Positions 1-64,000 of a DNA stretch of 64,000 nucleotides are shown one piece after another; the first letter of the stretch is position 1, and each line of letters starts with the position of its first letter. The DNA is from Arenibacter sp. F20364 (GTDB lineage Bacteria; Bacteroidota; Bacteroidia; Flavobacteriales; Flavobacteriaceae). The translations under genes were made by a program, and so were the position numbers. The stretch covers positions 124,001-188,000 of the forward strand of contig NZ_JALKBD010000006.1 of the NCBI RefSeq assembly GCF_023015905.1. Reading direction: 5' to 3'. The notes under the pieces are model-generated. The model was given only the letters and a program-made list of their open reading frames with translations. It was not told where the DNA came from and did not search any database.

Positions 1-576
1 TTTTGTCCATAACACCGGAGGATCCAAAACCCTATCATTTTCCAAATAGGTAAGAATACCATAGTTCATAGAGGCGGGAATACCGAAAAAATAGTCGAAC
101 CCTTTTTCAATTGGGCCATCACTAAAGGGTTTGGACCAGTCACGATCCTTGCCCAAACTGCCTTCGAACTCCATTTGTAGATGCCACTTGCCGACCATGG
201 CAGTTTTATAGCCATTATCCCTTAACAAAGAGGCAATTGACATCCTATCCTTCTCTATCAAACAGGGGCCATCGGCTACAAGAACTCCTTTTTTTAGGGA
301 AGTCCTCCAACTATATCGCCCAGTCAACAAGGAGTATCTAGAAGGGGTACATACGGCATCACTACTATGTCCGTCCGTAAAAATTATACCCTCATTGGCC
401 AATTTATCCATATTGGGAGTTCTAAATTGAGCATCAGGGTTTAGTGCGGCCACATCCCCATAACCTTGGTCATCGGTATAAATGATAACAATATTTGGTT
501 TTTGAATACTCTGAGCTACTGTAGCTATTGAAAATAACAGCAATAAAACTCTAAGATTCAGTTTGAATAAATTCAT
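1..576 (-). CDS. Sulfatase (S1 family), N-terminal part, runs off the left edge
   Basis: The 192 visible codons run from an ATG at 574-576 to the window edge. Residues 1-21 form a signal peptide ending in VAQ. The N-terminal metal-binding stretch has D35-D36, and the sulfatase signature CTPSR is at 76-80, followed by YSLLTGR. C76 would be converted to formylglycine, so this is a Cys-type arylsulfatase of the alkaline-phosphatase-like fold. In this neighbourhood the likely substrate is sulfate esters on an algal polysaccharide. It is the last gene in view of a minus-strand run with the esterase and fucosidase genes, 30 bp behind the esterase. Substrate position cannot be told from this fragment. 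Confidence 0.93.
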   Translation of the reverse strand, partial: MNLFKLNLRVLLLLFSIATVAQSIQKPNIVIIYTDDQGYGDVAALNPDAQFRTPNMDKLANEGIIFTDGHSSDAVCTPSRYSLLTGRYSWRTSLKKGVLVADGPCLIEKDRMSIASLLRDNGYKTAMVGKWHLQMEFEGSLGKDRDWSKPFSDGPIEKGFDYFFGIPASMNYGILTYLENDRVLDPPVLWTK

Positions 577-606
577 GATCTCTTTTTAGATTAATTCTTA
601 TAATAT

Positions 607-2145
607 TTATTCATCGGTAGGAATTTCATTATCCGTTCTAAAGGGATAGGCAGGCAAGTCCGCAGCATTGACCAAATTTACGTCGGGTTTTCCGGCAAAG
701 GCATATCTAACATATACAGGATTCTTAATAGCATCATTGGACAGCACTACCGTTTCCCCAACAATTTTTGATTCTGCCTTATGCCATTGCATAGACTCGT
801 CCGCAATCCAAAAACCTCTAGGGTCTTTTTGATCAATAGTCTTTAGACCTTGGGCATTATTAAAATGAATTACCAGCTCATTATCTTCTGCTTTTACCTG
901 ATCTAAAACTGGCCCTTCTGCAACAATGTCCTTATCAAGGGTATGTTTTTGGGCAAGTAATGCCAATCTTTTGCCAATGGGAAGTTTGTCCTTGGGGTGC
1001 ACGTCTGTTTCATCACCAAGATCAATGGTATTGACAACACTGGTGTAAGGAAGGTCCAGCACTTTTTGTTGCGACTCCCGCATCCAAGCCCAAGACATAG
1101 CAGTAGGACTCTTGGAATCGATATCCGGGTTATTATTGGTTCCTTTTCCATAACCAGGAAGCATTACTACGGAGAAATGCATCTTCTTGTTTTTCCATTC
1201 CTTTCTATACCGCTTTACCCAAGATTGAAGCACATCGCCATATTCTTTCATCCCTATCACCCTATGGTACCAATTGTCCTCGTTTACCATAGGCACTCCG
1301 GAATAGTAACGTGTATTTCGTTCCCCTTGGTACCAAACCAAGCCTCTACACGCATAAGGAGCCAAAGGCTTCATCATGGCATTATAAAGTATATTGGGCT
1401 GCCTACGCATAAAAATATCCTCTTTCGTTGTCCTCTCTTCGCCACTGGAAAGGGCCTTGTTGATTCTATTGCGAGTTTCGGTATCCGCATCCAAGTCATT
1501 CATAATATCCTTAAAATAAGGAAACTCTTCGGCCATATCACGTGGCATCCAAGCTTCAAGGGAAGAACTGCCCCAGGAAGCATGTATTATTCCAATAGGA
1601 ATGTCTTCTGCCTTTTCAAGGAAGTACGCAAAACCAAATGCCACCGCACTGCTCGGAGGTATATCTACCCATTTTCCGCTTACATTGTCTTCCTCCTTAA
1701 AGGAAACGGTCCTTTTTACTTCAAAACTTTTAATGTTTTTGGCGGAGGATAACAGCGCGTCAACTTCCGGTGCATTGGATACGGCAAATTGCATATTGGA
1801 TTGTCCGGAGCATATCCATACTTCACCAACTACTACATTGGATAATACTATTTCCGTATTTCCGGTAATTGTCATTTCCCTGGGTGTTTTCGACGCCTCC
1901 AATGGTGCTAATACAACCATCCATTTACCATCTTTCCCAGTTCTTGTTGTGACACTTTGGCCAGCAAATTTCACCCTTATTTTTTCCTTAGGGGATGCAA
2001 CTCCCCAAACAGGGACTTCCGTGCCACGTTGCAATACCATATTATCGCAGAATAAATTGGATAGCTTTAGTTCTTGGGAATATGTAATTGCTGCACAAAA
2101 AAATAGAAAAATAAATAGTAGGGCGATGCATGGCTTTTTCGTCAT
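607..2145 (-). CDS. Sialate O-acetylesterase-like SGNH carbohydrate esterase
   Basis: A 512-residue exported enzyme with a signal peptide (about 1-24). The SGNH block I motif GQSNMQF is at 114-120, with the predicted catalytic serine at 116. A second family block (LVWYQGE) lies in the middle, and a D-x-H block (DVHPKDKLP) lies near residue 400. The length and N-terminal beta domain match the sialate O-acetylesterase family. In Bacteroidota polysaccharide loci such proteins usually remove acetyl groups from plant or algal glycans rather than sialic acid. It lies 18 bp behind the fucosidase gene and is probably cotranscribed with it. The exact acetylated sugar is unknown. Confidence 0.88.
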   Translation of the reverse strand: MTKKPCIALLFIFLFFCAAITYSQELKLSNLFCDNMVLQRGTEVPVWGVASPKEKIRVKFAGQSVTTRTGKDGKWMVVLAPLEASKTPREMTITGNTEIVLSNVVVGEVWICSGQSNMQFAVSNAPEVDALLSSAKNIKSFEVKRTVSFKEEDNVSGKWVDIPPSSAVAFGFAYFLEKAEDIPIGIIHASWGSSSLEAWMPRDMAEEFPYFKDIMNDLDADTETRNRINKALSSGEERTTKEDIFMRRQPNILYNAMMKPLAPYACRGLVWYQGERNTRYYSGVPMVNEDNWYHRVIGMKEYGDVLQSWVKRYRKEWKNKKMHFSVVMLPGYGKGTNNNPDIDSKSPTAMSWAWMRESQQKVLDLPYTSVVNTIDLGDETDVHPKDKLPIGKRLALLAQKHTLDKDIVAEGPVLDQVKAEDNELVIHFNNAQGLKTIDQKDPRGFWIADESMQWHKAESKIVGETVVLSNDAIKNPVYVRYAFAGKPDVNLVNAADLPAYPFRTDNEIPTDE

Positions 2146-2163
2146 TCCGCTAAATTATTGGTT

Positions 2164-3975
2164 TTATTCCATACTTCCTTTTGGGGTCAATCGTATTTCT
2201 TTAAGGCTTGCACTTTTCCTATTTCCGTCTTCCAAAGTAACTGTTATGGTATGCTCTCCCGCTGTTTCAAATTTCAAAAGCCCCATTTCATAATAATTAT
2301 AGACCTCTGAGGAGTTCTGCTGGTTCTGTACAAGGTTCCCTTCGTCTGAAGTAATTCTCCAAACCAAGCGGCCAGATCCCGTATAATTCAGTTCTGTTTG
2401 ATAATAACCGGGCTCCTTAACCATTACCTTCCAGGTCACCTCTCCCTTGTCTGTCCAATCCTGGGCCTGTTCAATGTGTTTCCACTCCCCGAATTTTTCC
2501 ATCCATCTTTTTTCGTTGATGGCTGCACCTTCCGCCGTGGCAAAATCCACTGGAAGTTCTGTAGCAAAAACAGGGTCCAAACTAAGTCTGGTGTCTACCT
2601 CAGGACTGCCCTCTACCTTAAGCTCGATTACAGAAATCAACTTTTCTGGACGTTTGGCCGGAAGGCTTAACACGGCCCAATCCCCATCCTCGGCTGTCTC
2701 CAGTGTTAAAGCTTGCCCATTTACCCAAAGCTTTGCGAAGATAATATTATTTTTTAGGCCTGGAAGCCACAATTTGCCATCCAAAGGCCATTCATAAACA
2801 CAGAGGTTCAACTTGCCATCGGAGGCTATGGTGACATCTCCCCATGGCAACTTTCGGCCCCATGGCGAAGAACCGGTCTTATATACTACCTGCGGGTATT
2901 TGTTGATCCATTCCCCTGAAGCCCGTAAGGATTCCTGCGCCTCCGTTGGAATACTGCCATCCGGTGCCGGCCCAACATTCAACATATAGGTGCCTCCCCT
3001 GGCCACCGTAGAAATTATACTCTTCAATATCCGTTTGGGGCTCTTCCAATTCTGATCGTACCAGGCATAGCCCCAAGAGTCGTTGGTAACATCTACCGTT
3101 TCCCATAGCCCCCCTATATTGGCTACGGGAATATTCATATCGCCCAAGGATTTATAATCTCCCAATCCGTGGCCTGCCCTTCCTGAAATCATGGCGTCGG
3201 GTTGATGCTTACGGACCACATCTACCAATTCAGCTACATATTTCTTCTCCATATTCCCGGGAGTATCAAACCAGACCATGGCAATATCCCCATATTCTGT
3301 TACAATCTCCTTTACCTGAGGAAGACATTTTTTCCTAAAATAATAATCAAAGTCTACTTCTTTACCTTTTTCATTGACCTTGGGTCCGCCATTGCCCCCC
3401 GGAAAGGTCCAGTCCTGATTGTGGGAATAGTAAAATCCAAATCCCAGCCCTAGTTCTTTACAGGCCTTTGACAGTTCTTTCATAGGATCTCTGGCAAAGG
3501 GAGTGGCCTTTACAATATTGAAATCATTGCTTTTGGAATTGTACATGGCAAAACCGTCATGGTGCTTGCTGGTAACAACAACATATTTCATCCCGGCATC
3601 TTTTGCCAGTTGCGCAATGGCCTTGGCATCAAAATTTACCGGATTGAAATTTTTTGCCTCCGCCATATATTCATCTGCCGGAATATTGGCCCTCCTAGGA
3701 TTCATGATCCACTCGCTAATGCCATAATAGGTACTGTCTTTCCATTTATTACCAATATTGGAGTAAATACCCCAATGGATGAACATGGCATAATTGCCAT
3801 CATCAAATAGGGCAGTCCTTGAAGCGGGGGCATCTGCTCCCAGAGTGTTCTGTTCGCCCCACATTTCGTCCATTGACTTACCGTTTTGCTTTTCTTGTCC
3901 CAAAATAGTACCAACTTGCAATACCACTGCCGTCAATAGCAATATGAATTGCTTCTTCCCGATTTTTAAATTCAT
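2164..3975 (-). CDS. Alpha-L-fucosidase, GH29
   Basis: A 603-residue secreted glycoside hydrolase. Residues 1-26 are a signal peptide. The GH29 catalytic barrel shows HWGIYSN (67-73), SKHHDGF (136-142) and the nucleophile region MVWFDTPG, with D237 as the likely nucleophile. A C-terminal beta-sandwich follows from about residue 370, with a further jelly-roll-like tail. The enzyme hydrolyses terminal alpha-L-fucose. Together with the sulfatase and two esterases it suggests attack on a sulfated, acetylated fucose-containing polysaccharide. It has 59 bp of upstream spacing from the alpha/beta hydrolase gene, in the same direction. Family assignment is firm; linkage specificity is not. Confidence 0.94.
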   Translation of the reverse strand: MNLKIGKKQFILLLTAVVLQVGTILGQEKQNGKSMDEMWGEQNTLGADAPASRTALFDDGNYAMFIHWGIYSNIGNKWKDSTYYGISEWIMNPRRANIPADEYMAEAKNFNPVNFDAKAIAQLAKDAGMKYVVVTSKHHDGFAMYNSKSNDFNIVKATPFARDPMKELSKACKELGLGFGFYYSHNQDWTFPGGNGGPKVNEKGKEVDFDYYFRKKCLPQVKEIVTEYGDIAMVWFDTPGNMEKKYVAELVDVVRKHQPDAMISGRAGHGLGDYKSLGDMNIPVANIGGLWETVDVTNDSWGYAWYDQNWKSPKRILKSIISTVARGGTYMLNVGPAPDGSIPTEAQESLRASGEWINKYPQVVYKTGSSPWGRKLPWGDVTIASDGKLNLCVYEWPLDGKLWLPGLKNNIIFAKLWVNGQALTLETAEDGDWAVLSLPAKRPEKLISVIELKVEGSPEVDTRLSLDPVFATELPVDFATAEGAAINEKRWMEKFGEWKHIEQAQDWTDKGEVTWKVMVKEPGYYQTELNYTGSGRLVWRITSDEGNLVQNQQNSSEVYNYYEMGLLKFETAGEHTITVTLEDGNRKSASLKEIRLTPKGSME

Positions 3976-4034
3976 TGTTTGTTATTATTATATGTTTATT
4001 TAATTAGGTCCATTCTCTAATATATTCAAACTGG

Positions 4035-5339
4035 CTAATGGCTATTTTTCTTGACCATTCGCATAGGAGAACTATACATTAGCCCTTCGGAATCGATGAT
4101 ATTGACAAAATAGGCCTGTGTATTTTCCGGCAATTTTCCCGAAATTATTTTCTTGGAATCGGAAAAATGCATGGTGGTCTGCTCCCATGTATAATTATCC
4201 CTGCCCCAATCTGCTGTATCGGTAGTATAATAAAGAAAAGCTTCTGTTACTTTTCCATTGTAGCCATATACCAATTCGTTATTTCTCTTTAACTTCTGGA
4301 ACTTAGGTATTAAGGGCCGCCTAGCCTTTTTCACAACATAATCTGCAAAGGCGTAAATTTCCTCGGGCTCCCAACCAGGGCTATGCCCGTGCTTCATATT
4401 ATGTTCAACATAGAGATACTTTTCGTTTTTGGAAGTTTCAGACGTTTTTGTGAAGCTGTTCATAGTGAAATGAAAATCATTGGTACCATTCACGAACAAG
4501 GTAGGTTGCTCCTGCAGGGGGATGTACAAGGAAGGTTCCCAATTTTGAAGATAGAATTGTCGTTGTTCTTTGTTCAAATGGGTTAGGAGGCTACTATAAT
4601 GTGGAGTTTCATGCAAAAATCCACAACCATATACCGGAATTGCGAAGGCATAGCGATCATCAATGCCCGTAATCACATTTGTAAGAATACCACCCCAAGA
4701 AATTCCACTGATACCGATGCTATTAACGTCCACTTCCGGAAAACTTTTTAACAAACTGGTGGCGAGCATCACGTCTGAAACGGCGTGATAAAACCATTGA
4801 TCCTGCAGCTCTTTAGTAACAACATCCTCAAAAAATCCTATTCTTCGCGGACCGGAAAAACCATGATCTGGCCAGAGTTTTTCCCCATTGCTATGTTCAA
4901 CTTTTTCTCCAGGAACCTGGCCTTCCAAAGCTACTGAAATAGCGATATATCCCCTATCTGTCCATTCTTTGACCCATTCCGGAAAAACGGTACCGCCACC
5001 CCCATGAACCAAAACCACAGCAGGCCTTTTTTCTCCTTGTGAAAGTCCATTGGGAACCCCATACCAACAAAACACCTTGGTCTGTTTTCCGTTGTAATCC
5101 AACCCATTAAAAAACAAGCCTTTTATATTTGAAAACTCTTGGTATGCCTCAAAATCATTGGTAAAACTAAAATCTGGTGTTTTCAACACCCCTGCTTTTA
5201 CAAGTTCACCATTAACCCACCTTGGTCCGCTCGTCTCTTGAAGATTTATACTTGATTTATTTAAAGTATTTGTTTGGCCTTCTGCATTGCTGCAAATGGC
5301 CAAAAAAAATACAAGGAACAAATAATTTAAATATTGCAT
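4035..5339 (-). CDS. Exported alpha/beta hydrolase, acetylxylan-esterase-like
   Basis: A 434-residue protein with a signal peptide (1-22). The oxyanion-hole region HGGGG is at 112-116 and the nucleophile elbow GISWGG puts serine at 214. A probable acid lies in NGTNDFHF and a probable histidine in KHGHSPGW. The layout is that of AXE1/prolyl-oligopeptidase-type esterases found in Bacteroidota polysaccharide loci. The C-terminal 100 residues look like a beta domain. As the first gene of the enzyme run after the regulator, it probably deacylates the glycan before GH29 action. It could instead be a peptidase, but genomic context favours a carbohydrate esterase. Confidence 0.8.
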   Translation of the reverse strand: MQYLNYLFLVFFLAICSNAEGQTNTLNKSSINLQETSGPRWVNGELVKAGVLKTPDFSFTNDFEAYQEFSNIKGLFFNGLDYNGKQTKVFCWYGVPNGLSQGEKRPAVVLVHGGGGTVFPEWVKEWTDRGYIAISVALEGQVPGEKVEHSNGEKLWPDHGFSGPRRIGFFEDVVTKELQDQWFYHAVSDVMLATSLLKSFPEVDVNSIGISGISWGGILTNVITGIDDRYAFAIPVYGCGFLHETPHYSSLLTHLNKEQRQFYLQNWEPSLYIPLQEQPTLFVNGTNDFHFTMNSFTKTSETSKNEKYLYVEHNMKHGHSPGWEPEEIYAFADYVVKKARRPLIPKFQKLKRNNELVYGYNGKVTEAFLYYTTDTADWGRDNYTWEQTTMHFSDSKKIISGKLPENTQAYFVNIIDSEGLMYSSPMRMVKKNSH

Positions 5340-5572
5340 TATCGATCTAAAAGCTTTTGAAAACCGTGATCCAATAGATTTGGGATACGGTTCTTTATTA
5401 GGTCAAATTTAATTAGGGAAGTGGGAGAAAGCCTTCTCTTTTCGACCAATCCTTTGCTTATATCAACCAATCCACTTGAATTGGAAAGCCAGGATAATCC
5501 CATAACAAAAAGCAACCATTAAAAACTAGGTTATAGTTATAAATTATTGACGGCAATCATTTAATAGGGCCT

Positions 5573-8500
5573 TCAATTGGTTTTGGTAAATTCGGAAGGA
5601 GAAACCCCGTGGAGTTTCTTAAAAGCTGTGGAAAAATAGGAATTGGATTCGATACCAATTTGATACATCACCTCGGCCACATTAAAGCCTTCATTATGGC
5701 CCAAGAGTTCCGCTGCCCTTTGCAATCTAAAATTTCTTAAATAGACATTGGGGGCCTGACCGGTCAACTGTTTAAGTCGTCGGTAAAAGTGGGAGGTACT
5801 AAGTCCAATTTCTCGGGCGAGCGCTTCGACCCCAAAATTGGAATTGGTAATGTTTTTTTCCATTATGGCAATGGTATTGCTCAAAAATTCCTTGTCCCGG
5901 GTCGAAATACCGACGGCATTCTTGGGAAGCTTGCTATTCTTTGAAAAATATTCCCTTAAACGTTCTCTGGTCTCGATCAATTTTTCAATCCTTAATTCGA
6001 GGTGTCTCAAGGAAAAAGGTTTGCCTATGTACTCATCGGCACCAAATTCGAGCCCCTTGATCATATCTTCGTTCTCGTTCAATGCCGTTAAGAGTAAAAC
6101 GTGGATATGGCTGAGATCTGGATCCGATTTTATTTTCTCGCACATTTCAAATCCGTCCATCCCCGGCATCATTACATCGCTAATGACCAGGTCCGGTTCT
6201 TTACTTTTTATTTTTTCCAGTCCTTCAATTCCATTGTTTGCGACTTCAATATTATATTTTTCGGACAAAGTACCCTTTAAAAAGGTCTGTACGTCCACTT
6301 CGTTTTCAACCAACAAAATTGAATACTTCTTTTTGGTACCATTATCCTTTGCCAAGGCTGTATTTCCATCAGTAATTTTGGAGGACAGGGGAATCCAATC
6401 ATCCACAAAAGACTTTTGGGAAGAATCAATTTCGTCCTCCCTGTATTCCGCTAGGGATTTGGAAGGCAATACCACCGAAAAGCGGGTTTCTACACCAGGA
6501 TTGCTCTTGGCAGAAATTGCGCCATCCAGTAAATTGACCAGGGATTTACAAAATGACAGGCCGATGCCACCACCACTTACCTTATCGGTCCTATTTCCCA
6601 ATTGATAGAACCGTTCGAAGATATTTTCCAAATCCTCTTCTGGAATTCCCTTACCGCTGTCTACCACATCTATATATATCATTTTCTGCCCTGAGGTATA
6701 GTCGATTTTTGATTCGATACCAATAGTGCCAAAGGGAGGTGTATTCTTAAAGGAGTTGGAAAGTAGGTTAAAGATAATACGTTCGGTCTTTTCTACATCG
6801 ATAATAATTTCTTCGTCAGGGGAATTAATTTTATAAGTAAAATTGATGTCCTTCTCAATAGCGTAATTTTCGAATGCCTCAATGGTAGGGTTAATAAAGG
6901 CACCTAGGGTCCCTTTCCTTAAATTTAATTTAAGTCTTCCTTGTTCCGCTTGTTGAAACGTAATCAATTGGTCTGCCAAGCTTAAAAGTCTTTTGGTATT
7001 TTTCTGGATTATAGCTAAATATTTGTTGTTTTCAGGATCTGCATTTCGGGTGAGCAAGCGCTCCAAAGGACCCGCAATCAATGTCAAGGGCGTTCTAAAT
7101 TCATGGGACATATTGGTGAAATACTGAAATTTGCCCTGATTGATGGTATGCACTCGTTCCTTGTCCAGTTCTTCAAACTTTAACCGTTGTTTTAATTTCT
7201 CATGTTGCGAAAAATAGACGACTATTCCGATGCCAATTCCCACGGTGAGCAAGGTAAACAACAAATAGCTCCACCATGTCCGGTACCAAGGGGGCAATAT
7301 TTTAAGGTTCAAGGACTTGGTATCCATAGTCCAGATACCGTCGCCATTGGCAGCCCTTACCTTGAATACATAACTCCTGGCGGGCAAATTGGTGTAAGTA
7401 ACGGTAGTCTTGCCTTCGTTGACGGTTACCCAATCCTCATTAAAACCTTCCAATTTATAGGCTACCTTATTTTTGGAAGGTGTTGAAGTATGCTCCACGG
7501 CCAGATCAAAAGCAATAAATTGTTCTTTTTGACTTACGGCTATATCTGTAGTCTCTGAAATAGACCGCTCCAATATTACCCTGTTATTAAGTTTTTCCCC
7601 AATTCTTACACGCTCGTTGTTTACCAGGAGGTCGGTAATCAAAACCTTGGGAGGTTGATCATTAAGTTGAATATCCTCTGGCCTAAACATGGTTAGCCCA
7701 TTTAAACCGCCAAAATAAAAATACCCGGACCTGCCCTTAAAAAAAGCCCCTTGCCTAAAGTTGTTCTGGGCTAGGCCATCACGCACATCAAATACATCTA
7801 TAGTGTTGTCCTTTAAATGAAATCTCAATAGTCCCATATCGGAACTTAACCATAAATAGTTGTCCCCTTCCGGCAGAATACCGTAGATAGCGTCGTCCGG
7901 TAACACATCATTTTTCCGGAAGTACTCTATGTTGGAAGGTTCCCCCGAACTATCAATGGTCACTTTGTTCAGTCCTCCCCCAAAGGTCCCTACCCAGATA
8001 TTCCCTGAACTATCATCATATAGGGAGAAAACATTCTCATAGCTTAATCTTATTTTGTCATTCTTGTTGTCCGAGTATTTATGAAGAATCTTAATTTCCT
8101 TACCATTATACGTTGCATGTATCAAGCCTTTTCTGGTACCGATCCAGAATGAACCATCCCTGGTCCTTAAGAAGGTATGGCCAATTTCATTTTCCAAGGA
8201 AATAGTGGCCTTAACCTTCAGTTCTGGGTCTTTATTATTGTCAAATACTGTCCATGGATTATGCACTACCGTGAGCTGGCTCCCCAATAGTAGAATGTCA
8301 TTTTCCGAAATCTGGGAAATACTTCGAATTCCTTTATTGTAAATTTGAATTCCATCCTTGGTAAAGCTTAGCTTTTTAAATTGATCCTTTGAAGGGTTGT
8401 ACACCACTACTGAATTGTCTGTGCCGAACCATAAATATCCTTTATCATCCTCATAAATACTGCGCACATAATCCATATCGGAAATCGGAAATCTTTTTTC

Positions 8501-9745
8501 CAGATTCTCAAACTGCAGCGAATTGGAAGCATTGGCATTGACGGTAGTGGTACCTCTAAAAAGTGGGGTGTTATACCCAGACAACCACAGTCTTCCATTG
8601 CTGTCTTCGAGTATAGCCGTCAATAGATTATCGGTCAAGGACTGCTTGTCATAGGGGTTGTTGGTATAACTAATAAAATGTTTCTGACTAAGGTCCAACT
8701 TATTTATACCTCCTTGGGCCGTACCCACCCACAACACATTAAAATCATCCTGAAAAAGGGCGTTTATATTTTGACTGCTTATACCAAAAGAATTTCGGGG
8801 GTCGAAAGCAAAGTGTTGAAAACTGTCCTCTTCTTCCGTATATCTGAAGAGACCGTTATCTGTTGTGCCGACCCAAACACTGCCGGAATGGTCTTCAAAA
8901 ATAACGTCTACCATTATGGTAGAGCTCGTGGGATTTATGATTTTATCCTTACTAAAATTAGTGATAATATGTGCCTTATCCCCTTCCAGAGATACCTTGT
9001 ACAAGCCTCTTTCAGTGCCGATCCAAAAGATATTATTCCTATTGATAAGGGTGGTAACAACCTCATTTTCCATAGCCTTAAATTGGGCCAAGGCCTTAAT
9101 TTCCATATCCCCATCGGAGACCCCTGTTCCTAGGACTAAATTCCACAAGCCTTTGGAGGTAGCCAGGACCAAGGAATTTTTATCCCTAAAACTGAAATCG
9201 TTTAGGTAAGGAACTTCAGGATGTGGTTCAAGGACATTTTGGGAAACCTGGAATACGCCCTTGTGCACATCCGTAAGTTGGCAAACATATAATCTATTTT
9301 CACCGGAAAACCAGATTCTGCCATCCGGTCCGGAACCGATCCTGCTAATAATAAGCCTGCGATCAAGGGGAACCGTCAGGAATTTTTCGAGTGACGGAAT
9401 ATAAACGTTAAGCCCCAAGGTGGTACCGATCCATAATAATCCCTCACTATCAGTATATAATTGTTTAATATCGTTGCTAAGAATATTTCCGTTGCTATTG
9501 GATTGGGTAGTATAGGTTTTAAATTCGTAACCATCGTGCCTAATGAGCCCGTTAGGGGTGCCAAACCATAAAAATCCATACCGGTCCTGTACTATGGAAT
9601 TAATGGTATTCTGGTTAAATCCCTGCTCGTTGGAAAACCTTTCAAACTTTTGGGAATATAGGGAGTATGGGGCGATAAGCGCAAAAATTGCGATTGCCCA
9701 GAAAAACAGTAAAGTAACATGCTTATAATATCTTCCCATTCCCAT
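5573..9745 (-). CDS. Hybrid two-component system sensor/regulator (HTCS)
   Basis: The reading frame opens at 9970, but the ATG at 9743-9745 is preferred because it gives a clean signal anchor; an ATG at 9739 is equally possible. In the long-frame numbering the order is a two-propeller periplasmic sensor of Reg_prop repeats (about 105-800), a Y_Y_Y domain (about 815-885), one membrane helix (about 893-915), HisKA with SHEFRTPL (H near 957), HATPase with DSGKGIP and GGGIGL, a receiver with VISDVMMPGMDG (phospho-Asp near 1263), and an AraC-type HTH at the end. Such one-protein systems bind a glycan fragment in the periplasm and switch on the adjacent utilization genes. It sits directly upstream of the esterase/fucosidase/sulfatase run and is read in the same direction. 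Confidence 0.96.
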   Translation of the reverse strand: MGMGRYYKHVTLLFFWAIAIFALIAPYSLYSQKFERFSNEQGFNQNTINSIVQDRYGFLWFGTPNGLIRHDGYEFKTYTTQSNSNGNILSNDIKQLYTDSEGLLWIGTTLGLNVYIPSLEKFLTVPLDRRLIISRIGSGPDGRIWFSGENRLYVCQLTDVHKGVFQVSQNVLEPHPEVPYLNDFSFRDKNSLVLATSKGLWNLVLGTGVSDGDMEIKALAQFKAMENEVVTTLINRNNIFWIGTERGLYKVSLEGDKAHIITNFSKDKIINPTSSTIMVDVIFEDHSGSVWVGTTDNGLFRYTEEEDSFQHFAFDPRNSFGISSQNINALFQDDFNVLWVGTAQGGINKLDLSQKHFISYTNNPYDKQSLTDNLLTAILEDSNGRLWLSGYNTPLFRGTTTVNANASNSLQFENLEKRFPISDMDYVRSIYEDDKGYLWFGTDNSVVVYNPSKDQFKKLSFTKDGIQIYNKGIRSISQISENDILLLGSQLTVVHNPWTVFDNNKDPELKVKATISLENEIGHTFLRTRDGSFWIGTRKGLIHATYNGKEIKILHKYSDNKNDKIRLSYENVFSLYDDSSGNIWVGTFGGGLNKVTIDSSGEPSNIEYFRKNDVLPDDAIYGILPEGDNYLWLSSDMGLLRFHLKDNTIDVFDVRDGLAQNNFRQGAFFKGRSGYFYFGGLNGLTMFRPEDIQLNDQPPKVLITDLLVNNERVRIGEKLNNRVILERSISETTDIAVSQKEQFIAFDLAVEHTSTPSKNKVAYKLEGFNEDWVTVNEGKTTVTYTNLPARSYVFKVRAANGDGIWTMDTKSLNLKILPPWYRTWWSYLLFTLLTVGIGIGIVVYFSQHEKLKQRLKFEELDKERVHTINQGKFQYFTNMSHEFRTPLTLIAGPLERLLTRNADPENNKYLAIIQKNTKRLLSLADQLITFQQAEQGRLKLNLRKGTLGAFINPTIEAFENYAIEKDINFTYKINSPDEEIIIDVEKTERIIFNLLSNSFKNTPPFGTIGIESKIDYTSGQKMIYIDVVDSGKGIPEEDLENIFERFYQLGNRTDKVSGGGIGLSFCKSLVNLLDGAISAKSNPGVETRFSVVLPSKSLAEYREDEIDSSQKSFVDDWIPLSSKITDGNTALAKDNGTKKKYSILLVENEVDVQTFLKGTLSEKYNIEVANNGIEGLEKIKSKEPDLVISDVMMPGMDGFEMCEKIKSDPDLSHIHVLLLTALNENEDMIKGLEFGADEYIGKPFSLRHLELRIEKLIETRERLREYFSKNSKLPKNAVGISTRDKEFLSNTIAIMEKNITNSNFGVEALAREIGLSTSHFYRRLKQLTGQAPNVYLRNFRLQRAAELLGHNEGFNVAEVMYQIGIESNSYFSTAFKKLHGVSPSEFTKTN

Positions 9746-10748
9746 GCTTAAATCTTTGTAGCAGACTAGCCTACAATATCTTTTAGCAACTGATATAAGC
9801 AAATATAAATGTGTTGGGTCATTCCGCCTAATATATTCACAAGACCCGTATTTCAAATTCCAAGAAGTATTGATCCCTATTTGGCAATCAATGCCGAGTT
9901 TTAAGTCCAACTCCTTACAGTCTACCTGGATATTCCGCATTGCCCTTAATGTTTGTCTTATATAACTCAAATCGGGAATAATTGAAATTCTAATTTAAAT
10001 GATTCCGATTCTTGATTCACTTCCAATTAGGAACTGACCACACCGTCAATTTAAATACAGGATTACCTATAATCCATAATTTATCGATACACAGGCATAA
10101 ATTTTAACAGAAGCATTTTTTTAAGCTGCTTTTTAAAAAATGTATAGGTTTAAAAAAAGCTTGAAATATATTTTATTTCAAAGTGTCAAAAATTTTTCTT
10201 ATCAAAATATTACTTGAATCTTAAAAACAATAAAGCAAATCTTATCATTTACCTATTCATCAGTTTGATCTTAAACGTCACAGTTTCTGAAATCAATAAA
10301 GTACCATCATATGATTCAGATGAAGTCGAAATTACAAATAGTGACAAACTGATCTATATATTGCTTGGGCCGTCTAGCCATACCTGAAAATCAAGTCATT
10401 TTAGATCACATTATATAATATACTTACTCCTCTCCATTTAGTTAAATTTATAATCTTCCAAGTATACAACATTACCCAATGTTAGTCCTTTCGATAATCA
10501 TATGACAGAAAGTAAACTAATAGTGGTCCATTAAAACCTCCCTTGAATTTTTTTTAAATTATGCCATTTTACAATAGGCTTTCTTCTCTCTTGCTCATTG
10601 AAGGAGTTAATTAGTATAGAATCAATCTAAATAATAACACTTAGATAACATGCTTAACCTTGCTTTTTCCCAAGCACAATATTGATATAACCTTGTGTTA
10701 AAGACCCCTGGGTATCTTTAACCAAATTATTAACCTAAATAATTAATC
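9746..10748. other. AT-rich intergenic region between divergent transcription units
   Basis: About 1 kb with no convincing gene. Its left 225 bp are an open extension of the HTCS frame but look non-coding: there is no signal peptide and the codons are unremarkable. The rest is very AT-rich with A/T runs around 10130-10210. It must hold the HTCS promoter (minus strand) and the promoter of the PhoX-like gene (plus strand). I saw no tRNA, strong hairpin or repeat. Confidence 0.6.
10693..10720 (+). promoter_or_regulatory. Candidate Bacteroidota promoter for the PhoX-like gene
   Basis: TATCTTTA at 10713-10720 is one mismatch from the Bacteroidota -7 element TAnnTTTG. TTGTG at 10693 is at about the right distance for the -33 TTTG element. 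This would place transcription start about 25 bp before the ATG at 10749. It was picked by eye only. Confidence 0.3.
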
Positions 10749-12224
10749 ATGAGAACATTAAAAAATGTATTACTTGGTAGCCTTTTGGTGGCATCTGCTT
10801 CCTCATGCTCTAAACTTGACGATTTTGTTGGTGGCCACGGAGGTGGTGACGACAATAAAAAGGAAGTAGCCCTTAAAAATCATTCTGATGTACCTGCCTA
10901 TTTCAAATTGGATCCTGCGTTCAGTAGCGTGAAAGTTTATTCTCTATTGAGTTCTGGAGATGTACTTATGGGTTCTCCTGAGTTTGTATATGGTTCAATG
11001 GCCGATGGTGCCGGACTTATCAAAGAGGACGACGGAACCTTTACCTTAATCAATAACTTGGAGGCAGATTACTCGATTGCTCGAATCACCTTTGACGAAA
11101 CCTTTAAACCAATGAAAGGGGAGTATATATTGAATGCAATTGCAACAGCCAGTACTGCTCAGTGTTCAGGAAGTTTGATTACTCCCGAGGAGCATGGTTT
11201 TGGGCCAATGTACCTGTCAGGCGGTGAATGGGGTGGGGCATCAAAAGGTGTATTCTCCACCGACCCGTATAAAAGTGTATCCAATGCAGCTGTTGCCACA
11301 ATGCTGCCTGCGTTCGGACAATGGTCTACCGAAAATGCCGTTGTAATCGGAAAGGATGCCTTTCCAGGCAAAACAGTTGCCTTTATTGGCGATGACCATT
11401 CTGACGATGAAGTTCCCTCTGGTCAGTTGGGCATGTACGTTGGAAATCACGGAGATCTTAACGGGGGTAAATTATATACCTTAAAAGTAAGTGATGCTAC
11501 GATTGCCTATGAAATGGATATGGAGGAAGGCGAAACTTACGAGGTTGAGTTTGTAGAGATGCAAGAAAGAACCATAGACCTATTGGATGCTGAGGCCAAG
11601 GAAAAGGGTGCGATGGGCTTCTCCAGATTAGAGGATATAGATTGGAGAAGAGGCATACCTGCCAACCAACGTGAAGTTTACATGGCCGTTACCGGAAGAA
11701 AGAAAGATGGTCTAGTTGGTAAAGGATCGCTTTATGGAAGAGTTTATAAACTTGTACTTAGTGAAAATGACCCCACTAAAGGTACTATTACCTGTGTGCT
11801 GGACGGCGATATGCTTGACGGTAAGGCAAAGGCATTCCACAGCCCTGATAACATTGTGGTAACTGAGAATTATGCTTACATTCAAGAGGATCCAAACGGA
11901 TATCCTGACACCCCAGATAAGGCTCACTACGCACAACTTTATCAATATAACCTTAACAATGGTGAATTGAAGACCGTGTTGGAGTGTGATCAAGACGCTG
12001 CAGCTGCCAATGGTATCGGAACCACAGATAATAATTGGGAAATTACCGGAATGATCGATGTTTCAAAAGAACTAGGTATCGACAACACCTTTATAATGAT
12101 CACCCAAAACCACGGTTGGGTACCAGCTGACGGGTCAGGTTTTACCGATCCTATGGCTAATTCTTCGGCAGATGCAACAAAAGAAGGTAGCCAATTATTC
12201 GTTCTTAAAGGATTGCCGAACTAA
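10749..12224 (+). CDS. PhoX-like (DUF839-type) lipoprotein
   Basis: A 491-residue lipoprotein with a signal ending in the lipobox ASSC (C20), followed by an acidic, glycine-rich linker. The body resembles the PhoX/DUF839 beta-propeller: FSRLEDIDW near 295 and FHSPDNIVVT near 365 match the places where PhoX enzymes bind Fe/Ca and phosphate. PhoX proteins are metal-dependent phosphatases, but many Bacteroidota relatives are uncharacterised and phosphatase activity is only an inference. It is followed after 5 bp by a di-haem peroxidase/imelysin-like gene, so the two products probably act together at the cell surface or in the periplasm. Confidence 0.72.
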   Translation: MRTLKNVLLGSLLVASASSCSKLDDFVGGHGGGDDNKKEVALKNHSDVPAYFKLDPAFSSVKVYSLLSSGDVLMGSPEFVYGSMADGAGLIKEDDGTFTLINNLEADYSIARITFDETFKPMKGEYILNAIATASTAQCSGSLITPEEHGFGPMYLSGGEWGGASKGVFSTDPYKSVSNAAVATMLPAFGQWSTENAVVIGKDAFPGKTVAFIGDDHSDDEVPSGQLGMYVGNHGDLNGGKLYTLKVSDATIAYEMDMEEGETYEVEFVEMQERTIDLLDAEAKEKGAMGFSRLEDIDWRRGIPANQREVYMAVTGRKKDGLVGKGSLYGRVYKLVLSENDPTKGTITCVLDGDMLDGKAKAFHSPDNIVVTENYAYIQEDPNGYPDTPDKAHYAQLYQYNLNNGELKTVLECDQDAAAANGIGTTDNNWEITGMIDVSKELGIDNTFIMITQNHGWVPADGSGFTDPMANSSADATKEGSQLFVLKGLPN

Positions 12225-12229
12225 AGCTT

Positions 12230-14077
12230 ATGAGATTCTTCAAAGAACAATTGAGTAACAAAGGGGTTTATGCTATCATAAGCCTCTTTGCTTTATATTA
12301 TTCCTGTAAGACGGAGAACTCCAGAATTGGTGATTTAGGATCGGCTACTTCGAATATGGCATTGGAGGAGGATTATGTAGATAAGCTTGAATTGTGTGGA
12401 AAATACCTTGATAGCCTTACAAAGACGAATACCAGGGATGAGCTTGAGAAATTCTATTTGAAATCACGGGAAGTATTCAAAAGACTAGAGCCTCTTTTGG
12501 CATTTCAGGATTTGGAAAATTACAAGTTCTTTAATGCCCCGAATATTCTCAAGGTAGAAGAAGAGGATGCCACTGACATTAAGATTAGGCAACCCAGGAG
12601 TTTTCAAGTACTTGAAGAGTCAATTTTCACGGATACTTTGGATGTCGCCAGTATTCATATAACGGGAGATCTGTTAAAAAATAGGCTGGCACTTTTGGCA
12701 AAGAACACCGATTTTGGGTACTTAAGAGACCATCACTTACTGTGGATATTGCGAAACGGATTTTTAAGGGTCGCCCTTACGGGAATCACAGGGTTCGACT
12801 CTCCGGTTTTGGAGAATTCACTTTCCGAATCGGTAATGGTTTATGAAACATTGGCAGATATTTTACAAGTCAACAAATCTAAATTCGAAAAAACTGAACT
12901 TTATGAGGAATGGAGCACTGAAATCAGTACTTCCATCTCCACCCTATCCCAAGGGGATTTTAAAAATTTTGACCGATACGATTTCATTAAAGAACATACA
13001 CAAAAACAATTGCGTCTTTTTAACAGAACAGTTGAAGATTGGGGAGTCTCCTTTCCTTTTTCCATGGCGATTACAAATGATGCGACATCGTTGTTTTCCG
13101 ATGGCACATTCAATCAGGATTATTTTTCCGACAGGGGTTCAGCAACCATGACCGCAGAGCGGATAGGTTTGGGAAAAGAACTTTTTAATGACACTAGACT
13201 GTCCAGATCGGGAAAAATTAGTTGTGCCTCCTGCCATAATTCAGATTTAGCATTTACGGATAGGAAAAAAATATCTGACGGACAAATCCGTAATAGCCCC
13301 ACCTTAACTTATTCCAGCCTACAGCAAAGCTTTTTTTACGATAGACGTGCTGGAAGCCTGGAGGGTCAAATTGTTTCTGTGGTTGAAAATGAATCCGAAT
13401 TTCATTCAGACCTTGAAAATTTGACGGAAATGGTCAAGGCTAGGTCGGATTATAGCGATAAATTTCAAGAATTATACACCAAGGGAACTACTGACTACAA
13501 TATTCGCAACGCAATTGCACAGTATATTCGTAGTCTCTCTTCTTTCGATTCAAAATTCGATAACAATATCAATGGTTACGAAAACTCCCTGACCCAAAGT
13601 GAAAAGAATGGTTTCAACCTGTTTATGGGGAAGGCAAAATGTGCTACCTGTCATTTCGCGCCTCTATTTAACGGCACCGTTCCCCCAAACTTTGCCGAAA
13701 CTGAAATAGAGCTGCTTGGGGTACCGATGGCGAATGATACCTTAAATGCAACTATAGATGGTGACTTGGGGGCCTATAATCTCTTTGGTACCGAGCAGCG
13801 CAAGTTCTTCTTTAAGACGCCCACAATTCGTAATATAGAAAAAACGGCGCCGTATATGCATAATGGGGTCTACAACACCTTGGAAGAAGTAGTGGATTTC
13901 TACAATAGGGGCGGAGGAACCGGTATAGGAATAGATGCTGAGTATCAGACCTTGCCACCAGAACCTCTGGAACTTACCGAACAGGAACAACAAGAATTGA
14001 TCGATTTTATGAAAACCTTGACCGATTTCCCAAAATCAGACAATATCGAAAAAGAAATTGCCCAATCGGCCATATAA
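12230..14077 (+). CDS. Di-haem cytochrome c peroxidase (MauG-like) with imelysin-like N-terminal domain
   Basis: A 615-residue protein. The N-terminus has a hydrophobic stretch ending in a probable lipobox (LYYSC, C26). Residues about 45-280 are helical with SFQVLEE, resembling the imelysin-type domain found fused to such peroxidases. Residues about 300-600 form the di-haem peroxidase, with haem motifs CASCH (near 330) and CATCH (near 470) and the late PYMHNG/FYNRGGG segments of the family. The family reduces peroxide or modifies partner proteins in the periplasm using c-type haem. It lies 5 bp behind the PhoX-like gene and is surely cotranscribed with it. The imelysin call is less certain than the peroxidase call. 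Confidence 0.88.
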   Translation: MRFFKEQLSNKGVYAIISLFALYYSCKTENSRIGDLGSATSNMALEEDYVDKLELCGKYLDSLTKTNTRDELEKFYLKSREVFKRLEPLLAFQDLENYKFFNAPNILKVEEEDATDIKIRQPRSFQVLEESIFTDTLDVASIHITGDLLKNRLALLAKNTDFGYLRDHHLLWILRNGFLRVALTGITGFDSPVLENSLSESVMVYETLADILQVNKSKFEKTELYEEWSTEISTSISTLSQGDFKNFDRYDFIKEHTQKQLRLFNRTVEDWGVSFPFSMAITNDATSLFSDGTFNQDYFSDRGSATMTAERIGLGKELFNDTRLSRSGKISCASCHNSDLAFTDRKKISDGQIRNSPTLTYSSLQQSFFYDRRAGSLEGQIVSVVENESEFHSDLENLTEMVKARSDYSDKFQELYTKGTTDYNIRNAIAQYIRSLSSFDSKFDNNINGYENSLTQSEKNGFNLFMGKAKCATCHFAPLFNGTVPPNFAETEIELLGVPMANDTLNATIDGDLGAYNLFGTEQRKFFFKTPTIRNIEKTAPYMHNGVYNTLEEVVDFYNRGGGTGIGIDAEYQTLPPEPLELTEQEQQELIDFMKTLTDFPKSDNIEKEIAQSAI

Positions 14078-14125
14078 GAGTCGATGGGCCAGTTGTTTAG
14101 GCCGGTAATAAAAGGGATATTCAAC

Positions 14126-14148
14126 CAAGATCATTGGGATCTTGTTTT
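14126..14148 (+). terminator. Rho-independent-type terminator after the peroxidase gene
   Basis: CAAGATC, loop ATTGG, GATCTTG, then TTTT. This 7 bp stem lies 50 bp after the peroxidase stop. It overlaps the last codons of the convergent small membrane protein gene. Confidence 0.65.
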
Positions 14149-14418
14149 GTCAACTCTATCTTCCCTCATTTTGCGTGCAAATGAAAAAAGTATGGCCAAT
14201 ACCAATTCAAACCATAGTCCAAGATACATGGGATAATGGTCGATAAGCGACATAAAATTGATGACGGCCGACACAAGAAGTATGAATAGGATATATACGG
14301 AAACTAGAAAAAAGATCAGGTTCCTCCTATTGCCACCGATCCGATCGTTCAAAAAATCATTGGTGGCGTTCCGTACCCTGGCAAGTGCCCTACCGGCATT
14401 TTGGATGAATTTTTCCAT
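14131..14418 (-). CDS. Small two-helix membrane protein, unknown function
   Basis: 95 residues. A basic amphipathic N-terminus (about 1-30) is followed by membrane helices at about 33-55 and 62-80 and a charged, basic tail. No family recognised. It lies on the chromosomal side of the element boundary, convergent with the peroxidase gene and just downstream of the original tRNA terminator. The open frame, ATG start and clear helix pattern favour a real gene, but nothing indicates a role. Confidence 0.6.
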   Translation of the reverse strand: MEKFIQNAGRALARVRNATNDFLNDRIGGNRRNLIFFLVSVYILFILLVSAVINFMSLIDHYPMYLGLWFELVLAILFSFARKMREDRVDKTRSQ

Positions 14419-14509
14419 TGAGATCCAATCTTCCTACCAATAAATATAATCAAAAGTGAAGAAATGGAACGGAAAATAAATGTTGTACCAATTTTTACCC
14501 AATGCCAAC

Positions 14510-14537
14510 AAAAAAGCCCTCCCATCTGGGAAGGCTT
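14510..14537 (-). terminator. Original terminator of the CAU tRNA gene, now left of the element
   Basis: On the minus strand a stem AAGCC/GGCTT with TCCC/GGGA above it, one internal mismatch and a 4-base loop, is followed by six T. It lies 9 bp beyond the left tRNA 3' fragment. Before insertion it would have ended transcription of the tRNA. It is now separated from the functional tRNA by the whole element. Confidence 0.75.
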
Positions 14538-14546
14538 GATTTTACT

Positions 14547-14594
14547 TGTGGTCCCACCTGGGCTCGAACCAGGGACCACCTGATTATGAGTCAG
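14547..14594 (-). repeat. attL: orphan 3' fragment of the tRNA gene (48 bp direct repeat)
   Basis: Identical over 48 bp to 57814-57861. It includes the T arm, variable loop and anticodon loop down to CTGACTCATAATCAGG, then diverges exactly where the right copy continues into the D arm. It cannot fold into a full tRNA. It is the host's displaced 3' end. Confidence 0.9.
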
Positions 14595-14696
14595 CCTAAA
14601 CATGGTCTCTTATAACTTAATATGGCTTGAAATGCCCATTTTACGGGTATTTTTCATATCTTCAATATCACATTAAACCATCTGAAATCAAAAAAA

Positions 14697-14718
14697 GCAC
14701 GCCGAAAGCACGCCGAAA
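14697..14718 (+). repeat. Tandem 11 bp repeat, candidate integrase arm-binding site (left)
   Basis: Two perfect copies of GCACGCCGAAA in tandem, flanked by A runs. The same pair in the same orientation occurs at 57748-57769 near the other end. They lie 103 bp inside attL and 45 bp inside attR, so both flank the core in the circular form, as arm-type sites of tyrosine recombinases do. The left pair lies 17 bp before the integrase ATG, so it could also let the integrase regulate itself. Confidence 0.6.
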
Positions 14719-14734
14719 AAAACACTCACTTTTT

Positions 14735-16048
14735 ATGGCCACTATTAAGATAGCCCTTGATAAACGGGCAGACCACACTACCAAAGATAATAAACACCCG
14801 TTGGTTTTACGCATAGGGCACGCCGGAAAAACACGAGATATTCAATTCAATGTACACTTAAAAGAAAATCAATACAATTTTAACACTGGAAAAATAACAG
14901 GTATATTGAATGCCGTGCGCCATACCAAGCGAACCCATAAAATCTATTCGGATGTGGATTTATGGGTCCATGAAAACCAGGGCGAAATCAAGAAATGGGA
15001 AATGGATCGTTTAAAATCAGAAATTGAACAGCGCTTTTTTAATATTTCCCCATCTAGAACCATCTTAAACCATGGGGGGAAATATCTTTCTCGCTTGCGT
15101 CTGGAACAACGCTTTTCCACCGCCAGTTCTTACGAGGATGCATTAAAGTCCTTGATTAAATTTAGGAGACATTTAAAAGGAATGGCGGACACTAATATAA
15201 AAACTCTTTATGAAATCAAGGAAGACGAAATGGTGCCTCTTGATGAATTCAAGAATCTAGATATGGAAATAAAGGCCATAGACTATGGTTTTGCGAAGGA
15301 CTTTAAAGCCTATTTAAGTAATCGCTATAAATCAAAAAATACGCCGGCAATATTCCTAAGAAGTTTACAGGCTATTATGAACGATGCAGGAAAGACATTT
15401 GAGGATCTAAGAGGCCATAAGCCATTATCGAACATCAAAAAGAAGAGCCATGCGAATGCTCCTGCCCCACTTGATTTGGAAGATATCCGTAAAATTAGAA
15501 TGTTAGAATTAGAGCCTAAAACCCCGATTTGGGACAATCGCAATTATCTATTGTTCATGTTCAATAATATGGGAATGAATTTTTTTGATATGGCAATATT
15601 GAAACGTTTCCAGTTTGAGGATAATCGAATCAAGTATTTTCGAAAAAAAACTCATTATGAAGGGGATTATTTTAGTGTACTGCAAAGTGATGAATCATTA
15701 AAAATCATAAATCATTATTTAAACGGTCAAAAAGATAACGAATACCTATTTCCTATCATACCTGAAAATACTTCACCAGAACGCTTGCATAAAGTAAACA
15801 AAGCAAAAGCAAAAATTTTCAATGAGTATGCAGCGAGAATTGCCGCCTTGTTGGGAATAGAAAAAAAGATTACTACATACACGCTTCGGGACACCTGGAC
15901 TAATATTGGTCTTGACATGGGAATAGACATCCGTAAAATATCTTCCGGACTTGGTCATTCGAGTGTTCAAGTGACCGAGAAGCACTATGGCAAAAGCGTT
16001 ACGGCAAAAATACTCGATGAAATTAATGCCAAGATTACTGGAGCATAA
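14735..16048 (+). CDS. int: Tyrosine recombinase/integrase of the element
   Basis: The ATG at 14735 (protein MATIKIALDKR...) gives 437 residues, the usual length for Bacteroidota element integrases. The frame is open from 14627, but that stretch contains the 11 bp repeats and is not protein-like. An Arm-type N-terminal domain (1-90) and a SAM-like core-binding domain (100-230) precede the catalytic domain (about 250-435). Visible catalytic positions are YTLRDTW (Arg II), LGHSSVQVTEKHY (His/Tyr box, nucleophile Tyr near the end) and a Lys in FRKKT. The Arg I region reads NNMGMNF where relatives have TRGMNF, so the first Arg is not obvious. Its position next to attL marks it as the enzyme that inserts the element into the tRNA. 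Confidence 0.92.
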   Translation: MATIKIALDKRADHTTKDNKHPLVLRIGHAGKTRDIQFNVHLKENQYNFNTGKITGILNAVRHTKRTHKIYSDVDLWVHENQGEIKKWEMDRLKSEIEQRFFNISPSRTILNHGGKYLSRLRLEQRFSTASSYEDALKSLIKFRRHLKGMADTNIKTLYEIKEDEMVPLDEFKNLDMEIKAIDYGFAKDFKAYLSNRYKSKNTPAIFLRSLQAIMNDAGKTFEDLRGHKPLSNIKKKSHANAPAPLDLEDIRKIRMLELEPKTPIWDNRNYLLFMFNNMGMNFFDMAILKRFQFEDNRIKYFRKKTHYEGDYFSVLQSDESLKIINHYLNGQKDNEYLFPIIPENTSPERLHKVNKAKAKIFNEYAARIAALLGIEKKITTYTLRDTWTNIGLDMGIDIRKISSGLGHSSVQVTEKHYGKSVTAKILDEINAKITGA

Positions 16049-16269
16049 AAAGCAATTTTATAATGACAGGTATTTGAGTCCTCTACGTCTACAATTCAAT
16101 TTTGGAAAGCCAAGTAATAAACAAGTTAAAACTTAAGCATTCATCCAAAGTCCATAAATGAACCATCATCGAACAATGCCCCTGTTTTAATTCAAAAAAT
16201 ATAATTTGCGCCCATATTTCATCTTACGCACTCGAATTTTTTATATATTGCGCCTAAATTCTACTTTTT

Positions 16270-17832
16270 ATGTCTTCTAGCCCTCATTTTTCAACTCATG
16301 CACCCATTTTTCAAGGAAGAAAAGTTCCTGAAGAAGGAGTCATTGTCGGATATGCTGCCATTATTCAAAAATTAGGGTTAAAAGTACCTATGCCAAATCA
16401 AATCGCATTGGTCTGCCAGCAAAACAAAAAATATCAATCCGAAGATTGGAACGTTTTACCAAAAAGTTACTTGCCGGATGACAATGCAAATCTCACAGAA
16501 ATAGAAGCGCTTTACAAACACTTGGTATTTTCGTTAAAATATGAAGGCATCAATCTTTTGTTTTTTAGCTTTCTGGCCAAACACTATTACGAGGAACAAC
16601 TATCAATTTTGGTAAGCATAGAACCAACCGGGCAGTACAGCAGACGTATTTGGTTCTTGCTAGAATGGATTATGCAGAAACCTTTGGCAGGAAAAGAAGA
16701 TCTGACCAAGAAAAGTTATGTGCCATTATTGGATGAAAATCTGCAATACGCTATAGAAGGTATAAGGTCATCTCGGCATTTAATTATCAACAATCTACCA
16801 GGCACACCTGATTTCTGTCCTCTCATATTCAAGACTGAAAAGTTAGAGAATTACATTTCCTCTAAACTTTCAGAACGAGAAAACGAGTACTTAAAAGGAA
16901 TCCGCAAAGACATTCTGCAACGTGCCGCGGCATTTCTACTATTGAAGGATTCCAAAGCATCGTTCACAATCGAAGGGGAGAGTCCTCGAAGTAAAAGGGC
17001 TGCCCGCTGGGGACAAGCCATAGGCCAAGCTGGCTATAGTGATCTTAGTAAAGAGGAATTCATCCGTCTTCAACAAATTGTAATAGAGAATCCAAGGTTT
17101 ATAGATATTGGTTTTCGAAAAAAGGGAGGATTTGTGGGAGAGCATGACCGCACAACTGGGGAACCAATTCCAGATCATTTCTCTGCACGCTGGCAGGATA
17201 TAGAAAAATTGATCAACGGTCTTTTGGAAACCAATCGACTGCTGTTGAGTACCAATATGGATGCGGTATTGATTGCAGCTTCGATTGCCTTTGGTTTTGT
17301 TTTTATCCACCCTTTACAGGATGGCAATGGCCGGATACACCGCTACCTTATTCATCATATCTTGGCAAAAAAACAATTTTCGCAACAAGGCATCATATTT
17401 CCAATATCCGCTTCTATTTTGGATCATATCACCGATTACAGAAAAGTACTGGAGGCCTATTCCCATCCGCTGTTGGATTTTATTGAATGGAAAGAGACAC
17501 CTGACCATAATGTAGAGGTTATCAATGAAACTCTAGATTACTATCGTTACTATAATGCCACCAAACAGGCCGAGTTATTGTTTGATTGTGTGAACGACAC
17601 CATAGAGAACGTTATTCCCAAGGAAGTGGTCTATTTAAGAAAGTTTGACGCCTACAAAAGGTTCTTGGAAGATGAATATGAAATGCCAGATAAGATGATA
17701 GCAATATTGGTTCGCTTTTTGGAACAAAACGAGGGCCAGCTTTCCCAAAGAGCACGGAAAAAAGAGTTTAATCAGCTAAAAGATGAAGAAATCCATCGTA
17801 TTGAAAAAAAGTTCAATGAAATCTTCAAATAA
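16270..17832 (+). CDS. Fic-domain protein (probable AMP-transferase) with inhibitory helix motif
   Basis: 520 residues. The Fic motif HPLQDGNGRIHR lies at about residues 346-357; His is the catalytic base and GNGR binds the nucleotide phosphates. The motif SFTIEG at about 231-236 fits the (S/T)xxxE(G/N) inhibitory helix, making this an intramolecularly inhibited class II Fic protein. About 230 N-terminal residues and a helical C-terminal extension (about 430-520) are not assigned. Such proteins transfer AMP from ATP to target proteins. It stands alone between integrase and mobilization genes, a common cargo position, with no separate antitoxin visible. Confidence 0.9.
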   Translation: MSSSPHFSTHAPIFQGRKVPEEGVIVGYAAIIQKLGLKVPMPNQIALVCQQNKKYQSEDWNVLPKSYLPDDNANLTEIEALYKHLVFSLKYEGINLLFFSFLAKHYYEEQLSILVSIEPTGQYSRRIWFLLEWIMQKPLAGKEDLTKKSYVPLLDENLQYAIEGIRSSRHLIINNLPGTPDFCPLIFKTEKLENYISSKLSERENEYLKGIRKDILQRAAAFLLLKDSKASFTIEGESPRSKRAARWGQAIGQAGYSDLSKEEFIRLQQIVIENPRFIDIGFRKKGGFVGEHDRTTGEPIPDHFSARWQDIEKLINGLLETNRLLLSTNMDAVLIAASIAFGFVFIHPLQDGNGRIHRYLIHHILAKKQFSQQGIIFPISASILDHITDYRKVLEAYSHPLLDFIEWKETPDHNVEVINETLDYYRYYNATKQAELLFDCVNDTIENVIPKEVVYLRKFDAYKRFLEDEYEMPDKMIAILVRFLEQNEGQLSQRARKKEFNQLKDEEIHRIEKKFNEIFK

Positions 17833-18296
17833 TTATTCGACAGTTATGTTTTGGATGTCGCTATTGACTTGTTACTGCTATAAGATGCTGTTGATCAATG
17901 ATTATTCTTAAACAAATTCCTTATTGATAAAATTAAGTTGGAAACCTTTATAATATCCCTGATTGATCGATTTCCCTGCTTTAAATTCTTTCATTTTTTT
18001 ACTTTACCTAAATCATCCTTAATTAACAAAATTATTGCTTTTCTTAAATACCTATATTCTTATTTAAGATTTCTGTATAAAAGCTTAAATATCCGGCTTC
18101 TTGTTTAAGCCTTTGAGGAAACATCGCCCCAACACCTAACTATCGTATCTCCAACAATTGAATTTCATTAACGTTTAGATAGATAGAACCCAATGGGACA
18201 TCCAAAGTATTTTGACCACTTTATCCTCTTCCCCCTAACCACTAATAAAGCACCCATAGTGTGCAAATTCCAATAACGGAAATGTTTTTTTGAAGT
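17833..18296. other. Non-coding gap between Fic and relaxase genes
   Basis: 464 bp, AT-rich, downstream of two convergent genes. I see no open frame of note and no strong hairpin. It contains a few T-rich runs that could serve as weak terminators. Confidence 0.5.
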
Positions 18297-20582
18297 CTAC
18301 ATCGAAAGCCCCCTGCCCTTGTACTTGGAATAATCCGTCAGCTCATCCTTAAAGCCGTTGAAAACTTCATCCTCTTTAAGACTTTTGCCTCCCAAAAGAC
18401 TGCCCAGGGTATACATGCCCTGTCGCAGGAGACTGGCCCGTTTGGCAGCGATCCGTTGTTTGGAAACGGCAAACAGGGCTTCCTTCAGGCCATTTTCCAT
18501 ATGGTGTTCCAATATATCAATGGGGAGGTTTGGCCTTACCCCTTCCAACACGTACAAATAGGCTACTTTATTATATTGCCCTCTCTCCATCAGATACCCG
18601 GACCAGAGGTTTTTTAGATTATCTCGCCCGTTGGCTCCAATATCTTCCAAGATTTTTGTTTGACCCTCCAAGATATTGTCCAAGTTAATCGATGATTCCA
18701 GATAAGCTTGTGTTTTTGGTGCTATAGAAACTTTTACCGGGTACTTGGAATATATAGAACCGATGCATATTTTCTCTCCCCGTTTCTCAAAATAAAAGCC
18801 TTTGGCATTGAAAAACTGGATATAGTCGTTCGGGGATTTTTCAAAAGATACTTGTGTGCGCTCTGCATATTTGTAATAAGTCCTTAGGCTCAAGTTTTCA
18901 AATTTTTTCCTGTACGGCGAGGCCATGGCGCCGTAGAAGTTAGGGAATATCAACGGAAGGAATATCGCGGTCGGGCTAGGTTTGATTTCCTTTTCCGTTC
19001 TGTCGTTCAGTAATCCGTCCAATACCTTTTCGTTCTCCCCTATAAAGCCAGGGGAGGCATAAAATTCGATCTGGTCCGGTATTGTGACATCGGCCAGATC
19101 TAGCTTGACCTTATGTCGATCGGAGTTGACATAGGTCAGGTTGCCGTTGTCATATTTGGTGCCCAGGCTGCGAATAAATTCAAAAAGGACTTCCCTTTGC
19201 TTGGGTGGTTCAAACAGTTGTTTGTCGATTGCCTGTTTTATCAGTCCCGCTTTTGTTTGCAATGCCCGTTCCTCCCTTACCGATTCCGTACCATAAAGCT
19301 TGTCCTTTACAATTCCGAATTGCGCTTGTATCAGATCGCCCAGGTTTCGGTTGTCTGTATGCAGATATTTCCTGAGAAACCTGAAGCGTTCCGATTTGGC
19401 CATTTCCGTTACTATGGACTTTAGGGGCATCCTATCGATATGTTCCGAGAAAAGGGCCCTGCTCCTTGAATCTTGATAGGTGTTCCGATAGGCTTCCTTG
19501 ATGCACCGCTGGAGCTCCAATTGCAGCTGACCGCTTTCCGCATACATCTGGGTATATTCACTTTCGAACAGTCCCGGGTTTTCTGGAATTCCTATATCCT
19601 TCTCCATTTCTTTGCTATTGAGGACATATCCCGATTTGTCATATATCGAGAAATCCACTGCTTTTCCCTGTCCGTCATAGTTTAGCCTACAATCCAATTT
19701 TTGATGGGATCTCAGGATATCGGGAAGGTGTTCGGGGCCGATGGTCCTGAAAAGTCCAAAAGTGGTACGCAGTTGTTTTTCCAGCCGTTTTTTGACCATG
19801 GGCAATAACTTGGATTTTTGGTTGAGCTCAAAGACCTTTTGCAGTTTTGGACCGCTCAATTGTGGGTGGACGGTATAACCGTTGATAAATCTCGACCTGT
19901 AGCCGTCCTTTACTTCGATGCCGAACGATACGCCTATCCTACCATTGTGATTTACGGTCCTTAGCTGAATGTGGTGGGGCCTCAGAAATTCGGAAAGTTC
20001 CTTAAAGCTTCGCACCTTGTACTTCTGCAAGGTGTTGTTTATAATATCTTGCATATAGAACCTTACTCCGCTGATGTCCTCGTTCTTGAATTGGGGCATT
20101 CCATATATCGGAAGTTCCTTTTCTTGCCGCATATCAGGAGATGGGGAGAGCCCGAACTGCTTTTCCAGGTATTTCTGGGTGGCCACGTTCCTTCTGAAAT
20201 CGTTGTTAAGATTTATCTGCAGACAATCCTCCTTTATGGTGGTCGAAACGATATGGACATGTTCGTGCTTGGTATCACAGTGGCGTACTACAATAAAGGG
20301 CTGTTCCCCATAGCCCATATGTTCCATGTAAGCTTTGGAAAGTTCAAAAAAGTCCTTGTCGTCCAATTGTTCGCCACGGGGAAGATTGATAGTGGCATGT
20401 ACATACCGTTTTTCTGAATCGTGCCGGTTGCCGAGATAGTAGAGGACCCTTCCAAAAAACTCCGTATTGGTGTCTGTATCAGAATAAGTGTTCTGGAAGC
20501 CGAGTATGGTGTTATCTGCCTTACCCAGGACATAGTTCAATACTCCCTGCACATTGTTCCGATAAAGTATCCTTGCTATCAT
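18297..20582 (-). CDS. Relaxase/mobilization nuclease (MOBP-like, Bacteroidota type)
   Basis: 761 residues. The N-terminal third carries the relaxase domain: an early tyrosine-rich stretch, HATINLPRGE near 85, and the metal-binding histidine motif HEHVHIV near 130. The rest is a long helical region without a recognised helicase or primase domain. Relaxases nick oriT and lead the DNA strand into the recipient. It follows the MobC gene with a 2 bp gap. With no transfer pore genes in the element, it would need a coresident conjugative element. Confidence 0.9.
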   Translation of the reverse strand: MIARILYRNNVQGVLNYVLGKADNTILGFQNTYSDTDTNTEFFGRVLYYLGNRHDSEKRYVHATINLPRGEQLDDKDFFELSKAYMEHMGYGEQPFIVVRHCDTKHEHVHIVSTTIKEDCLQINLNNDFRRNVATQKYLEKQFGLSPSPDMRQEKELPIYGMPQFKNEDISGVRFYMQDIINNTLQKYKVRSFKELSEFLRPHHIQLRTVNHNGRIGVSFGIEVKDGYRSRFINGYTVHPQLSGPKLQKVFELNQKSKLLPMVKKRLEKQLRTTFGLFRTIGPEHLPDILRSHQKLDCRLNYDGQGKAVDFSIYDKSGYVLNSKEMEKDIGIPENPGLFESEYTQMYAESGQLQLELQRCIKEAYRNTYQDSRSRALFSEHIDRMPLKSIVTEMAKSERFRFLRKYLHTDNRNLGDLIQAQFGIVKDKLYGTESVREERALQTKAGLIKQAIDKQLFEPPKQREVLFEFIRSLGTKYDNGNLTYVNSDRHKVKLDLADVTIPDQIEFYASPGFIGENEKVLDGLLNDRTEKEIKPSPTAIFLPLIFPNFYGAMASPYRKKFENLSLRTYYKYAERTQVSFEKSPNDYIQFFNAKGFYFEKRGEKICIGSIYSKYPVKVSIAPKTQAYLESSINLDNILEGQTKILEDIGANGRDNLKNLWSGYLMERGQYNKVAYLYVLEGVRPNLPIDILEHHMENGLKEALFAVSKQRIAAKRASLLRQGMYTLGSLLGGKSLKEDEVFNGFKDELTDYSKYKGRGLSM

Positions 20583-20584
20583 AT

Positions 20585-20968
20585 TTAATCCTTTGTATTG
20601 ATGGTTTCTATCAGTTCGAGCATCAGTTCGTTGGCCTTTTGCATCTCCCCATCTAGGTTCGCATTTGGGCTCCGCCTGTTCTTGTAGTTGGCCACCTTGA
20701 CCAGTTGATTGATGTTGGTGCCTATCTTGTTCAATTGGTAACTGAGGTTCGAAATACTATCGGGAACCCGTTTCCCCTTTATGGTTTCCCTGTTAAGGAT
20801 AAGCTTTCTTAGGAAAGGGCCAACAGTTCCCCTTTTCCGAAAATCGAGGTTATAAGACTGCAGGATGGCCTTTACCTTTTCCAGTTCCCTGCCATTGAAC
20901 CGAAGCGTTATGGCATGCTCCCGTTTCCTGTCTCCCAACTGTTTTCTGCCGCCTTTGTTTCCAACCAT
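20585..20968 (-). CDS. mobC: Mobilization accessory protein, MobC-like
   Basis: 127 residues. A basic N-terminus and a ribbon-helix-helix-like segment (ITLRFNGRELEKVKAIL) precede the typical family segment LSYQLNKIGTNINQLVKVAN, then a helical tail. MobC-type proteins bind oriT and help the relaxase open it. It is the first gene of a two-gene mob operon, just downstream of the GC-rich structured stretch that may contain oriT. Confidence 0.85.
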   Translation of the reverse strand: MVGNKGGRKQLGDRKREHAITLRFNGRELEKVKAILQSYNLDFRKRGTVGPFLRKLILNRETIKGKRVPDSISNLSYQLNKIGTNINQLVKVANYKNRRSPNANLDGEMQKANELMLELIETINTKD

Positions 20969-21518
20969 TTTTTAAATCGATTTTATCGTTTATCACTTCG
21001 TAAGAAGTAGGCGTTTTAAGATGCTTAAAACATAACTTGCTATCCGTCTACACGGATAAATATAAACAATCATATTTAAATATAACTACCTTATAGTCAA
21101 TATATTAACTCATAAAATTATATCAATACATATGAGTTCAAATGGGTACAATTCATAGATTAGTCTGGTCTAATATGGTGTTGAAATAATGGATAGAAAT
21201 ACGGAAATGTTCAAATTTTTTGTGGGCAGGGGGAGAAAAGGGCTAGCGGCATTTCCGCCGCTTGTGCTTTTGAGAGGCTCCGAGGGTGTCGTGCAAAACT
21301 GAAACGGAAAGACTTCCCGAGCGGACCGGCAAAAGCGTGTCCGCATGGGGAGGATTGTAGTGGAAGGGTTGTGTGACTTCCGCAGGGGCTTTGGCATGTA
21401 TGTCGAAAAATGATTTATTAAAAAAGGCATACATTCAATATGATTGTTTTAATACTCATTACAAGAGATATTGAAAAACTTGTCTATTTTAGTAAACTGA
21501 AAGAAATCATTCAATAAA
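20969..21518. other. Regulatory/mobilization region with GC-rich structured block
   Basis: 550 bp between the divergent mob genes and the restriction operon. The first 200 bp are AT-rich with an inverted repeat AACTCAT...ATGAGTT (21107-21138). From about 21225 to 21405 the base composition turns sharply GC-rich, with hairpins AGCGGC/GCCGCT (21245-21262) and GCGGAC/GTCCGC (21321-21344). Short open frames cross the block but show no protein character. Position and structure suit an oriT or a structured RNA. Confidence 0.5.
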
Positions 21519-21722
21519 ATGAACAGGATTAAGGCTGTTTTAGAAGAAAAGGGCATCAAACAGAAGTGGTTGGCAGAGCAGATGGGAAAGAGCTACAACA
21601 TGGTCAACTCCTATGCCCAAAACAGAAGGCAGCCAAGTATAGAAGATTTATACCGTATTGCAGAAATTTTAGATATTGAAGCCAAAGAGCTATTGGTTAC
21701 CACTAAAGACAAGAAAGAATAA
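21519..21722 (+). CDS. XRE-family helix-turn-helix regulator
   Basis: 67 residues, almost entirely one lambda-repressor-like HTH domain (KQKWLAEQMGKSYNMVNSYAQNRRQPSIEDL). Its stop codon is directly followed by the hsdM start codon (no intergenic base). It therefore probably controls, and is cotranscribed with, the restriction-modification/Argonaute operon, like the small controller proteins that delay restriction after entry into a new host. Confidence 0.9.
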   Translation: MNRIKAVLEEKGIKQKWLAEQMGKSYNMVNSYAQNRRQPSIEDLYRIAEILDIEAKELLVTTKDKKE

Positions 21723-23288
21723 ATGGCAAAAAAAACAACCACCAAAGAAAAGTCAATTGAAGAAAGCCTATGGGATGCCGCAAACAAACTTCGCGGATCC
21801 ATTGAACCTTCCGAATATAAGCACGTAGTATTGGGTCTTATTTTCCTGAAATTTGCTAGCGACAAATTTGAAGATCGCCGAAAGGAACTGATTGCCGAAG
21901 GCAAAGAAAAGTATATAGAGATGATGGAATTCTATAACATGAAGAATGTCTTCTTCCTTGCCGAGACTTCCCGATGGAGCTATATAATTAAAAAAGCAAA
22001 ACAGGATGATATTGCTTTACAGATAGATACCGCGCTCAACCAAATAGAAAAGAACAATCCTTCCCTTAAAGGAGCTTTGCCCGACAATTATTTCTCACGG
22101 TTAGGATTGGACAAAAGTAAACTGGCCTCCTTGTTGGATACCATTAATAAGATTGATACCCAAAAAGACAAAGCCCAGGATATCGTGGGCCGTGTCTATG
22201 AATATTTCCTGTCAAAATTCGCCTTGGCGGAAGGAAAAGGAAAAGGTGAATTCTATACCCCCAAGAGCATTGTCAACTTAATTGCGGAGATGATAGAACC
22301 TTACAAGGGCATTATCTATGACCCTGCCTGTGGTTCTGGCGGTATGTTCGTACAGTCCATCAAGTTTATAGAAAACCATCACGGCAATAAACAGGAGATT
22401 TCCATTTATGGACAGGAATATACCAATACCACCTATAAACTGGCTAAAATGAATTTGGCCATCCGTGGCATTTCAGCCAATTTGGGTGAAAGGGCAGCGG
22501 ACACTTTTGGTAATGACCAGCACAAAGATTTAAAGGCCGATTATATCATGGCCAACCCGCCCTTTAACCAAAAGGACTGGCGGGGCGAAAATGAATTAGT
22601 GGACGACCCCCGTTGGCGCGGTTACGAGGTGCCGCCCAAAAGCAACGCCAATTACGGTTGGATCCTAAATATGGTGTCGAAACTTTCGGACGATGGCGTA
22701 GCAGGATTTATCTTGGCCAATGGTGCGCTTTCAGGTGGAGGGGAAGAGTATAAAATTAGAAGGAAGTTAGTAGAGAACAATTTGGTAGAGGCCATTGTGA
22801 TTCTTCCCCAAAACATGTTTTATACCACAAACATTAGTGTTACTATCTGGATTCTCAATAAGAACAAGAAAACGCATACCCGAACCATAGGGGACGAAAA
22901 ACGAAACTATCGCGATCGGGAAGAAGAAGTGTTGTTTTTAGATTTACGACAAATCGGCGAACCTTTCGAGAAAAAGTTTATCCAATTCGGCCCACAACAT
23001 ATTAGGGATATTGCAAAAACCTACCACGATTGGCAACAAACGGATTGCGATTATAAAGATGTACCGGAATATTGTTACAGTGCCACCAAGGCGGATATTG
23101 AAAAAAGAGATTTTTCGTTGGTCCCCAGCAAATATATCGAGTTTGTAAACCGGGATGAAAATATTGATTTTGACACCAAAATGACGGCCTTGCAAAGCGA
23201 ACTTTCAGAACTGCTAAGAGCCGAGGAACAATCAAAAAAAGAACTGTTAGAGGTATTTAAAGACTTGGGCTATGAGATCGAATTATAG
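21723..23288 (+). CDS. hsdM: Type I restriction-modification DNA methyltransferase subunit
   Basis: 521 residues, usual length. An HsdM N-terminal helical domain (about 5-150) precedes the N6-adenine methyltransferase domain, with the SAM-binding motif DPACGSGGMF (about 198-207) and catalytic NPPF (about 279-282). The product transfers methyl groups from SAM to adenine in the site chosen by HsdS. The last 17 bp overlap the hsdS start, indicating translational coupling. Confidence 0.97.
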   Translation: MAKKTTTKEKSIEESLWDAANKLRGSIEPSEYKHVVLGLIFLKFASDKFEDRRKELIAEGKEKYIEMMEFYNMKNVFFLAETSRWSYIIKKAKQDDIALQIDTALNQIEKNNPSLKGALPDNYFSRLGLDKSKLASLLDTINKIDTQKDKAQDIVGRVYEYFLSKFALAEGKGKGEFYTPKSIVNLIAEMIEPYKGIIYDPACGSGGMFVQSIKFIENHHGNKQEISIYGQEYTNTTYKLAKMNLAIRGISANLGERAADTFGNDQHKDLKADYIMANPPFNQKDWRGENELVDDPRWRGYEVPPKSNANYGWILNMVSKLSDDGVAGFILANGALSGGGEEYKIRRKLVENNLVEAIVILPQNMFYTTNISVTIWILNKNKKTHTRTIGDEKRNYRDREEEVLFLDLRQIGEPFEKKFIQFGPQHIRDIAKTYHDWQQTDCDYKDVPEYCYSATKADIEKRDFSLVPSKYIEFVNRDENIDFDTKMTALQSELSELLRAEEQSKKELLEVFKDLGYEIEL

Positions 23289-24483
23289 GCCCATAGGAGA
23301 TTATATCCAACTTGTAGATGAACGCAATGTTGATCTAGGAATCAAAACCCTTTTGGGGCTGAGCATATCCAAACAATTCATCCCTTCGGTTGCCAATACT
23401 GTTGGTACCAATATGCGCACCTATAAAATTATTCGTAAAAACCAATTTGCATGTAGTACCATGCAAGTGCGTAGAGACCGGAAAATGCCGGTGGCCTTAT
23501 TACAAGATTTTGAAGAGGCCATCATTTCACAAGCCTACCCAGTTTTTGAAATCAGTGACGAAAAAAAATTGCTTCCTGAATATTTAATGATGTGGTTTTC
23601 TCGGGAAGAATTCGATAGACAGGCGGAGTTTTTAGCCGTTGGTGGTGTACGGGGCACCTTGGAATGGGAAGATTTTTTAGAAATGGAGCTCCCTATCCCC
23701 TCCCTTGAAAAACAACAAGAGATTGTCAATGAATACAACATCATTGCCAATCGCATCAAGTTGAACGACCAACTGAACCAAAAGCTGGAGGAAACCGCAC
23801 AGGCAATTTATAAACATTGGTTTGTTGATTTTGAGTTTCCGGCGCATTTAAGCGGTACCCTGAGTGGACACGAAGGGTACAAATCATCTGGGGGTGCTAT
23901 GTTGTATAATGACGAGTTGGATAAGGAGATTCCGGCGGGATGGGAGGTTAAGAGTTATGAGGAAGTGTTTAATTTTAAAACGGGAAAGTTAAATTCAAAT
24001 GCAGCAATTCCGAATGGTAAATATCCCTTTTTTACATGTTCATCAGAAACATTCTTAACCAATTCATTTTCATTTGATTGTGAGGCTTTATTACTTGCAG
24101 GAAATAATGCTAGTGCAGTTTATCCCTTTAAATATTATAAAGGAAAATTCGATGCTTATCAAAGGACTTATGTTATAACACCAAAATCCAAAGAAGTAAG
24201 TATCTTTCAGGGATATTATGAAGTATTGGGTCAACTTGAAGGCTTTAAGGGAACTTCTTCGGGAACTGCAACTAAGTTCTTAACGATGAAAATACTTAAC
24301 CCATTACTATTAATAGTTCCACACATTAATATTTCCAATTACTTTAGAGATTTATGTTCTCCCCTATTTCTAAAAAAACTACAAATCGACGAGACGAATG
24401 AGAAAATTGTAGAAATGAAAACCCTTCTCCTATCCAAAATGGCAACGGTGGAAGCCGAAAAAGAAATCGAAATATGGAATTAA
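23272..24483 (+). CDS. hsdS: Type I restriction-modification specificity subunit
   Basis: 403 residues. There are two target-recognition domains (about 1-145 and 200-370). The central conserved helix pair (LEKQQEIVNEYNIIAN...AIYKHWFVDFEFP, about 145-190) and a C-terminal helix set the spacing between the two half-sites. It determines the DNA sequence recognised by both methylase and nuclease complexes. Its start overlaps hsdM and its end overlaps the Argonaute gene by 10 bp, so all three are translated as a chain. Confidence 0.96.
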   Translation: MRSNYRPIGDYIQLVDERNVDLGIKTLLGLSISKQFIPSVANTVGTNMRTYKIIRKNQFACSTMQVRRDRKMPVALLQDFEEAIISQAYPVFEISDEKKLLPEYLMMWFSREEFDRQAEFLAVGGVRGTLEWEDFLEMELPIPSLEKQQEIVNEYNIIANRIKLNDQLNQKLEETAQAIYKHWFVDFEFPAHLSGTLSGHEGYKSSGGAMLYNDELDKEIPAGWEVKSYEEVFNFKTGKLNSNAAIPNGKYPFFTCSSETFLTNSFSFDCEALLLAGNNASAVYPFKYYKGKFDAYQRTYVITPKSKEVSIFQGYYEVLGQLEGFKGTSSGTATKFLTMKILNPLLLIVPHINISNYFRDLCSPLFLKKLQIDETNEKIVEMKTLLLSKMATVEAEKEIEIWN

Positions 24484-26483
24484 TTTTAAACCGCCTTCAA
24501 TATAAATGTGCATTTAATGATGTTAAAATCATTGTTTCTAAAGAAAGTGATGCTTTAACGTATTCCATTCAATGGAAATACTTCGTAGATGAATTCACTG
24601 AAAAGAGCCAACTACTTGCTTGGGCAAAACAGAATGAAGTAGATTCGGAAAGCAGAATTTCTTATGAATTTAGCAAAGAGGAGAGTACTCCTTACTTTTC
24701 TTTACCACTCATAACCAAGTTTAAATGGCGATATACCTTTTTTAAAATTGGGCAAAGTTTACTAAGCCAGGGAATGATTGTCGATTTTCACCCGAAAGCG
24801 CTTACACTTTCTTGTTATCTTAAAAAAGAAGAGTTTGACGAAGTATGGGGTATATATAAGCGCATAGATTTCATTCTAAATTACAATGAGAACAATGACA
24901 TTGGCGAAGCTGTTTTTAATATTGGAAGCCATCAAACATTTATCAGTAATGCCGAAATTGAAATTTTAGATGAATACCAAAATGTAAAATGTGTAACGGA
25001 TGGAAATAGGATCACTAGGTCCAGTAATTTAGAACAGAAAACATCGCGACTGATAGCAAATAGAGAAATATTAGATAAATACAATTTGCAGTCAGCACGA
25101 CATCCAATAAATTATAGTCGACGATATAAAGAACTTCTAAATTTCTTTAATCATCATATTAAGGCAAAAGAATTTGATACTTTAAAATTCATTTCTACGG
25201 GGTTTGATAGCCGAAAGGCCCAAAATGTGTCATTCGATCGGAATAGAATGGTCTTTAAAAACGAAAACAAAGACATCAATCCAATAACCGGAATGCGAAA
25301 TTATGGGGTTTACAAAGCGGCACCAAATGCTTCTGAAACTAAGTTTATATTTATTTTCCAACATAATGATGATGCAAATACGCTGTACAAGTACCTGAAA
25401 AATGGCTACAAAGGTTTTCCTGGTTTGGAACGTTACGTGGGTATTCCAATCGTACTTGCAGATTCGCTTACAGAGGGACATCAATATAAGCAACTGCAAT
25501 TCAAATCATTGGAAACCCTGTTCGAGGAATATCAAGATTTTGAAAATATCGAATTATCTGATGATTATTATGAAAACCATTTTGCCATCGTTATTGGAGG
25601 CTTCAGCAAAGATGAGCCACAACAGGTATATTACGATCTTAAATTGGCACTCTTGGCTAAAGGAATTCCATCTCAATTTATCAATCAGTTGAACATTCGA
25701 AAATCATCCGTTTTTAATTACCACTTGCCAAATATTGCCATTGGCATACACGCAAAGCTTGGAGGCATCCCCTGGCGAATTGATTCAAATTTAAAAAAGG
25801 AACTGATCATTGGGTTTAATCAAGATTTTAATAGGGACAGAAAACGATATATAGCCGGTTCGGTGTTTTTTGACAACCATGGAAACTTAAAAAGAAACTT
25901 CGCCTTTCCAGAAGAAGAATTGTCAACCACAATTATCAAGGAATTAAGAAAGGCAGTAAACGCATTTCTCGAAGAGAACGAGGAAATAGAAAGAATTGTT
26001 ATTCACTACCATAAAACCCTTTCTAAGAAGGAGAAAAGAAGTATTGAAAGGCTTTTTAGAGAGGAATTTGATATTACTGTTCCTTATGCCGTTGTCGAGA
26101 TCAACGATACAAAATCGAGAATTGATTTGGCCTTCGACCCTATGCATAACAATCAAATGCCTGTTAGTGGTTCGTTCGTGAGGTTATCCCAGAAAGAATA
26201 TCTCTTATTTAATAACAATAGGTTTAAGGCGGAAGCACCTGTAGGTGTTAAAGATGAATTGCCCTTGAAGATTAAAGTTCATTTTGCCGATGAATCTGGA
26301 TTCTCGCATAAGGAGTTAATAGAGCAGGTTTATGAATTTTCCCGATTAATCTGGAAAGGGCTAAAGCAAAGAAGCCAGCCTGCAACGTGCTTTTATGCGC
26401 ACGAAATTGCACGTTTTAGAGCTCATGTGAACGGGCCAATCCCTGAAAATGAAATTACACAAACAACTCCTTGGGTTATATAG
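24474..26483 (+). CDS. Prokaryotic Argonaute, long type with degenerate PIWI active site
   Basis: 669 residues. Residues about 1-270 are an unassigned N/PAZ-like half. A MID region begins near GMRNYGVYK (273-281) and contains the guide-end segment YYDLKLALLAKGIPSQFI (386-403). The PIWI domain shows the hallmark AKLGGIPWRI (427-436) and a late YAHEIARF (641-648). Where active PIWI domains have the first catalytic Asp after a GI/GF turn this protein reads GFN (447-449), and the RDG-like position reads HYHK (511-514), so slicing is unlikely. Inactive long pAgos work as guide-directed sensors that trigger a partner effector. The gene overlaps hsdS by 10 bp and is followed at 2 bp by a SIR2-domain gene, the likely effector. 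Confidence 0.88.
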   Translation: MELILNRLQYKCAFNDVKIIVSKESDALTYSIQWKYFVDEFTEKSQLLAWAKQNEVDSESRISYEFSKEESTPYFSLPLITKFKWRYTFFKIGQSLLSQGMIVDFHPKALTLSCYLKKEEFDEVWGIYKRIDFILNYNENNDIGEAVFNIGSHQTFISNAEIEILDEYQNVKCVTDGNRITRSSNLEQKTSRLIANREILDKYNLQSARHPINYSRRYKELLNFFNHHIKAKEFDTLKFISTGFDSRKAQNVSFDRNRMVFKNENKDINPITGMRNYGVYKAAPNASETKFIFIFQHNDDANTLYKYLKNGYKGFPGLERYVGIPIVLADSLTEGHQYKQLQFKSLETLFEEYQDFENIELSDDYYENHFAIVIGGFSKDEPQQVYYDLKLALLAKGIPSQFINQLNIRKSSVFNYHLPNIAIGIHAKLGGIPWRIDSNLKKELIIGFNQDFNRDRKRYIAGSVFFDNHGNLKRNFAFPEEELSTTIIKELRKAVNAFLEENEEIERIVIHYHKTLSKKEKRSIERLFREEFDITVPYAVVEINDTKSRIDLAFDPMHNNQMPVSGSFVRLSQKEYLLFNNNRFKAEAPVGVKDELPLKIKVHFADESGFSHKELIEQVYEFSRLIWKGLKQRSQPATCFYAHEIARFRAHVNGPIPENEITQTTPWVI

Positions 26484-26485
26484 GC

Positions 26486-27736
26486 ATGGAACCAATAGAC
26501 TTAAATACGGCGATACAAAAATCTGTTTTCCTTTTAGGAGCTGGTGCTTCCTATGGTACAAAAAAAACACGAACCGGCTGCAAAATGTCTGGGGAAATGT
26601 TCGATGCATTACAAAATTTACTCAACAAGCCTGAAAAAAATGAAATCACAGATGTTGAGGCAGAAGCGTTTCGGTTTTTGATTTCTACCTTACATTACCA
26701 AAATAATTGGCGTAGTCTGGAAAAGAATTCAAAATTTGAATTTAAGCCAAATATAGAAGAGTTGGCACTAGTAATCAGACGGATAAAGAATCGAGAAAAT
26801 TATCTACCTTATCCGATTACAGGAAATTGGGCCGATAAACTTATTCAGTTAGAAAGCAAATTCAATAGTGAAAATAATGATGCCGATTCGTTATTTGAAT
26901 CCCTTGAAAATAAGCTCAAAAGAAAATTATTGCTAAGTTGGCTTCAAATTAATCCTGATTCTTTGAGTTATTTGGAACCGTTGGCACAACTTATGAGTGC
27001 TCAATCTCTAGAATCCCCGATTGAATGCTTTTCGCTTAACTATGACCAAACCATAGAAATTTTTCTTAAGAACAAACACGAGGTTCACCCATATTGTGGT
27101 TTTGTATCGGGAGAATGGAAAGGGCCAAAAACAAAAGATATTGAAGGGTTTGATAGATTAAACTTGTATAAACTTCACGGGTCGCTTGATTGGGTTCGCT
27201 TGATGGATTCGGGAACCATTAAAATACGTGAAAATCTACAAGACGAAGAAGAAAAAGACATAGATCAGCGTCACGACCCATATCTAATTTTTGGTCACGG
27301 TTTGAAAACCTTTTCTTTTGAACCTTTTTCAAGTTTAATGTATCATTTTAAAGAATCACTATCAAAACGTCCTTATATTTTTGCCATAGGGTATAGTTTC
27401 TTTGACCCATACATCAACAATCTTATCATTGAAGCCCTAAATTATAATGAATTCAGCAAACTGATAATAGTAAATCCTGTTTTTGGACCAGAAGATATAA
27501 AAGATGATGAAAGTCGGGTTTTGTCGGAATACATAGAAGAAATTCAAAAAAATACATTTTATAGTGAAATGCCAGAATTTAATATGCAAAAAATTAAGGG
27601 TACTGATCGAATTCGGTATATTAATGTTGGGTTTGATACGTTTCTGTCAGAACATTTTTTAAATAATGGCAAAGGGTTAATTGACCTAATAAATGAATAT
27701 GAAATCGATAGAGGAATGGAAGAAAATCCTTTTTAG
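26486..27736 (+). CDS. SIR2-domain protein, probable NAD-depleting effector of the Argonaute
   Basis: The ATG at 26486 lies 2 bp after the Argonaute stop; an upstream ATG at 26471 in the same frame would overlap it. In the longer numbering (421 residues) FLLGAGASYG (20-29) is the NAD-binding loop, SLNYDQT (188-194) carries the conserved Asn/Asp, KLHGSLDW (234-241) holds the catalytic His 236, and GYSFFDPYIN (307-316) is the late Sir2-fold strand. The defence-associated SIR2 group cleaves NAD+ when activated and halts the infected cell. No APAZ-like extension is apparent, in keeping with a separate long Argonaute. The immediate pairing supports an abortive-infection module. Confidence 0.88.
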   Translation: MEPIDLNTAIQKSVFLLGAGASYGTKKTRTGCKMSGEMFDALQNLLNKPEKNEITDVEAEAFRFLISTLHYQNNWRSLEKNSKFEFKPNIEELALVIRRIKNRENYLPYPITGNWADKLIQLESKFNSENNDADSLFESLENKLKRKLLLSWLQINPDSLSYLEPLAQLMSAQSLESPIECFSLNYDQTIEIFLKNKHEVHPYCGFVSGEWKGPKTKDIEGFDRLNLYKLHGSLDWVRLMDSGTIKIRENLQDEEEKDIDQRHDPYLIFGHGLKTFSFEPFSSLMYHFKESLSKRPYIFAIGYSFFDPYINNLIIEALNYNEFSKLIIVNPVFGPEDIKDDESRVLSEYIEEIQKNTFYSEMPEFNMQKIKGTDRIRYINVGFDTFLSEHFLNNGKGLIDLINEYEIDRGMEENPF

Positions 27737-27824
27737 TTAAAAACAATAGATCTGAAAATAAATAATTTAAAAAGCCAACATTCAAAATTCATAGTTATCA
27801 ACTTAACATTAGCCATTAAAGACA

Positions 27825-29186
27825 ATGCCAGAAACCAACCGCATAGAATTTAAATCAGAACTGACCAAAGACTTGGATTTGGAAAAAGAGGTGGTGGCCT
27901 TTTTAAACTATCACGAGGGCGGTCTGATTTATATCGGTATTGATAAAACGGAGACCATCCTTGGTGTGGCAGACCCAGATGGCGATATGCTAAAAATAAA
28001 AGACCGTATCAAACATAATATTTCGCCATCGGCCATGGGCTTGTTCGATGTGGTTTCGGAAGATAAAGACGGTAAAACTATCATTAAAATCATTGTAGCA
28101 AGTGGTAGTGAAAAACCGTACTTCAAGAAAAAATACGGGATGACCGAGAAAGGGTGTTACATACGTATTGGTACGGCTGCCGAGCCGATGCCCCAAAAAA
28201 TAATCGAAACATTATTTGCTACCCGTACCCGCAATTCCATTGGCAAAATAAAATCCAATCGGCAGGATCTAAGCTTTGAACAGTTGCTTATTTATTATCA
28301 GGAGAAACGAAAACCACTGAATAAACAGTTTCAAAAAAACCTAGAACTCATCACCCCACAAGGTGATTTAAATTATGCAGCCTACCTCCTAGCCGATGTA
28401 AACAACATTTCGGTAAAAGTAGCCAAATACAAAGGGGATACGCGCGTAGATTTAACTGAGAGCAATGAGTATGGTTATGTTTCCTTGATCAAGGCTACTA
28501 AAAGTGTACTGGATAAAATTGATATTGAGAACCGTACAGGCACCCAAATAACCGCTAAGGAACGTAAGGAAAAACGCCTTTGGAACGCCATTGCCATTAG
28601 GGAAGCGATTATCAACGCTTTTGTGCACAACGACTACACTCGGGAAATAGCACCAAAGTTCGAAATTTTTAATGACCGAATCGAAATTACTTCTGCAGGT
28701 TCCTTGCCCGAAGGCCTGAGCGAAAGCGAATTCTTTGAAGGCTTTTCCATTCCGCGGAACAAAGAACTCATGCGTATTTTCAAAGATCTGGATCTGGTAG
28801 AACAACTGGGTTCGGGCATTCCAAGAATACTGGAATCGTACAGTAAATCATGTTTTCATTTCTCCGATAATTTCCTCAGAATGGTATTCCCTTCGGCAGT
28901 GCCTGTTTATGAAGAACCCGCACAAGAGAAGCCAAAAGATGGGTTGGTAGATGGGTTGGTAAAAGAGTTGGTAAAAGAGTTGGTAAAAGAACTTCCAGAT
29001 ACGCAGATAAAGATACTGAATCTGGTAAGTGAAGATAAACACATTACCATAAGTGCTATGGCAAAAAAGTTAGGAACCAGTACGACTACTATAGATAACC
29101 ATATTGAGATATTAAAAAACAAAAATGTATTGAAACGTGTGGGTGGTAGAAAAACCGGATATTGGCAAATCGTTGAACAAGAATGA
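27825..29186 (+). CDS. AlbA_2 (Schlafen-like) ATP-binding protein with winged-helix tail
   Basis: 453 residues. The N-terminal AlbA_2/Schlafen-AAA domain begins EFKSELTKDLDLEKEVVAFLNYHEGG and runs to about 120. A RecG-C-terminal-like/GHKL-type region follows, with LGSGIPRILESY near 325-336. Short repeats of LV(D/K)(G/E) occur at about 370-392, then a winged HTH (TISAMAKKLGTSTTTIDNHI). These proteins often sit between hsdS and hsdR in Bacteroidota, where their role is not settled. Its last 4 bp overlap hsdR (ATGA). The 88 bp gap before it is the largest in this operon, so an internal promoter there is possible. Confidence 0.85.
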   Translation: MPETNRIEFKSELTKDLDLEKEVVAFLNYHEGGLIYIGIDKTETILGVADPDGDMLKIKDRIKHNISPSAMGLFDVVSEDKDGKTIIKIIVASGSEKPYFKKKYGMTEKGCYIRIGTAAEPMPQKIIETLFATRTRNSIGKIKSNRQDLSFEQLLIYYQEKRKPLNKQFQKNLELITPQGDLNYAAYLLADVNNISVKVAKYKGDTRVDLTESNEYGYVSLIKATKSVLDKIDIENRTGTQITAKERKEKRLWNAIAIREAIINAFVHNDYTREIAPKFEIFNDRIEITSAGSLPEGLSESEFFEGFSIPRNKELMRIFKDLDLVEQLGSGIPRILESYSKSCFHFSDNFLRMVFPSAVPVYEEPAQEKPKDGLVDGLVKELVKELVKELPDTQIKILNLVSEDKHITISAMAKKLGTSTTTIDNHIEILKNKNVLKRVGGRKTGYWQIVEQE

Positions 29187-32100
29187 AAAAGTTTACCGAA
29201 GCACAATTAGAAACCGTATTTGCGACCCAACTGGAACAGGAAGGGTATCCGCACCATTTGGGCAATGCCATAACAAGGGACGAGGACGAAGTACTGATCG
29301 AGGAAGACCTGCGCCATTTCCTGCTACAACAGTATCATGAAGAAGGGATAACCGAGATGGAGGTGCAATCCATCATCCTTCGATTAAAAACCCTTCCATC
29401 TTCGGATCTTTATGAAAGCAACAAAACGTTTATGCGATGGCTTTCAGACGGTTTCTCTCTAAAGCGGGAAGATCATAAGCAAAAGGATATTTGGATTTAC
29501 TTAATCGATTATTCCCCTAAAAATCAGAACACCTATAAATTTGTTAATCAACTGGAAATAATAGGTAATCAAAAACGAATTCCAGATGGAATCATCTATA
29601 TCAATGGTATCCCTGTAGTTGTTTTTGAGTTTAAAACGGCCATTCAGGAAAACACGACCATCCACAATGCCTACGTTCAATTAACTGTACGCTATGAACG
29701 GGACATTCCCGAACTTTTTAAATACAACGCTTTTTGTGTTGTTAGCGATGGTGTAAACACCAAAGCAGGTTCATTATTTGCCCCTTATGAATTCTTTTAT
29801 GCCTGGAGGCGCATTGCAGGATTGGCCAAAGATGTCGACGGTATAGACAGTATGTTTACCCTAATACAAGGGATGTTGCATCACAAAAGAATCCAGGACA
29901 TAATCCGCAATTTTATCTTCTTACCGGATAGTTCCAAAAAGGATGAAAAAATAGTGTGTAGGTATCCACAGTACTACGCAGCCCGGGCTTTGTATGATAA
30001 TATTATAAAAGCCCAAAAACCACAGGGAGACGGGAAGGGAGGCACCTATTTTGGCGCAACCGGCTGCGGTAAAAGCTTTACAATGTTGTTTCTTACCCGT
30101 TTATTGATGAAGAGCGAGCATTTTGAAAGTCCTACGATCATCTTAATTACAGACCGTACCGATTTGGACGATCAGCTTAGCGGGCAATTTACCAATGCCA
30201 AAACCTATGTTGGTGATAATACCATTGTAAGTGTAGAAAGCCGTGCAGATTTGAGGGACCGCATTCAGGGAAGAGAAAGTGGTGGCGTTTTTTTAACCAC
30301 CATCCACAAATTCACGGAAGATACAGAGCTCCTTACTGAAAGAACCAATGTAATCTGTATCTCGGACGAGGCCCATCGTAGTCAAACCAACCTCGATCAA
30401 AAAATAAGAATTACAGAGAAAGGCGTTGAAAAATCCTTTGGCTTTGCCAAATACTTGCACGATTCCCTACCCAATGCCACCTATGTCGGCTTTACCGGAA
30501 CACCCATAGACGCTACGCTTGATGTTTTTGGAAGAGTGGTAGATGAATATACGATGACCGAATCGGTCAAGGATGAAATCACGGTACGAATTGTTTACGA
30601 GGGTCGTGCAGCAAAAGTAGCACTACAAAATAGTGAGCTGCAAAAAATAGAGGAATATTACAAAGTGGCCGAAGAAGATGGTGCCAATGAATATCAAGTT
30701 CAGGAAAGTAAAAATCAATCGGCCAATATGAATGCCATACTTGGTGACCCTGACCGCCTCCAAGCCATTGCCGAAGATTTTGTGAAGCATTATGAAAAAC
30801 GCGTCGATGAAGGAGCCACAGTTGAAGGTAAGGCAATGCTGGTATGCAGTAGCCGTGAAATAGCCTATGACATTTATAAAAACATTATAGCCCTTAGACC
30901 AGAATGGGCCGTTGTGAAAAAAGCAGCCTTAGGGACAAAACTTACGGATAGGGAAAAGCGTGAAATAAAACCTATTGAACGGATTAAATTGATAATGACT
31001 CGTGGAAAGGATGACCCTAAAGCGATGTATGACCTTTTGGGCACCAAGGAATATCGAAAAGAACTGGATCGGCAATTTAAAAGTGGAAAGTCCAACTTTA
31101 AAATCGCAATCGTGGTCGATATGTGGCTCACGGGCTTTGATGTGCCTTTTCTAGATAGCATTTATATAGATAAGCCCATACAACAGCACAACCTTATCCA
31201 GACCATATCCCGTGTCAACAGAAAATTTGCTGGCAAGAATAAAGGTCTGGTGATTGATTATATAGGCATAAAAAAACAAATGAACTTGGCCTTGGCCAAA
31301 TACAACAAGGGCGATCAGCAGAATTTTGAAGACATTAGGGAATCATTGGTTGTGGTTAGGAACCATCTGGATCTTTTAGGTAAAATTCTTCATAAGTTTG
31401 ACAGTACCCCCTATTTTGATGGCACTGCTTTACAACAACTCAACACTTTAAATCAAGCATCGGAATACGTGCAAACAACTAAAGAAACAGAGACCCGGTT
31501 TATGGGCTTGGTGAAGCGGTTGAAGGCTGCCTACGATATTTGTGCGGGAAGTGAAAAATTGACTCAGATAGAACGAGACTACACCCATTTTTATCTTGCG
31601 GTACGTTCCATCGTTTTTAAATTGACCAAAGGAAACGCTCCTGATACCGCACAAATGAACGCGAGGGTACGAGAGATGATAAAGGATGCTCTTGCCAGTG
31701 AAGGGGTTGAAGAGATATTTAAGATGGGAAATGAAGAGGAAAGCGAACAGGATATTTTTGATGAAGCTTACATGGCCAAGATCGATAAGATTAAATTACC
31801 CAACACCAAAATAAAATTACTTCAACAGTTGCTTGCCAAAGCCATTGGTGAAATGAGAAAAGTCAATAAAGTAAAGGGGGTTGATTTTTCAAAGAAAATG
31901 GAATCCCTGGTTGCCCGTTATAACGAACGCAAGGAAAATGATGTCCTACGCAGTGAAGTTTATGAGGAGATGGCGGAAGAATTGACCAAACTCATTTGGG
32001 AGGTACAAAAGGAATTTAAAGCTGGGGACGTTTTAGGAATCGATTTTGAGGAAAAGGCATTTTATGATATACTAAAGGAATTATGCAATAAGTATGATTT

Positions 32101-32329
32101 TAGATATCCCGAAGAAAAATTGATAGAGCTTGCCAAAGCAGTTAAGGATCTTGTGGATGGACAGGCAAAATTTCCTGATTGGAGTAAGCGAAACGACATT
32201 AAATCTGCCCTCAAAGTGGGCCTTATCTTATTACTGGATGAATACGGCTATCCACCAGTAGAAAGAGACGAAGTATATACTGAAATTTTTGAACAGGCCG
32301 AGAATTTTAAGAAGAACAGAGAGGTTTAA
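29183..32329 (+). CDS. hsdR: Type I restriction endonuclease subunit
   Basis: 1048 residues. An N-terminal PD-(D/E)xK nuclease (DGIIYINGIPVVVFEFKT, about 135-153) precedes the translocase with Walker A GATGCGKS (about 290-297), the SDEAHRSQ box (about 393) and helicase motifs as far as QTISRVNRKF (about 675). A C-terminal helical region binds the methylase complex. It pumps unmodified DNA and cuts it. It starts inside the stop of the AlbA_2 gene. It appears intact, so the restriction system should be active. Confidence 0.97.
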   Translation: MKKFTEAQLETVFATQLEQEGYPHHLGNAITRDEDEVLIEEDLRHFLLQQYHEEGITEMEVQSIILRLKTLPSSDLYESNKTFMRWLSDGFSLKREDHKQKDIWIYLIDYSPKNQNTYKFVNQLEIIGNQKRIPDGIIYINGIPVVVFEFKTAIQENTTIHNAYVQLTVRYERDIPELFKYNAFCVVSDGVNTKAGSLFAPYEFFYAWRRIAGLAKDVDGIDSMFTLIQGMLHHKRIQDIIRNFIFLPDSSKKDEKIVCRYPQYYAARALYDNIIKAQKPQGDGKGGTYFGATGCGKSFTMLFLTRLLMKSEHFESPTIILITDRTDLDDQLSGQFTNAKTYVGDNTIVSVESRADLRDRIQGRESGGVFLTTIHKFTEDTELLTERTNVICISDEAHRSQTNLDQKIRITEKGVEKSFGFAKYLHDSLPNATYVGFTGTPIDATLDVFGRVVDEYTMTESVKDEITVRIVYEGRAAKVALQNSELQKIEEYYKVAEEDGANEYQVQESKNQSANMNAILGDPDRLQAIAEDFVKHYEKRVDEGATVEGKAMLVCSSREIAYDIYKNIIALRPEWAVVKKAALGTKLTDREKREIKPIERIKLIMTRGKDDPKAMYDLLGTKEYRKELDRQFKSGKSNFKIAIVVDMWLTGFDVPFLDSIYIDKPIQQHNLIQTISRVNRKFAGKNKGLVIDYIGIKKQMNLALAKYNKGDQQNFEDIRESLVVVRNHLDLLGKILHKFDSTPYFDGTALQQLNTLNQASEYVQTTKETETRFMGLVKRLKAAYDICAGSEKLTQIERDYTHFYLAVRSIVFKLTKGNAPDTAQMNARVREMIKDALASEGVEEIFKMGNEEESEQDIFDEAYMAKIDKIKLPNTKIKLLQQLLAKAIGEMRKVNKVKGVDFSKKMESLVARYNERKENDVLRSEVYEEMAEELTKLIWEVQKEFKAGDVLGIDFEEKAFYDILKELCNKYDFRYPEEKLIELAKAVKDLVDGQAKFPDWSKRNDIKSALKVGLILLLDEYGYPPVERDEVYTEIFEQAENFKKNREV

Positions 32330-32350
32330 CCAAAGAATAGGTCTATTTGC

Positions 32351-32497
32351 TCATTCAATTGCTCCCTCAATTGCTCCATCATTTGCTCCTACATCTGTTT
32401 CATCAGCGCCTCCAAGAATAGATCTAGGAATAATAGTCTTAAAAGTAGCTCCTTCAATAAATTGGACGTTATCTGGTACTGATGGTGGAATTGGCAT
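32351..32497 (-). pseudogene. Fragment of a second AlbA_2/RecG-like gene (C-terminal linker)
   Basis: Minus-strand translation gives about 48 residues resembling the segment after the ATP-binding domain of AlbA_2/RecG-like proteins (FIEGATFKTIIP), then VGANDGAIEGAIE repeats and a stop. Similar FKEATFIIAIP and VGANDGAIEGAIE sequences occur in the minus-strand fragment at 55899-56218. It lies antisense to the front of the integrase fragment and directly after hsdR. It is a remnant, not a working gene. Confidence 0.6.
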
Positions 32498-33185
32498 AAA
32501 AATGAGAGCTATTAGAGCACTTTACAACCTAGCATTTGAACGCAACCTTGTTAAGGAAGAGTTCTACCCATTCAAAACATATAAGGTTTCCAAATTGAAG
32601 GGTAAGAGTCCTAAAAAGGCATTGACTATGGAGCAAGTCAAGAAAATAGTTGACCTTGACTTGAAGAAATATCCTTCTTTGGCCAATACCAGAAATTATT
32701 TTGTCTTTAGCTTATATACAAGAGGAATGAACTTTACCGACATGATGAAGCTGGAATGGAGTACAATTGATGACAACAAAATTTTCTATACCCGTTCAAA
32801 AACCAAAGGAAATTTTATGATCAAGATATTACCTCCTGTTCGGGAAATTTTAGATTATTATCAAGAATATTCCTTGGGAACGAAATATGTATTCCCCATT
32901 CTGTTAAAGGATGAATTAACCCCATTACAACTCGAAAATAGAAAGCACAAAACTCTTCAACGTTACAATAAGGAATTAAAAGAAACTGCAAAAATCTGTG
33001 GAATAGATAAACCTTTGAGCAGTTACGTTGCACGACATAGTTATGCCAACTGCTTAAAGCAAAAAGGAGTTGCTACCGATGTTATCAGTGAATCTATGGG
33101 GCATCAAAATTTGGCAGTTACACAGGCCTATTTAAAAGAATTGGATAGCGCTGTTTTGGATGAGGCGAGTGAGCTTCTTTTGTAG
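32481..33185 (+). pseudogene. Truncated tyrosine recombinase (catalytic half only)
   Basis: The open frame begins at 32289 inside the hsdR end, but the first 60 residues are unrelated filler. Homology starts near GIGIKMRAIRALYNLAF, the end of the core-binding domain, and continues to the stop. The catalytic set is complete: Arg I in TRGMNF, Lys in KTKGNF, SYVARHSYAN with Arg II, GHQNLAVTQAY with His and Tyr. Arm domain and first part of the core-binding domain are missing. Recombinases beside type I loci in Bacteroidota can invert hsdS; this may be such an enzyme in decay or the end of an older element. Confidence 0.75.
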
Positions 33186-33600
33186 ACATTCCAAACCAAG
33201 TATAATTTGCTAATTCTAGAATTTTCAAGTGTCATTCACCTGTCCTTACGAATCCTTTTGGTTCTCACGTTGATTTAATAAATATAATTTAAAAAGCCTC
33301 CTGTAATTTTATCATCATAATTAGTATAGTTGTCATATTTTTTAAGGGATTGAAGACTGAGATATACACTTTATCTTTTAGCATAAATACTTCAATTCAG
33401 CTTAGGTATTTTTTTTAATATACTAACTCGCCAAATTAAGCCACCTCTTTATTGGCTAAAATCGATAATAATTATTACGTCATTAACTAAAATTACACAG
33501 CATAAAAAGATCTACATACTTGGCATTGACCGACATCACTAAAAATAATAGTCAAACCATCTCCTAAAAAAAGCTCTTCAACTAAAATTTCTTTATTACA
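33186..33600. other. Non-coding gap after the integrase fragment
   Basis: About 415 bp of AT-rich sequence with no frame of interest and no obvious repeat. It separates the plus-strand defence block from the minus-strand cargo. Confidence 0.5.
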
Positions 33601-33646
33601 ATTGCATAACGGGCCCAACCAAAATTTGATGGGCCCTTTATGCAAT
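33601..33646 (-). terminator. Strong hairpin terminator after the beta-barrel gene
   Basis: A near-perfect stem ATTGCATAA.GGGCCC paired with GGGCCC.TTATGCAAT around a loop of about 12 bases. It lies about 55 bp beyond the stop of the minus-strand outer-membrane protein gene and is the likely 3' end of that transcript. Confidence 0.7.
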
Positions 33647-33702
33647 TCTACTGCGTACTTATTTGTAAAAGACTATAAGGGCAATTCCTTTTTTTTGAAC
33701 AA

Positions 33703-34227
33703 CTATATTCTAATCGAGGCCCCCACGGTTAGATAGGCTACGCCATAGCCTAGCTCTGCAAAGACTGCAAGGTTTTTGGAAAAATACCACCGCCCACCGG
33801 CGAAGGCCGTTGCACTTAAACCTCCACCATAACTCCCCGCGCCACTATAGGACAGAAAATTATACGTAGCCATAAGGCCGCCATAGACATCAAGATTGTC
33901 TACATTCAAGCCCGTATAGTGATAAGCCCCCCGAACCCCAATAATGGTGTAGGACCATTTGTCATTCCCCCCCAAATAATTGTACTTATAGGTTTTAGTA
34001 CCTACATAGCCTCCTAAACTCACGACCCCAGGCCCTGGGACATCCCAAATACCTCTTTCATAACTGATGCTGAACCCCGGGCTTTGGGATGAGGTTGTGT
34101 AGTTTCCATAGCTACCTCCAAAACCAATACCCCCATTTACAACATTGGTGCCAACATTAAATTCTTGGGCCATGACCATTGGACCAGCCAATAAAGCGAT
34201 GGCGATATATATAATTGATTTTCTCAT
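33703..34227 (-). CDS. Small outer-membrane beta-barrel protein
   Basis: The frame opens at 34257, but the ATG at 34225-34227 gives a good signal peptide (MRKSIIYIAIALLAGPMVMAQ). The remaining 150 residues alternate Gly/Tyr-rich strands (YGNYTT, YTIIGVRGAYHYTG, LAVFAELGYGVAYLTVGASIRI) and end in a strand typical of a barrel C-terminus. Function is not recognised; small barrels of this kind are often porin-like or structural. A strong terminator follows. It is the last gene of a short run with two lipoproteins. Confidence 0.8.
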   Translation of the reverse strand: MRKSIIYIAIALLAGPMVMAQEFNVGTNVVNGGIGFGGSYGNYTTSSQSPGFSISYERGIWDVPGPGVVSLGGYVGTKTYKYNYLGGNDKWSYTIIGVRGAYHYTGLNVDNLDVYGGLMATYNFLSYSGAGSYGGGLSATAFAGGRWYFSKNLAVFAELGYGVAYLTVGASIRI

Positions 34228-34284
34228 TGTGGTTGTTTTTTTGTTTAAAGCTCTCATCTTATTTTTTTTTTAAATTGTTATTTG

Positions 34285-34959
34285 TTATTGTACTGTAATC
34301 TGCATCATAGATGCCCCGTGGCTTACTATTGAATTTAATTCCCCTGAATTTTCAACCTTTTCAGAAAAGTAATCGGAATCGTAAACAATCCTTCCCGTAT
34401 TGTTCCCTATAAACACCCCTCCTTCATTTCCCTTATTATCCAGCATTACAAATGCCATTTGGACATTTTCAATTCCGCCCTCCACTATTCTTCCCGATAG
34501 GGAGATAGCAGAATCGGCCGTAAAGGAGCCAATGTCCGAGGTTGTTATCAGGAATACCGAAAATTTATCGTTCTCCCCGGATATAAATGAACCATAGCCT
34601 TCATCAATTTCTACGCCTTGATCCCCAAAATAATCAATGGTCAATTTTCCATTATCCTGATTGGAAAACGTAAGCTCGTAGTTATTAAATTGGGAGCCTA
34701 CAACATCGCCTGGCACTGTGCTGGACTTAAGGAGCATAGGCTTTACATGATATGTCCCTTCTATTTTTGGCGGCTTATTGCCTAGGTTCATTTGGAACCC
34801 CAAAGAATCCAAAGCCCTTACCAATTCCGGTGTATAAAAATCTTCAATAGAGCTTAAAGATCCATCGAAACCCATATTCCCCAAATCGTCTTCCTTGGAG
34901 CAACTAACAAAAGCAAGAATTGCAGTGACGGCAACTAGCCTTAAAAAATTCGTTTTCAT
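34285..34959 (-). CDS. Lipoprotein, unknown function
   Basis: 224 residues. The signal peptide ends with lipobox FVSC (C20), followed by an acidic SKEDD stretch. Such acidic residues after the cysteine resemble the lipoprotein export signal for surface display in Flavobacteriia. The body looks beta-rich (YELTFSNQDNGKLTIDYFGDQG) without a recognised domain. It is 57 bp from the barrel gene and 31 bp behind the next lipoprotein, so the three are probably cotranscribed. Confidence 0.75.
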   Translation of the reverse strand: MKTNFLRLVAVTAILAFVSCSKEDDLGNMGFDGSLSSIEDFYTPELVRALDSLGFQMNLGNKPPKIEGTYHVKPMLLKSSTVPGDVVGSQFNNYELTFSNQDNGKLTIDYFGDQGVEIDEGYGSFISGENDKFSVFLITTSDIGSFTADSAISLSGRIVEGGIENVQMAFVMLDNKGNEGGVFIGNNTGRIVYDSDYFSEKVENSGELNSIVSHGASMMQITVQ

Positions 34960-34990
34960 TGTTCTCTTCCTTTAATTATTACAAATTGAT

Positions 34991-35251
34991 TTAATCTTCA
35001 CAACTGGCTATAATTACATCTATGGCCTCTTGTATATCCCCATCTTCATCACCACAGGATTTCTTAAGACCCTGTAATGCCGACACCAATTCCGAACAGC
35101 TTAAATCATCTTCGTTTTCACTTAACTTGAGTAATTTGTTTAGACACTCCAAACTGTTAAAAGTCTCTGCTGAATCCCGTACCGTATCAGGTGTACAACT
35201 TGTAAATACCATTGTGGCCACCAGGGCCATAAATACCATTGATTTTTTCAT
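34991..35251 (-). CDS. Small cysteine-containing lipoprotein, unknown
   Basis: 86 residues. Lipobox FTSC gives an acylated Cys19, and four further cysteines lie in a helical, acidic mature part of about 65 residues, consistent with two disulfides. No family recognised. It is the first of the three-gene lipoprotein/barrel run. Confidence 0.7.
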   Translation of the reverse strand: MKKSMVFMALVATMVFTSCTPDTVRDSAETFNSLECLNKLLKLSENEDDLSCSELVSALQGLKKSCGDEDGDIQEAIDVIIASCED

Positions 35252-35345
35252 AATTAATGTTTTAAATGTTATTGATAATCCAATATTATGTCTGTTTAAA
35301 GGAAAGGGCGGTTATTACTGTATGAAACAGGCATTTTGTTATAGG

Positions 35346-35379
35346 AAAGGGTCCCTCCTAAAAAAAGTAGGGGCCCTTT
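35346..35379. terminator. Hairpin, possible terminator or attenuator
   Basis: AAAGGGTCCCT pairs with AGGGGCCCTTT (one G-T pair) around a 12-base loop. It lies about 95 bp upstream of the small cysteine lipoprotein gene and could be a leader structure or read-through barrier. Confidence 0.4.
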
Positions 35380-35435
35380 TACCCTTGTGCTTATTGCAGC
35401 CACTATCGTTTGCTTAAACATTCTTAAATAACAAA

Positions 35436-35465
35436 GCCCAACACTATTGATTTATAGTGTTGGGC
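35436..35465 (-). terminator. Strong 12 bp hairpin terminator
   Basis: GCCCAACACTAT, a 6-base loop and ATAGTGTTGGGC form a perfect 12 bp stem. It lies about 105 bp beyond the stop of the minus-strand zinc-ribbon membrane protein gene. It probably separates that gene from the lipoprotein run. Confidence 0.65.
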
Positions 35466-35571
35466 CCATCCTGTTCCCTTGTTTTTTTAGTTTCCAATTG
35501 GCCAAACATAGTGGCCAAAGGTCATCCTCCGTTATTTAAAGAGAAATAATTTTTTTACAAAAGTTAATACG

Positions 35572-36006
35572 CTACTGGTTGTAGAAATATACCACTGCAA
35601 GGATAATTAAAATAACAAAGATCAGTTTATAGGTAATTCTTAAAATGAAACCTGAAATTAGGGCTGTTACCCCTATGGCAATCCAATTAGAGGTATACTG
35701 ATAGGCCACAATCCCTCCAATAATAAATCCAAGCAGCATAAAAAAATCGTTCATGCTAAAATCGTTCCCGGATGTTTTTTTGGCGCTCGATGTCTTTGTG
35801 GAATTCGGTTTTACTGGAGCCGCCTTTGCAACCGATTTTTTTGCTACCTCCCGGTCCGGGCTATAGTCGTATATGACCCCGGCGCCCGAGCATACAATAC
35901 ATGGCCTATCGCCATAGGTAAAGCTATTTTTAGTTGACTCAATCCGTGTGTTATAATCGGTTTCTACCCCTCTTCCTTGACAGTTTGTACATGTTCTAGT
36001 TCTCAT
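35572..36006 (-). CDS. DnaJ-type zinc-ribbon membrane protein
   Basis: 144 residues. The N-terminus has two CxxCxGxG units (CTNCQGRG near 7-14, CIVCSGAG near 36-43) as in the DnaJ zinc-binding region. A Lys/Ser/Pro-rich linker follows, then two or three membrane helices (about 87-142). It probably displays a small zinc domain in the cytoplasm from a membrane anchor. Function unknown. Confidence 0.7.
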   Translation of the reverse strand: MRTRTCTNCQGRGVETDYNTRIESTKNSFTYGDRPCIVCSGAGVIYDYSPDREVAKKSVAKAAPVKPNSTKTSSAKKTSGNDFSMNDFFMLLGFIIGGIVAYQYTSNWIAIGVTALISGFILRITYKLIFVILIILAVVYFYNQ

Positions 36007-36123
36007 AATTAATTAGGTTTTAATTGTGAAATAAAGGTAGCTAGGCAAGCCAAGTCCAAAGAAAACCAATATATGAAAGCGCGGTTTTGATTCATAAAAC
36101 CCTAATGAAGGTCTTTGGTTTGG

Positions 36124-36972
36124 TCAATTAAACTCATGTAGCCTGACGGCTCTTTTATAGGCAGATTCCAATTTCAAACCAATCTGGGAATCATCACCAG
36201 GCTTTACAATATCACATGAACCCTCCGGATCCCCTACAAAAGACGGGCTCGTTTTGATTATTTCCTTTAGCCTTAGCAAGCCAAGTTCTTTCTTTTGTGT
36301 ACTTACCAAAATGTTATTCAATGGACTCTCAAAGGAGTGTTCGAGCTTCATAATGAAGTTATCGACATCTTTGGCCATACTTTCTTTGACAGTATGGGTC
36401 ACCTCCCTAAATCCGCCCAGTTTATTACTTACTTCCTCTAGTACTTTAGTTAGATCGTTAGATCTTTTCCGATCCTCTTTAGGAATCAAGGCACTGGAAG
36501 GCAGCAGGGTGAAAAAATTATAGTATTGAATGCTCTCTACCATCATATCGTCCGGTTTTACGGTTTTCGGACCTGTGACCAATTTGGCCAATTCATATGA
36601 TGCATTCACGCCATTCTGAAGTGTTAATTGCAGTTCATTGGTCAAATTTCTTGTCTCCATTGAATAAGGTTGTATTTTTAAGCTTTGCCTATAAATTTTT
36701 GCTAGCGTCTTGCCTAATTCCTTATAGTTCCCAACTGGCCTATCCAAGCGATAAAAACTCTCGGTATTCATTAAAAAAGTCAAGTCCTTTTTTGAGGTAC
36801 AAGTAAATTGGAGCCATTGTTCGTAAAATCTAAATTCCGATTCATGGCTGTTTTGGAAAATGGCCAGTTGCCTTTCTATTAGATTGCTTTGTTTATAGGC
36901 TCCAAAACCAATTATTAGCAAACAGGTTCCCATAAGTATTAGAAATGGAATCTTCAATAGTATGTCTTTCAT
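36124..36972 (-). CDS. Membrane-anchored helical protein, unknown
   Basis: The ATG at 36970-36972 (MKDILLKIPF) is chosen over one three codons upstream. One N-terminal membrane helix (about 8-28) is followed by a long, mostly helical extracytoplasmic part of about 255 residues. The shape recalls the ligand-binding four-helix sensors of chemoreceptors, but no signalling domain follows. No homology recognised. Confidence 0.6.
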   Translation of the reverse strand: MKDILLKIPFLILMGTCLLIIGFGAYKQSNLIERQLAIFQNSHESEFRFYEQWLQFTCTSKKDLTFLMNTESFYRLDRPVGNYKELGKTLAKIYRQSLKIQPYSMETRNLTNELQLTLQNGVNASYELAKLVTGPKTVKPDDMMVESIQYYNFFTLLPSSALIPKEDRKRSNDLTKVLEEVSNKLGGFREVTHTVKESMAKDVDNFIMKLEHSFESPLNNILVSTQKKELGLLRLKEIIKTSPSFVGDPEGSCDIVKPGDDSQIGLKLESAYKRAVRLHEFN

Positions 36973-37169
36973 ATTTACCATAATTTAAATGACCCTGGCC
37001 TAGTTTATAATTTATAGGATATCCCCATCAAAAAATCATCCAGATTCTCCCTGGGGCCCTATTAATTTTCTAGTATTACCTTGGGGCTATCGCTTTCTAC
37101 CGGACAACTGTGTACCTTACGTCCAAATACCCTATACCATACCTGCTAAGTGAACGAATGATCCTTTTT

Positions 37170-37688
37170 TTAAAAAAGACTGGCATAAACAGGTGCCTCG
37201 CTAAAATTTGTTTGGCCAAGTTGCTGATAGATCTCCAAACCTACTTTGTCCTGTACCACGAAAAAGGGCAAGGCACCTTTAAGACTTTCCTTTTCTTGAA
37301 ACGAGGCCAAAAGCTCATCTTCAGGATCCAATAAGAAATGTGAGGTATTGGTCTTGAGGTGTTCTTTGTAAAAATCAAAGGCGAATTGTCTACTTTGATG
37401 CTTTTTGGCCTTGCCAATGGTCCAACCGTCTATAAATATCAACTGATATTTTTTATCCAATTCGCGAAGATGGGGTTTCATATTTGCAATCTGCTCCAAA
37501 CAGGGACCACAATTTTGCGAGCTATAGAAAAGTATCATTTTTGGTTTCTCTGTGGCCAGGGTTACCTTGCCAAAGGTGGTTTCCTCAACACCGTCTACCA
37601 AAACCGTAGAATTAAAAAAAGTACTCTTTGTTTTGTTCCCGGATATTGTTATTAATAGGATGCCGATAATGTAGATAAGTGATTTCAT
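37170..37688 (-). CDS. Exported thioredoxin-fold protein (TlpA-like)
   Basis: 172 residues with an N-terminal hydrophobic signal (1-17). The redox motif CGPC (60-63) follows the strand KMILFYSSQN, and a cis-Pro region ALPFFVV comes later, all typical of the thioredoxin fold. It would reduce or exchange disulfides outside the cytoplasm. It is 26 bp downstream of an exported Cys-containing protein gene, a plausible client. Confidence 0.8.
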   Translation of the reverse strand: MKSLIYIIGILLITISGNKTKSTFFNSTVLVDGVEETTFGKVTLATEKPKMILFYSSQNCGPCLEQIANMKPHLRELDKKYQLIFIDGWTIGKAKKHQSRQFAFDFYKEHLKTNTSHFLLDPEDELLASFQEKESLKGALPFFVVQDKVGLEIYQQLGQTNFSEAPVYASLF

Positions 37689-37714
37689 TTTGTCTGTATT
37701 TAGTGGTTTATGTT

Positions 37715-38473
37715 TTATTTCTGAGGTAAAAATACCTGGGATTTCCTATTTGGATTCCATTCACTGTATGAAACCTCGCTTTTGTTATATGAAGACCTGC
37801 AACCCGTATTGGAATTGCCGGGGATGATCGGAATAGCATCTTTCATTACAATGTTCATTATTTTAAAATCCAAATCATAAATCGCAGAGAATACCTGCCC
37901 TTCTATATTGACCAAGGCTTGTATTCTGGCCATATGCCCATCTTTGTAGATCACTCTTGGGACACTTACATTATTAGTTGAACAAGACGAGTTGAGATTA
38001 TCATTTGAGAATAGTACATGTATTGGATCGTTGTCCAATTCTGCCATATGGGTCAGCATAGCCCAATATTCCAGCAGACCCTTATCGGTGCTAAGGTCTG
38101 GTTGGTTTTTTAAAAGGAATCCAGCAATCCTTTCGGAATCTGTTAGCAGTACCGATTGCATATTCGCATTAAGTACATATATCTTTTTTTGTGTTCCTCG
38201 GTCAAGAACGGAAAACTCATATAGCCACCCGTAGTCGTAAAATTCCAGATTGTGCCTTCTAAGCCCCGTAATTTCATAATCCTCGTTGACCTTTATACCG
38301 TAATTGTTCCATAACACCTTTTTAAAAGAATTTGAATAGTCATTCTCTACAATAGACCAACCGTTGGTAAAAAAGGATTCCGAATCGCTTTCCGAGCAGC
38401 CACAAGGCTTTGGACTTGCCCATACAATTTGGGCTATAAAAAAAATTGCTGTGGTGATGTTTTTAAAATACAT
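37715..38473 (-). CDS. Exported cysteine-containing protein, unknown
   Basis: 252 residues with a signal peptide (about 1-19) and a CGCSESDSES stretch directly after it. Other cysteines lie at about 167 and 231. No domain recognised. It shares a transcript with the TlpA-like gene behind it, suggesting disulfide-dependent folding. Confidence 0.65.
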   Translation of the reverse strand: MYFKNITTAIFFIAQIVWASPKPCGCSESDSESFFTNGWSIVENDYSNSFKKVLWNNYGIKVNEDYEITGLRRHNLEFYDYGWLYEFSVLDRGTQKKIYVLNANMQSVLLTDSERIAGFLLKNQPDLSTDKGLLEYWAMLTHMAELDNDPIHVLFSNDNLNSSCSTNNVSVPRVIYKDGHMARIQALVNIEGQVFSAIYDLDFKIMNIVMKDAIPIIPGNSNTGCRSSYNKSEVSYSEWNPNRKSQVFLPQK

Positions 38474-38706
38474 GGTTTTGGTTTTTTAGATTTAAACCAA
38501 ATGTATTTCCAATGGTCAGGAGAAAAAGTATTTAGTGTATGGAATAGGGATTTTGATATATTAAATGGATTTCAAAATGGTATCAACGCCCATTTGACCA
38601 AGGTGGCGAACATTATGAACTTCCTTTAATCCAAGAAAGGGGAACGACCAAAAAGTATCTTGAAAATCATTGCCCAACCTTTCTGCCGTTCTAATTGTAT
38701 CCTTCC

Positions 38707-39042
38707 CTATTGACCCTTCAGATATTTCAAATAATTATCCAATAATCCCCTAATTTGCTCGGCAGCCACCGGATTTGCAGAGTGCACGTGATACCTTAAT
38801 CCCCTTAAATCCAATCCAGATTCATAAACCAACCATTTTGAAGCGGCATAACCATCAGGAGCTACTTGACCTTCTTGGTCCAGCCCTAAATCATTATCAA
38901 AACTAATGAAAGGGGGTAGTCCGTTTCTTGTAATATAGGTCACAAAATCTTGGTAGTTCCGAACAATGTCCCAATCAGATTCTAAGTCATTTGGGTAAAC
39001 CATCGATAAAGTTCTTACATCATCAAGAAATAATTTTTTCAT
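38707..39042 (-). CDS. Cyclic-phosphate-processing receiver-like protein (cREC)
   Basis: 111 residues. LFLDDVRTL at the N-terminus, ISFDNDLGLD in the middle and YHVHSANPVAAEQI near the end match the cREC_REC family, a receiver-fold group predicted to act on cyclic phosphates and found in RNA-repair and conflict contexts. No phospho-relay partner is adjacent. Neighbouring genes for an HD hydrolase and a CCA-adding-type enzyme fit a nucleotide/RNA theme. Enzymatic activity of this family is a prediction. Confidence 0.7.
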   Translation of the reverse strand: MKKLFLDDVRTLSMVYPNDLESDWDIVRNYQDFVTYITRNGLPPFISFDNDLGLDQEGQVAPDGYAASKWLVYESGLDLRGLRYHVHSANPVAAEQIRGLLDNYLKYLKGQ

Positions 39043-39175
39043 TTTATTCTTTGTTATAGGTTGAGTACTAGTTTCACAATTATATTCGCCCCTTTTATGT
39101 ATTAAACCAAGTTTGGATTACATCTCCTCCAATTAGTTGCACCAGGGTTTCTCAGATCCCGCACTTAGCGCTGCG

Positions 39176-39682
39176 TTAACAAACATTTTCAAGTGCCAAC
39201 TTATTAAGTCTTAGCCACGCTTTCTTAGTCTCAGATTCTGGGTGATCCTTGCTCATCAGACTTCTGCAAAAAACTTCGTGTTCTTTTTGGTACATTTCAA
39301 AAAGCCTTTTATTGTATTCCTTGCTTTGTTGCATATTGGCAATCCTATCACAAATTTTTACAACGGTTGCTTTCCAGTTGCCTTGTATTTTAGGGTAAGT
39401 CTTGGCTTTTCTTTCTTCTCTATTTCTCCCAAGTTCGTCAGTAACACAAAAAACTATTTCGGCAACTTCTTCGCCAAAGGCCTTTTTCAAGTCATTGTAT
39501 GAAAGTTCAGTATCTTCTAAAGTATCGTGCAAGGCAGAAGCTACTATAATACTTTCATCATATCCAAGTTCTTCCGCTATTTTCACCACTTGCCTAATGT
39601 GGTAACCATAGGGATAAATGTCATACGTTTGGCTAGCGTGTGCTTTGTCCGCAACCAATAAGGCTCTTTCTTTATTTGTCAT
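39176..39682 (-). CDS. HD-domain phosphohydrolase (SpoT-hydrolase-like)
   Basis: 168 residues. Metal-binding residues of a small HD domain are visible: YHIRQV (H28), ALHDTLED (H52, D53) and later KICDRIANM with Asp, the pattern of RelA/SpoT hydrolase and MESH1-like proteins. It could degrade alarmone (p)ppGpp or another nucleotide. There is no synthetase domain. It is a single gene with about 130 bp on its downstream side. Confidence 0.85.
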   Translation of the reverse strand: MTNKERALLVADKAHASQTYDIYPYGYHIRQVVKIAEELGYDESIIVASALHDTLEDTELSYNDLKKAFGEEVAEIVFCVTDELGRNREERKAKTYPKIQGNWKATVVKICDRIANMQQSKEYNKRLFEMYQKEHEVFCRSLMSKDHPESETKKAWLRLNKLALENVC

Positions 39683-39853
39683 AATTAACTTTTATAAATA
39701 ATACATTTACCAAGCAATAGGATGGCTTCATATTCACCATGTGTAACCGTAAAGATTACTTTATTAGTTTTTACATTTAGTTCAACAAAGACCATGCACC
39801 ATTATTTTAATTATTTCATGTTAAGACATCTAGTGTCCAAAAAATCCGTTTAC

Positions 39854-40234
39854 TCAGCGAGATGTCCAATATTCTGAACCAAACTTAATTTCTTTTTTAA
39901 ATAGAAAGGATTTAATTTCCTCAAAGGGGTCTTCCAATCGGTTTAAAAACAATTTCTTTAAACAAAGAATCATATTATCATTGATTTTATCATCTGTTAG
40001 ATTTTCAGGAAACTTTAGTCCAAATCTTCTAGTTATAAAACCAAGAAAGTAGGTTTTTTTATTATTGATCCATGCCTCAAACAAAATAAAAAAAAAATCT
40101 TGCTTTTCCTCCTTAGGCACCCTAAGAAGATATGTTCCCGCCAGTTCCTCATTGCAAATTAAAACTTGGCCCGATTCAAAAAATTGGACCGAAGTAGTTG
40201 TGGAAGAATCTGAATATAGAATAATTGATTTCAT
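39854..40234 (-). CDS. Hypothetical cytoplasmic protein
   Basis: 126 residues with no signal peptide or membrane helix. Alternating beta/alpha pattern, several aromatic residues (FFFILFEAWI), no recognisable motif. It is 44 bp behind the coiled-coil lipoprotein gene in the same direction. Confidence 0.55.
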   Translation of the reverse strand: MKSIILYSDSSTTTSVQFFESGQVLICNEELAGTYLLRVPKEEKQDFFFILFEAWINNKKTYFLGFITRRFGLKFPENLTDDKINDNMILCLKKLFLNRLEDPFEEIKSFLFKKEIKFGSEYWTSR

Positions 40235-40278
40235 TTAAATACAGGTTTGGGTTTTAATGGAAAACAAGGAATTGAATC

Positions 40279-40893
40279 TTAAATATTTAATTGCTCTATT
40301 CTGGTTCTTGTAGCAACCATGTTCTTCTTCAAAGCAATCAACTTCCTCTCTTTGTCGCCAAGAGCATACTTGGTGTTCTTAATTAACGCATCTACTTTTC
40401 CAATCTCCTTCTTTATGTTTTTTACATGGCTATCTGCCTGAACCAAAACGTCGGCTACCTCTGAAACCTCGGAGTAGTTTAAGATGGCGTAAATGGCACT
40501 GATCGCCGTTACCGCACCTGCTACATTCTTCACCTCCCTGGAGAACTCATTGGTGGTATCAAAAGAAACAGTGGCACCTCCCAAACCCCCAACTATACAG
40601 GCCACCGCCATTTTATGATCCATTAGGTAGGCCATAACCCTATTTTCGTAATCCGCTAACTTGGATTCCAATTGAAATTTAGAGCGACTATGGTCTGTTA
40701 ATTTTGCCTGTTGATTGATCAACTCCGAATCCAATAAATTGCGATAAGATTGGTAATCCATAAGTTTGGATTGCAATATTCCTATTTCATAATTCTTTTG
40801 CCTGGCCAATTCTTTCTGCTTCTTGTTATCACAGCTAACGAATAGGATCGTAAATACTAATAAAAGGGCCAATGGGTTTTTAAAATTTTTCAT
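40279..40893 (-). CDS. Coiled-coil lipoprotein
   Basis: The frame opens at 40962, but the ATG at 40891-40893 starts a proper lipoprotein signal (MKNFKNPLALLLVFTILFVSC). Two coiled-coil segments (about 25-80 and 145-204 of the mature protein) flank a hydrophobic, glycine/alanine-rich hairpin of about 45 residues (VACIVGGLGGATV and VAGAVTAISAIYAIL). The layout could insert into or span a membrane. No family recognised. An IS982 copy was inserted about 145 bp upstream. Confidence 0.65.
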   Translation of the reverse strand: MKNFKNPLALLLVFTILFVSCDNKKQKELARQKNYEIGILQSKLMDYQSYRNLLDSELINQQAKLTDHSRSKFQLESKLADYENRVMAYLMDHKMAVACIVGGLGGATVSFDTTNEFSREVKNVAGAVTAISAIYAILNYSEVSEVADVLVQADSHVKNIKKEIGKVDALIKNTKYALGDKERKLIALKKNMVATRTRIEQLNI

Positions 40894-41038
40894 GGTTTCA
40901 AGTTTTGGAATGTTGTTAATATTATTTGATGGCTCAAATATATTTTCAGTTGGCGCCTCCATACTTTTTTGTTGTATAAAACCAAGTATTTAGTATAGGA
41001 AACAAAAAAGAGCCCATAAATGTGGACTCTTTCTTTAA

Positions 41039-42068
41039 ACCTGAGTTCGGTCTAAGTTTTTAATAAAATAAGGTCAGTTGTGATGTATTTTCTGTTTCAA
41101 ATTTGATTCCTGGCTTCTTTTCTTGAAAGGAGTAGGCGATAAGGCTGGCCACCAAGTTGGTCAAGAAGTTTCCAAAGCTGGGGTGGCGTGAATGTTCAGC
41201 CTGGCATATATTCTTTAGCTGGTCGTTTATCGTTTCAATGACAGACCTTTTTCGCAGGAGGATCTTGTCCCTCATGTCCATCAGCATGTTTTTCATATTG
41301 TTCCTGATGCCGGTGACCAGGTGCAGGCCTTGGTCGAAGAGCATTTCCAGGAGGTCCTTCGAGATATACCCCTTGTCGGCATATAAACTGCCGAAGATTT
41401 TTTTGAGCACCTTGCCCTCCTTCAGCGGTGCCCTATCGTCCTCGTTTGCCTGGGTAATCACAAAGTCCAGCAGTTCCCCCTTATCGTTGATCACGATGTG
41501 CAGTTTAAAGCCGTAGAACCATCCCATTGTCGATCTGCCCACATTGGCGATACCCTTGAACACTTTGTTGGCATTGATGCGTTTGTTCTTGCATACCCGA
41601 AGTGGCGTGGAGTCCACAAAGGATATCCCCGTGCACTTGCCAAGGCAACATGTCTTCATATAGAGCACCAAGGGCAACATGTTGGACTGCATCAGTTCGG
41701 TGAACCGGTTATAGGAGACCGTAACAGGGAACTCGCTCCTTAGATGCTCCTTGACAAAGTGAAGATAAAAATGTTTGAAGGTCCGGTAACCGCTCATATG
41801 GAAAAGCACGGTAATGGTCAGGATTTCGCTCTGTGACATCTTAAAAGCACTGTTCCTTTGCTTTTTCCCATCGGAAATGAGCTTCTTCTGGAAGGCGGGC
41901 TCAAAAACTTTGCAAAATTCATCTATGGAACAGAAAATTTCAGTAATTTTATACTTGGAAATCATAAGCGGAAAGTTGGTTAAATATTTGAATTTCAGAT
42001 ACTTAAATATACTTAATTTTCCGCTATTTCTATTGTGAAAACATTACTTTCTTACGTCGAATTCAGGT
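41039..42068 (-). mobile_element. IS982-family insertion sequence, complete
   Basis: 1030 bp. The ends share an imperfect inverted repeat of the form ACCTGARTTCGnnnTAAG (41039 inward and 42068 inward). A 5 bp target duplication TTTAA flanks it (41034-41038, 42069-42073). One transposase gene fills it. It sits between the coiled-coil lipoprotein and the nucleotidyltransferase gene and breaks no recognisable gene. Confidence 0.85.
41060..41965 (-). CDS. IS982-family transposase
   Basis: 301 residues. DDE-type catalytic segments are visible as SFVDSTPLRVC, LYADKGYIS and RSVIETINDQLKN, with the family spacing and length. It cuts and moves the surrounding element. The frame is intact, so the copy may still be active. 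Confidence 0.93.
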   Translation of the reverse strand: MISKYKITEIFCSIDEFCKVFEPAFQKKLISDGKKQRNSAFKMSQSEILTITVLFHMSGYRTFKHFYLHFVKEHLRSEFPVTVSYNRFTELMQSNMLPLVLYMKTCCLGKCTGISFVDSTPLRVCKNKRINANKVFKGIANVGRSTMGWFYGFKLHIVINDKGELLDFVITQANEDDRAPLKEGKVLKKIFGSLYADKGYISKDLLEMLFDQGLHLVTGIRNNMKNMLMDMRDKILLRKRSVIETINDQLKNICQAEHSRHPSFGNFLTNLVASLIAYSFQEKKPGIKFETENTSQLTLFY

Positions 42069-42152
42069 TTTAAGGTATTCGATTAAGGTTGGGCTATTGT
42101 TCTACTGTAAAAAAGCACCCTTTTGCGCTTCTTATAGAATATATATGGCAAT

Positions 42153-43529
42153 CTAAATAGTGTTATTCTTTATTTTTAAGAGTATTGCTTCTTTTTTCTC
42201 CCCCTCCAGTTGTAGTTCATAGCTTTTCGCTAAAATTATTCCAAATTCTTTGGATGGTCTTAACCCAAGCACGATCAAATCTTTTCCTTGGACCAAAGGT
42301 GCGATTTCCTCTTCACCAAATTTCTGAAACAATTGGAAACACATCTCAGAAGTTTCATGCTTATCACTTAATACGTTCCTACCTGTTCTTCCGGCAGAAT
42401 CTGCCTTACTCTGCCACCCCAAAACATCAAGTCTACATTTGTTATGTAATCTTTTCCAAGCTGGTTCTTTAGCACCTGAATTGAATAATTGCCCCGGCCT
42501 CATATGAAGCCCAACAATAGTGATTACTTTTTTTATTAAACTTTTATTATTGGTCATGCGCTTCATAAAAGCCTCAGCAATTGGAACTCCTGCAGCATCG
42601 TGCCCGTATGCCCTTAAATCTGGAGTAGTTGTAGATGGTTTTCCCACATCGTGCAATAATGCCCCGAACATAAAAGCGAGACGCCAATCACTATTGGGCA
42701 ATTGGTCCCTTAGTTTAGCTGCTTGGTCAATTACCATACAAGTATGTACCCATACATCTCCCTCCGGGTGCCAAATTGGATTTTGAGGGCATCCTATTAA
42801 ATCATTGAGCTCCGGAAAGTGTTTTAACCAACCACAATCTCTCAAAAATTGCAATCCCATTGAAGGTTTATCCGCTTTCAACAATAATTTTTCCCACTCC
42901 GAAAATACGCGTTCTGCAGGAAGTTCATAAAATTCATCAGTCATTTTCTGGCACAACGCAATGGTCTCCTTTTCAACGCTAGTGCCTTTTCTGGGTAATA
43001 ATTGCATTATTCGCAAAACGCGCAATGGATCTTCTACAAACGTATTATAATCTGTTGCCCTAAGTATACCGTTCTGCAGGTCATCCAAGCCATTAAATGG
43101 GTCTACCAATTCTCCATTATGCATGTTTAAGTACATACTATTTATAGTGAGATCCCTACGTCTACCTGCTTCTAGTGGGGTCATAGCCATATCCAATTCT
43201 ACCTCAAAACCCTTATGCCCTATACCTACCTTATTTTCACGTCTGGGCACGGACAAATCTATTTCTATATCTTGAATCACTGTTTTTAAAACGCCAAAAG
43301 CCTTACCAACTATATTTGAAGATAAATTTAGCTGTGCCAGCAGCTTGTGGATTTCTTCGTACTGCAGGCCGTAAACCTCAATATCTACATCCTTAATTTC
43401 AATTTTATTAATACCATCTATTACAGCTCCACCTATGAGCATTGCCGTTCCATTATTTTGTTTTATAAGATCCAACAGAGGAATAAATGCTTCGTAATGT
43501 GCGATTATGTGTTTTAATTCTATTTTCAC
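42153..43529 (-). CDS. CCA-adding-type tRNA nucleotidyltransferase with HD domain
   Basis: 458 residues. The class II nucleotidyltransferase head has LIGGAVIDGI and DVDIEVYG (D47, D49 as metal ligands), RRRDLTINSMY and DPLRVLR, all standard for poly(A) polymerase/CCA-adding enzymes. A C-terminal HD domain has LLHDVGKP near 292. The family repairs tRNA 3' CCA ends. A chromosomal copy normally exists, so this looks like an extra copy carried by the mobile element. It is 10 bp behind the Sel1-repeat gene. Confidence 0.88.
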   Translation of the reverse strand: MKIELKHIIAHYEAFIPLLDLIKQNNGTAMLIGGAVIDGINKIEIKDVDIEVYGLQYEEIHKLLAQLNLSSNIVGKAFGVLKTVIQDIEIDLSVPRRENKVGIGHKGFEVELDMAMTPLEAGRRRDLTINSMYLNMHNGELVDPFNGLDDLQNGILRATDYNTFVEDPLRVLRIMQLLPRKGTSVEKETIALCQKMTDEFYELPAERVFSEWEKLLLKADKPSMGLQFLRDCGWLKHFPELNDLIGCPQNPIWHPEGDVWVHTCMVIDQAAKLRDQLPNSDWRLAFMFGALLHDVGKPSTTTPDLRAYGHDAAGVPIAEAFMKRMTNNKSLIKKVITIVGLHMRPGQLFNSGAKEPAWKRLHNKCRLDVLGWQSKADSAGRTGRNVLSDKHETSEMCFQLFQKFGEEEIAPLVQGKDLIVLGLRPSKEFGIILAKSYELQLEGEKKEAILLKIKNNTI

Positions 43530-43539
43530 TAGTTCTATT

Positions 43540-44247
43540 TTAATTTAATTCCTGAAGTTTTTTTATTACAATAGCCGATTCCCTATGGCCTTTTTGTTCC
43601 GCCATGGTAAGATATTTATAACCAAGAGCCAGATCTTGTTCTATTCCCTGACCTTTGCACAACATTATCCCGGTATTATATAATGCTTCTATATGACCTT
43701 GCTCGGCAGCCTTTTTAAATAATTTAAAGGCACTTTTATAATCTGGCCGTCCTTTTTTAGGGTTATAGTTCTTTAGTCCCATATTATAATTCCATTCCGG
43801 AATATCATTTAGGTTTTTCCTGTCCGTAGTATCGTCCCCCAAGTTTTTAAAAAAGAGCAACAATCTCCAAAAAAGTAACGGTAAAATTAACCATCCCGAA
43901 TAGCCAAAAGCATATTCCTTCCAAGGAATATCATACGCCGGCATTGGATTTGGCAATTGCCCTGCTTCTTGAAGTTGCGCAATACGTGTGGTATCCAGTG
44001 GATAATATGAATTATACTGGCCCCTTATACCAAGAACATAACCATGATCTTTAAAATAAAGACCTGCTATAAAAAACCTTCTAGAAGTTCTGTAAGCCAA
44101 ATAAAGGTCTTCTCCCTTTGGGCCAGACACATCCAATTCCTGAATTTCCTCAATGGATTCCATTTTCCCAAAAACACCTTTTCTTGCCCAAATACTGTTC
44201 ATGGCAATCATTGTTATCACCATGGTGATCAATACTGTTCTCATCAT
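43540..44247 (-). CDS. Membrane protein with Sel1-type repeats
   Basis: 235 residues. A signal or first membrane helix (1-20), a second helix near 125-145 (SGWLILPLLFWRLLLFF), and two Sel1/TPR-like repeats at about 170-232 (FKKAAEQGHIEALYNTGIML, LTMAEQKGHRESA). The repeats bind partner proteins. It lies directly before the CCA-adding-type gene and is probably cotranscribed with it. Confidence 0.75.
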   Translation of the reverse strand: MMRTVLITMVITMIAMNSIWARKGVFGKMESIEEIQELDVSGPKGEDLYLAYRTSRRFFIAGLYFKDHGYVLGIRGQYNSYYPLDTTRIAQLQEAGQLPNPMPAYDIPWKEYAFGYSGWLILPLLFWRLLLFFKNLGDDTTDRKNLNDIPEWNYNMGLKNYNPKKGRPDYKSAFKLFKKAAEQGHIEALYNTGIMLCKGQGIEQDLALGYKYLTMAEQKGHRESAIVIKKLQELN

Positions 44248-44376
44248 TTTTAAGTTTTATTTAATTGATTATTCATTAAAACTAAATCCACACAATCAAT
44301 TAGCTTTTTAATTATATTTGAAATGGTTATTTTAGTATATATAAACATTCACAAACCCTTATTGTAATACAGAAGC

Positions 44377-44646
44377 ATGAAGAACCTTCCTATTGAACTT
44401 TTAATTATCGTTGGTGCACTTATAGTCATTTTAGTGTATACCATGAAAAGAATATTGCATAAAAAAGGATATCATGTATATTGGTACAGAGGTAACCATT
44501 TAAAGGATTTTTCCAATTTTTCCAAACTACTTTCCCAAGAAGAAATCCAATCGAAAAAAATCAAATTTCAACTACTGTTTTTTACGCTAATTTTGCTAAT
44601 ACTAGCCTATATAAGCACTCTAGTTTATTTATTTACAAAGTCCTAA
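44377..44646 (+). CDS. Small membrane protein, unknown
   Basis: 89 residues with membrane helices at about 5-25 and 65-86 and a basic loop between them. It is the only plus-strand gene in this cargo block, apart from the IS genes. No family recognised. It is followed by an inverted repeat and a terminator. Confidence 0.55.
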   Translation: MKNLPIELLIIVGALIVILVYTMKRILHKKGYHVYWYRGNHLKDFSNFSKLLSQEEIQSKKIKFQLLFFTLILLILAYISTLVYLFTKS

Positions 44647-44658
44647 GCTACCGATGGG

Positions 44659-44675
44659 CCTGTCTGGCGGACAGG
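44659..44675. repeat. Short GC-rich palindrome CCTGTC/GACAGG
   Basis: CCTGTC, TGGCG, GACAGG, within a GC-rich stretch that continues to about 44695. Similar CCTG-rich inverted repeats are common between genes in flavobacterial genomes. Copy number outside the window cannot be judged. Confidence 0.4.
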
Positions 44676-44749
44676 TAGTGCGAAGGCGGGAGACTTCACA
44701 CTGCGCTTTACTGACTTTAATTAGTTTATAAAACCTAACTTTTGGTGTC

Positions 44750-44779
44750 AAAAAAAAGAACCAAAAAGGTTCTTTTTTT
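44750..44779. terminator. Bidirectional terminator ending the kinase operon
   Basis: AAAAAAAGAACC, 5 A, GGTTCTTTTTTT. On either strand the GAACC/GGTTC stem is followed by a run of seven or eight T. It lies 19 bp beyond the stop of the last minus-strand operon gene and 100 bp after the small plus-strand gene. Confidence 0.85.
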
Positions 44780-44797
44780 TAAAATTGAGATAACCTA

Positions 44798-45748
44798 TCA
44801 ATTACAATCTACTCCAATACCCAGATCACAAAGCTGTTCCTTATCGTCTTTTTGGGCCACCTCCCTTTGTGCCTTTTTAAGTACCGTTTCTTTTCGTTTC
44901 TCTAATTTAACTTCGGCATCTTGGTTCTTCTCAGAATTTTCACTGTTTTTATTCGTTTCAATTCCTTTCATTAGGCTTTGCGCTTCGGAATAGCAGCTAG
45001 AATTTTTACTAATTTGCTCCAGTAGCCCTCGGGCATAATCCAACTCACTTTTATTAATGGCAGTCTTGGCCTCCGTGATCAATGTTTTACACTTAAGGTC
45101 GCTGTAAACTACATAGGCTTCCACCAGCTTGGACTGGATCTTAGCATAGCAATCGCCGGATAGGCTATTGGGGACGGTCAATAACAGATTAATGGCATCT
45201 GCAACCAATCCATGGTTCAGCATAGCATCGGCTTCATTATATATTCTATTGCAATTGGACTGGTAGTAATCCATAATTTTTTGTTTTATAACCCCCATAA
45301 ATTTTTCAATATCCTGTCCCCTGGTCTTTATTCGGCCTATACTTTTTGTAATGGCATCATCCCTGCTTCTTCTGGATTCTCCCTTAAGTTTTAAAGGAAA
45401 AGCCGCCGCCAGTAAGCTCTTTGTTTTTGCATCGACCACCAAAAGGGTCAGTTCTGCCTCTATGGAATGGATATCCCCGTACGTTCCGGGAATGATGTCC
45501 TGGGCATAAATTTCAAACTTGGGATAAATTACAAAGTCGTTGATATAGTCGGTCCCGGACATCCCAGAATTGGAGACCATACTTTGAATCTTGGTCTGAA
45601 TTTTGGAAACATGGCTTAAGGTTAAATCTTCCAGTAGAAAATCAGGGGTTACTACAGCCAGTTTAATTTGGCCTAAATCATCGTTTTGGGAATATATTGT
45701 TGGCCCCAAAAACAATAAAGCCAAAACTATAAATTTCTTCATATCCAT
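44798..45748 (-). CDS. Exported protein with helical C-terminus, last gene of the kinase operon
   Basis: 316 residues with a signal peptide ending YSQ (about 1-21). A mixed alpha/beta domain (about 25-150) includes PKFEIYAQDIIPGTYG and a basic segment. Helical repeats resembling TPR (about 170-260, LVADAINLLLTV, LDYARGLLEQIS) and a charged coiled tail follow. No family recognised. The architecture suits a periplasmic scaffold. It is 4 bp from the preceding gene. Confidence 0.65.
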   Translation of the reverse strand: MDMKKFIVLALLFLGPTIYSQNDDLGQIKLAVVTPDFLLEDLTLSHVSKIQTKIQSMVSNSGMSGTDYINDFVIYPKFEIYAQDIIPGTYGDIHSIEAELTLLVVDAKTKSLLAAAFPLKLKGESRRSRDDAITKSIGRIKTRGQDIEKFMGVIKQKIMDYYQSNCNRIYNEADAMLNHGLVADAINLLLTVPNSLSGDCYAKIQSKLVEAYVVYSDLKCKTLITEAKTAINKSELDYARGLLEQISKNSSCYSEAQSLMKGIETNKNSENSEKNQDAEVKLEKRKETVLKKAQREVAQKDDKEQLCDLGIGVDCN

Positions 45749-45752
45749 TTAT

Positions 45753-46640
45753 TTAATACAGTTCCACATAAATGCTATTCCTACTTGTCTTCATCTTAAA
45801 TTCCAATTCCAATTCATCCAAAAATCTAGAAAGTTGTCTTGCAACCTTACTTGGTCTAGAATTGCATTCATACTTGTAAACTTCCACAATTAGCTGGTTT
45901 TCACTATCGCTCTTTAATTTATAGTATCCATTTTTGGAAGTTTCCTCTACCCAATCTTCCAAGACGTACTTTAACCTAGTGTTATCCGCCTGCGGCAGTT
46001 TGCAATCCATATTACAATCCGAATCTTCATTTACAGTAAATCTAATGTCTGCAATAGCACCATCTTCTCTACATTTTTCCAAAGAATTAACTATTTCCTG
46101 CATAAAATTTTCTATATACGACATATCATTACCCTCCTTATCTTCATAAGCAATTTGATTAATGGCAGACTTTGTCAAGGCGGTAACATCTGTGGTATAA
46201 TAGGGATTTGATTCACAAACCTCACTTGCCCAAAATAAAGATGATGAAAAATGGAATGCTTCTACGATTACTGACACTTTATTACCTCCTGGGGTTTCTA
46301 CGTACTCTAGCTCCAATTCTACCAAAACATCGGCCACCGCATCTTCAAATAACATTTCTGTTCGGTCGCATTGACTACATTCATCCAACTTACCGTCTCT
46401 CATGAGTTTGTTGAATGCCGCTTCAAAGTCTTTAGTATCAAAACCGAAGTTTTTAAAAGCATCATTTACAGTAGCCATTCCCGCCTTTAAATTAAAGGGT
46501 ATTTTGTTATCGATAATATTCTTATAGGCCTTCTCTCCTGGAGCAATCATTATACTTGGTAGCACCAATCGCTCATTGGGTTCTTGCGCCCGTACTACAA
46601 GAACAACCAATAATACTATAATGGTAAATTTGATCCTCAT
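45753..46640 (-). CDS. Exported protein of unknown function in the kinase operon
   Basis: 295 residues with a signal peptide (about 1-19, ending VRAQ). The mature part starts LVLPSIMIAP, contains CSQC and CNMDC pairs and alternates helices and strands. It resembles uncharacterised Bacteroidota periplasmic proteins, but I cannot name the family with confidence. Its start overlaps the stop of the CsgG-like gene by one base. Confidence 0.65.
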   Translation of the reverse strand: MRIKFTIIVLLVVLVVRAQEPNERLVLPSIMIAPGEKAYKNIIDNKIPFNLKAGMATVNDAFKNFGFDTKDFEAAFNKLMRDGKLDECSQCDRTEMLFEDAVADVLVELELEYVETPGGNKVSVIVEAFHFSSSLFWASEVCESNPYYTTDVTALTKSAINQIAYEDKEGNDMSYIENFMQEIVNSLEKCREDGAIADIRFTVNEDSDCNMDCKLPQADNTRLKYVLEDWVEETSKNGYYKLKSDSENQLIVEVYKYECNSRPSKVARQLSRFLDELELEFKMKTSRNSIYVELY

Positions 46641-47560
46641 TATATTTTAAAATTATTAAAACATATTTTACATTCTATTTCTTCACAACTAAGCTCCACA
46701 TTTGGATCATTGATCAATTGATCCAACTCGTCTACCATATTCTTTTTGATACCACCAACTGAAATACCCCCTTGGACTTCGTCTATGGAAAACTTAATGA
46801 TTTCTTGTTTACGGGTAAGCCCTGCAATACTGGAAACCTTATAAATAGCAAACCTGTTTCCTTTTTCAACACCTTCATCAACTCCTACATTGATAAGAAT
46901 ATTGGCCCCTTTTTTGGTTTTTTCCAATTGAATTATCTCTACGGAAAATGGGGTGTTGGCAATAATGAAATTCCCTATTTTATTTCTTAAGAGGTTTATT
47001 TGGGTCGACATAGCGCTAATTTCGTCTATGCCATCCGCTGAAATGGCTATTGGCCCCGGGGTAAATGTTTCTGAAGCCATTAACTCACCTGTCTCAACAC
47101 TGGAGATATTGATGCTAAAACTAAGCTTACAATCAATACCGTTTTTCATGTCCGCATATTCAACAGCCGTTAATTTACCGCCAATTAAATACTTTGCTCC
47201 CTTTTGTAGTCCTTGTTTGGCCACTACTCCATTGATAAAACTAACATTCTTTTGAACCTCTATTTCCTTATACTTGGCCGTTTCGGCATAGGTGGTCCTG
47301 TCTAGGGGAATATATCTTTTAGATTCTACAAAAAGTTCCTTTACCGTTTCTGTAAGCAGTTCTGCCTCCCTATAATTTTTTTCGTCCAATGCCTCAAAAG
47401 TGGTAAGACCAATGGTTGTTTTCTTATTTTTTAAATTTTGGGATATCCCAGGGGAAATACACAATATTAAAATAAGTAAAAGTACGGTATGCTGCATTTT
47501 TAAAATTTGTAATTTCATTTTCATTTGGTATTTTAATTTATGTTGCAATAATTTATCCAA
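46640..47560 (-). CDS. CsgG/LpoB-like exported protein
   Basis: 306 residues in the longest frame. Starts at 47518 or 47497 would give a more normal signal peptide (hydrophobic core TVLLLILILCIS, then GISQ). The mature part TTIGLTTFEAL...ELFVESKRYIPLDRTTYAE has the pattern of CsgG/LpoB-type periplasmic proteins, and ANILINVGVDEGVEKGNRFAIYKV looks like a later beta domain. Such proteins bind peptidoglycan synthases or form secretion channels; which applies here is unknown. It begins one base after the kinase stop. Confidence 0.6.
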   Translation of the reverse strand: MDKLLQHKLKYQMKMKLQILKMQHTVLLLILILCISPGISQNLKNKKTTIGLTTFEALDEKNYREAELLTETVKELFVESKRYIPLDRTTYAETAKYKEIEVQKNVSFINGVVAKQGLQKGAKYLIGGKLTAVEYADMKNGIDCKLSFSINISSVETGELMASETFTPGPIAISADGIDEISAMSTQINLLRNKIGNFIIANTPFSVEIIQLEKTKKGANILINVGVDEGVEKGNRFAIYKVSSIAGLTRKQEIIKFSIDEVQGGISVGGIKKNMVDELDQLINDPNVELSCEEIECKICFNNFKI

Positions 47561-47561
47561 T

Positions 47562-49571
47562 TCAATTTACGAGTTCAAAATCCTCTACACGGTCATAGTT
47601 TTGCTCTATTATTTGTTTGTTATTTTTGTCTATATAAGTCCATTTGGAATTTAATTTTACCGGTGCAATCCCATTAACAAATTTCCCAGTATTTTCATAC
47701 ATAAAGTCAATTATTAGCTTTCCTTTTTTGTCAACAAACCCCCATTTATTTCCTTTTTTTACCGCTGCCATACCCTCCGAAAAAATTCCCACTTGTTCGA
47801 AAGTATCATTAAAAGCTAGGTTTTCAAATTTGTCAATAAATTGCCATTTTTTCTCGCCTATTAATACCCCCATTAATCCTTCAGAATAATTTTCTACCCC
47901 TAAGTAATTAAAATTAATTACTTGTTCTCCAGTTAAATCGATAAAGCCCCATTTTCCCTGTTTATTTACTCCTGCCAAACCATTGGAAAAAGAATGTACA
48001 TTGTCATATATACCAGAAAATGCCCTCTTTCCATCTTGGCCCATAAAACCCCAACCTTCACTTATTCTTATGGGAGCAAGTCCATCACCAAAAAGCTTGG
48101 CAGCTTGATAAAATTGATCAAAGGCGTTATTTCCATTCTTATCAATAAAAAACCACCCTTCGTTATTTTTCACAAGTGCCAACCCATCGGAAAAGGGAGT
48201 AGCCAGATCAAAATCGCCCTTCACCGCAATATTTCCGTCAATGTCAATAAAATTCCACCCTTCTTCGGTAGCAATAGGGGCAACACCTTCCCTGAAGTTT
48301 AATCCCCCATTATAAGTTGGCTCAATTATTGAATTGCCTTGGGAATCAATATATCCTGTTTTGCCGTTCAATTGCACCATCGCGGAAAATTCAGGTTCCG
48401 TACTTCCTCCCAAAAACCGTGAAATCAGGAAGGCCGATAAACCGATACAAACCAAAACAATAGCTGCCAAGACCATCGGTTTCTTGGTCTTGTTTCCGGT
48501 GTTCCCAACGGGTTTGGGGCTTTCCTGTATGGGCCCCTCAGGGACTTCCTGATTTTTAAGGTTAACGACCGTTGGCATGTCATCATCCGCTACCTCATTT
48601 TTTAAAATTGTGGTACGCTCATCACCATTGTCCATAGGGCTATGTAATTCCTTCCTAGTGGATTTCAATGCGCTTTCTGCCCTTAGAAAGGAATCTCGCT
48701 CTAAGGAAAAGAATTTTTTCGGTAATTTTTTCAACAGTTCCCTACCGGTAGAAGGTCTTTTTTCCGGATCCCTTTCCAAGCAAAGCCTGGCAATGGGTTG
48801 CCAATCTTCCGGAAGCAATTTCAAATCTTCAAGTAAATCTTTCTTAAATATTTGTTGCATAATTGCACCTTGCTTCCCGGCACTCCTGGCACCAAATCCG
48901 TCTACCTCAAAAAGTGTGCGTCCGGTAAAAACCTCAAATATGATAATGCCAAAACTCCATAAATCCGTATTGAATTTTAGGGGGAGTCCCTTAAGTTGCT
49001 CAGGGGAGCTATACTCCACAGTACCCCCTGCAAAACTGTTCTGAAATTGTGAATAATCGTCCTGGATATCCGCTAGCTTACTCAGCCCAAAATCAGTTAT
49101 TTTGGGAATTATTCCTACCTCAGGCCGGTTCACAACCAGGATATTTCCTGGTTTAATATCCCTATGTACCACCCTATTGTGATGTAGGTAAGCTATCCCT
49201 TGTAAAATCTGAACCAAAATTTTATTCCTTTCCCCCTTATCTATCTTATTGTTTTTTAAATAAGTTGAAAGGTTCCCCAAGGGATAAAACTGCATAATGG
49301 CATAATCATAAAGGCCCGGACCGTCCGCATACCTATATACACTTTCATAATTGGCAATATTTGGATGATCTTCCAATGCCTTTATGGAATCGTACTCCAT
49401 CTGTAGGGAGAACTCTTTGCCCTCAATTTCCTGTATCTCCTGTACCTTTATAGCCACCTCCCTGTCCAAAGTGCAATCATACGCTTTATACACCGTACCA
49501 AAAGCGCCACCACCAATTTTATGGTCCTTGTTATTATATTTATATCTAATATGGAACTCTTGTCTGGTCAC
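47562..49571 (-). CDS. Transmembrane Ser/Thr protein kinase with WG-repeat sensor
   Basis: 669 residues. Kinase domain 10-290: glycine loop GGGAFGTVYKA (20-30), VAIK with K42, HRDIKPGN (136-143, catalytic D138), DFG (160-162), SPEQL and DLWSFG. All catalytic residues are present, so it should be active. A juxtamembrane linker with several Thr/Ser is followed by one membrane helix (about 366-386). Residues 395-660 hold about nine to ten WG/KWG-type repeats (GYIDSQGN, WNFIDIDGN, WGFMGQDGK, WGFIDLTGE), outside the membrane. It reads as a receptor kinase sensing an envelope ligand. Encoded with a PP2C phosphatase and two FHA proteins, its probable counterpart and readers. Confidence 0.93.
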   Translation of the reverse strand: MTRQEFHIRYKYNNKDHKIGGGAFGTVYKAYDCTLDREVAIKVQEIQEIEGKEFSLQMEYDSIKALEDHPNIANYESVYRYADGPGLYDYAIMQFYPLGNLSTYLKNNKIDKGERNKILVQILQGIAYLHHNRVVHRDIKPGNILVVNRPEVGIIPKITDFGLSKLADIQDDYSQFQNSFAGGTVEYSSPEQLKGLPLKFNTDLWSFGIIIFEVFTGRTLFEVDGFGARSAGKQGAIMQQIFKKDLLEDLKLLPEDWQPIARLCLERDPEKRPSTGRELLKKLPKKFFSLERDSFLRAESALKSTRKELHSPMDNGDERTTILKNEVADDDMPTVVNLKNQEVPEGPIQESPKPVGNTGNKTKKPMVLAAIVLVCIGLSAFLISRFLGGSTEPEFSAMVQLNGKTGYIDSQGNSIIEPTYNGGLNFREGVAPIATEEGWNFIDIDGNIAVKGDFDLATPFSDGLALVKNNEGWFFIDKNGNNAFDQFYQAAKLFGDGLAPIRISEGWGFMGQDGKRAFSGIYDNVHSFSNGLAGVNKQGKWGFIDLTGEQVINFNYLGVENYSEGLMGVLIGEKKWQFIDKFENLAFNDTFEQVGIFSEGMAAVKKGNKWGFVDKKGKLIIDFMYENTGKFVNGIAPVKLNSKWTYIDKNNKQIIEQNYDRVEDFELVN

Positions 49572-49648
49572 TTAACTGGTTATTAGTTGGTTATACTTGA
49601 TTGGAAAGGAAACGTTGCGCTAATCCAATGGCGTCTTAAAAGAATCAC

Positions 49649-50854
49649 TTACCGCTCTACTTTTTCCTCCTCCAATTCTAACGAAAAGACATTTGGATTT
49701 TTTATACGTTTCTTGTACGATAATTTAAACGATTTATCTGCGTTCATCACAATTGTTTTGGCCATACTTTCCCCCAAAATCGTAGATTTTTTACCATCCT
49801 TGGAAACTTTCGAATATGTAACAACCGTAATTTTGTGCGCTCCAGGGGTTAATCTTACCTTATTATTATATTTGACATTTTTTTTATTCATACCGTATTT
49901 ATAAACCTTTTTACCGCTATCTATAAATAAGCCAAGGATTTGATAATCTTGGATTGATCCCAAAACACTTGATATGTTTAAAGTATACTTATCAGCTTCC
50001 GTAAATTTTGGCAACTGATAACTTTCATCCAACCGTGTAACATCTACCCATGAAAATCGTTTAAGGTCCTGTTTACCATATTTTACCCAGCCATAGCCCT
50101 CATGCCCCCATTTTATTCCCCAAGAGTTTTTTATGAGCCAAGCTTGTTTGGCATCGTCCCAGCCCGCCAGGACCACGGCATGACTCACCTTTCCTGTATT
50201 TTTATCCTGTAATATTCCAGATTTACTATTGTAGGACTGAAAAGCGGTACTACCGGCGTTTAAAGCTGCTATGACAGCCCCGTGTTTTACAATAGCCCTC
50301 TTAATTTCAGTTATGGAAGCATTATCATCCAATTGTCCCCAATTGGAAACTTTTACAGGTGAATTTTGGGCAATTGCACAATACCCTTTTTTATTTTGGT
50401 AAGGTATTTCCTTTTCACTTACTACTCCTTTATCACTTTTTAGTAGCTCTTGTAATGCCATTTCAGGGTAACCACCATTACAACCTTTGCTTTGTCCTAT
50501 GCAATTGACCAATTGCTGTTCACTTAGATCTATTTGTTTTTGATTAATTAGCAGGTTGCTCGATTCCATTGCTGCCAAGGTGGAAAAAGCCCAGCAAGAC
50601 CCACATTCGAATTGATCCTTAACTTCGGATATTCCGTTCACCGACCGCAAGTCAAAACGTTCTTGATTCTCATCCCCGTAGGAACTTGATAATTTGTCGT
50701 ACAACAAATCCCCTGCTCCAATAAATTCACTGTGCACCTCCTGGATTTTTAACATTTCCTCAGGGGTCAAGGGAATTAAGCCAGTACCTTTGTTTTGGGA
50801 TACTACAATTTGAAAGAACATTAAACTAAGTAAACCAATAATTACTTTTTTCAT
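49649..50854 (-). CDS. Exported papain-like cysteine protease (peptidase C1)
   Basis: 401 residues. A signal peptide (1-20) and a short 45-residue pro-region precede the protease: Q81 of the oxyanion hole, CGSCWAF with nucleophile C87, SEQQLVNC, GCNGG, SHAVVLAGW with H225 and NSWGIKWG with N243. All catalytic residues are intact. A C-terminal beta domain (about 280-400) rich in Lys and Tyr follows. It should act in the periplasm or outside the cell. The gene upstream (5 bp) encodes a chagasin-like inhibitor of this protease class. Confidence 0.93.
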   Translation of the reverse strand: MKKVIIGLLSLMFFQIVVSQNKGTGLIPLTPEEMLKIQEVHSEFIGAGDLLYDKLSSSYGDENQERFDLRSVNGISEVKDQFECGSCWAFSTLAAMESSNLLINQKQIDLSEQQLVNCIGQSKGCNGGYPEMALQELLKSDKGVVSEKEIPYQNKKGYCAIAQNSPVKVSNWGQLDDNASITEIKRAIVKHGAVIAALNAGSTAFQSYNSKSGILQDKNTGKVSHAVVLAGWDDAKQAWLIKNSWGIKWGHEGYGWVKYGKQDLKRFSWVDVTRLDESYQLPKFTEADKYTLNISSVLGSIQDYQILGLFIDSGKKVYKYGMNKKNVKYNNKVRLTPGAHKITVVTYSKVSKDGKKSTILGESMAKTIVMNADKSFKLSYKKRIKNPNVFSLELEEEKVER

Positions 50855-50859
50855 TTTAT

Positions 50860-51210
50860 CTATTTCTTAATGTTGACTGTTATTTCTTTTAAGTGACCCT
50901 CTAAAATTAAATCGGGATCAAAACTTCTTATTTTTTTAAACTGTAAATTATATGAACCCGATTTAATACTTTTAAACACAAAAACTTTGGAATATTCAGA
51001 AAGGCCATTTTCCTTTTCCTTGTCTATTTTAAAAGTTTCGGTCAATACAATTTCCGGGTTTTCTACATATCGCCAAGAAAAGCCTCCATCACCCTCACCC
51101 TCCAATACAATTCTAAATTCTTCCCCAACGTCCAATTTCTTTGTGGATGTACATGAAATACAGGCCACCAACCCGCATAAAAAGATGAAGAACAATCTTT
51201 TCCAATCCAT
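50860..51210 (-). CDS. Chagasin-like cysteine protease inhibitor, lipoprotein
   Basis: The ATG at 51208-51210 (MDWKRLFF) is chosen because it lies 4 bp after the previous stop and gives a lipoprotein signal with lipobox CISC; upstream ATGs at 51234 and 51267 overlap the neighbour. The mature 90 residues form a beta domain with GDGGFSWRY, resembling the chagasin NPTTGYxW loop, and YNLQFKKIRSFDP, resembling the late LxYxRPW loop. Chagasins (MEROPS I42) block papain-type proteases. The next gene is exactly such a protease, so it probably protects the producer. Loop matches are weak. Confidence 0.68.
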   Translation of the reverse strand: MDWKRLFFIFLCGLVACISCTSTKKLDVGEEFRIVLEGEGDGGFSWRYVENPEIVLTETFKIDKEKENGLSEYSKVFVFKSIKSGSYNLQFKKIRSFDPDLILEGHLKEITVNIKK

Positions 51211-51214
51211 TGTT

Positions 51215-51922
51215 CTATGTAATATCTTCTCCATAATTATCTTCTTCCGTGTATGCTTCCCCGTCATTTAAACCCTCTATAATTTCTTCATCCGAACCAA
51301 TTTCTTCCAGGCTTACTTCTTCATTTTCAAGACTTTTATTTCCGTCATCGCCTTCCTGTTCTTTTTCCTGGTTCCTATTGGGTTCCGGTTCGCTCCCACC
51401 GTGATCTGGAACTACGGTCTCTTCATTGGAGTTGTCATTTCCGTTTTCAAAGTCGGTATTCTCCTGGAACATTTTGAAAAATTCCTTTTTATCATCCTCA
51501 GAAAAGGAATCCCATTCCTCTTTATTATAGGTATTGTAATGTTGCCCCCTCCAAGTAAAAAAACCTCCTTGTCCCAATTCTTCCCTTGCCGTTTGAAAAG
51601 CTTGGTTAAAGGACATTTCATCCGTTACACTTTCCGAAAACTCAACAGAGGTGGGCACTTCATATTCGCATAGGTCATTGGAATCTACTTCAATAACGGC
51701 ATCCTCAATATCGTCACTTTCGGGAGAATCATCCCTTTCCGCATATCTGGCGTTTGCATACTCAACCCCCTTGACACCTCCTATTCCCCCTAACAATCCT
51801 GCCAAGACTATCAAAGGCATTTTACCATTTTTCAATAACTGGGCTCCTTCAGGTGTAACTCTAAAAGTGAGTTTTTTCCGTTGGTTGGGGTTCACCTTTA
51901 ATTTTATATTTTCTCTACTCAT
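51215..51922 (-). CDS. Single-pass membrane protein with acidic tail
   Basis: The ATG at 51920-51922 (MSRENIKLKV) is preferred over the frame opening at 51967. A short basic N-terminal part (KLTFRVTPEGAQLLKNGK), one membrane helix (about 33-55, PLIVLAGLLGGIGGVKG), then a long acidic extracytoplasmic part ending in a Glu/Asp run. WRGQHYNTYNKEEW at about 130 is a possible folded patch. No family recognised. It sits between the FHA and protease halves of the operon and could link them across the membrane. Confidence 0.65.
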   Translation of the reverse strand: MSRENIKLKVNPNQRKKLTFRVTPEGAQLLKNGKMPLIVLAGLLGGIGGVKGVEYANARYAERDDSPESDDIEDAVIEVDSNDLCEYEVPTSVEFSESVTDEMSFNQAFQTAREELGQGGFFTWRGQHYNTYNKEEWDSFSEDDKKEFFKMFQENTDFENGNDNSNEETVVPDHGGSEPEPNRNQEKEQEGDDGNKSLENEEVSLEEIGSDEEIIEGLNDGEAYTEEDNYGEDIT

Positions 51923-52007
51923 TGACTTATTTTGATTTAAAATTAGTAACACCAATGCTATACCCATTCAAATTTTACACGAAATGGGCTTTTTGATATA
52001 TCAAAGA

Positions 52008-52595
52008 CTAAAAGTCACTCTTCGAAAAACCTATTAAAGTATTCTGCCCTATTTTTACGATATCCGATATATCAATAAAAACCTGTTCCTGAGCCCCCAA
52101 GGTCTGAGGTTTTCCATCCCTCAACAAATGGGTTTTATGCAGGCTGTTTAAATCTTTGATCACAATTTTTGACCTGCCGTTAATAGCGCTGAATTTTAGT
52201 TCGAAATGTACTCGAGAGACTGCTGAATCAAATTCGGTAGGTATTATAATAGGCTCAGCGCTTTGATCCATCAATTTTATTTTTTGTACACTTCTGCCCA
52301 CAATATAGGTCTTGTGGGTATAGATGTCCAATATGGCAAGAGTTGTATTCGTATTCCCATTGGTAATGGAAAGGCGGTAACTTGTATTTGTTTCCTTTTT
52401 GGAGGCTATAATAATGGTGCCTTTTGGGGTTTTACCCTTAGCCGTCGAAGCATTTTTTTTATCGACGAATTCCTTTATTTTGAGATTGACCCGATTACCG
52501 CATACCTGACATTTTATTCTTTGATCTAGTCCTATCAGGATCCATTCCTCCGGTATTTTAACTCTAGTTCCACAAGATTTACACGTATGCTGCAT
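52008..52595 (-). CDS. Zinc-ribbon and FHA-domain protein
   Basis: 195 residues. The N-terminal zinc ribbon has CKSCG (5-9) and CQVCG (35-39), in the MJ0042-type pattern. The FHA domain runs about 85-190, with YIVGR, VSRVHFEL and SLHKTHLL at the phosphothreonine-binding loops. FHA domains bind phospho-Thr peptides, so this is a likely reader of the kinase. It is 2 bp behind the acidic protein gene. Confidence 0.85.
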   Translation of the reverse strand: MQHTCKSCGTRVKIPEEWILIGLDQRIKCQVCGNRVNLKIKEFVDKKNASTAKGKTPKGTIIIASKKETNTSYRLSITNGNTNTTLAILDIYTHKTYIVGRSVQKIKLMDQSAEPIIIPTEFDSAVSRVHFELKFSAINGRSKIVIKDLNSLHKTHLLRDGKPQTLGAQEQVFIDISDIVKIGQNTLIGFSKSDF

Positions 52596-52597
52596 AT

Positions 52598-52846
52598 CTA
52601 AAATTCTAGGTCCTCATTATCATCGTCGTAGGTGTCATCGTCATTATCGTCCATTCCCGCTACATTATCATCATTTATTTCATCATCATAAAGAGAATCT
52701 TCAACATCAGCATCCATCTGTACCTCCCCTTCAATCTCTTCGTCCAAATAACTATAGTCCAATTCAATGAAATTGTTTTCACTTACATGAAGCTCCTCAA
52801 TAATAGAAGGTTCATCAACTTCTATTTCATAGATAAGATCTTTCAT
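52598..52846 (-). CDS. Small highly acidic protein
   Basis: 82 residues, about half Asp and Glu, no hydrophobic core. Probably disordered; it could be a chaperone-like or DNA-mimicking partner. Its exact packing (2 bp on either side) between two FHA genes argues that it is a real operon member rather than chance. Confidence 0.6.
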   Translation of the reverse strand: MKDLIYEIEVDEPSIIEELHVSENNFIELDYSYLDEEIEGEVQMDADVEDSLYDDEINDDNVAGMDDNDDDTYDDDNEDLEF

Positions 52847-52848
52847 AA

Positions 52849-53517
52849 TTACGATTTAATTTGCCAAGTGGCATTACATTGTTTATTTCTACAAGCTTTT
52901 TTCTCTTTCCAAAAAATACCTTCCTTGCCCGATAACTCGGAACCGCATTTAGGGCATACAAAATTTAGTTGAAACTCGGTTTTCAGTTCGTCCAAAAGTT
53001 CTTCTTTTTTTCTTTCTGAAATGCCCAAGGTTGAAATGGTACTTCCTAAAAATGTTGCGCCAATCATCAGTGGATACCTCAATTCCGATTTTATATTGGG
53101 GAAAAAGTAAATTACCACTACCACCAAAACCGTTATGACCAATCTTGGCAACATGGCAATGAGCCTATAATTTTTATTAAGGCTCCTTCGTTTGTTCTTA
53201 TAGGCAGCTTCTATCTTAAGGAGCTGGCCAAACTCCTGGGTAAAATCCGTTCTTTGGGATTTTATATATTTTGTTAACTGATCGAATAAGTTCCCCTGGT
53301 CTGTTCTATGGCTGCCAAACCGGATTACATCCTTTGCCGTGATCTTTTTGGATACAATCTCTATTTCGTTAACGTAGGTACCATTTGTTGATTCAAGATC
53401 CACCAGGGTAAAGGTTTCAAAATCATCGGAAACAAGAATTTCAGCATGATCGCCACTTACAGTATCATTGTCAACTATATAATTGTTATCAGCATTTCTT
53501 CCTATAGTAAATTTCAT
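52849..53517 (-). CDS. FHA-domain membrane protein with zinc ribbon
   Basis: The ATG at 53515-53517 (MKFTIGRNADN), one base after the LytTR-gene stop, is preferred over the start at 53535. FHA domain 1-85 shows IGRNADNNYIV, SGDHAEI and STNGTYVN, the canonical phosphothreonine pocket. Two membrane helices (about 130-170), a charged helical part and a zinc ribbon at the end (CPKCG ... CRNKQC) follow. A membrane-bound reader of kinase signals is the simplest reading. Confidence 0.88.
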   Translation of the reverse strand: MKFTIGRNADNNYIVDNDTVSGDHAEILVSDDFETFTLVDLESTNGTYVNEIEIVSKKITAKDVIRFGSHRTDQGNLFDQLTKYIKSQRTDFTQEFGQLLKIEAAYKNKRRSLNKNYRLIAMLPRLVITVLVVVVIYFFPNIKSELRYPLMIGATFLGSTISTLGISERKKEELLDELKTEFQLNFVCPKCGSELSGKEGIFWKEKKACRNKQCNATWQIKS

Positions 53518-53518
53518 A

Positions 53519-54253
53519 TTAGTACCAATAAACAAATTTTCGGATTCTTTTTATATACTCCGGCCCTAGACTTACTATACGTGAAGGACAACCGTGGTTT
53601 GCCGTAAACCATACTTTTTCTGCATCGACCTTTAAAATTCTATTTCTATTGATCATATATGACCTACCAACTTTTTGAATACATGAAACATTGTTCAATC
53701 TTTTTTCAATAAACGCAATGGCTTTGCTTTCCAATCTTTTTTTCCCATTGGCCAAATGTATCTCTGTATAGTTTTGTGAAGCAACACAATAACAGATATC
53801 AGAAATGAATTCCAGATCAAAACTTCCTTTTGATTTTATTTTCATTTTCTCTATGGGAGCATTTTTATCAAAAGGATAGTACATTAACCTATTTACCAAT
53901 TTCTTCATTACATCACTGGCATCTTTATCCAAATTGTAACAAAATGAAATATCCTCTTCCCATCCATAAAAGTTATAAAAAAGGGAAGCCTCCCTCACCG
54001 TAACTACTATTCTAGCATGATTATGTAAGTTTTTCTGTTTGTTAAGCTCCCTTTCATTATTTCTGTAATAACTTAAAAAACCCCTCAATTTAATCCTATC
54101 TTCCAACTGGTTATCTTCAAGATAAAAAAAGACCAGTTTTTCGCCATTATCCACAAAAGCATTTTTATTTAATGCCCATTGTCTTTTTATACTTTCTTCG
54201 GATTTTAAATCAGGAAAATTTTCAAATTCTAATATTGTTTCCTTGTTAACCAC
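53519..54253 (-). CDS. LytTR-type DNA-binding protein
   Basis: 244 residues. The N-terminal 130 residues are an unassigned domain. The C-terminal part (about 145-240) has the LytTR pattern ICYCVASQNYTEIHLANGKK...IQKVGRSYMINRNRILKVD, a beta-type DNA-binding domain. No receiver domain is seen, so input must come another way, possibly through phosphorylation by the operon's kinase. It may regulate the operon, whose first genes it shares. Confidence 0.82.
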   Translation of the reverse strand: MVNKETILEFENFPDLKSEESIKRQWALNKNAFVDNGEKLVFFYLEDNQLEDRIKLRGFLSYYRNNERELNKQKNLHNHARIVVTVREASLFYNFYGWEEDISFCYNLDKDASDVMKKLVNRLMYYPFDKNAPIEKMKIKSKGSFDLEFISDICYCVASQNYTEIHLANGKKRLESKAIAFIEKRLNNVSCIQKVGRSYMINRNRILKVDAEKVWFTANHGCPSRIVSLGPEYIKRIRKFVYWY

Positions 54254-54302
54254 ACCTAATAATTATTTTGCTAAGCAAAATAAAAAAAAATGGTTTTATA
54301 AC

Positions 54303-55082
54303 TTAACTTGTGGCTAGATAATCTATTAAAGACCAATTTGTTGGATAATGAGAAAAAAAGTTTATGTCTTTTTTTTCAAATAATGCAATTATAGCCGAAT
54401 GATTATCCCTGCTCTCCTTTTTGCACCTTTGCTGTATATGTACCAGTTTTTGATTCAAATTCAACTTTTCTTCGCTTAATAAACTTAAGAGCTCATAGTC
54501 AGAAAATGCCTCTAGTACCCCATCGGAGCATATAAAACAAATATCCCCTTCCTCAATATCTGAAATAAGATGAATCTCTGGTTCAATGGTGCTGTTTTCT
54601 GAGTTCCCAATAAATGCTCTATTAATTTGATTATTTAACGGATGTTTTCTAGCTTGTTCACGTGTAATTTCACCATTTTTAACCAAGGAAGACACTATAG
54701 AATGATCCCAGGTTTGCCAAAATTTTTTCTTTTTAGATTTTACAAAAAACACTCGACTATCACCGGCGTGCATTGTAAAAAGTCCTGTTTTTGTCAAAAA
54801 AATTGCCGCTATGGTTGTCGCCATACCTTCCAAACTAGGTTCCTTGGATACTAAGTTATTCAATCGACTTTGGGCCTTCCGGGCCAATGCTATCAACCTC
54901 AGTTCATTTAAGGGCTCATGGTCAAAGTTTTGAAGAATATAATTCGAAACTTCCTTACTTGCCAATTCCCCTTTTACTCCCCCTCCAACACCATCACATA
55001 CCAAAAGGCACCATTTATTATATCGCAGAGCATCCTCATTATTGTTTTTTTTTCCAATATGGCTATAACTGTATACTATCAC
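54303..55082 (-). CDS. PP2C-family Ser/Thr protein phosphatase
   Basis: 259 residues, single domain. Metal-binding motifs NNEDAL (E16, D17), VCDGVGGG (D30), THAGDSRVF-like TMHAGDSRVFF and ICSDGVLEA are intact. It removes phosphate from Ser/Thr and should oppose the WG-repeat kinase. It is the first gene of the minus-strand operon; the promoter must lie in 55083-55260. The last 30 residues have no known match. Confidence 0.93.
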   Translation of the reverse strand: MIVYSYSHIGKKNNNEDALRYNKWCLLVCDGVGGGVKGELASKEVSNYILQNFDHEPLNELRLIALARKAQSRLNNLVSKEPSLEGMATTIAAIFLTKTGLFTMHAGDSRVFFVKSKKKKFWQTWDHSIVSSLVKNGEITREQARKHPLNNQINRAFIGNSENSTIEPEIHLISDIEEGDICFICSDGVLEAFSDYELLSLLSEEKLNLNQKLVHIQQRCKKESRDNHSAIIALFEKKDINFFSHYPTNWSLIDYLATS

Positions 55083-55469
55083 TATTTTGTTTTTAAGTAT
55101 CTAATAAAATGTTAATAAATCTTTTAATACTAAAATAGAACTAATTAAAACCTATGCCTTCTCTTTTTGTACGAAATCGTGATTTTAATATATATAAAGG
55201 ACTAGAATAATTGTTATTAATCGAAATTTCACTTTGTCATTAGAACAGTAAGTGAATCCGTTTAAAGGTTCAATATTCCCATTTTTACACTAACAAATAT
55301 TATCCGAAATATCTATTACTAAAAAGGTTCAAATTTATATTTAAACCTAGATATTTTTTCAACATTTATTTTTCATTCTTAACATTAACCGATTGCCTAT
55401 AATCAACCCTTTATTTCAATGGAGATCCTATTAACCACAAATCCTTACCTGCAAACTTTGCGCATGGAT

Positions 55470-55525
55470 CCTAATTCGATTTTATAGTGTTCGGGAAGAT
55501 AAGCGTAAAATAAAATCGGATTAGG
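55470..55525. repeat. Imperfect inverted repeat, 15 bp arms
   Basis: CCTAATTCGATTTTA pairs with TAAAATCGGATTAGG, one mismatch, 26-base spacer. No T run follows on either side, so it is a weak terminator candidate; an element end or structured transcript is possible. Confidence 0.5.
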
Positions 55526-55650
55526 GCGCACTTTCTTATGTCATTTTTTTATTTCGAATTTCATCCAAAGTAAATGACCGTGCGCTGGCGAAGATAAAAG
55601 CATGGGGCATTTTTTCTATGACCCATGTTTTCATGAGCGGTCTTGAGGAG

Positions 55651-55676
55651 GTTGAAAAACACTAAGGTTTTTCAAC
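55651..55676. repeat. Perfect 10 bp hairpin
   Basis: GTTGAAAAAC, loop ACTAAG, GTTTTTCAAC. A possible terminator for a decayed upstream gene, or an IS remnant. Confidence 0.5.
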
Positions 55677-55898
55677 TTCCGCAGGGCTTGGACAACAATG
55701 GGCTCGCAGAACGTGTCAAAATGTACCTGTTTCACATCAGGGGAAAAATTTATCATTCTTTCTTACCACTAACCATAGTTAGCTTTATTGTATTTGCATT
55801 CATTAAAAAGGCCAAAACAGTTTTCTCTACTTCTTTGCCTGTGAAATCTTCAAACATAAAGGTTCTTGTGTTCACGATATTTTGAATATCAAGGTAGC

Positions 55899-56218
55899 TT
55901 AAAGCTTAAGTTTGTCATTTAAAACCTCTGTAAGATAGTACCCCCCTGTTTGAGGAGCATCTCCTCTAAATTCAATTAGACCAGCAGAACGTAATTGAGC
56001 ATATATCTTTCTATTGAACTTTCGGCAAGTTTGGTCTTTTCTCTATAATCAGTAACTCTTTTGCCTTCATCATCGGCTATAGCGGTAAGAAGAATTACTA
56101 GTTTTTCTTTTACTACCTCAATTGCTCCTTCAATTGCTCCGTCATTTGCTCCGACGATTAACAATTTAAGGAATTGCAATTATAAAGGTAGCTTCTTTAA
56201 AGAGTAGAGCATTATTCT
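55899..56218 (-). pseudogene. Decayed C-terminus of an AlbA_2/RecG-like gene, cut by the IS
   Basis: On the minus strand three frames joined by two frameshifts give LLFKEATFIIAIP, then VGANDGAIEGAIEVV...DYREKTKLAESSIERYM, then QLRSAGLIEFRGDAPQTGG and a stop at 55899-55901. This is the linker and winged-helix end of AlbA_2/RecG-like proteins, like the tail of the gene at 27825-29186. The upstream part is missing, and the fragment ends at the target duplication beside the ISL3-type IS. The frameshifts show it is not functional. Confidence 0.72.
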
Positions 56219-56282
56219 GGATCAATCCCAAAAGTTGGGTCTGAAGAGAAAAATAATTTTCTTTGTGCTTTAAATTACATTG

Positions 56283-56669
56283 ATGAATAAAGGCACTGAG
56301 TTATCCTTGTTAAGTTTAATATTACCAGAAGGAATATTAGAGTATTTTGATATTGTTGGATTCGATAAGAAGCCTATAAAGCATGTTTTGTACGAGAACC
56401 GTCTAACGATATATTTGGAGGAGAAAAAACAAATACCATCCAAGTACAAGGATTGCAAGTATAAAGCCAGTGGCTTCATGGAGCCCCGAATAATCGAGGA
56501 TTATCCCGTTCGAGACAATCTACTGTCCTTAAATCTTAAACGAAGGCGTTGGGACGTTCTACTTGATGAAAAGTGGATTAAAGTAAGTCGTGAATGGGAT
56601 GAATTTATTGCACAGGGGACTCGAATATCAAAAGAGTTTGCTGCTTTTTTAAAAGAAATCGACGGATAA
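56283..56669 (+). CDS. ISL3/ISAon1-type transposase, N-terminal region protein
   Basis: 128 residues from the ATG at 56283 (a TTG at 56280 precedes it). It has the usual ISL3 N-terminal layout: a short linker (ILPEGILEYFDIVGF) and a basic region, but only part of a zinc-finger/HTH half. The second reading frame opens at 56653, inside its last codons, so it may be joined to the DDE part by a +1 shift near TTTTTTAAAAG, or the two may act as separate proteins, as annotated for this IS group. Confidence 0.82.
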   Translation: MNKGTELSLLSLILPEGILEYFDIVGFDKKPIKHVLYENRLTIYLEEKKQIPSKYKDCKYKASGFMEPRIIEDYPVRDNLLSLNLKRRRWDVLLDEKWIKVSREWDEFIAQGTRISKEFAAFLKEIDG

Positions 56670-56709
56670 TACTGCTCTGAGCAGCCAACAACTTGGGCAC
56701 CAGTATGGT

Positions 56710-57645
56710 ATGTCCGGGAAAAGGCTTCAAAGACATTATAAGGATCACTTAAGTGATTTTAAGCAATGGGAGCATAAGAGCCATGCCAAAGAGTGGCTTA
56801 TATTCCCAGAGAATATAGGACCCTATCTGTCCATTGACGAAACGGCACTCTCCAAGGGGGAGCTCTATACCATCATTACCAATAAGAAGGCCAAAGGAAA
56901 GAAAGGGGCTTTGGTCGGGATATTCCACGGAACTAAAGTGGAGCCTATTATCGAACAACTCTTGAAGATCCCGGCAAAGAGGCGTGCTAAAGTGAAAGAG
57001 ATCACCTTGGACATGGCAAACTCTATGAAAACGATCTCCACCAAATGTTTCCCGAAAGCCATCCAGGTAACGGACAGGTTCCATGTACAGAAGCTCGCTA
57101 TAGAGGCGCTCCAAGATCTTCGTATCAAATACCGATGGGAAGCTTTGGATCAAGAAAATGAACGGATAAAGCTATCCAGAGCAGACGACAAAGAATTTAA
57201 ACCTGTGACTTTTTCCAATGGCGATAGCTCAAAACAACTCCTGGCCAGGAGTAGATATCTACTGTATAAATCCCCGGATAAATGGACTCCAAATCAGAAA
57301 GAGAGGGGACGGATATTGTTTGACGAATACCCGGAATTAAAGAAAGCCTATGGACTTGTTCAAGGCTTGAGGAATATTTTCAACCAAGCCATAGATATTA
57401 AAATAGCTTACACCAAATTAGCCCACTGGTACAAAGATGTAGAGGAGTCGGGATTTAAGAGCTTCCAAACGGTAGCCAATAGTATTGCTTTAAATTACCG
57501 CTCCGTACTCAACTATTTTTTAAACAGAAGTACAAATGCTTCAGCAGAATCCTTTAATGCAAAAGTAAAGGCTTTTAGATCACAATTTAGGGGAGTCAGG
57601 AATACCGAATACTTCTTATATCGCTTGATTAAATTATATTCTTAA
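56710..57645 (+). CDS. ISL3/ISAon1-type transposase, DDE domain
   Basis: 311 residues from the first ATG; the open frame starts at 56653. DDE_Tnp_ISL3 features: YLSIDETALSKGELYTIITN (first Asp), ITLDMANSMK (second Asp), FHVQKLAIEAL, and ASAESFNAKVKAF near the end with the Glu. The frame is intact to the stop. Confidence 0.9.
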   Translation: MSGKRLQRHYKDHLSDFKQWEHKSHAKEWLIFPENIGPYLSIDETALSKGELYTIITNKKAKGKKGALVGIFHGTKVEPIIEQLLKIPAKRRAKVKEITLDMANSMKTISTKCFPKAIQVTDRFHVQKLAIEALQDLRIKYRWEALDQENERIKLSRADDKEFKPVTFSNGDSSKQLLARSRYLLYKSPDKWTPNQKERGRILFDEYPELKKAYGLVQGLRNIFNQAIDIKIAYTKLAHWYKDVEESGFKSFQTVANSIALNYRSVLNYFLNRSTNASAESFNAKVKAFRSQFRGVRNTEYFLYRLIKLYS

Positions 57646-57747
57646 AATGGGAAAAACCCAGATTTTTGACTTGATCCATTATTCTTTAGGGAATGTGTTT
57701 TAATATACTTGCTTATGTTAAGTACGGGAGAAATGGTTTCCAAAAAA

Positions 57748-57769
57748 GCACGCCGAAAGCACGCCGAAA
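57748..57769 (+). repeat. Tandem 11 bp repeat, candidate integrase arm-binding site (right)
   Basis: Two perfect copies of GCACGCCGAAA in the same orientation as the pair at 14697-14718, again bordered by A runs. They lie 45 bp inside attR. Presence of the pair at both ends and nowhere else that I noticed supports a role in recombination. Confidence 0.6.
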
Positions 57770-57771
57770 AA

Positions 57772-57805
57772 CAAAAAAGACAGTTACAAATTTATGTAAC
57801 TGTCT
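57772..57805 (-). terminator. Element-carried terminator for the tRNA gene
   Basis: On the minus strand AGACAGTTAC, loop ATAAATTT, GTAACTGTCT, then six T. A perfect 10 bp stem about 10 bp beyond the tRNA 3' end. It replaces the host terminator displaced to 14510-14537. Confidence 0.85.
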
Positions 57806-57813
57806 GATTTCTA

Positions 57814-57861
57814 TGTGGTCCCACCTGGGCTCGAACCAGGGACCACCTGATTATGAGTCAG
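57814..57861 (-). repeat. attR: 3' part of the intact tRNA gene (48 bp direct repeat)
   Basis: Identical to 14547-14594. This copy came in with the element and restores the 3' two thirds of the tRNA. Confidence 0.9.
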
Positions 57862-57889
57862 GTGCTCTAACCAACTGAGCTATAGGACC
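57816..57889 (-). tRNA. tRNA with CAU anticodon (elongator Met or Ile2)
   Basis: 74 nt. Acceptor GGTCCTA pairs with TGGGACC. The D arm is GCTC...GAGC, the anticodon stem CCTGA/TCAGG has loop CTCATAA (anticodon CAT), and the T arm CTGG...CCAG holds the TTCGAGC loop; discriminator A, with no CCA encoded. A CAU anticodon means elongator Met or the lysidine-modified Ile2; I cannot decide between them by eye. It is the integration target of the element. Confidence 0.93.
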
Positions 57890-58040
57890 GTTTCCTTTTT
57901 TACTTCTTGTATCAAATACGCTTATTTGAAAAAGCAATCGGGAACCGCAAATTGCGGATGCAATATTACTACTTATTTTCCAACACTGCAAACAAAATTG
58001 GAAGCTTAATAATGCGTATTTATTCAATTGATTGCAAATA

Positions 58041-58469
58041 TCATTCCTTCTTGCTTTCAAGTTTTGATAAAGGGTCTTCCTGACAGAGCTCTATCAACAC
58101 CCCATTGGTCCCTTTGGGATGTAAAAAAGCCACCAATTTATTGTCCGCACCCCTTTTGGGAATTTTATTCAAGACCGTAAACCCTTCTTGGGTCAAACGC
58201 TCCATTTCGGCCACTATATCATCCACCGCAAAGGCAACATGATGTACCCCCTCTCCCCTCTTCGCCAAAAATTTGGCAACAGGGCTATTGTCATCCAAAG
58301 CCTGCAATAACTCAATCTTGTTGGGGCCTGCCTTAAAAAAGGAGGTCTTTACCCCTTCTGAAGTCACTTCCTCGATCTTATAATGGGGTACTCCCAAGAT
58401 TTTTGCAAACAAGGTGTTAGAAGCCTCCAAATCATGTACCGCTATTCCCAGATGTTCAATTTTCTTCAT
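58041..58469 (-). CDS. mce: Methylmalonyl-CoA epimerase
   Basis: The ATG at 58467-58469 (MKKIEHLGIAV) is the usual family start; one three codons upstream exists. 142 residues of VOC/glyoxalase fold: HLGIAVHDLEASN, PNKIELLQAL, GEGVHHVAFAVDDI, GTNGVLIELCQ, including the metal-binding His and Glu residues. It interconverts the R and S forms of methylmalonyl-CoA in propionate metabolism. First chromosomal gene after the element. Confidence 0.93.
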   Translation of the reverse strand: MKKIEHLGIAVHDLEASNTLFAKILGVPHYKIEEVTSEGVKTSFFKAGPNKIELLQALDDNSPVAKFLAKRGEGVHHVAFAVDDIVAEMERLTQEGFTVLNKIPKRGADNKLVAFLHPKGTNGVLIELCQEDPLSKLESKKE

Positions 58470-58642
58470 ATTTACCATATTAGGTCCAAGTCAATTTCCT
58501 TGTGTCCATCTTGTCCCAGCCACCACCCATCAAATAATTTGATTCCATAAAGGACTTAGCAACCCTTTCTTTCAAAAATACTACATTCCGAATAATCTGA
58601 TGCTAATCCGTACCCAATCATAGAATCTATATAAATATATCG

Positions 58643-58650
58643 TATTTTTG
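58643..58650 (+). promoter_or_regulatory. Candidate -7 element for the rbfA transcript
   Basis: TATTTTTG fits the Bacteroidota TAnnTTTG element exactly. It lies 4 bp before the rbfA ATG, which would make the mRNA leaderless. No matching -33 TTTG was found. Confidence 0.3.
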
Positions 58651-58654
58651 TGCC

Positions 58655-59047
58655 ATGGAGACACAAAGACAGAAGAAAATAGGCGGGGTCATACAAAAAG
58701 ATATCGCGGATATTTTACAACGTGCTGCAACCGACGGTGGACTGAAAGGTACGCTAATTTCGGTATCCAAAGTGTCGGTCACCACAGACCTTTCCATCGC
58801 CAAGATCTATGTAAGCATTTTTCCTGCTACCAAGGGAAAGGAATTATTGGACGGAATTAAATCCAATCAGCCGCTGATAAAGCACGAACTAGCCCAGCGC
58901 ACCAAAAATCAGCTAAGACGGGTACCTGAACTATTGTTCTTCTTGGACGATTCCTTGGAATATATAGACGGCATTGAAAAATCGCTTAAGGGCGAAGAAA
59001 ACCCTGTTAAGAATCCTGATCTACTGGAAAAAAGGAAAAAATCATAA
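58655..59047 (+). CDS. rbfA: Ribosome-binding factor A
   Basis: 130 residues. The KH-like fold pattern is visible: RQKKIGGVIQKDIADIL at the start, LISVSKVSVTTDLSIAKIYVSIFP in the middle, LRRVPELLFFLDDSLEY near the end. It matures the 16S rRNA 5' end of the 30S subunit. It is followed 2 bp later by the permease gene, a common Bacteroidota pairing. Confidence 0.93.
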   Translation: METQRQKKIGGVIQKDIADILQRAATDGGLKGTLISVSKVSVTTDLSIAKIYVSIFPATKGKELLDGIKSNQPLIKHELAQRTKNQLRRVPELLFFLDDSLEYIDGIEKSLKGEENPVKNPDLLEKRKKS

Positions 59048-59049
59048 GA

Positions 59050-60258
59050 TTGAACTTCCCTTTATACATAGCAAAGCGGTACTTGCGTTCCAAGAGTAGC
59101 CAAAATGCGGTAAACATTATCAATTTTATTACTTTTCTGGTCATCGTTATTGGATCGGCAGCGCTCTTTATTGTGCTTTCCGGTTTTGCGGGACTAAAAA
59201 CCTTTAGCCTTGCCTATACGAATATGGTAGACCCTGACCTAAAGGCCTTACCGCTAACGGGGAAATTCTTTAGCGTATCGGAATCCCAGGACCAAGCACT
59301 TCAACAACTACAAGACGTAGTGGCCTATTCCAAGGAAATTGAAGAAAAAGTATACCTGACCCATGACCAAAAAGCCCATATTGCCTACATAAAAGGAATC
59401 GATTCTACCTTTATAAAAACTACACCTATTGATAGTAGCCTTTATTTTTATGGCGATTGGGCCATAAACGGCCTACAAGGGGTTGCTGGACAGGGAATTG
59501 TAAATCTATTGGGATTGAGCATCAACAATTTTAGAAGTCCGTTAATTATCCGAGTCCCTAAACCGGGCAAAGGCCTCTTGGGCCAACGGCTATTAAAGGA
59601 CAGCTATAATGAGACCTCCTTGGTCATTAGTGGTATTTACCAAATTGAGGAGGAGTTGGACAGAAAATATATTTTTGCCGATCTACCCATGGTACAAGCC
59701 ATGCTGGAGAAAGACAGTACCCAGATATCTGGTATAAATTTTAAATTGACGCAAGATGTCAATGTTCCTCAACTTAGGAACAAAATTGAAACTATTTTTC
59801 CGGGTCAGGTCGTTTTAAAGGACCGTAGAGAATTGAACAGTACCCTGTACCGAATGTTGAATACGGAAAACCTGGCCACCTATCTTATTTTTACCCTAGT
59901 GCTTATCATTGCCCTTTTTAATGTAGTTGGTGCCATTATCATGATGATCCTGGACAAACAGCAGAATTCCAAAACCTTGTTTAATTTGGGTACGACCATT
60001 AAGGCACTTCGAAAAATTTACTTTGTCCAAGGGATATTGGTCACGGGAATGGGCGGCTTGATCGGCGTATTTTTGGGCTCCTTGTTAATATGGTCCCAAT
60101 TGGCCTTTGGATGGCTAAAAATAACTCCTAGCCTGTCCTATCCTGTAGAATACAGTTTGATCAACGTTTTGATAGTATTGGCCACCATCATTGTGCTGGG
60201 CATAATTGCCTCCTTCATTGCCAGCAGTAGGATCAACAAAAAATTAATAGCGCATTAG
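59050..60258 (+). CDS. ABC transporter permease, LolC/E-like
   Basis: 402 residues from a TTG start 2 bp after rbfA. N-terminal IAKRYLRSKSSQNAVNIINFIT and a first membrane helix (about 22-45), a periplasmic MacB-PCD-type domain (about 50-265), then three membrane helices (about 275-300, 325-350, 370-395): the FtsX/LolE topology. Probably part of the lipoprotein release system toward the outer membrane; the ATPase is not adjacent. Its end overlaps dusB convergently by 4 bp. Confidence 0.88.
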   Translation: MNFPLYIAKRYLRSKSSQNAVNIINFITFLVIVIGSAALFIVLSGFAGLKTFSLAYTNMVDPDLKALPLTGKFFSVSESQDQALQQLQDVVAYSKEIEEKVYLTHDQKAHIAYIKGIDSTFIKTTPIDSSLYFYGDWAINGLQGVAGQGIVNLLGLSINNFRSPLIIRVPKPGKGLLGQRLLKDSYNETSLVISGIYQIEEELDRKYIFADLPMVQAMLEKDSTQISGINFKLTQDVNVPQLRNKIETIFPGQVVLKDRRELNSTLYRMLNTENLATYLIFTLVLIIALFNVVGAIIMMILDKQQNSKTLFNLGTTIKALRKIYFVQGILVTGMGGLIGVFLGSLLIWSQLAFGWLKITPSLSYPVEYSLINVLIVLATIIVLGIIASFIASSRINKKLIAH

Positions 60259-61250
60259 CCCACAAATTCGAAATCCCCGAATTTTTCCATTACCTCATCA
60301 AAAGCATCAAACACATCTGTAGAATGGTCACTGGTGACCATCTTCATTCTATACTCCTTAAAATTGGGTATTCCCTTGAAATAATTGGTATAGTGCCTCC
60401 GGGTTTCAAAAACGCCCAACTGCTCCCCTTTCCAGTCTATGGCCATTTGTAAATGACGGCGGGCAGCATCAACACGCTCCTCCATGGTAGGTGGTGTGGC
60501 ATGGGTCCCTGTTTTAAAAAAGTGCTTCACTTCCTTAAAGAACCAAGGATAGCCTATACTGGCCCTGCCTATCATGGCTCCGTCCAAGCCATATTCGGCC
60601 CTCATTTTCATAGCCATTTCAGGGGAATCTACATCACCATTTCCAAAAATAGGAATATGCATCCGCTGGTTGTTCTTTACCTCCGCTATAGGTCTCCAAT
60701 CGGCTTCCCCCTTGTACATCTGTACCCGTGTTCTCCCGTGAATGGAAATTGCCTTGCATCCAACATCTTGAAGGCGCTCCGCAACCTCAACAATTTTAAT
60801 GGAATCGGAATCCCATCCCAGGCGGGTCTTTACCGTAACGGGTAGTTTGGTATGCTCTACCATGGCCTTGGTCAAAGAAACCATTAAGTCTATATCCTTA
60901 AGGATTCCGGCACCTGCACCTTTACTTACTACTTTTTTAACCGGACAACCAAAGTTGATATCAATAATATCGGGCCCGGACTTTTCCACTATCTCCACAG
61001 ATTGAAGCATGGAGTCCAAGTTGGCACCAAAAATCTGTATCCCCACAGGACGTTCCTTTTCGTAAATATCCAACTTCATGACGCTTTTGGCGGCATCGCG
61101 AATTAGTCCTTCCGAGGAAATAAATTCAGTGTACACCACATCTGCTCCCTGCTCCTTGCACAAGGCGCGGAAGGGCGGGTCACTAACATCTTCCATTGGT
61201 GCAAGCAACAATGGGAAATCCGGTAATTGAATGTCTCCTATTTTAGGCAC
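60255..61250 (-). CDS. dusB: tRNA-dihydrouridine synthase B
   Basis: 331 residues. FMN-binding barrel: LLLAPMEDVSDPPFR (16-28), the catalytic NFGCPVKKV with C102, GAGAGIL, VKTRLGWD, SIHGRTRVQMYKG and GNGDVDSP, then a C-terminal helical domain. It reduces uridines in the tRNA D loop. Convergent with the permease gene. Confidence 0.95.
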   Translation of the reverse strand: MPKIGDIQLPDFPLLLAPMEDVSDPPFRALCKEQGADVVYTEFISSEGLIRDAAKSVMKLDIYEKERPVGIQIFGANLDSMLQSVEIVEKSGPDIIDINFGCPVKKVVSKGAGAGILKDIDLMVSLTKAMVEHTKLPVTVKTRLGWDSDSIKIVEVAERLQDVGCKAISIHGRTRVQMYKGEADWRPIAEVKNNQRMHIPIFGNGDVDSPEMAMKMRAEYGLDGAMIGRASIGYPWFFKEVKHFFKTGTHATPPTMEERVDAARRHLQMAIDWKGEQLGVFETRRHYTNYFKGIPNFKEYRMKMVTSDHSTDVFDAFDEVMEKFGDFEFVG

Positions 61251-61427
61251 AACTGATATCCTTTAAATTTTGGGACTGCAAAATTACTGAAAAATTCTAT
61301 AATCCTAAATTCCAAGGGATAAGAATAGTATAACAGCTAAACGAAACCAATAACAAAATTCAATTTTAGATATATTTCGATCTTAATATTGCATTGGGAA
61401 ATTTAATTATAAAGTACATTAGCCCCT

Positions 61428-62201
61428 ATGTTATCTCTTATCTCTCTGCCATACGAGCCAATTTTGTTCGGCATAAAAGTCAATGTGCATTTAGTGCTGG
61501 AATATTTGGCCTTTTTTCTAGGGTTTCGTTATTATCTCTATTTAAGAAAACGAACAACGGACACCATCTCTACCAATAACCGTTTGTCCATCATTATTGG
61601 AGCAGTTTTTGGTGCCCTTTTTTTTTCCCGATTAATTGCCTTTTTAGAAAATCCGCCCTTACATTACTCCCAAGGCATAATATCCCTCCTTAACAACAAA
61701 ACTATTATGGGCGGACTCTTTGGCGGATTATTGGGTGTGGAGTTGGTAAAAAAAGTAATTGGGGAAAAGCAGTCTTCCGGAGATCTGTTCACCCTGCCCA
61801 TAATTCTAGGAATCGCAATAGGTAGGATGGGTTGCTTTTTGGCTGGAACAAAGGAATTTACCTACGGAAAAGAAACTACTTTTTATTTTGGTATGGACTT
61901 AGGCGACGGACTTTCCAGGCATCCCATCGCTCTTTATGAAATATTTTTTTTAATAGGCCTGTTCTTCCTGATCCAACAACTTCAGAAATCCGCACAGCCC
62001 TTTAAAAATGGCAGCTATTTCAAAATTTTTATGATAAGTTACTTTTCATTTAGGTTTATACTGGAATTTTTAAAGCCGAATACCTATTTCCTAATTGGCC
62101 TGAGCAGCATTCAATATTTATGCTTACTTTGTTTGTTGTATTATTATAAATCCGTCGGAGAAGCCATTAAATATGCCTACAAGAAATTATACCTACTATG
62201 A
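61428..62201 (+). CDS. Prolipoprotein diacylglyceryl transferase-like membrane protein
   Basis: 257 residues with about seven membrane helices. KTIMGGLFGGLLGVEL and IAIGRMGCFLAGTKEFTYG correspond to the Lgt core, but the Lgt signature GRxGNFxNxE is altered (C instead of N after the second Gly, no clear Glu). It is thus a divergent paralogue, possibly with another acyl-glycerol substrate. It overlaps the radical SAM gene by 29 bp, so the two are a coupled pair. Confidence 0.8.
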   Translation: MLSLISLPYEPILFGIKVNVHLVLEYLAFFLGFRYYLYLRKRTTDTISTNNRLSIIIGAVFGALFFSRLIAFLENPPLHYSQGIISLLNNKTIMGGLFGGLLGVELVKKVIGEKQSSGDLFTLPIILGIAIGRMGCFLAGTKEFTYGKETTFYFGMDLGDGLSRHPIALYEIFFLIGLFFLIQQLQKSAQPFKNGSYFKIFMISYFSFRFILEFLKPNTYFLIGLSSIQYLCLLCLLYYYKSVGEAIKYAYKKLYLL

Positions 62202-63573
62202 TTTTACCCTAAGTCTTTGCCCAGAATGCCTAAGACGGATAGATGCCAAGATCGTCTTTGAAGATGAAAAGGTCTATATGCTCAAAAATTGCAGGGAGCA
62301 CGGAAAATCAAAAGTAATTATTGCCGACGATATTGCGTATTACAAAAATATACGCAATTACAACAAGGCTTCCGAATACCCTAAGACCTTTAACACCAAA
62401 ACCCATTATGGCTGCCCATATGATTGTGGACTGTGTCCTGATCATGAGCAACACTCCTGCCTTACGGTGGTGGAAGTTACTGACCGCTGCAACCTTAGCT
62501 GCCCTACCTGTTATGCTTCCTCTTCTCCCCACAATGGTAGACATAGAACCCTGGAAGAAATAAAAAAGATGTTGGATGTAATCGTAAAAAACGAAGGCGA
62601 GCCGGATGTAGTCCAGATCAGTGGTGGTGAACCTACCATACATCCACAATTTTTTGAAATATTGGATTATGCCAAATCGTTGCCCATTAGGCACCTAATG
62701 GTAAATACCAACGGCATTCAAATTGCCAAGGATTTTGCCTTTGCGGAAAGACTGGCCACTTACGCCCCCGATTTTGAAATTTATCTACAGTTCGACTCCC
62801 TGGATGAACAGGTTTCACGCACACTGCGAGGTGCAGATTTAAAACAAACAAGGTTAAAGGCCTTAGAACATCTTAATACCTTAAACCTTTCCACAACTTT
62901 GGTAGTTACCTTGCAAAAAGGTCTTAACGACCATGAAATGGGCTCCACCATTGATTTTGCCCTTAAACAAAAATGCGTTCGGGGAGTTACTTTTCAGCCC
63001 ACCCAAATTGCAGGAAGGCTTGAGAATTTTCAGGTTGACGAAAATAGGATTACCCTAACCGAGGTTAGACGTAAAATTTTGGAACAATCCCCAATTTTTG
63101 AACCGGACGATCTTATTCCCGTTCCCTGCAATCCTGATGCACTGGTCATGGGATATGCCTTAAAAATGGGGAACGAAGTAACACCATTAACTCGGTATAT
63201 AAATCCCGACGACCTGCTTAATAGTGGTAAGAATACCATTATCTACGAGCAGGACGAACAACTACATGAAAAAATGATACAGCTTTTCAGCACGGGAAAA
63301 TCGGTTGAAAAAGCTTCCGAAAATTTAAAATCCATCATGTGCTGCCTTCCGGAAATCGATGCTCCCAATATGGGCTACGACAATTTGTTCAGAATCATAA
63401 TTATGCAATTTATTGATGCCTATAATTTTGACGTTCGGGCCATTAAGAAGTCCTGTGTTCACATCGTAAACAAGGATTATAAAATTATACCCTTCGAAAC
63501 TATGAACCTCTTCTACCGGGACGATAAAATAAAACGTCTGAACGAACTAAAGGGGGAAGTGGAACACAACTAA
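62173..63573 (+). CDS. Radical SAM protein of the MJ0619/tetraether-synthase-like type
   Basis: 466 residues. The radical SAM cluster motif CNLSCPTC (C106, C110, C113) lies after an N-terminal cysteine-rich part (CPEC 16-19, C40 and CPYDCGLCPDHEQHSC 81-96), which would hold further metal. QISGGEPTIHP and later segments complete the barrel. C-P-x-D-C-G-L-C-P before the cluster is typical of the MJ0619 group, which includes archaeal tetraether lipid synthase. The coupling to an Lgt-like enzyme suggests lipid modification, but the reaction is unproven. Confidence 0.8.
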   Translation: MPTRNYTYYDFTLSLCPECLRRIDAKIVFEDEKVYMLKNCREHGKSKVIIADDIAYYKNIRNYNKASEYPKTFNTKTHYGCPYDCGLCPDHEQHSCLTVVEVTDRCNLSCPTCYASSSPHNGRHRTLEEIKKMLDVIVKNEGEPDVVQISGGEPTIHPQFFEILDYAKSLPIRHLMVNTNGIQIAKDFAFAERLATYAPDFEIYLQFDSLDEQVSRTLRGADLKQTRLKALEHLNTLNLSTTLVVTLQKGLNDHEMGSTIDFALKQKCVRGVTFQPTQIAGRLENFQVDENRITLTEVRRKILEQSPIFEPDDLIPVPCNPDALVMGYALKMGNEVTPLTRYINPDDLLNSGKNTIIYEQDEQLHEKMIQLFSTGKSVEKASENLKSIMCCLPEIDAPNMGYDNLFRIIIMQFIDAYNFDVRAIKKSCVHIVNKDYKIIPFETMNLFYRDDKIKRLNELKGEVEHN

Positions 63574-63622
63574 GATCTGTCTTGTCATTTGAGCTTAAAA
63601 CATTAAAAGCACATTGTATATT

Positions 63623-63868
63623 ATGGTATATTTAATCTTCAATTTAGCTATGTACAATTTACACCTTCCTTTAGAAGTAGGCAACTTGGATGGCCTTTTC
63701 GTGATCTTGTTATTGATCATGTTTGGACCTGCAATCTTATTGATGGTGATAGGCTTTATATTGAGGTCCAAGCAAAAGAGAAAGGCCGGTAAGGTGTTGT
63801 TTATACTGGCAGGGGTGTATATGCTGATAAGCCTAGGGGTTTGTGGGGCCTTGTTGGGCGGTTTTTAG
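63623..63868 (+). CDS. Small membrane protein, unknown
   Basis: The ATG at 63623 is chosen (a TTG at 63614 also fits). 81 residues: hydrophobic helices at about 21-45 and 57-78 with a Lys/Arg-rich loop between. 49 bp after the radical SAM gene. Its last 4 bases overlap the convergent barrel gene. Confidence 0.55.
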   Translation: MVYLIFNLAMYNLHLPLEVGNLDGLFVILLLIMFGPAILLMVIGFILRSKQKRKAGKVLFILAGVYMLISLGVCGALLGGF

Positions 63869-64000
63869 AGTCGGTCCCTTTCGTCCGTATCTTTGGATTT
63901 ATAGTTGTCGCGAATCTTCATATTGCCAAAATTATATCTAAATCCAACTGAAAATATCCTCCCATTAGGCCTGTAAATAGATATATTATCCTGATTGCCG
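63865..64000 (-). CDS. C-terminal end of an outer-membrane beta-barrel protein, runs off the right edge
   Basis: 45 codons on the minus strand ending at 63865-63867. The segment NGRIFSVGFRYNFGNMKIRDNYK is a last barrel strand plus a charged tail, as in large Bacteroidota receptor-like barrels (outer-membrane beta-barrel/carboxypeptidase-regulatory type). The main body lies outside the window. Confidence 0.6.
   Translation of the reverse strand, partial: GNQDNISIYRPNGRIFSVGFRYNFGNMKIRDNYKSKDTDERDRL

Follow-up and report, generated by a model that had tools for sequence, protein, structure and literature searches.

Gene content of the locus

The window, a 64,000-nt stretch of contig NZ_JALKBD010000006.1 of Arenibacter sp. 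F20364, contains a complete six-gene type I restriction-modification (R-M) operon on one strand, in which the genes of a prokaryotic Argonaute (pAgo) and a SIR2 protein (24474–27736) stand between hsdS and the SLFN_AlbA_2 and hsdR genes (Table 1). HsdM, HsdS and HsdR were all present at full length on that strand according to Pfam and PADLOC, and restriction and methylation by the operon are predicted from its genes. Overlaps were found between hsdM and hsdS (17 bp), hsdS and pAgo (10 bp), and the AlbA_2 gene and hsdR (4 bp). The pAgo and SIR2 genes are coupled stop to start, with the SIR2 ATG two bases past the pAgo stop codon (an earlier TTG, at 26471, appeared in the ORF list), and a gap of 88 bp separates SIR2 from SLFN_AlbA_2. 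An earlier note on this DNA had placed an Argonaute–SIR2 pair in a type I operon, and its coordinates and gene order all held.

Table 1. Genes of the type I R-M operon in the window and the profile matches that identify them.
Feature	Coordinates	Strand	Evidence
hsdM, type I R-M methyltransferase subunit	21723..23288	+	Pfam N6_Mtase 8e-104, HsdM_N 4e-26
hsdS, type I specificity subunit	23272..24483	+	Pfam Methylase_S 9e-16, two stretches
pAgo, long-B-like, catalytically dead, 669 aa	24474..26483	+	Pfam Piwi 4e-17; PADLOC pAgo 5e-100
SIR2_2 effector, bAgaS-like, 416 aa	26486..27736	+	Pfam SIR2_2 8e-8; PADLOC Aga_SIR2 1e-67
SLFN_AlbA_2 / HATPase_c_4 / winged-helix protein	27825..29186	+	Pfam SLFN_AlbA_2 3e-20
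hsdR, type I restriction/translocase subunit	29183..32329	+	Pfam HSDR_N 4e-33, SWI2_SNF2, T1RH-like_C 7e-93; PADLOC REase_I 0

On the 5' side of the operon we identified a tyrosine recombinase, a Fic protein (PADLOC PDC-S24), a MobA-type relaxase and MobC, and on the 3' side a second tyrosine recombinase. The setting is probably a mobilisable island. Its ends were not found, and a single AT-rich 22-mer pair, considered as direct repeats marking them, was rejected. Promoter and terminator scans gave counts close to the shuffle level.

In viral contigs, a single-protein search found no relatives, and a search with a 30-row alignment found one distant locus (L196). At E <= 1e-15, plasmids yielded one distant pAgo match and four SIR2 matches; three of the latter were Hymenobacter records carrying pAgo–SIR2, and the Arthrobacter one was without it. 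No near DNA match of the operon was detected in plasmids.

Argonaute and SIR2 proteins

A profile of the window pAgo built from 30 sequences had its best solved-structure matches in AfAgo, EcAgo and RsAgo, which relates the protein to the long-B pAgos; AfAgo we take to be one of these. RsAgo and EcAgo are described as long-B pAgos (PMC10620215). By Foldseek, the AlphaFold model (pLDDT 88.9) was closest to RsAgo bound to guide RNA and target DNA (TMq 0.67, 813 alignment columns including gaps), and a full-length N-PAZ-MID-PIWI architecture may be present.

Alignment to TtAgo, with its tetrad sites at the residue numbers we assume for them, placed the catalytic tetrad of the window pAgo at N449, T485, H513 and H643, the second position being poorly aligned. 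All 81 rows (the window and the best 80 of 170 relatives) had G or N at the first position and Y, F or H at the third, where TtAgo has D. Residues Y386, K390, Q401 and K428, which we take to be the MID motif of the guide 5'-phosphate pocket, were kept in the same 81 rows. Because the tetrad is lost and the pocket residues are kept, the window pAgo should bind a guide and not cut.

In the SIR2 protein, N185 and H231 (by motif, presumably the catalytic Asn and His) were invariant in all 19 aligned rows, and SIR2_2 was the only Pfam match. The nearest Foldseek matches of its model (pLDDT 85.5) were chains of SIR2-HerA entries, with SPARSA and ThsA ranked below them. The protein is predicted to be an enzyme that destroys cell NAD+.

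The pair matches BPAS (long-B pAgo plus SIR2), a known abortive-infection system. The tetrad loss, the PADLOC Aga_SIR2 match and this identity bear out the earlier note's description of an inactive long pAgo with a SIR2 partner.

Recurrence of the pAgo beside R-M genes

A sample of 395 genomes of the phylum contained 28 with a pAgo match. Relatives were collected by one GTDB genome scan with one peptide pattern, and the best 80 of 170 were kept. An R-M core gene lay in the contiguous same-strand run of the pAgo gene in 53 of these best 80 of 170 relatives, with contig-cut loci scored as misses, and in two of 15 control pAgos from the same phylum but outside the window's pAgo group (Fisher p = 3e-4). 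R-M genes were labelled with local profiles seeded with window and Pfam-checked proteins; only a sample of the labels was Pfam-confirmed, and those at L052, L084 and L102 and of the 188–198-aa "Eco57I" ORFs at hsd relatives are doubtful.

Eighteen control loci had been taken, of which L132, L133 and L144 were left out as their pAgo row was doubtful or a fragment; none of the three had R-M upstream, and L132 had a gene labelled M on the opposite strand downstream. One retained control, L128, itself has a SIR2 neighbour. Nine pAgo loci in the tree (L032, L034 and L038–L044) entered neither R-M count: R-M core genes were seen upstream at L032, L041, L042 and L043, a short Mod-labelled ORF at L039, and no R-M genes at L034, L038, L040 and L044, the last two being pAgo–SIR2 loci outside the 80.

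The position of the R-M genes was strongly one-sided. Among the best 80 of 170 relatives, same-run R-M genes were upstream of the pAgo at 52 loci and downstream, the rarer form to which the window belongs, at five. Dropping L095 and L124 (identical pAgo) left 78 loci for the analysis of sides; the Fisher test uses all 80. At the 61 distinct loci of this set with at least 2.5 kb on both flanks, R-M was upstream in 42 and downstream in four (upstream only 39 vs downstream only one, p = 7e-11). With one locus (the first-listed member) per cluster, again from the best 80 of 170, the counts were 24/38 upstream and 3/38 downstream at 70% identity (p = 6e-6) and 8/15 and 2/15 at 50% (discordant 7 vs 1, p = 0.07); at 40% they were one and one of five, where the asymmetry is uninformative. 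Strand was counted over 63 fully flanked loci from the best 80 of 170 rather than the 61 used for sides: within six genes, R-M was on the same strand upstream at 45 and downstream at five, and on the opposite strand at none. The median gap between the preceding gene and the pAgo was 17 bp, and the gap was at most 50 bp in 40 of 52 cases in this set. Side, strand and spacing are what operon membership would give, rather than loose clustering in defence islands.

Of the 18 SIR2-bearing representatives in the best 80 of 170, 12 had R-M genes of one type or another, and six had type I genes. The six without an R-M gene include L056, L060, L061 and L085, which are long-flanked on both sides. The earlier note had named, as grounds for rejecting its reading, a pair found mostly outside hsd loci with the window a single chance case. 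The first half is literally true given the type I count, and the second is false, as R-M of some type accompanies two-thirds of the representatives.

Exchange of the pAgo–SIR2 cassette between R-M operons

On a tree of 105 pAgos, a quick tree with long-branch warnings, the window fell in a group of 14 rows (SH-aLRT 100). R-M genes occupied the same-strand run in 13 of these: type I in six (the window, L046, L047, L049, L054 and L058), type III in L051, Eco57I-type in L050, L052 (a contig-cut fragment), L053, L055 and L057, and a C5 methylase with a McrB-like gene in L048; L056 was without R-M. The clade is spread over Bacteroidota, Ignavibacteriota, Planctomycetota, Nitrospirota, Actinomycetota and two archaeal MAGs, organism names that rest on MAG contigs, some of them short (L050, L052, L054), and that may reflect misbinning.

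The gene order reads hsdS-[pAgo-SIR2]-x-AlbA_2-hsdR at L046, hsdM-Fic-hsdS-[pAgo-SIR2]-Mrr-HNH-AlbA_2-hsdR at L047, and hsdM-[pAgo-SIR2]-hsdS-hsdR at L054 (a Pacearchaeota MAG); in the other nine R-M-bearing rows the pair stands behind the R-M genes. The link to restriction, which the earlier note had drawn for type I loci, is to R-M of several types.

We compared 16 near-relative pairs at the DNA level. L049 (type I R-M-S) and L051 (type III) shared the pAgo–SIR2 genes only, at 91% identity over 3289 columns; the match starts 9 bp inside pAgo and stops 27 bp before the SIR2 end, and no further DNA was shared at E <= 1e-10. L047 (type I) and L048 (C5-methylase/McrB-like) matched at 83% from 14 bp before pAgo to the SIR2 end. 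The pair alone was also common to L056, which lacks R-M, and both L049 and L051. For L055 and L057, both with PLD-helicase and Eco57I-type genes, a little upstream DNA was common as well. The pAgo–SIR2 pair is a discrete cassette that plugs in exactly between unlike R-M systems, with type I, type III, Eco57I-type and C5-methylase/McrB-like partners. The claim that such a cassette had entered an R-M operon is upheld on this side by operons that share the pair alone and are otherwise unrelated.

The R-M type changed 18 times over 54 labelled rows of the pAgo tree, against 19.9 (15–22) in 200 shuffles, so the type of R-M partner is nearly independent of pAgo descent. The cassette comes from a lineage of dead long Argonautes that moves, as one unit, among R-M operons of various types. 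Taken jointly, the BPAS-type identity and this plug-in history are claims that we hold with high confidence.

The hsdS–hsdR interval in related operons

The insertion was also viewed from the R-M side by searching the window hsdR in 295 genomes of the class. The 20 stretches examined cover 21 of the 44 hsdR places besides the window, and 10 of the 12 loci at >=68% identity. In these ten nearest examined relatives (hsdR 68–82% identical to that of the window), the interval between hsdS and hsdR held other ORFs in every case, AlbA_2 in five and a pAgo in none. The entry of a cassette is supported by these close relatives too, which hold other genes in the same slot; the order hsdM-hsdS-AlbA_2-hsdR, which the earlier note had given as usual, did not stand up to the same counts.

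Slot proteins were scanned with PADLOC and Pfam in six of the ten. They were an Old/GajA-like protein with GmrSD (L175, of the same family as the window), SIR2-HerA (L177), Tmn (L181), a PrrC-like PDC-S06 protein (L182), an AAA_15 protein (L183, Pfam only), and Gabija (L184, GajB by PADLOC and a GajA-like partner by Pfam). At a more distant hsd relative, L186, a pAgo ORF begins 6 bp past hsdR and is clipped by the end of the stretch, and in a separate lineage, L041, the hsdS–hsdR interval holds an Aga_HEPN protein together with a broken pAgo ORF.

Because the hsdS–hsdR interval of relatives holds varied other genes, the hsd operon has a cargo slot, and the window pAgo lineage is one user of R-M operons. 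The slot carries other kinds of defence, so the pair could owe its position to shared expression or to an insertion hotspot, without functional dependence.

A sister group without SIR2

R-M genes were found in the run of 29 of the 44 sister-group representatives without SIR2 (from the best 80 of 170 relatives), among which no other neighbour family exceeded 13 of 44. The extent of DNA shared between relatives varied. L066 (type III) and L068 (type I) shared the pAgo gene alone, and L073 (type III) and L080 (type I) the pAgo gene with more distant stretches. In L094/L099, L110/L113 and L102/L109 the gene preceding pAgo was shared too, being RhuM-like or RecD-like in, for example, L094/L099 and L102/L109. 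Most of the operon was shared in L083/L086 and L105/L119.

A family of about 740 aa occurred in 12 of the 44 sister representatives (best 80 of 170); it includes the L065 protein, with Pfam matches to PF08800, which we take to have once been named VirE_N, and DUF3987. Part of the sister group may be the VirE-N or partnerless long-B set of Song et al., who leave the function of these pAgos open (PMC10620215). One unlikely reading is that the partner of this dead, guide-binding Argonaute lineage is the restriction machinery itself: a sister pAgo could use guide pairing to direct restriction or to license it, and the SIR2 suicide step would have been added in the window branch.

Proposed mechanism and alternative explanations

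Recurrence inside or behind unlike R-M operons suggests that the two defences may work together. We propose, with moderate confidence in the mechanism as a whole, that an RNA-guided pAgo senses foreign ssDNA, much of which would come from restriction, and fires SIR2. The R-M enzyme would form the first layer. The second would be the pAgo, which would carry 5'-phosphate RNA guides like RsAgo and EcAgo and scan for complementary ssDNA. Such ssDNA would be rare in the protected host and would arise through translocation, cutting and resection of unmethylated foreign DNA. Target binding would release the SIR2 NADase otherwise held in check by pAgo; NAD+ would fall and the cell would stop before the phage or plasmid could spread. 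The host would be protected against both layers through methylation by the operon's own methyltransferase. We infer the RNA guides, the NAD+ loss, the restraint of SIR2 by pAgo (by analogy with GbBPAS) and, most of all, the supply of targets by restriction.

Restriction leaves exposed ends and single strands chiefly in DNA that lacks protection, and McrBC-like enzymes leave them in DNA that is wrongly modified; behind any R-M system, a pAgo would therefore meet mostly foreign targets. Indifference to the type of R-M fits such a supply of ssDNA and argues against a PrrC-like tether to one enzyme. That restriction provides the targets of the pAgo is nonetheless, as a step by itself, put forward only tentatively. 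The earlier note had offered restriction products as guide or target DNA. Targets are the likelier role, because the inactive pAgos studied use 5'-phosphate RNA guides against ssDNA (PMC10620215). EcAgo takes its 5'-phosphate RNA guides indiscriminately from the transcriptome and recognises ssDNA, and discrimination of invaders is reported to differ among such systems (PMC10620215). Against dependence on R-M, GbBPAS acts in E. coli against a plasmid when supplied from an expression vector (PMC10620215).

An independent cargo, which would gain only expression or retention from its place, fits the same data. R-M operons would then be insertion sites that give expression and R-M-based retention, and pAgo–SIR2 would work alone, independently of restriction. 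This reading seems somewhat improbable to us, although several observations speak for it. All ten near hsd relatives have other ORFs between hsdS and hsdR, and the scanned slots of six include Gabija, SIR2-HerA, Tmn, PrrC-like and GmrSD genes; SIR2 loci without R-M exist; and complete systems have been described at such places, with DarTG2 between hsdS and hsdR in EPEC (PMC12255303) and TgvAB within an hsd cluster (PMC11411939). A general hotspot by itself, however, does not give the contrast of 53/80 (best 80 of 170) with 2/15.

A guard or backup arrangement, as for PrrC with EcoprrI, appears doubtful to a greater degree. The R-M complex would hold pAgo–SIR2 inactive, and phage anti-restriction proteins would unleash the pair. 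The place of prrC is also before hsdR, and the window pAgo gene is both encoded within the hsd operon and overlaps hsdS. PrrC has its gene within a type Ic hsd operon, whose enzyme keeps the protein inactive (PMC3710099). The window lineage, however, is not tied to one R-M type: close cassettes stand with type I, type III, Eco57I-type and McrB-like genes, across which a specific HsdMS tether is hard to keep, and GbAgo itself suppresses GbAgaS (PMC10620215).

Plain defence-island clustering without operon membership, which could draw on the statistical proximity of pAgos to classes of defence genes including R-M (Makarova 2009, PMC2743648), is very improbable given the fixed side and strand (45, 5 and 0 of 63 loci from the best 80 of 170) and the short gaps.

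It is unsettled how the host is spared by a dead Argonaute that draws guides from its entire transcriptome (PMC10620215). The proposed coupling to R-M offers a testable answer, in which methylation would decide which DNA becomes single-stranded. The cassette and the cargo slot together provide a way to find further embedded defence systems.

Comparison with known systems

The closest system is BPAS (GbBPAS; Song et al. 2023, PMC10620215), with which the window pair shares a dead long pAgo directly 5' of a SIR2_2 effector and kept NAD-site residues. In the gammaproteobacterial pair GbBPAS, SIR2 alone kills, pAgo suppresses the killing, and plasmid invasion triggers NAD+ loss and killing (PMC10620215). 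The systems of Song et al. are mostly simple operons of two to three genes, an arrangement usual in BPAS though not defining, whereas the window pair is embedded in an hsd operon, and the members of its clade stand next to R-M genes of various types. SPARSA likewise has a SIR2 NADase under pAgo control but combines a short pAgo with SIR2-APAZ; as an identity for the window pair it was ruled out by the 669-aa pAgo, the model closest to RsAgo, and SIR2_2 as the only Pfam match.

Ryazansky et al. 2018 (PMC6299218) list HsdS (og_11) and type III enzymes among pAgo operon genes and state that no defined pAgo operon composition could be revealed; the available part of that paper describes no embedding, cassette or exchange of R-M partners. 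Beyond these orthogroup counts, our literature search found no paper that describes pAgo–SIR2 or other pAgos as resident in R-M operons, reports exchange of such a cassette, or ties a pAgo lineage to R-M, and a BREX survey (PMC12839542) made no mention of Argonaute.

PrrC–EcoprrI (PMC3710099) is alike in that the gene of a suicide effector sits within a type I R-M operon. It differs in that PrrC, an anticodon nuclease, is held inactive by a single type Ic enzyme, whereas the pAgo lineage spans several R-M types. DarTG2 in the type I R-M system of EPEC (PMC12255303) and TgvAB in VPI-2 of V. cholerae (PMC11411939) are each a complete second defence system, the former between hsdS and hsdR and the latter within the hsd cluster; these are toxin-antitoxin and type IV restriction systems, respectively, and as described involve no guided Argonaute. 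Defence systems in hsd operons are therefore known already from PrrC, DarTG2 and TgvAB, and the generalisation to a pAgo lineage beside R-M appears to be new.

Genomic setting and cargo of the operon

The type I restriction-modification (R-M) operon of the window is probably carried on a mobilisable island, because two tyrosine recombinase genes and a MobA-type relaxase gene with MobC lie around it. The ends of this putative island were sought around the operon, and none were found. One of the recombinase genes is adjoined by a gene for a Fic protein, whose match is a candidate defence family in PADLOC.

Close relatives of the operon were found via hsdR (L175-L184; 68-82% identity to the window hsdR). 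The cargo between hsdS and hsdR varied across these operons and included, among the slots scanned, Gabija, SIR2-HerA, Tmn, PrrC-like and GmrSD systems.

Coordinates of features in the window and in pAgo loci from other genomes
Locus	Position	Feature	Remark
Window	14627-16048	Tyrosine recombinase	
Window	16270-17832	Fic protein	PADLOC PDC-S24, 3.5e-183
Window	18297-20968	MobA-type relaxase with MobC	
Window	32289-33185	Second tyrosine recombinase	Directly behind hsdR
L041	4375-15541	hsdM-AlbA_2-hsdS-x-pAgo-Aga_HEPN-x-hsdR	
L054	665-10019	hsdM-[pAgo-SIR2]-hsdS-hsdR	Pacearchaeota MAG contig
L085	7930-9675	Protein with DACNG, DACNH and DAC domains	Upstream of pAgo-SIR2 pair
L196	539-6496	PLD-helicase-like gene, 218-aa gene, pAgo	Viral contig; single run

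Neighbours of other pAgo genes

The hsdS-hsdR slot of L041 is occupied by a pAgo lineage distinct from that of the window, with its ORF interrupted by a stop. The pAgo-SIR2 pair of L085 occurs without R-M, and the domains of the accompanying protein correspond to a predicted sensor and a DisA-like nucleotide-binding domain.

A sister group (the SIR2-less loci among L062-L125) consists of dead pAgos that lack a SIR2 partner. These pAgos likewise adjoin several R-M types, and each other neighbour family was present in at most 13 of the 44 representatives. Occasionally the neighbours were DUF3987/BT4734-like proteins, RhuM or AlbA_2. SIR2 followed by SLFN_AlbA_2, as in the window, was also seen at L048 and L063 amid otherwise different genes, and AlbA_2 may therefore be part of the cassette in some of the clade.
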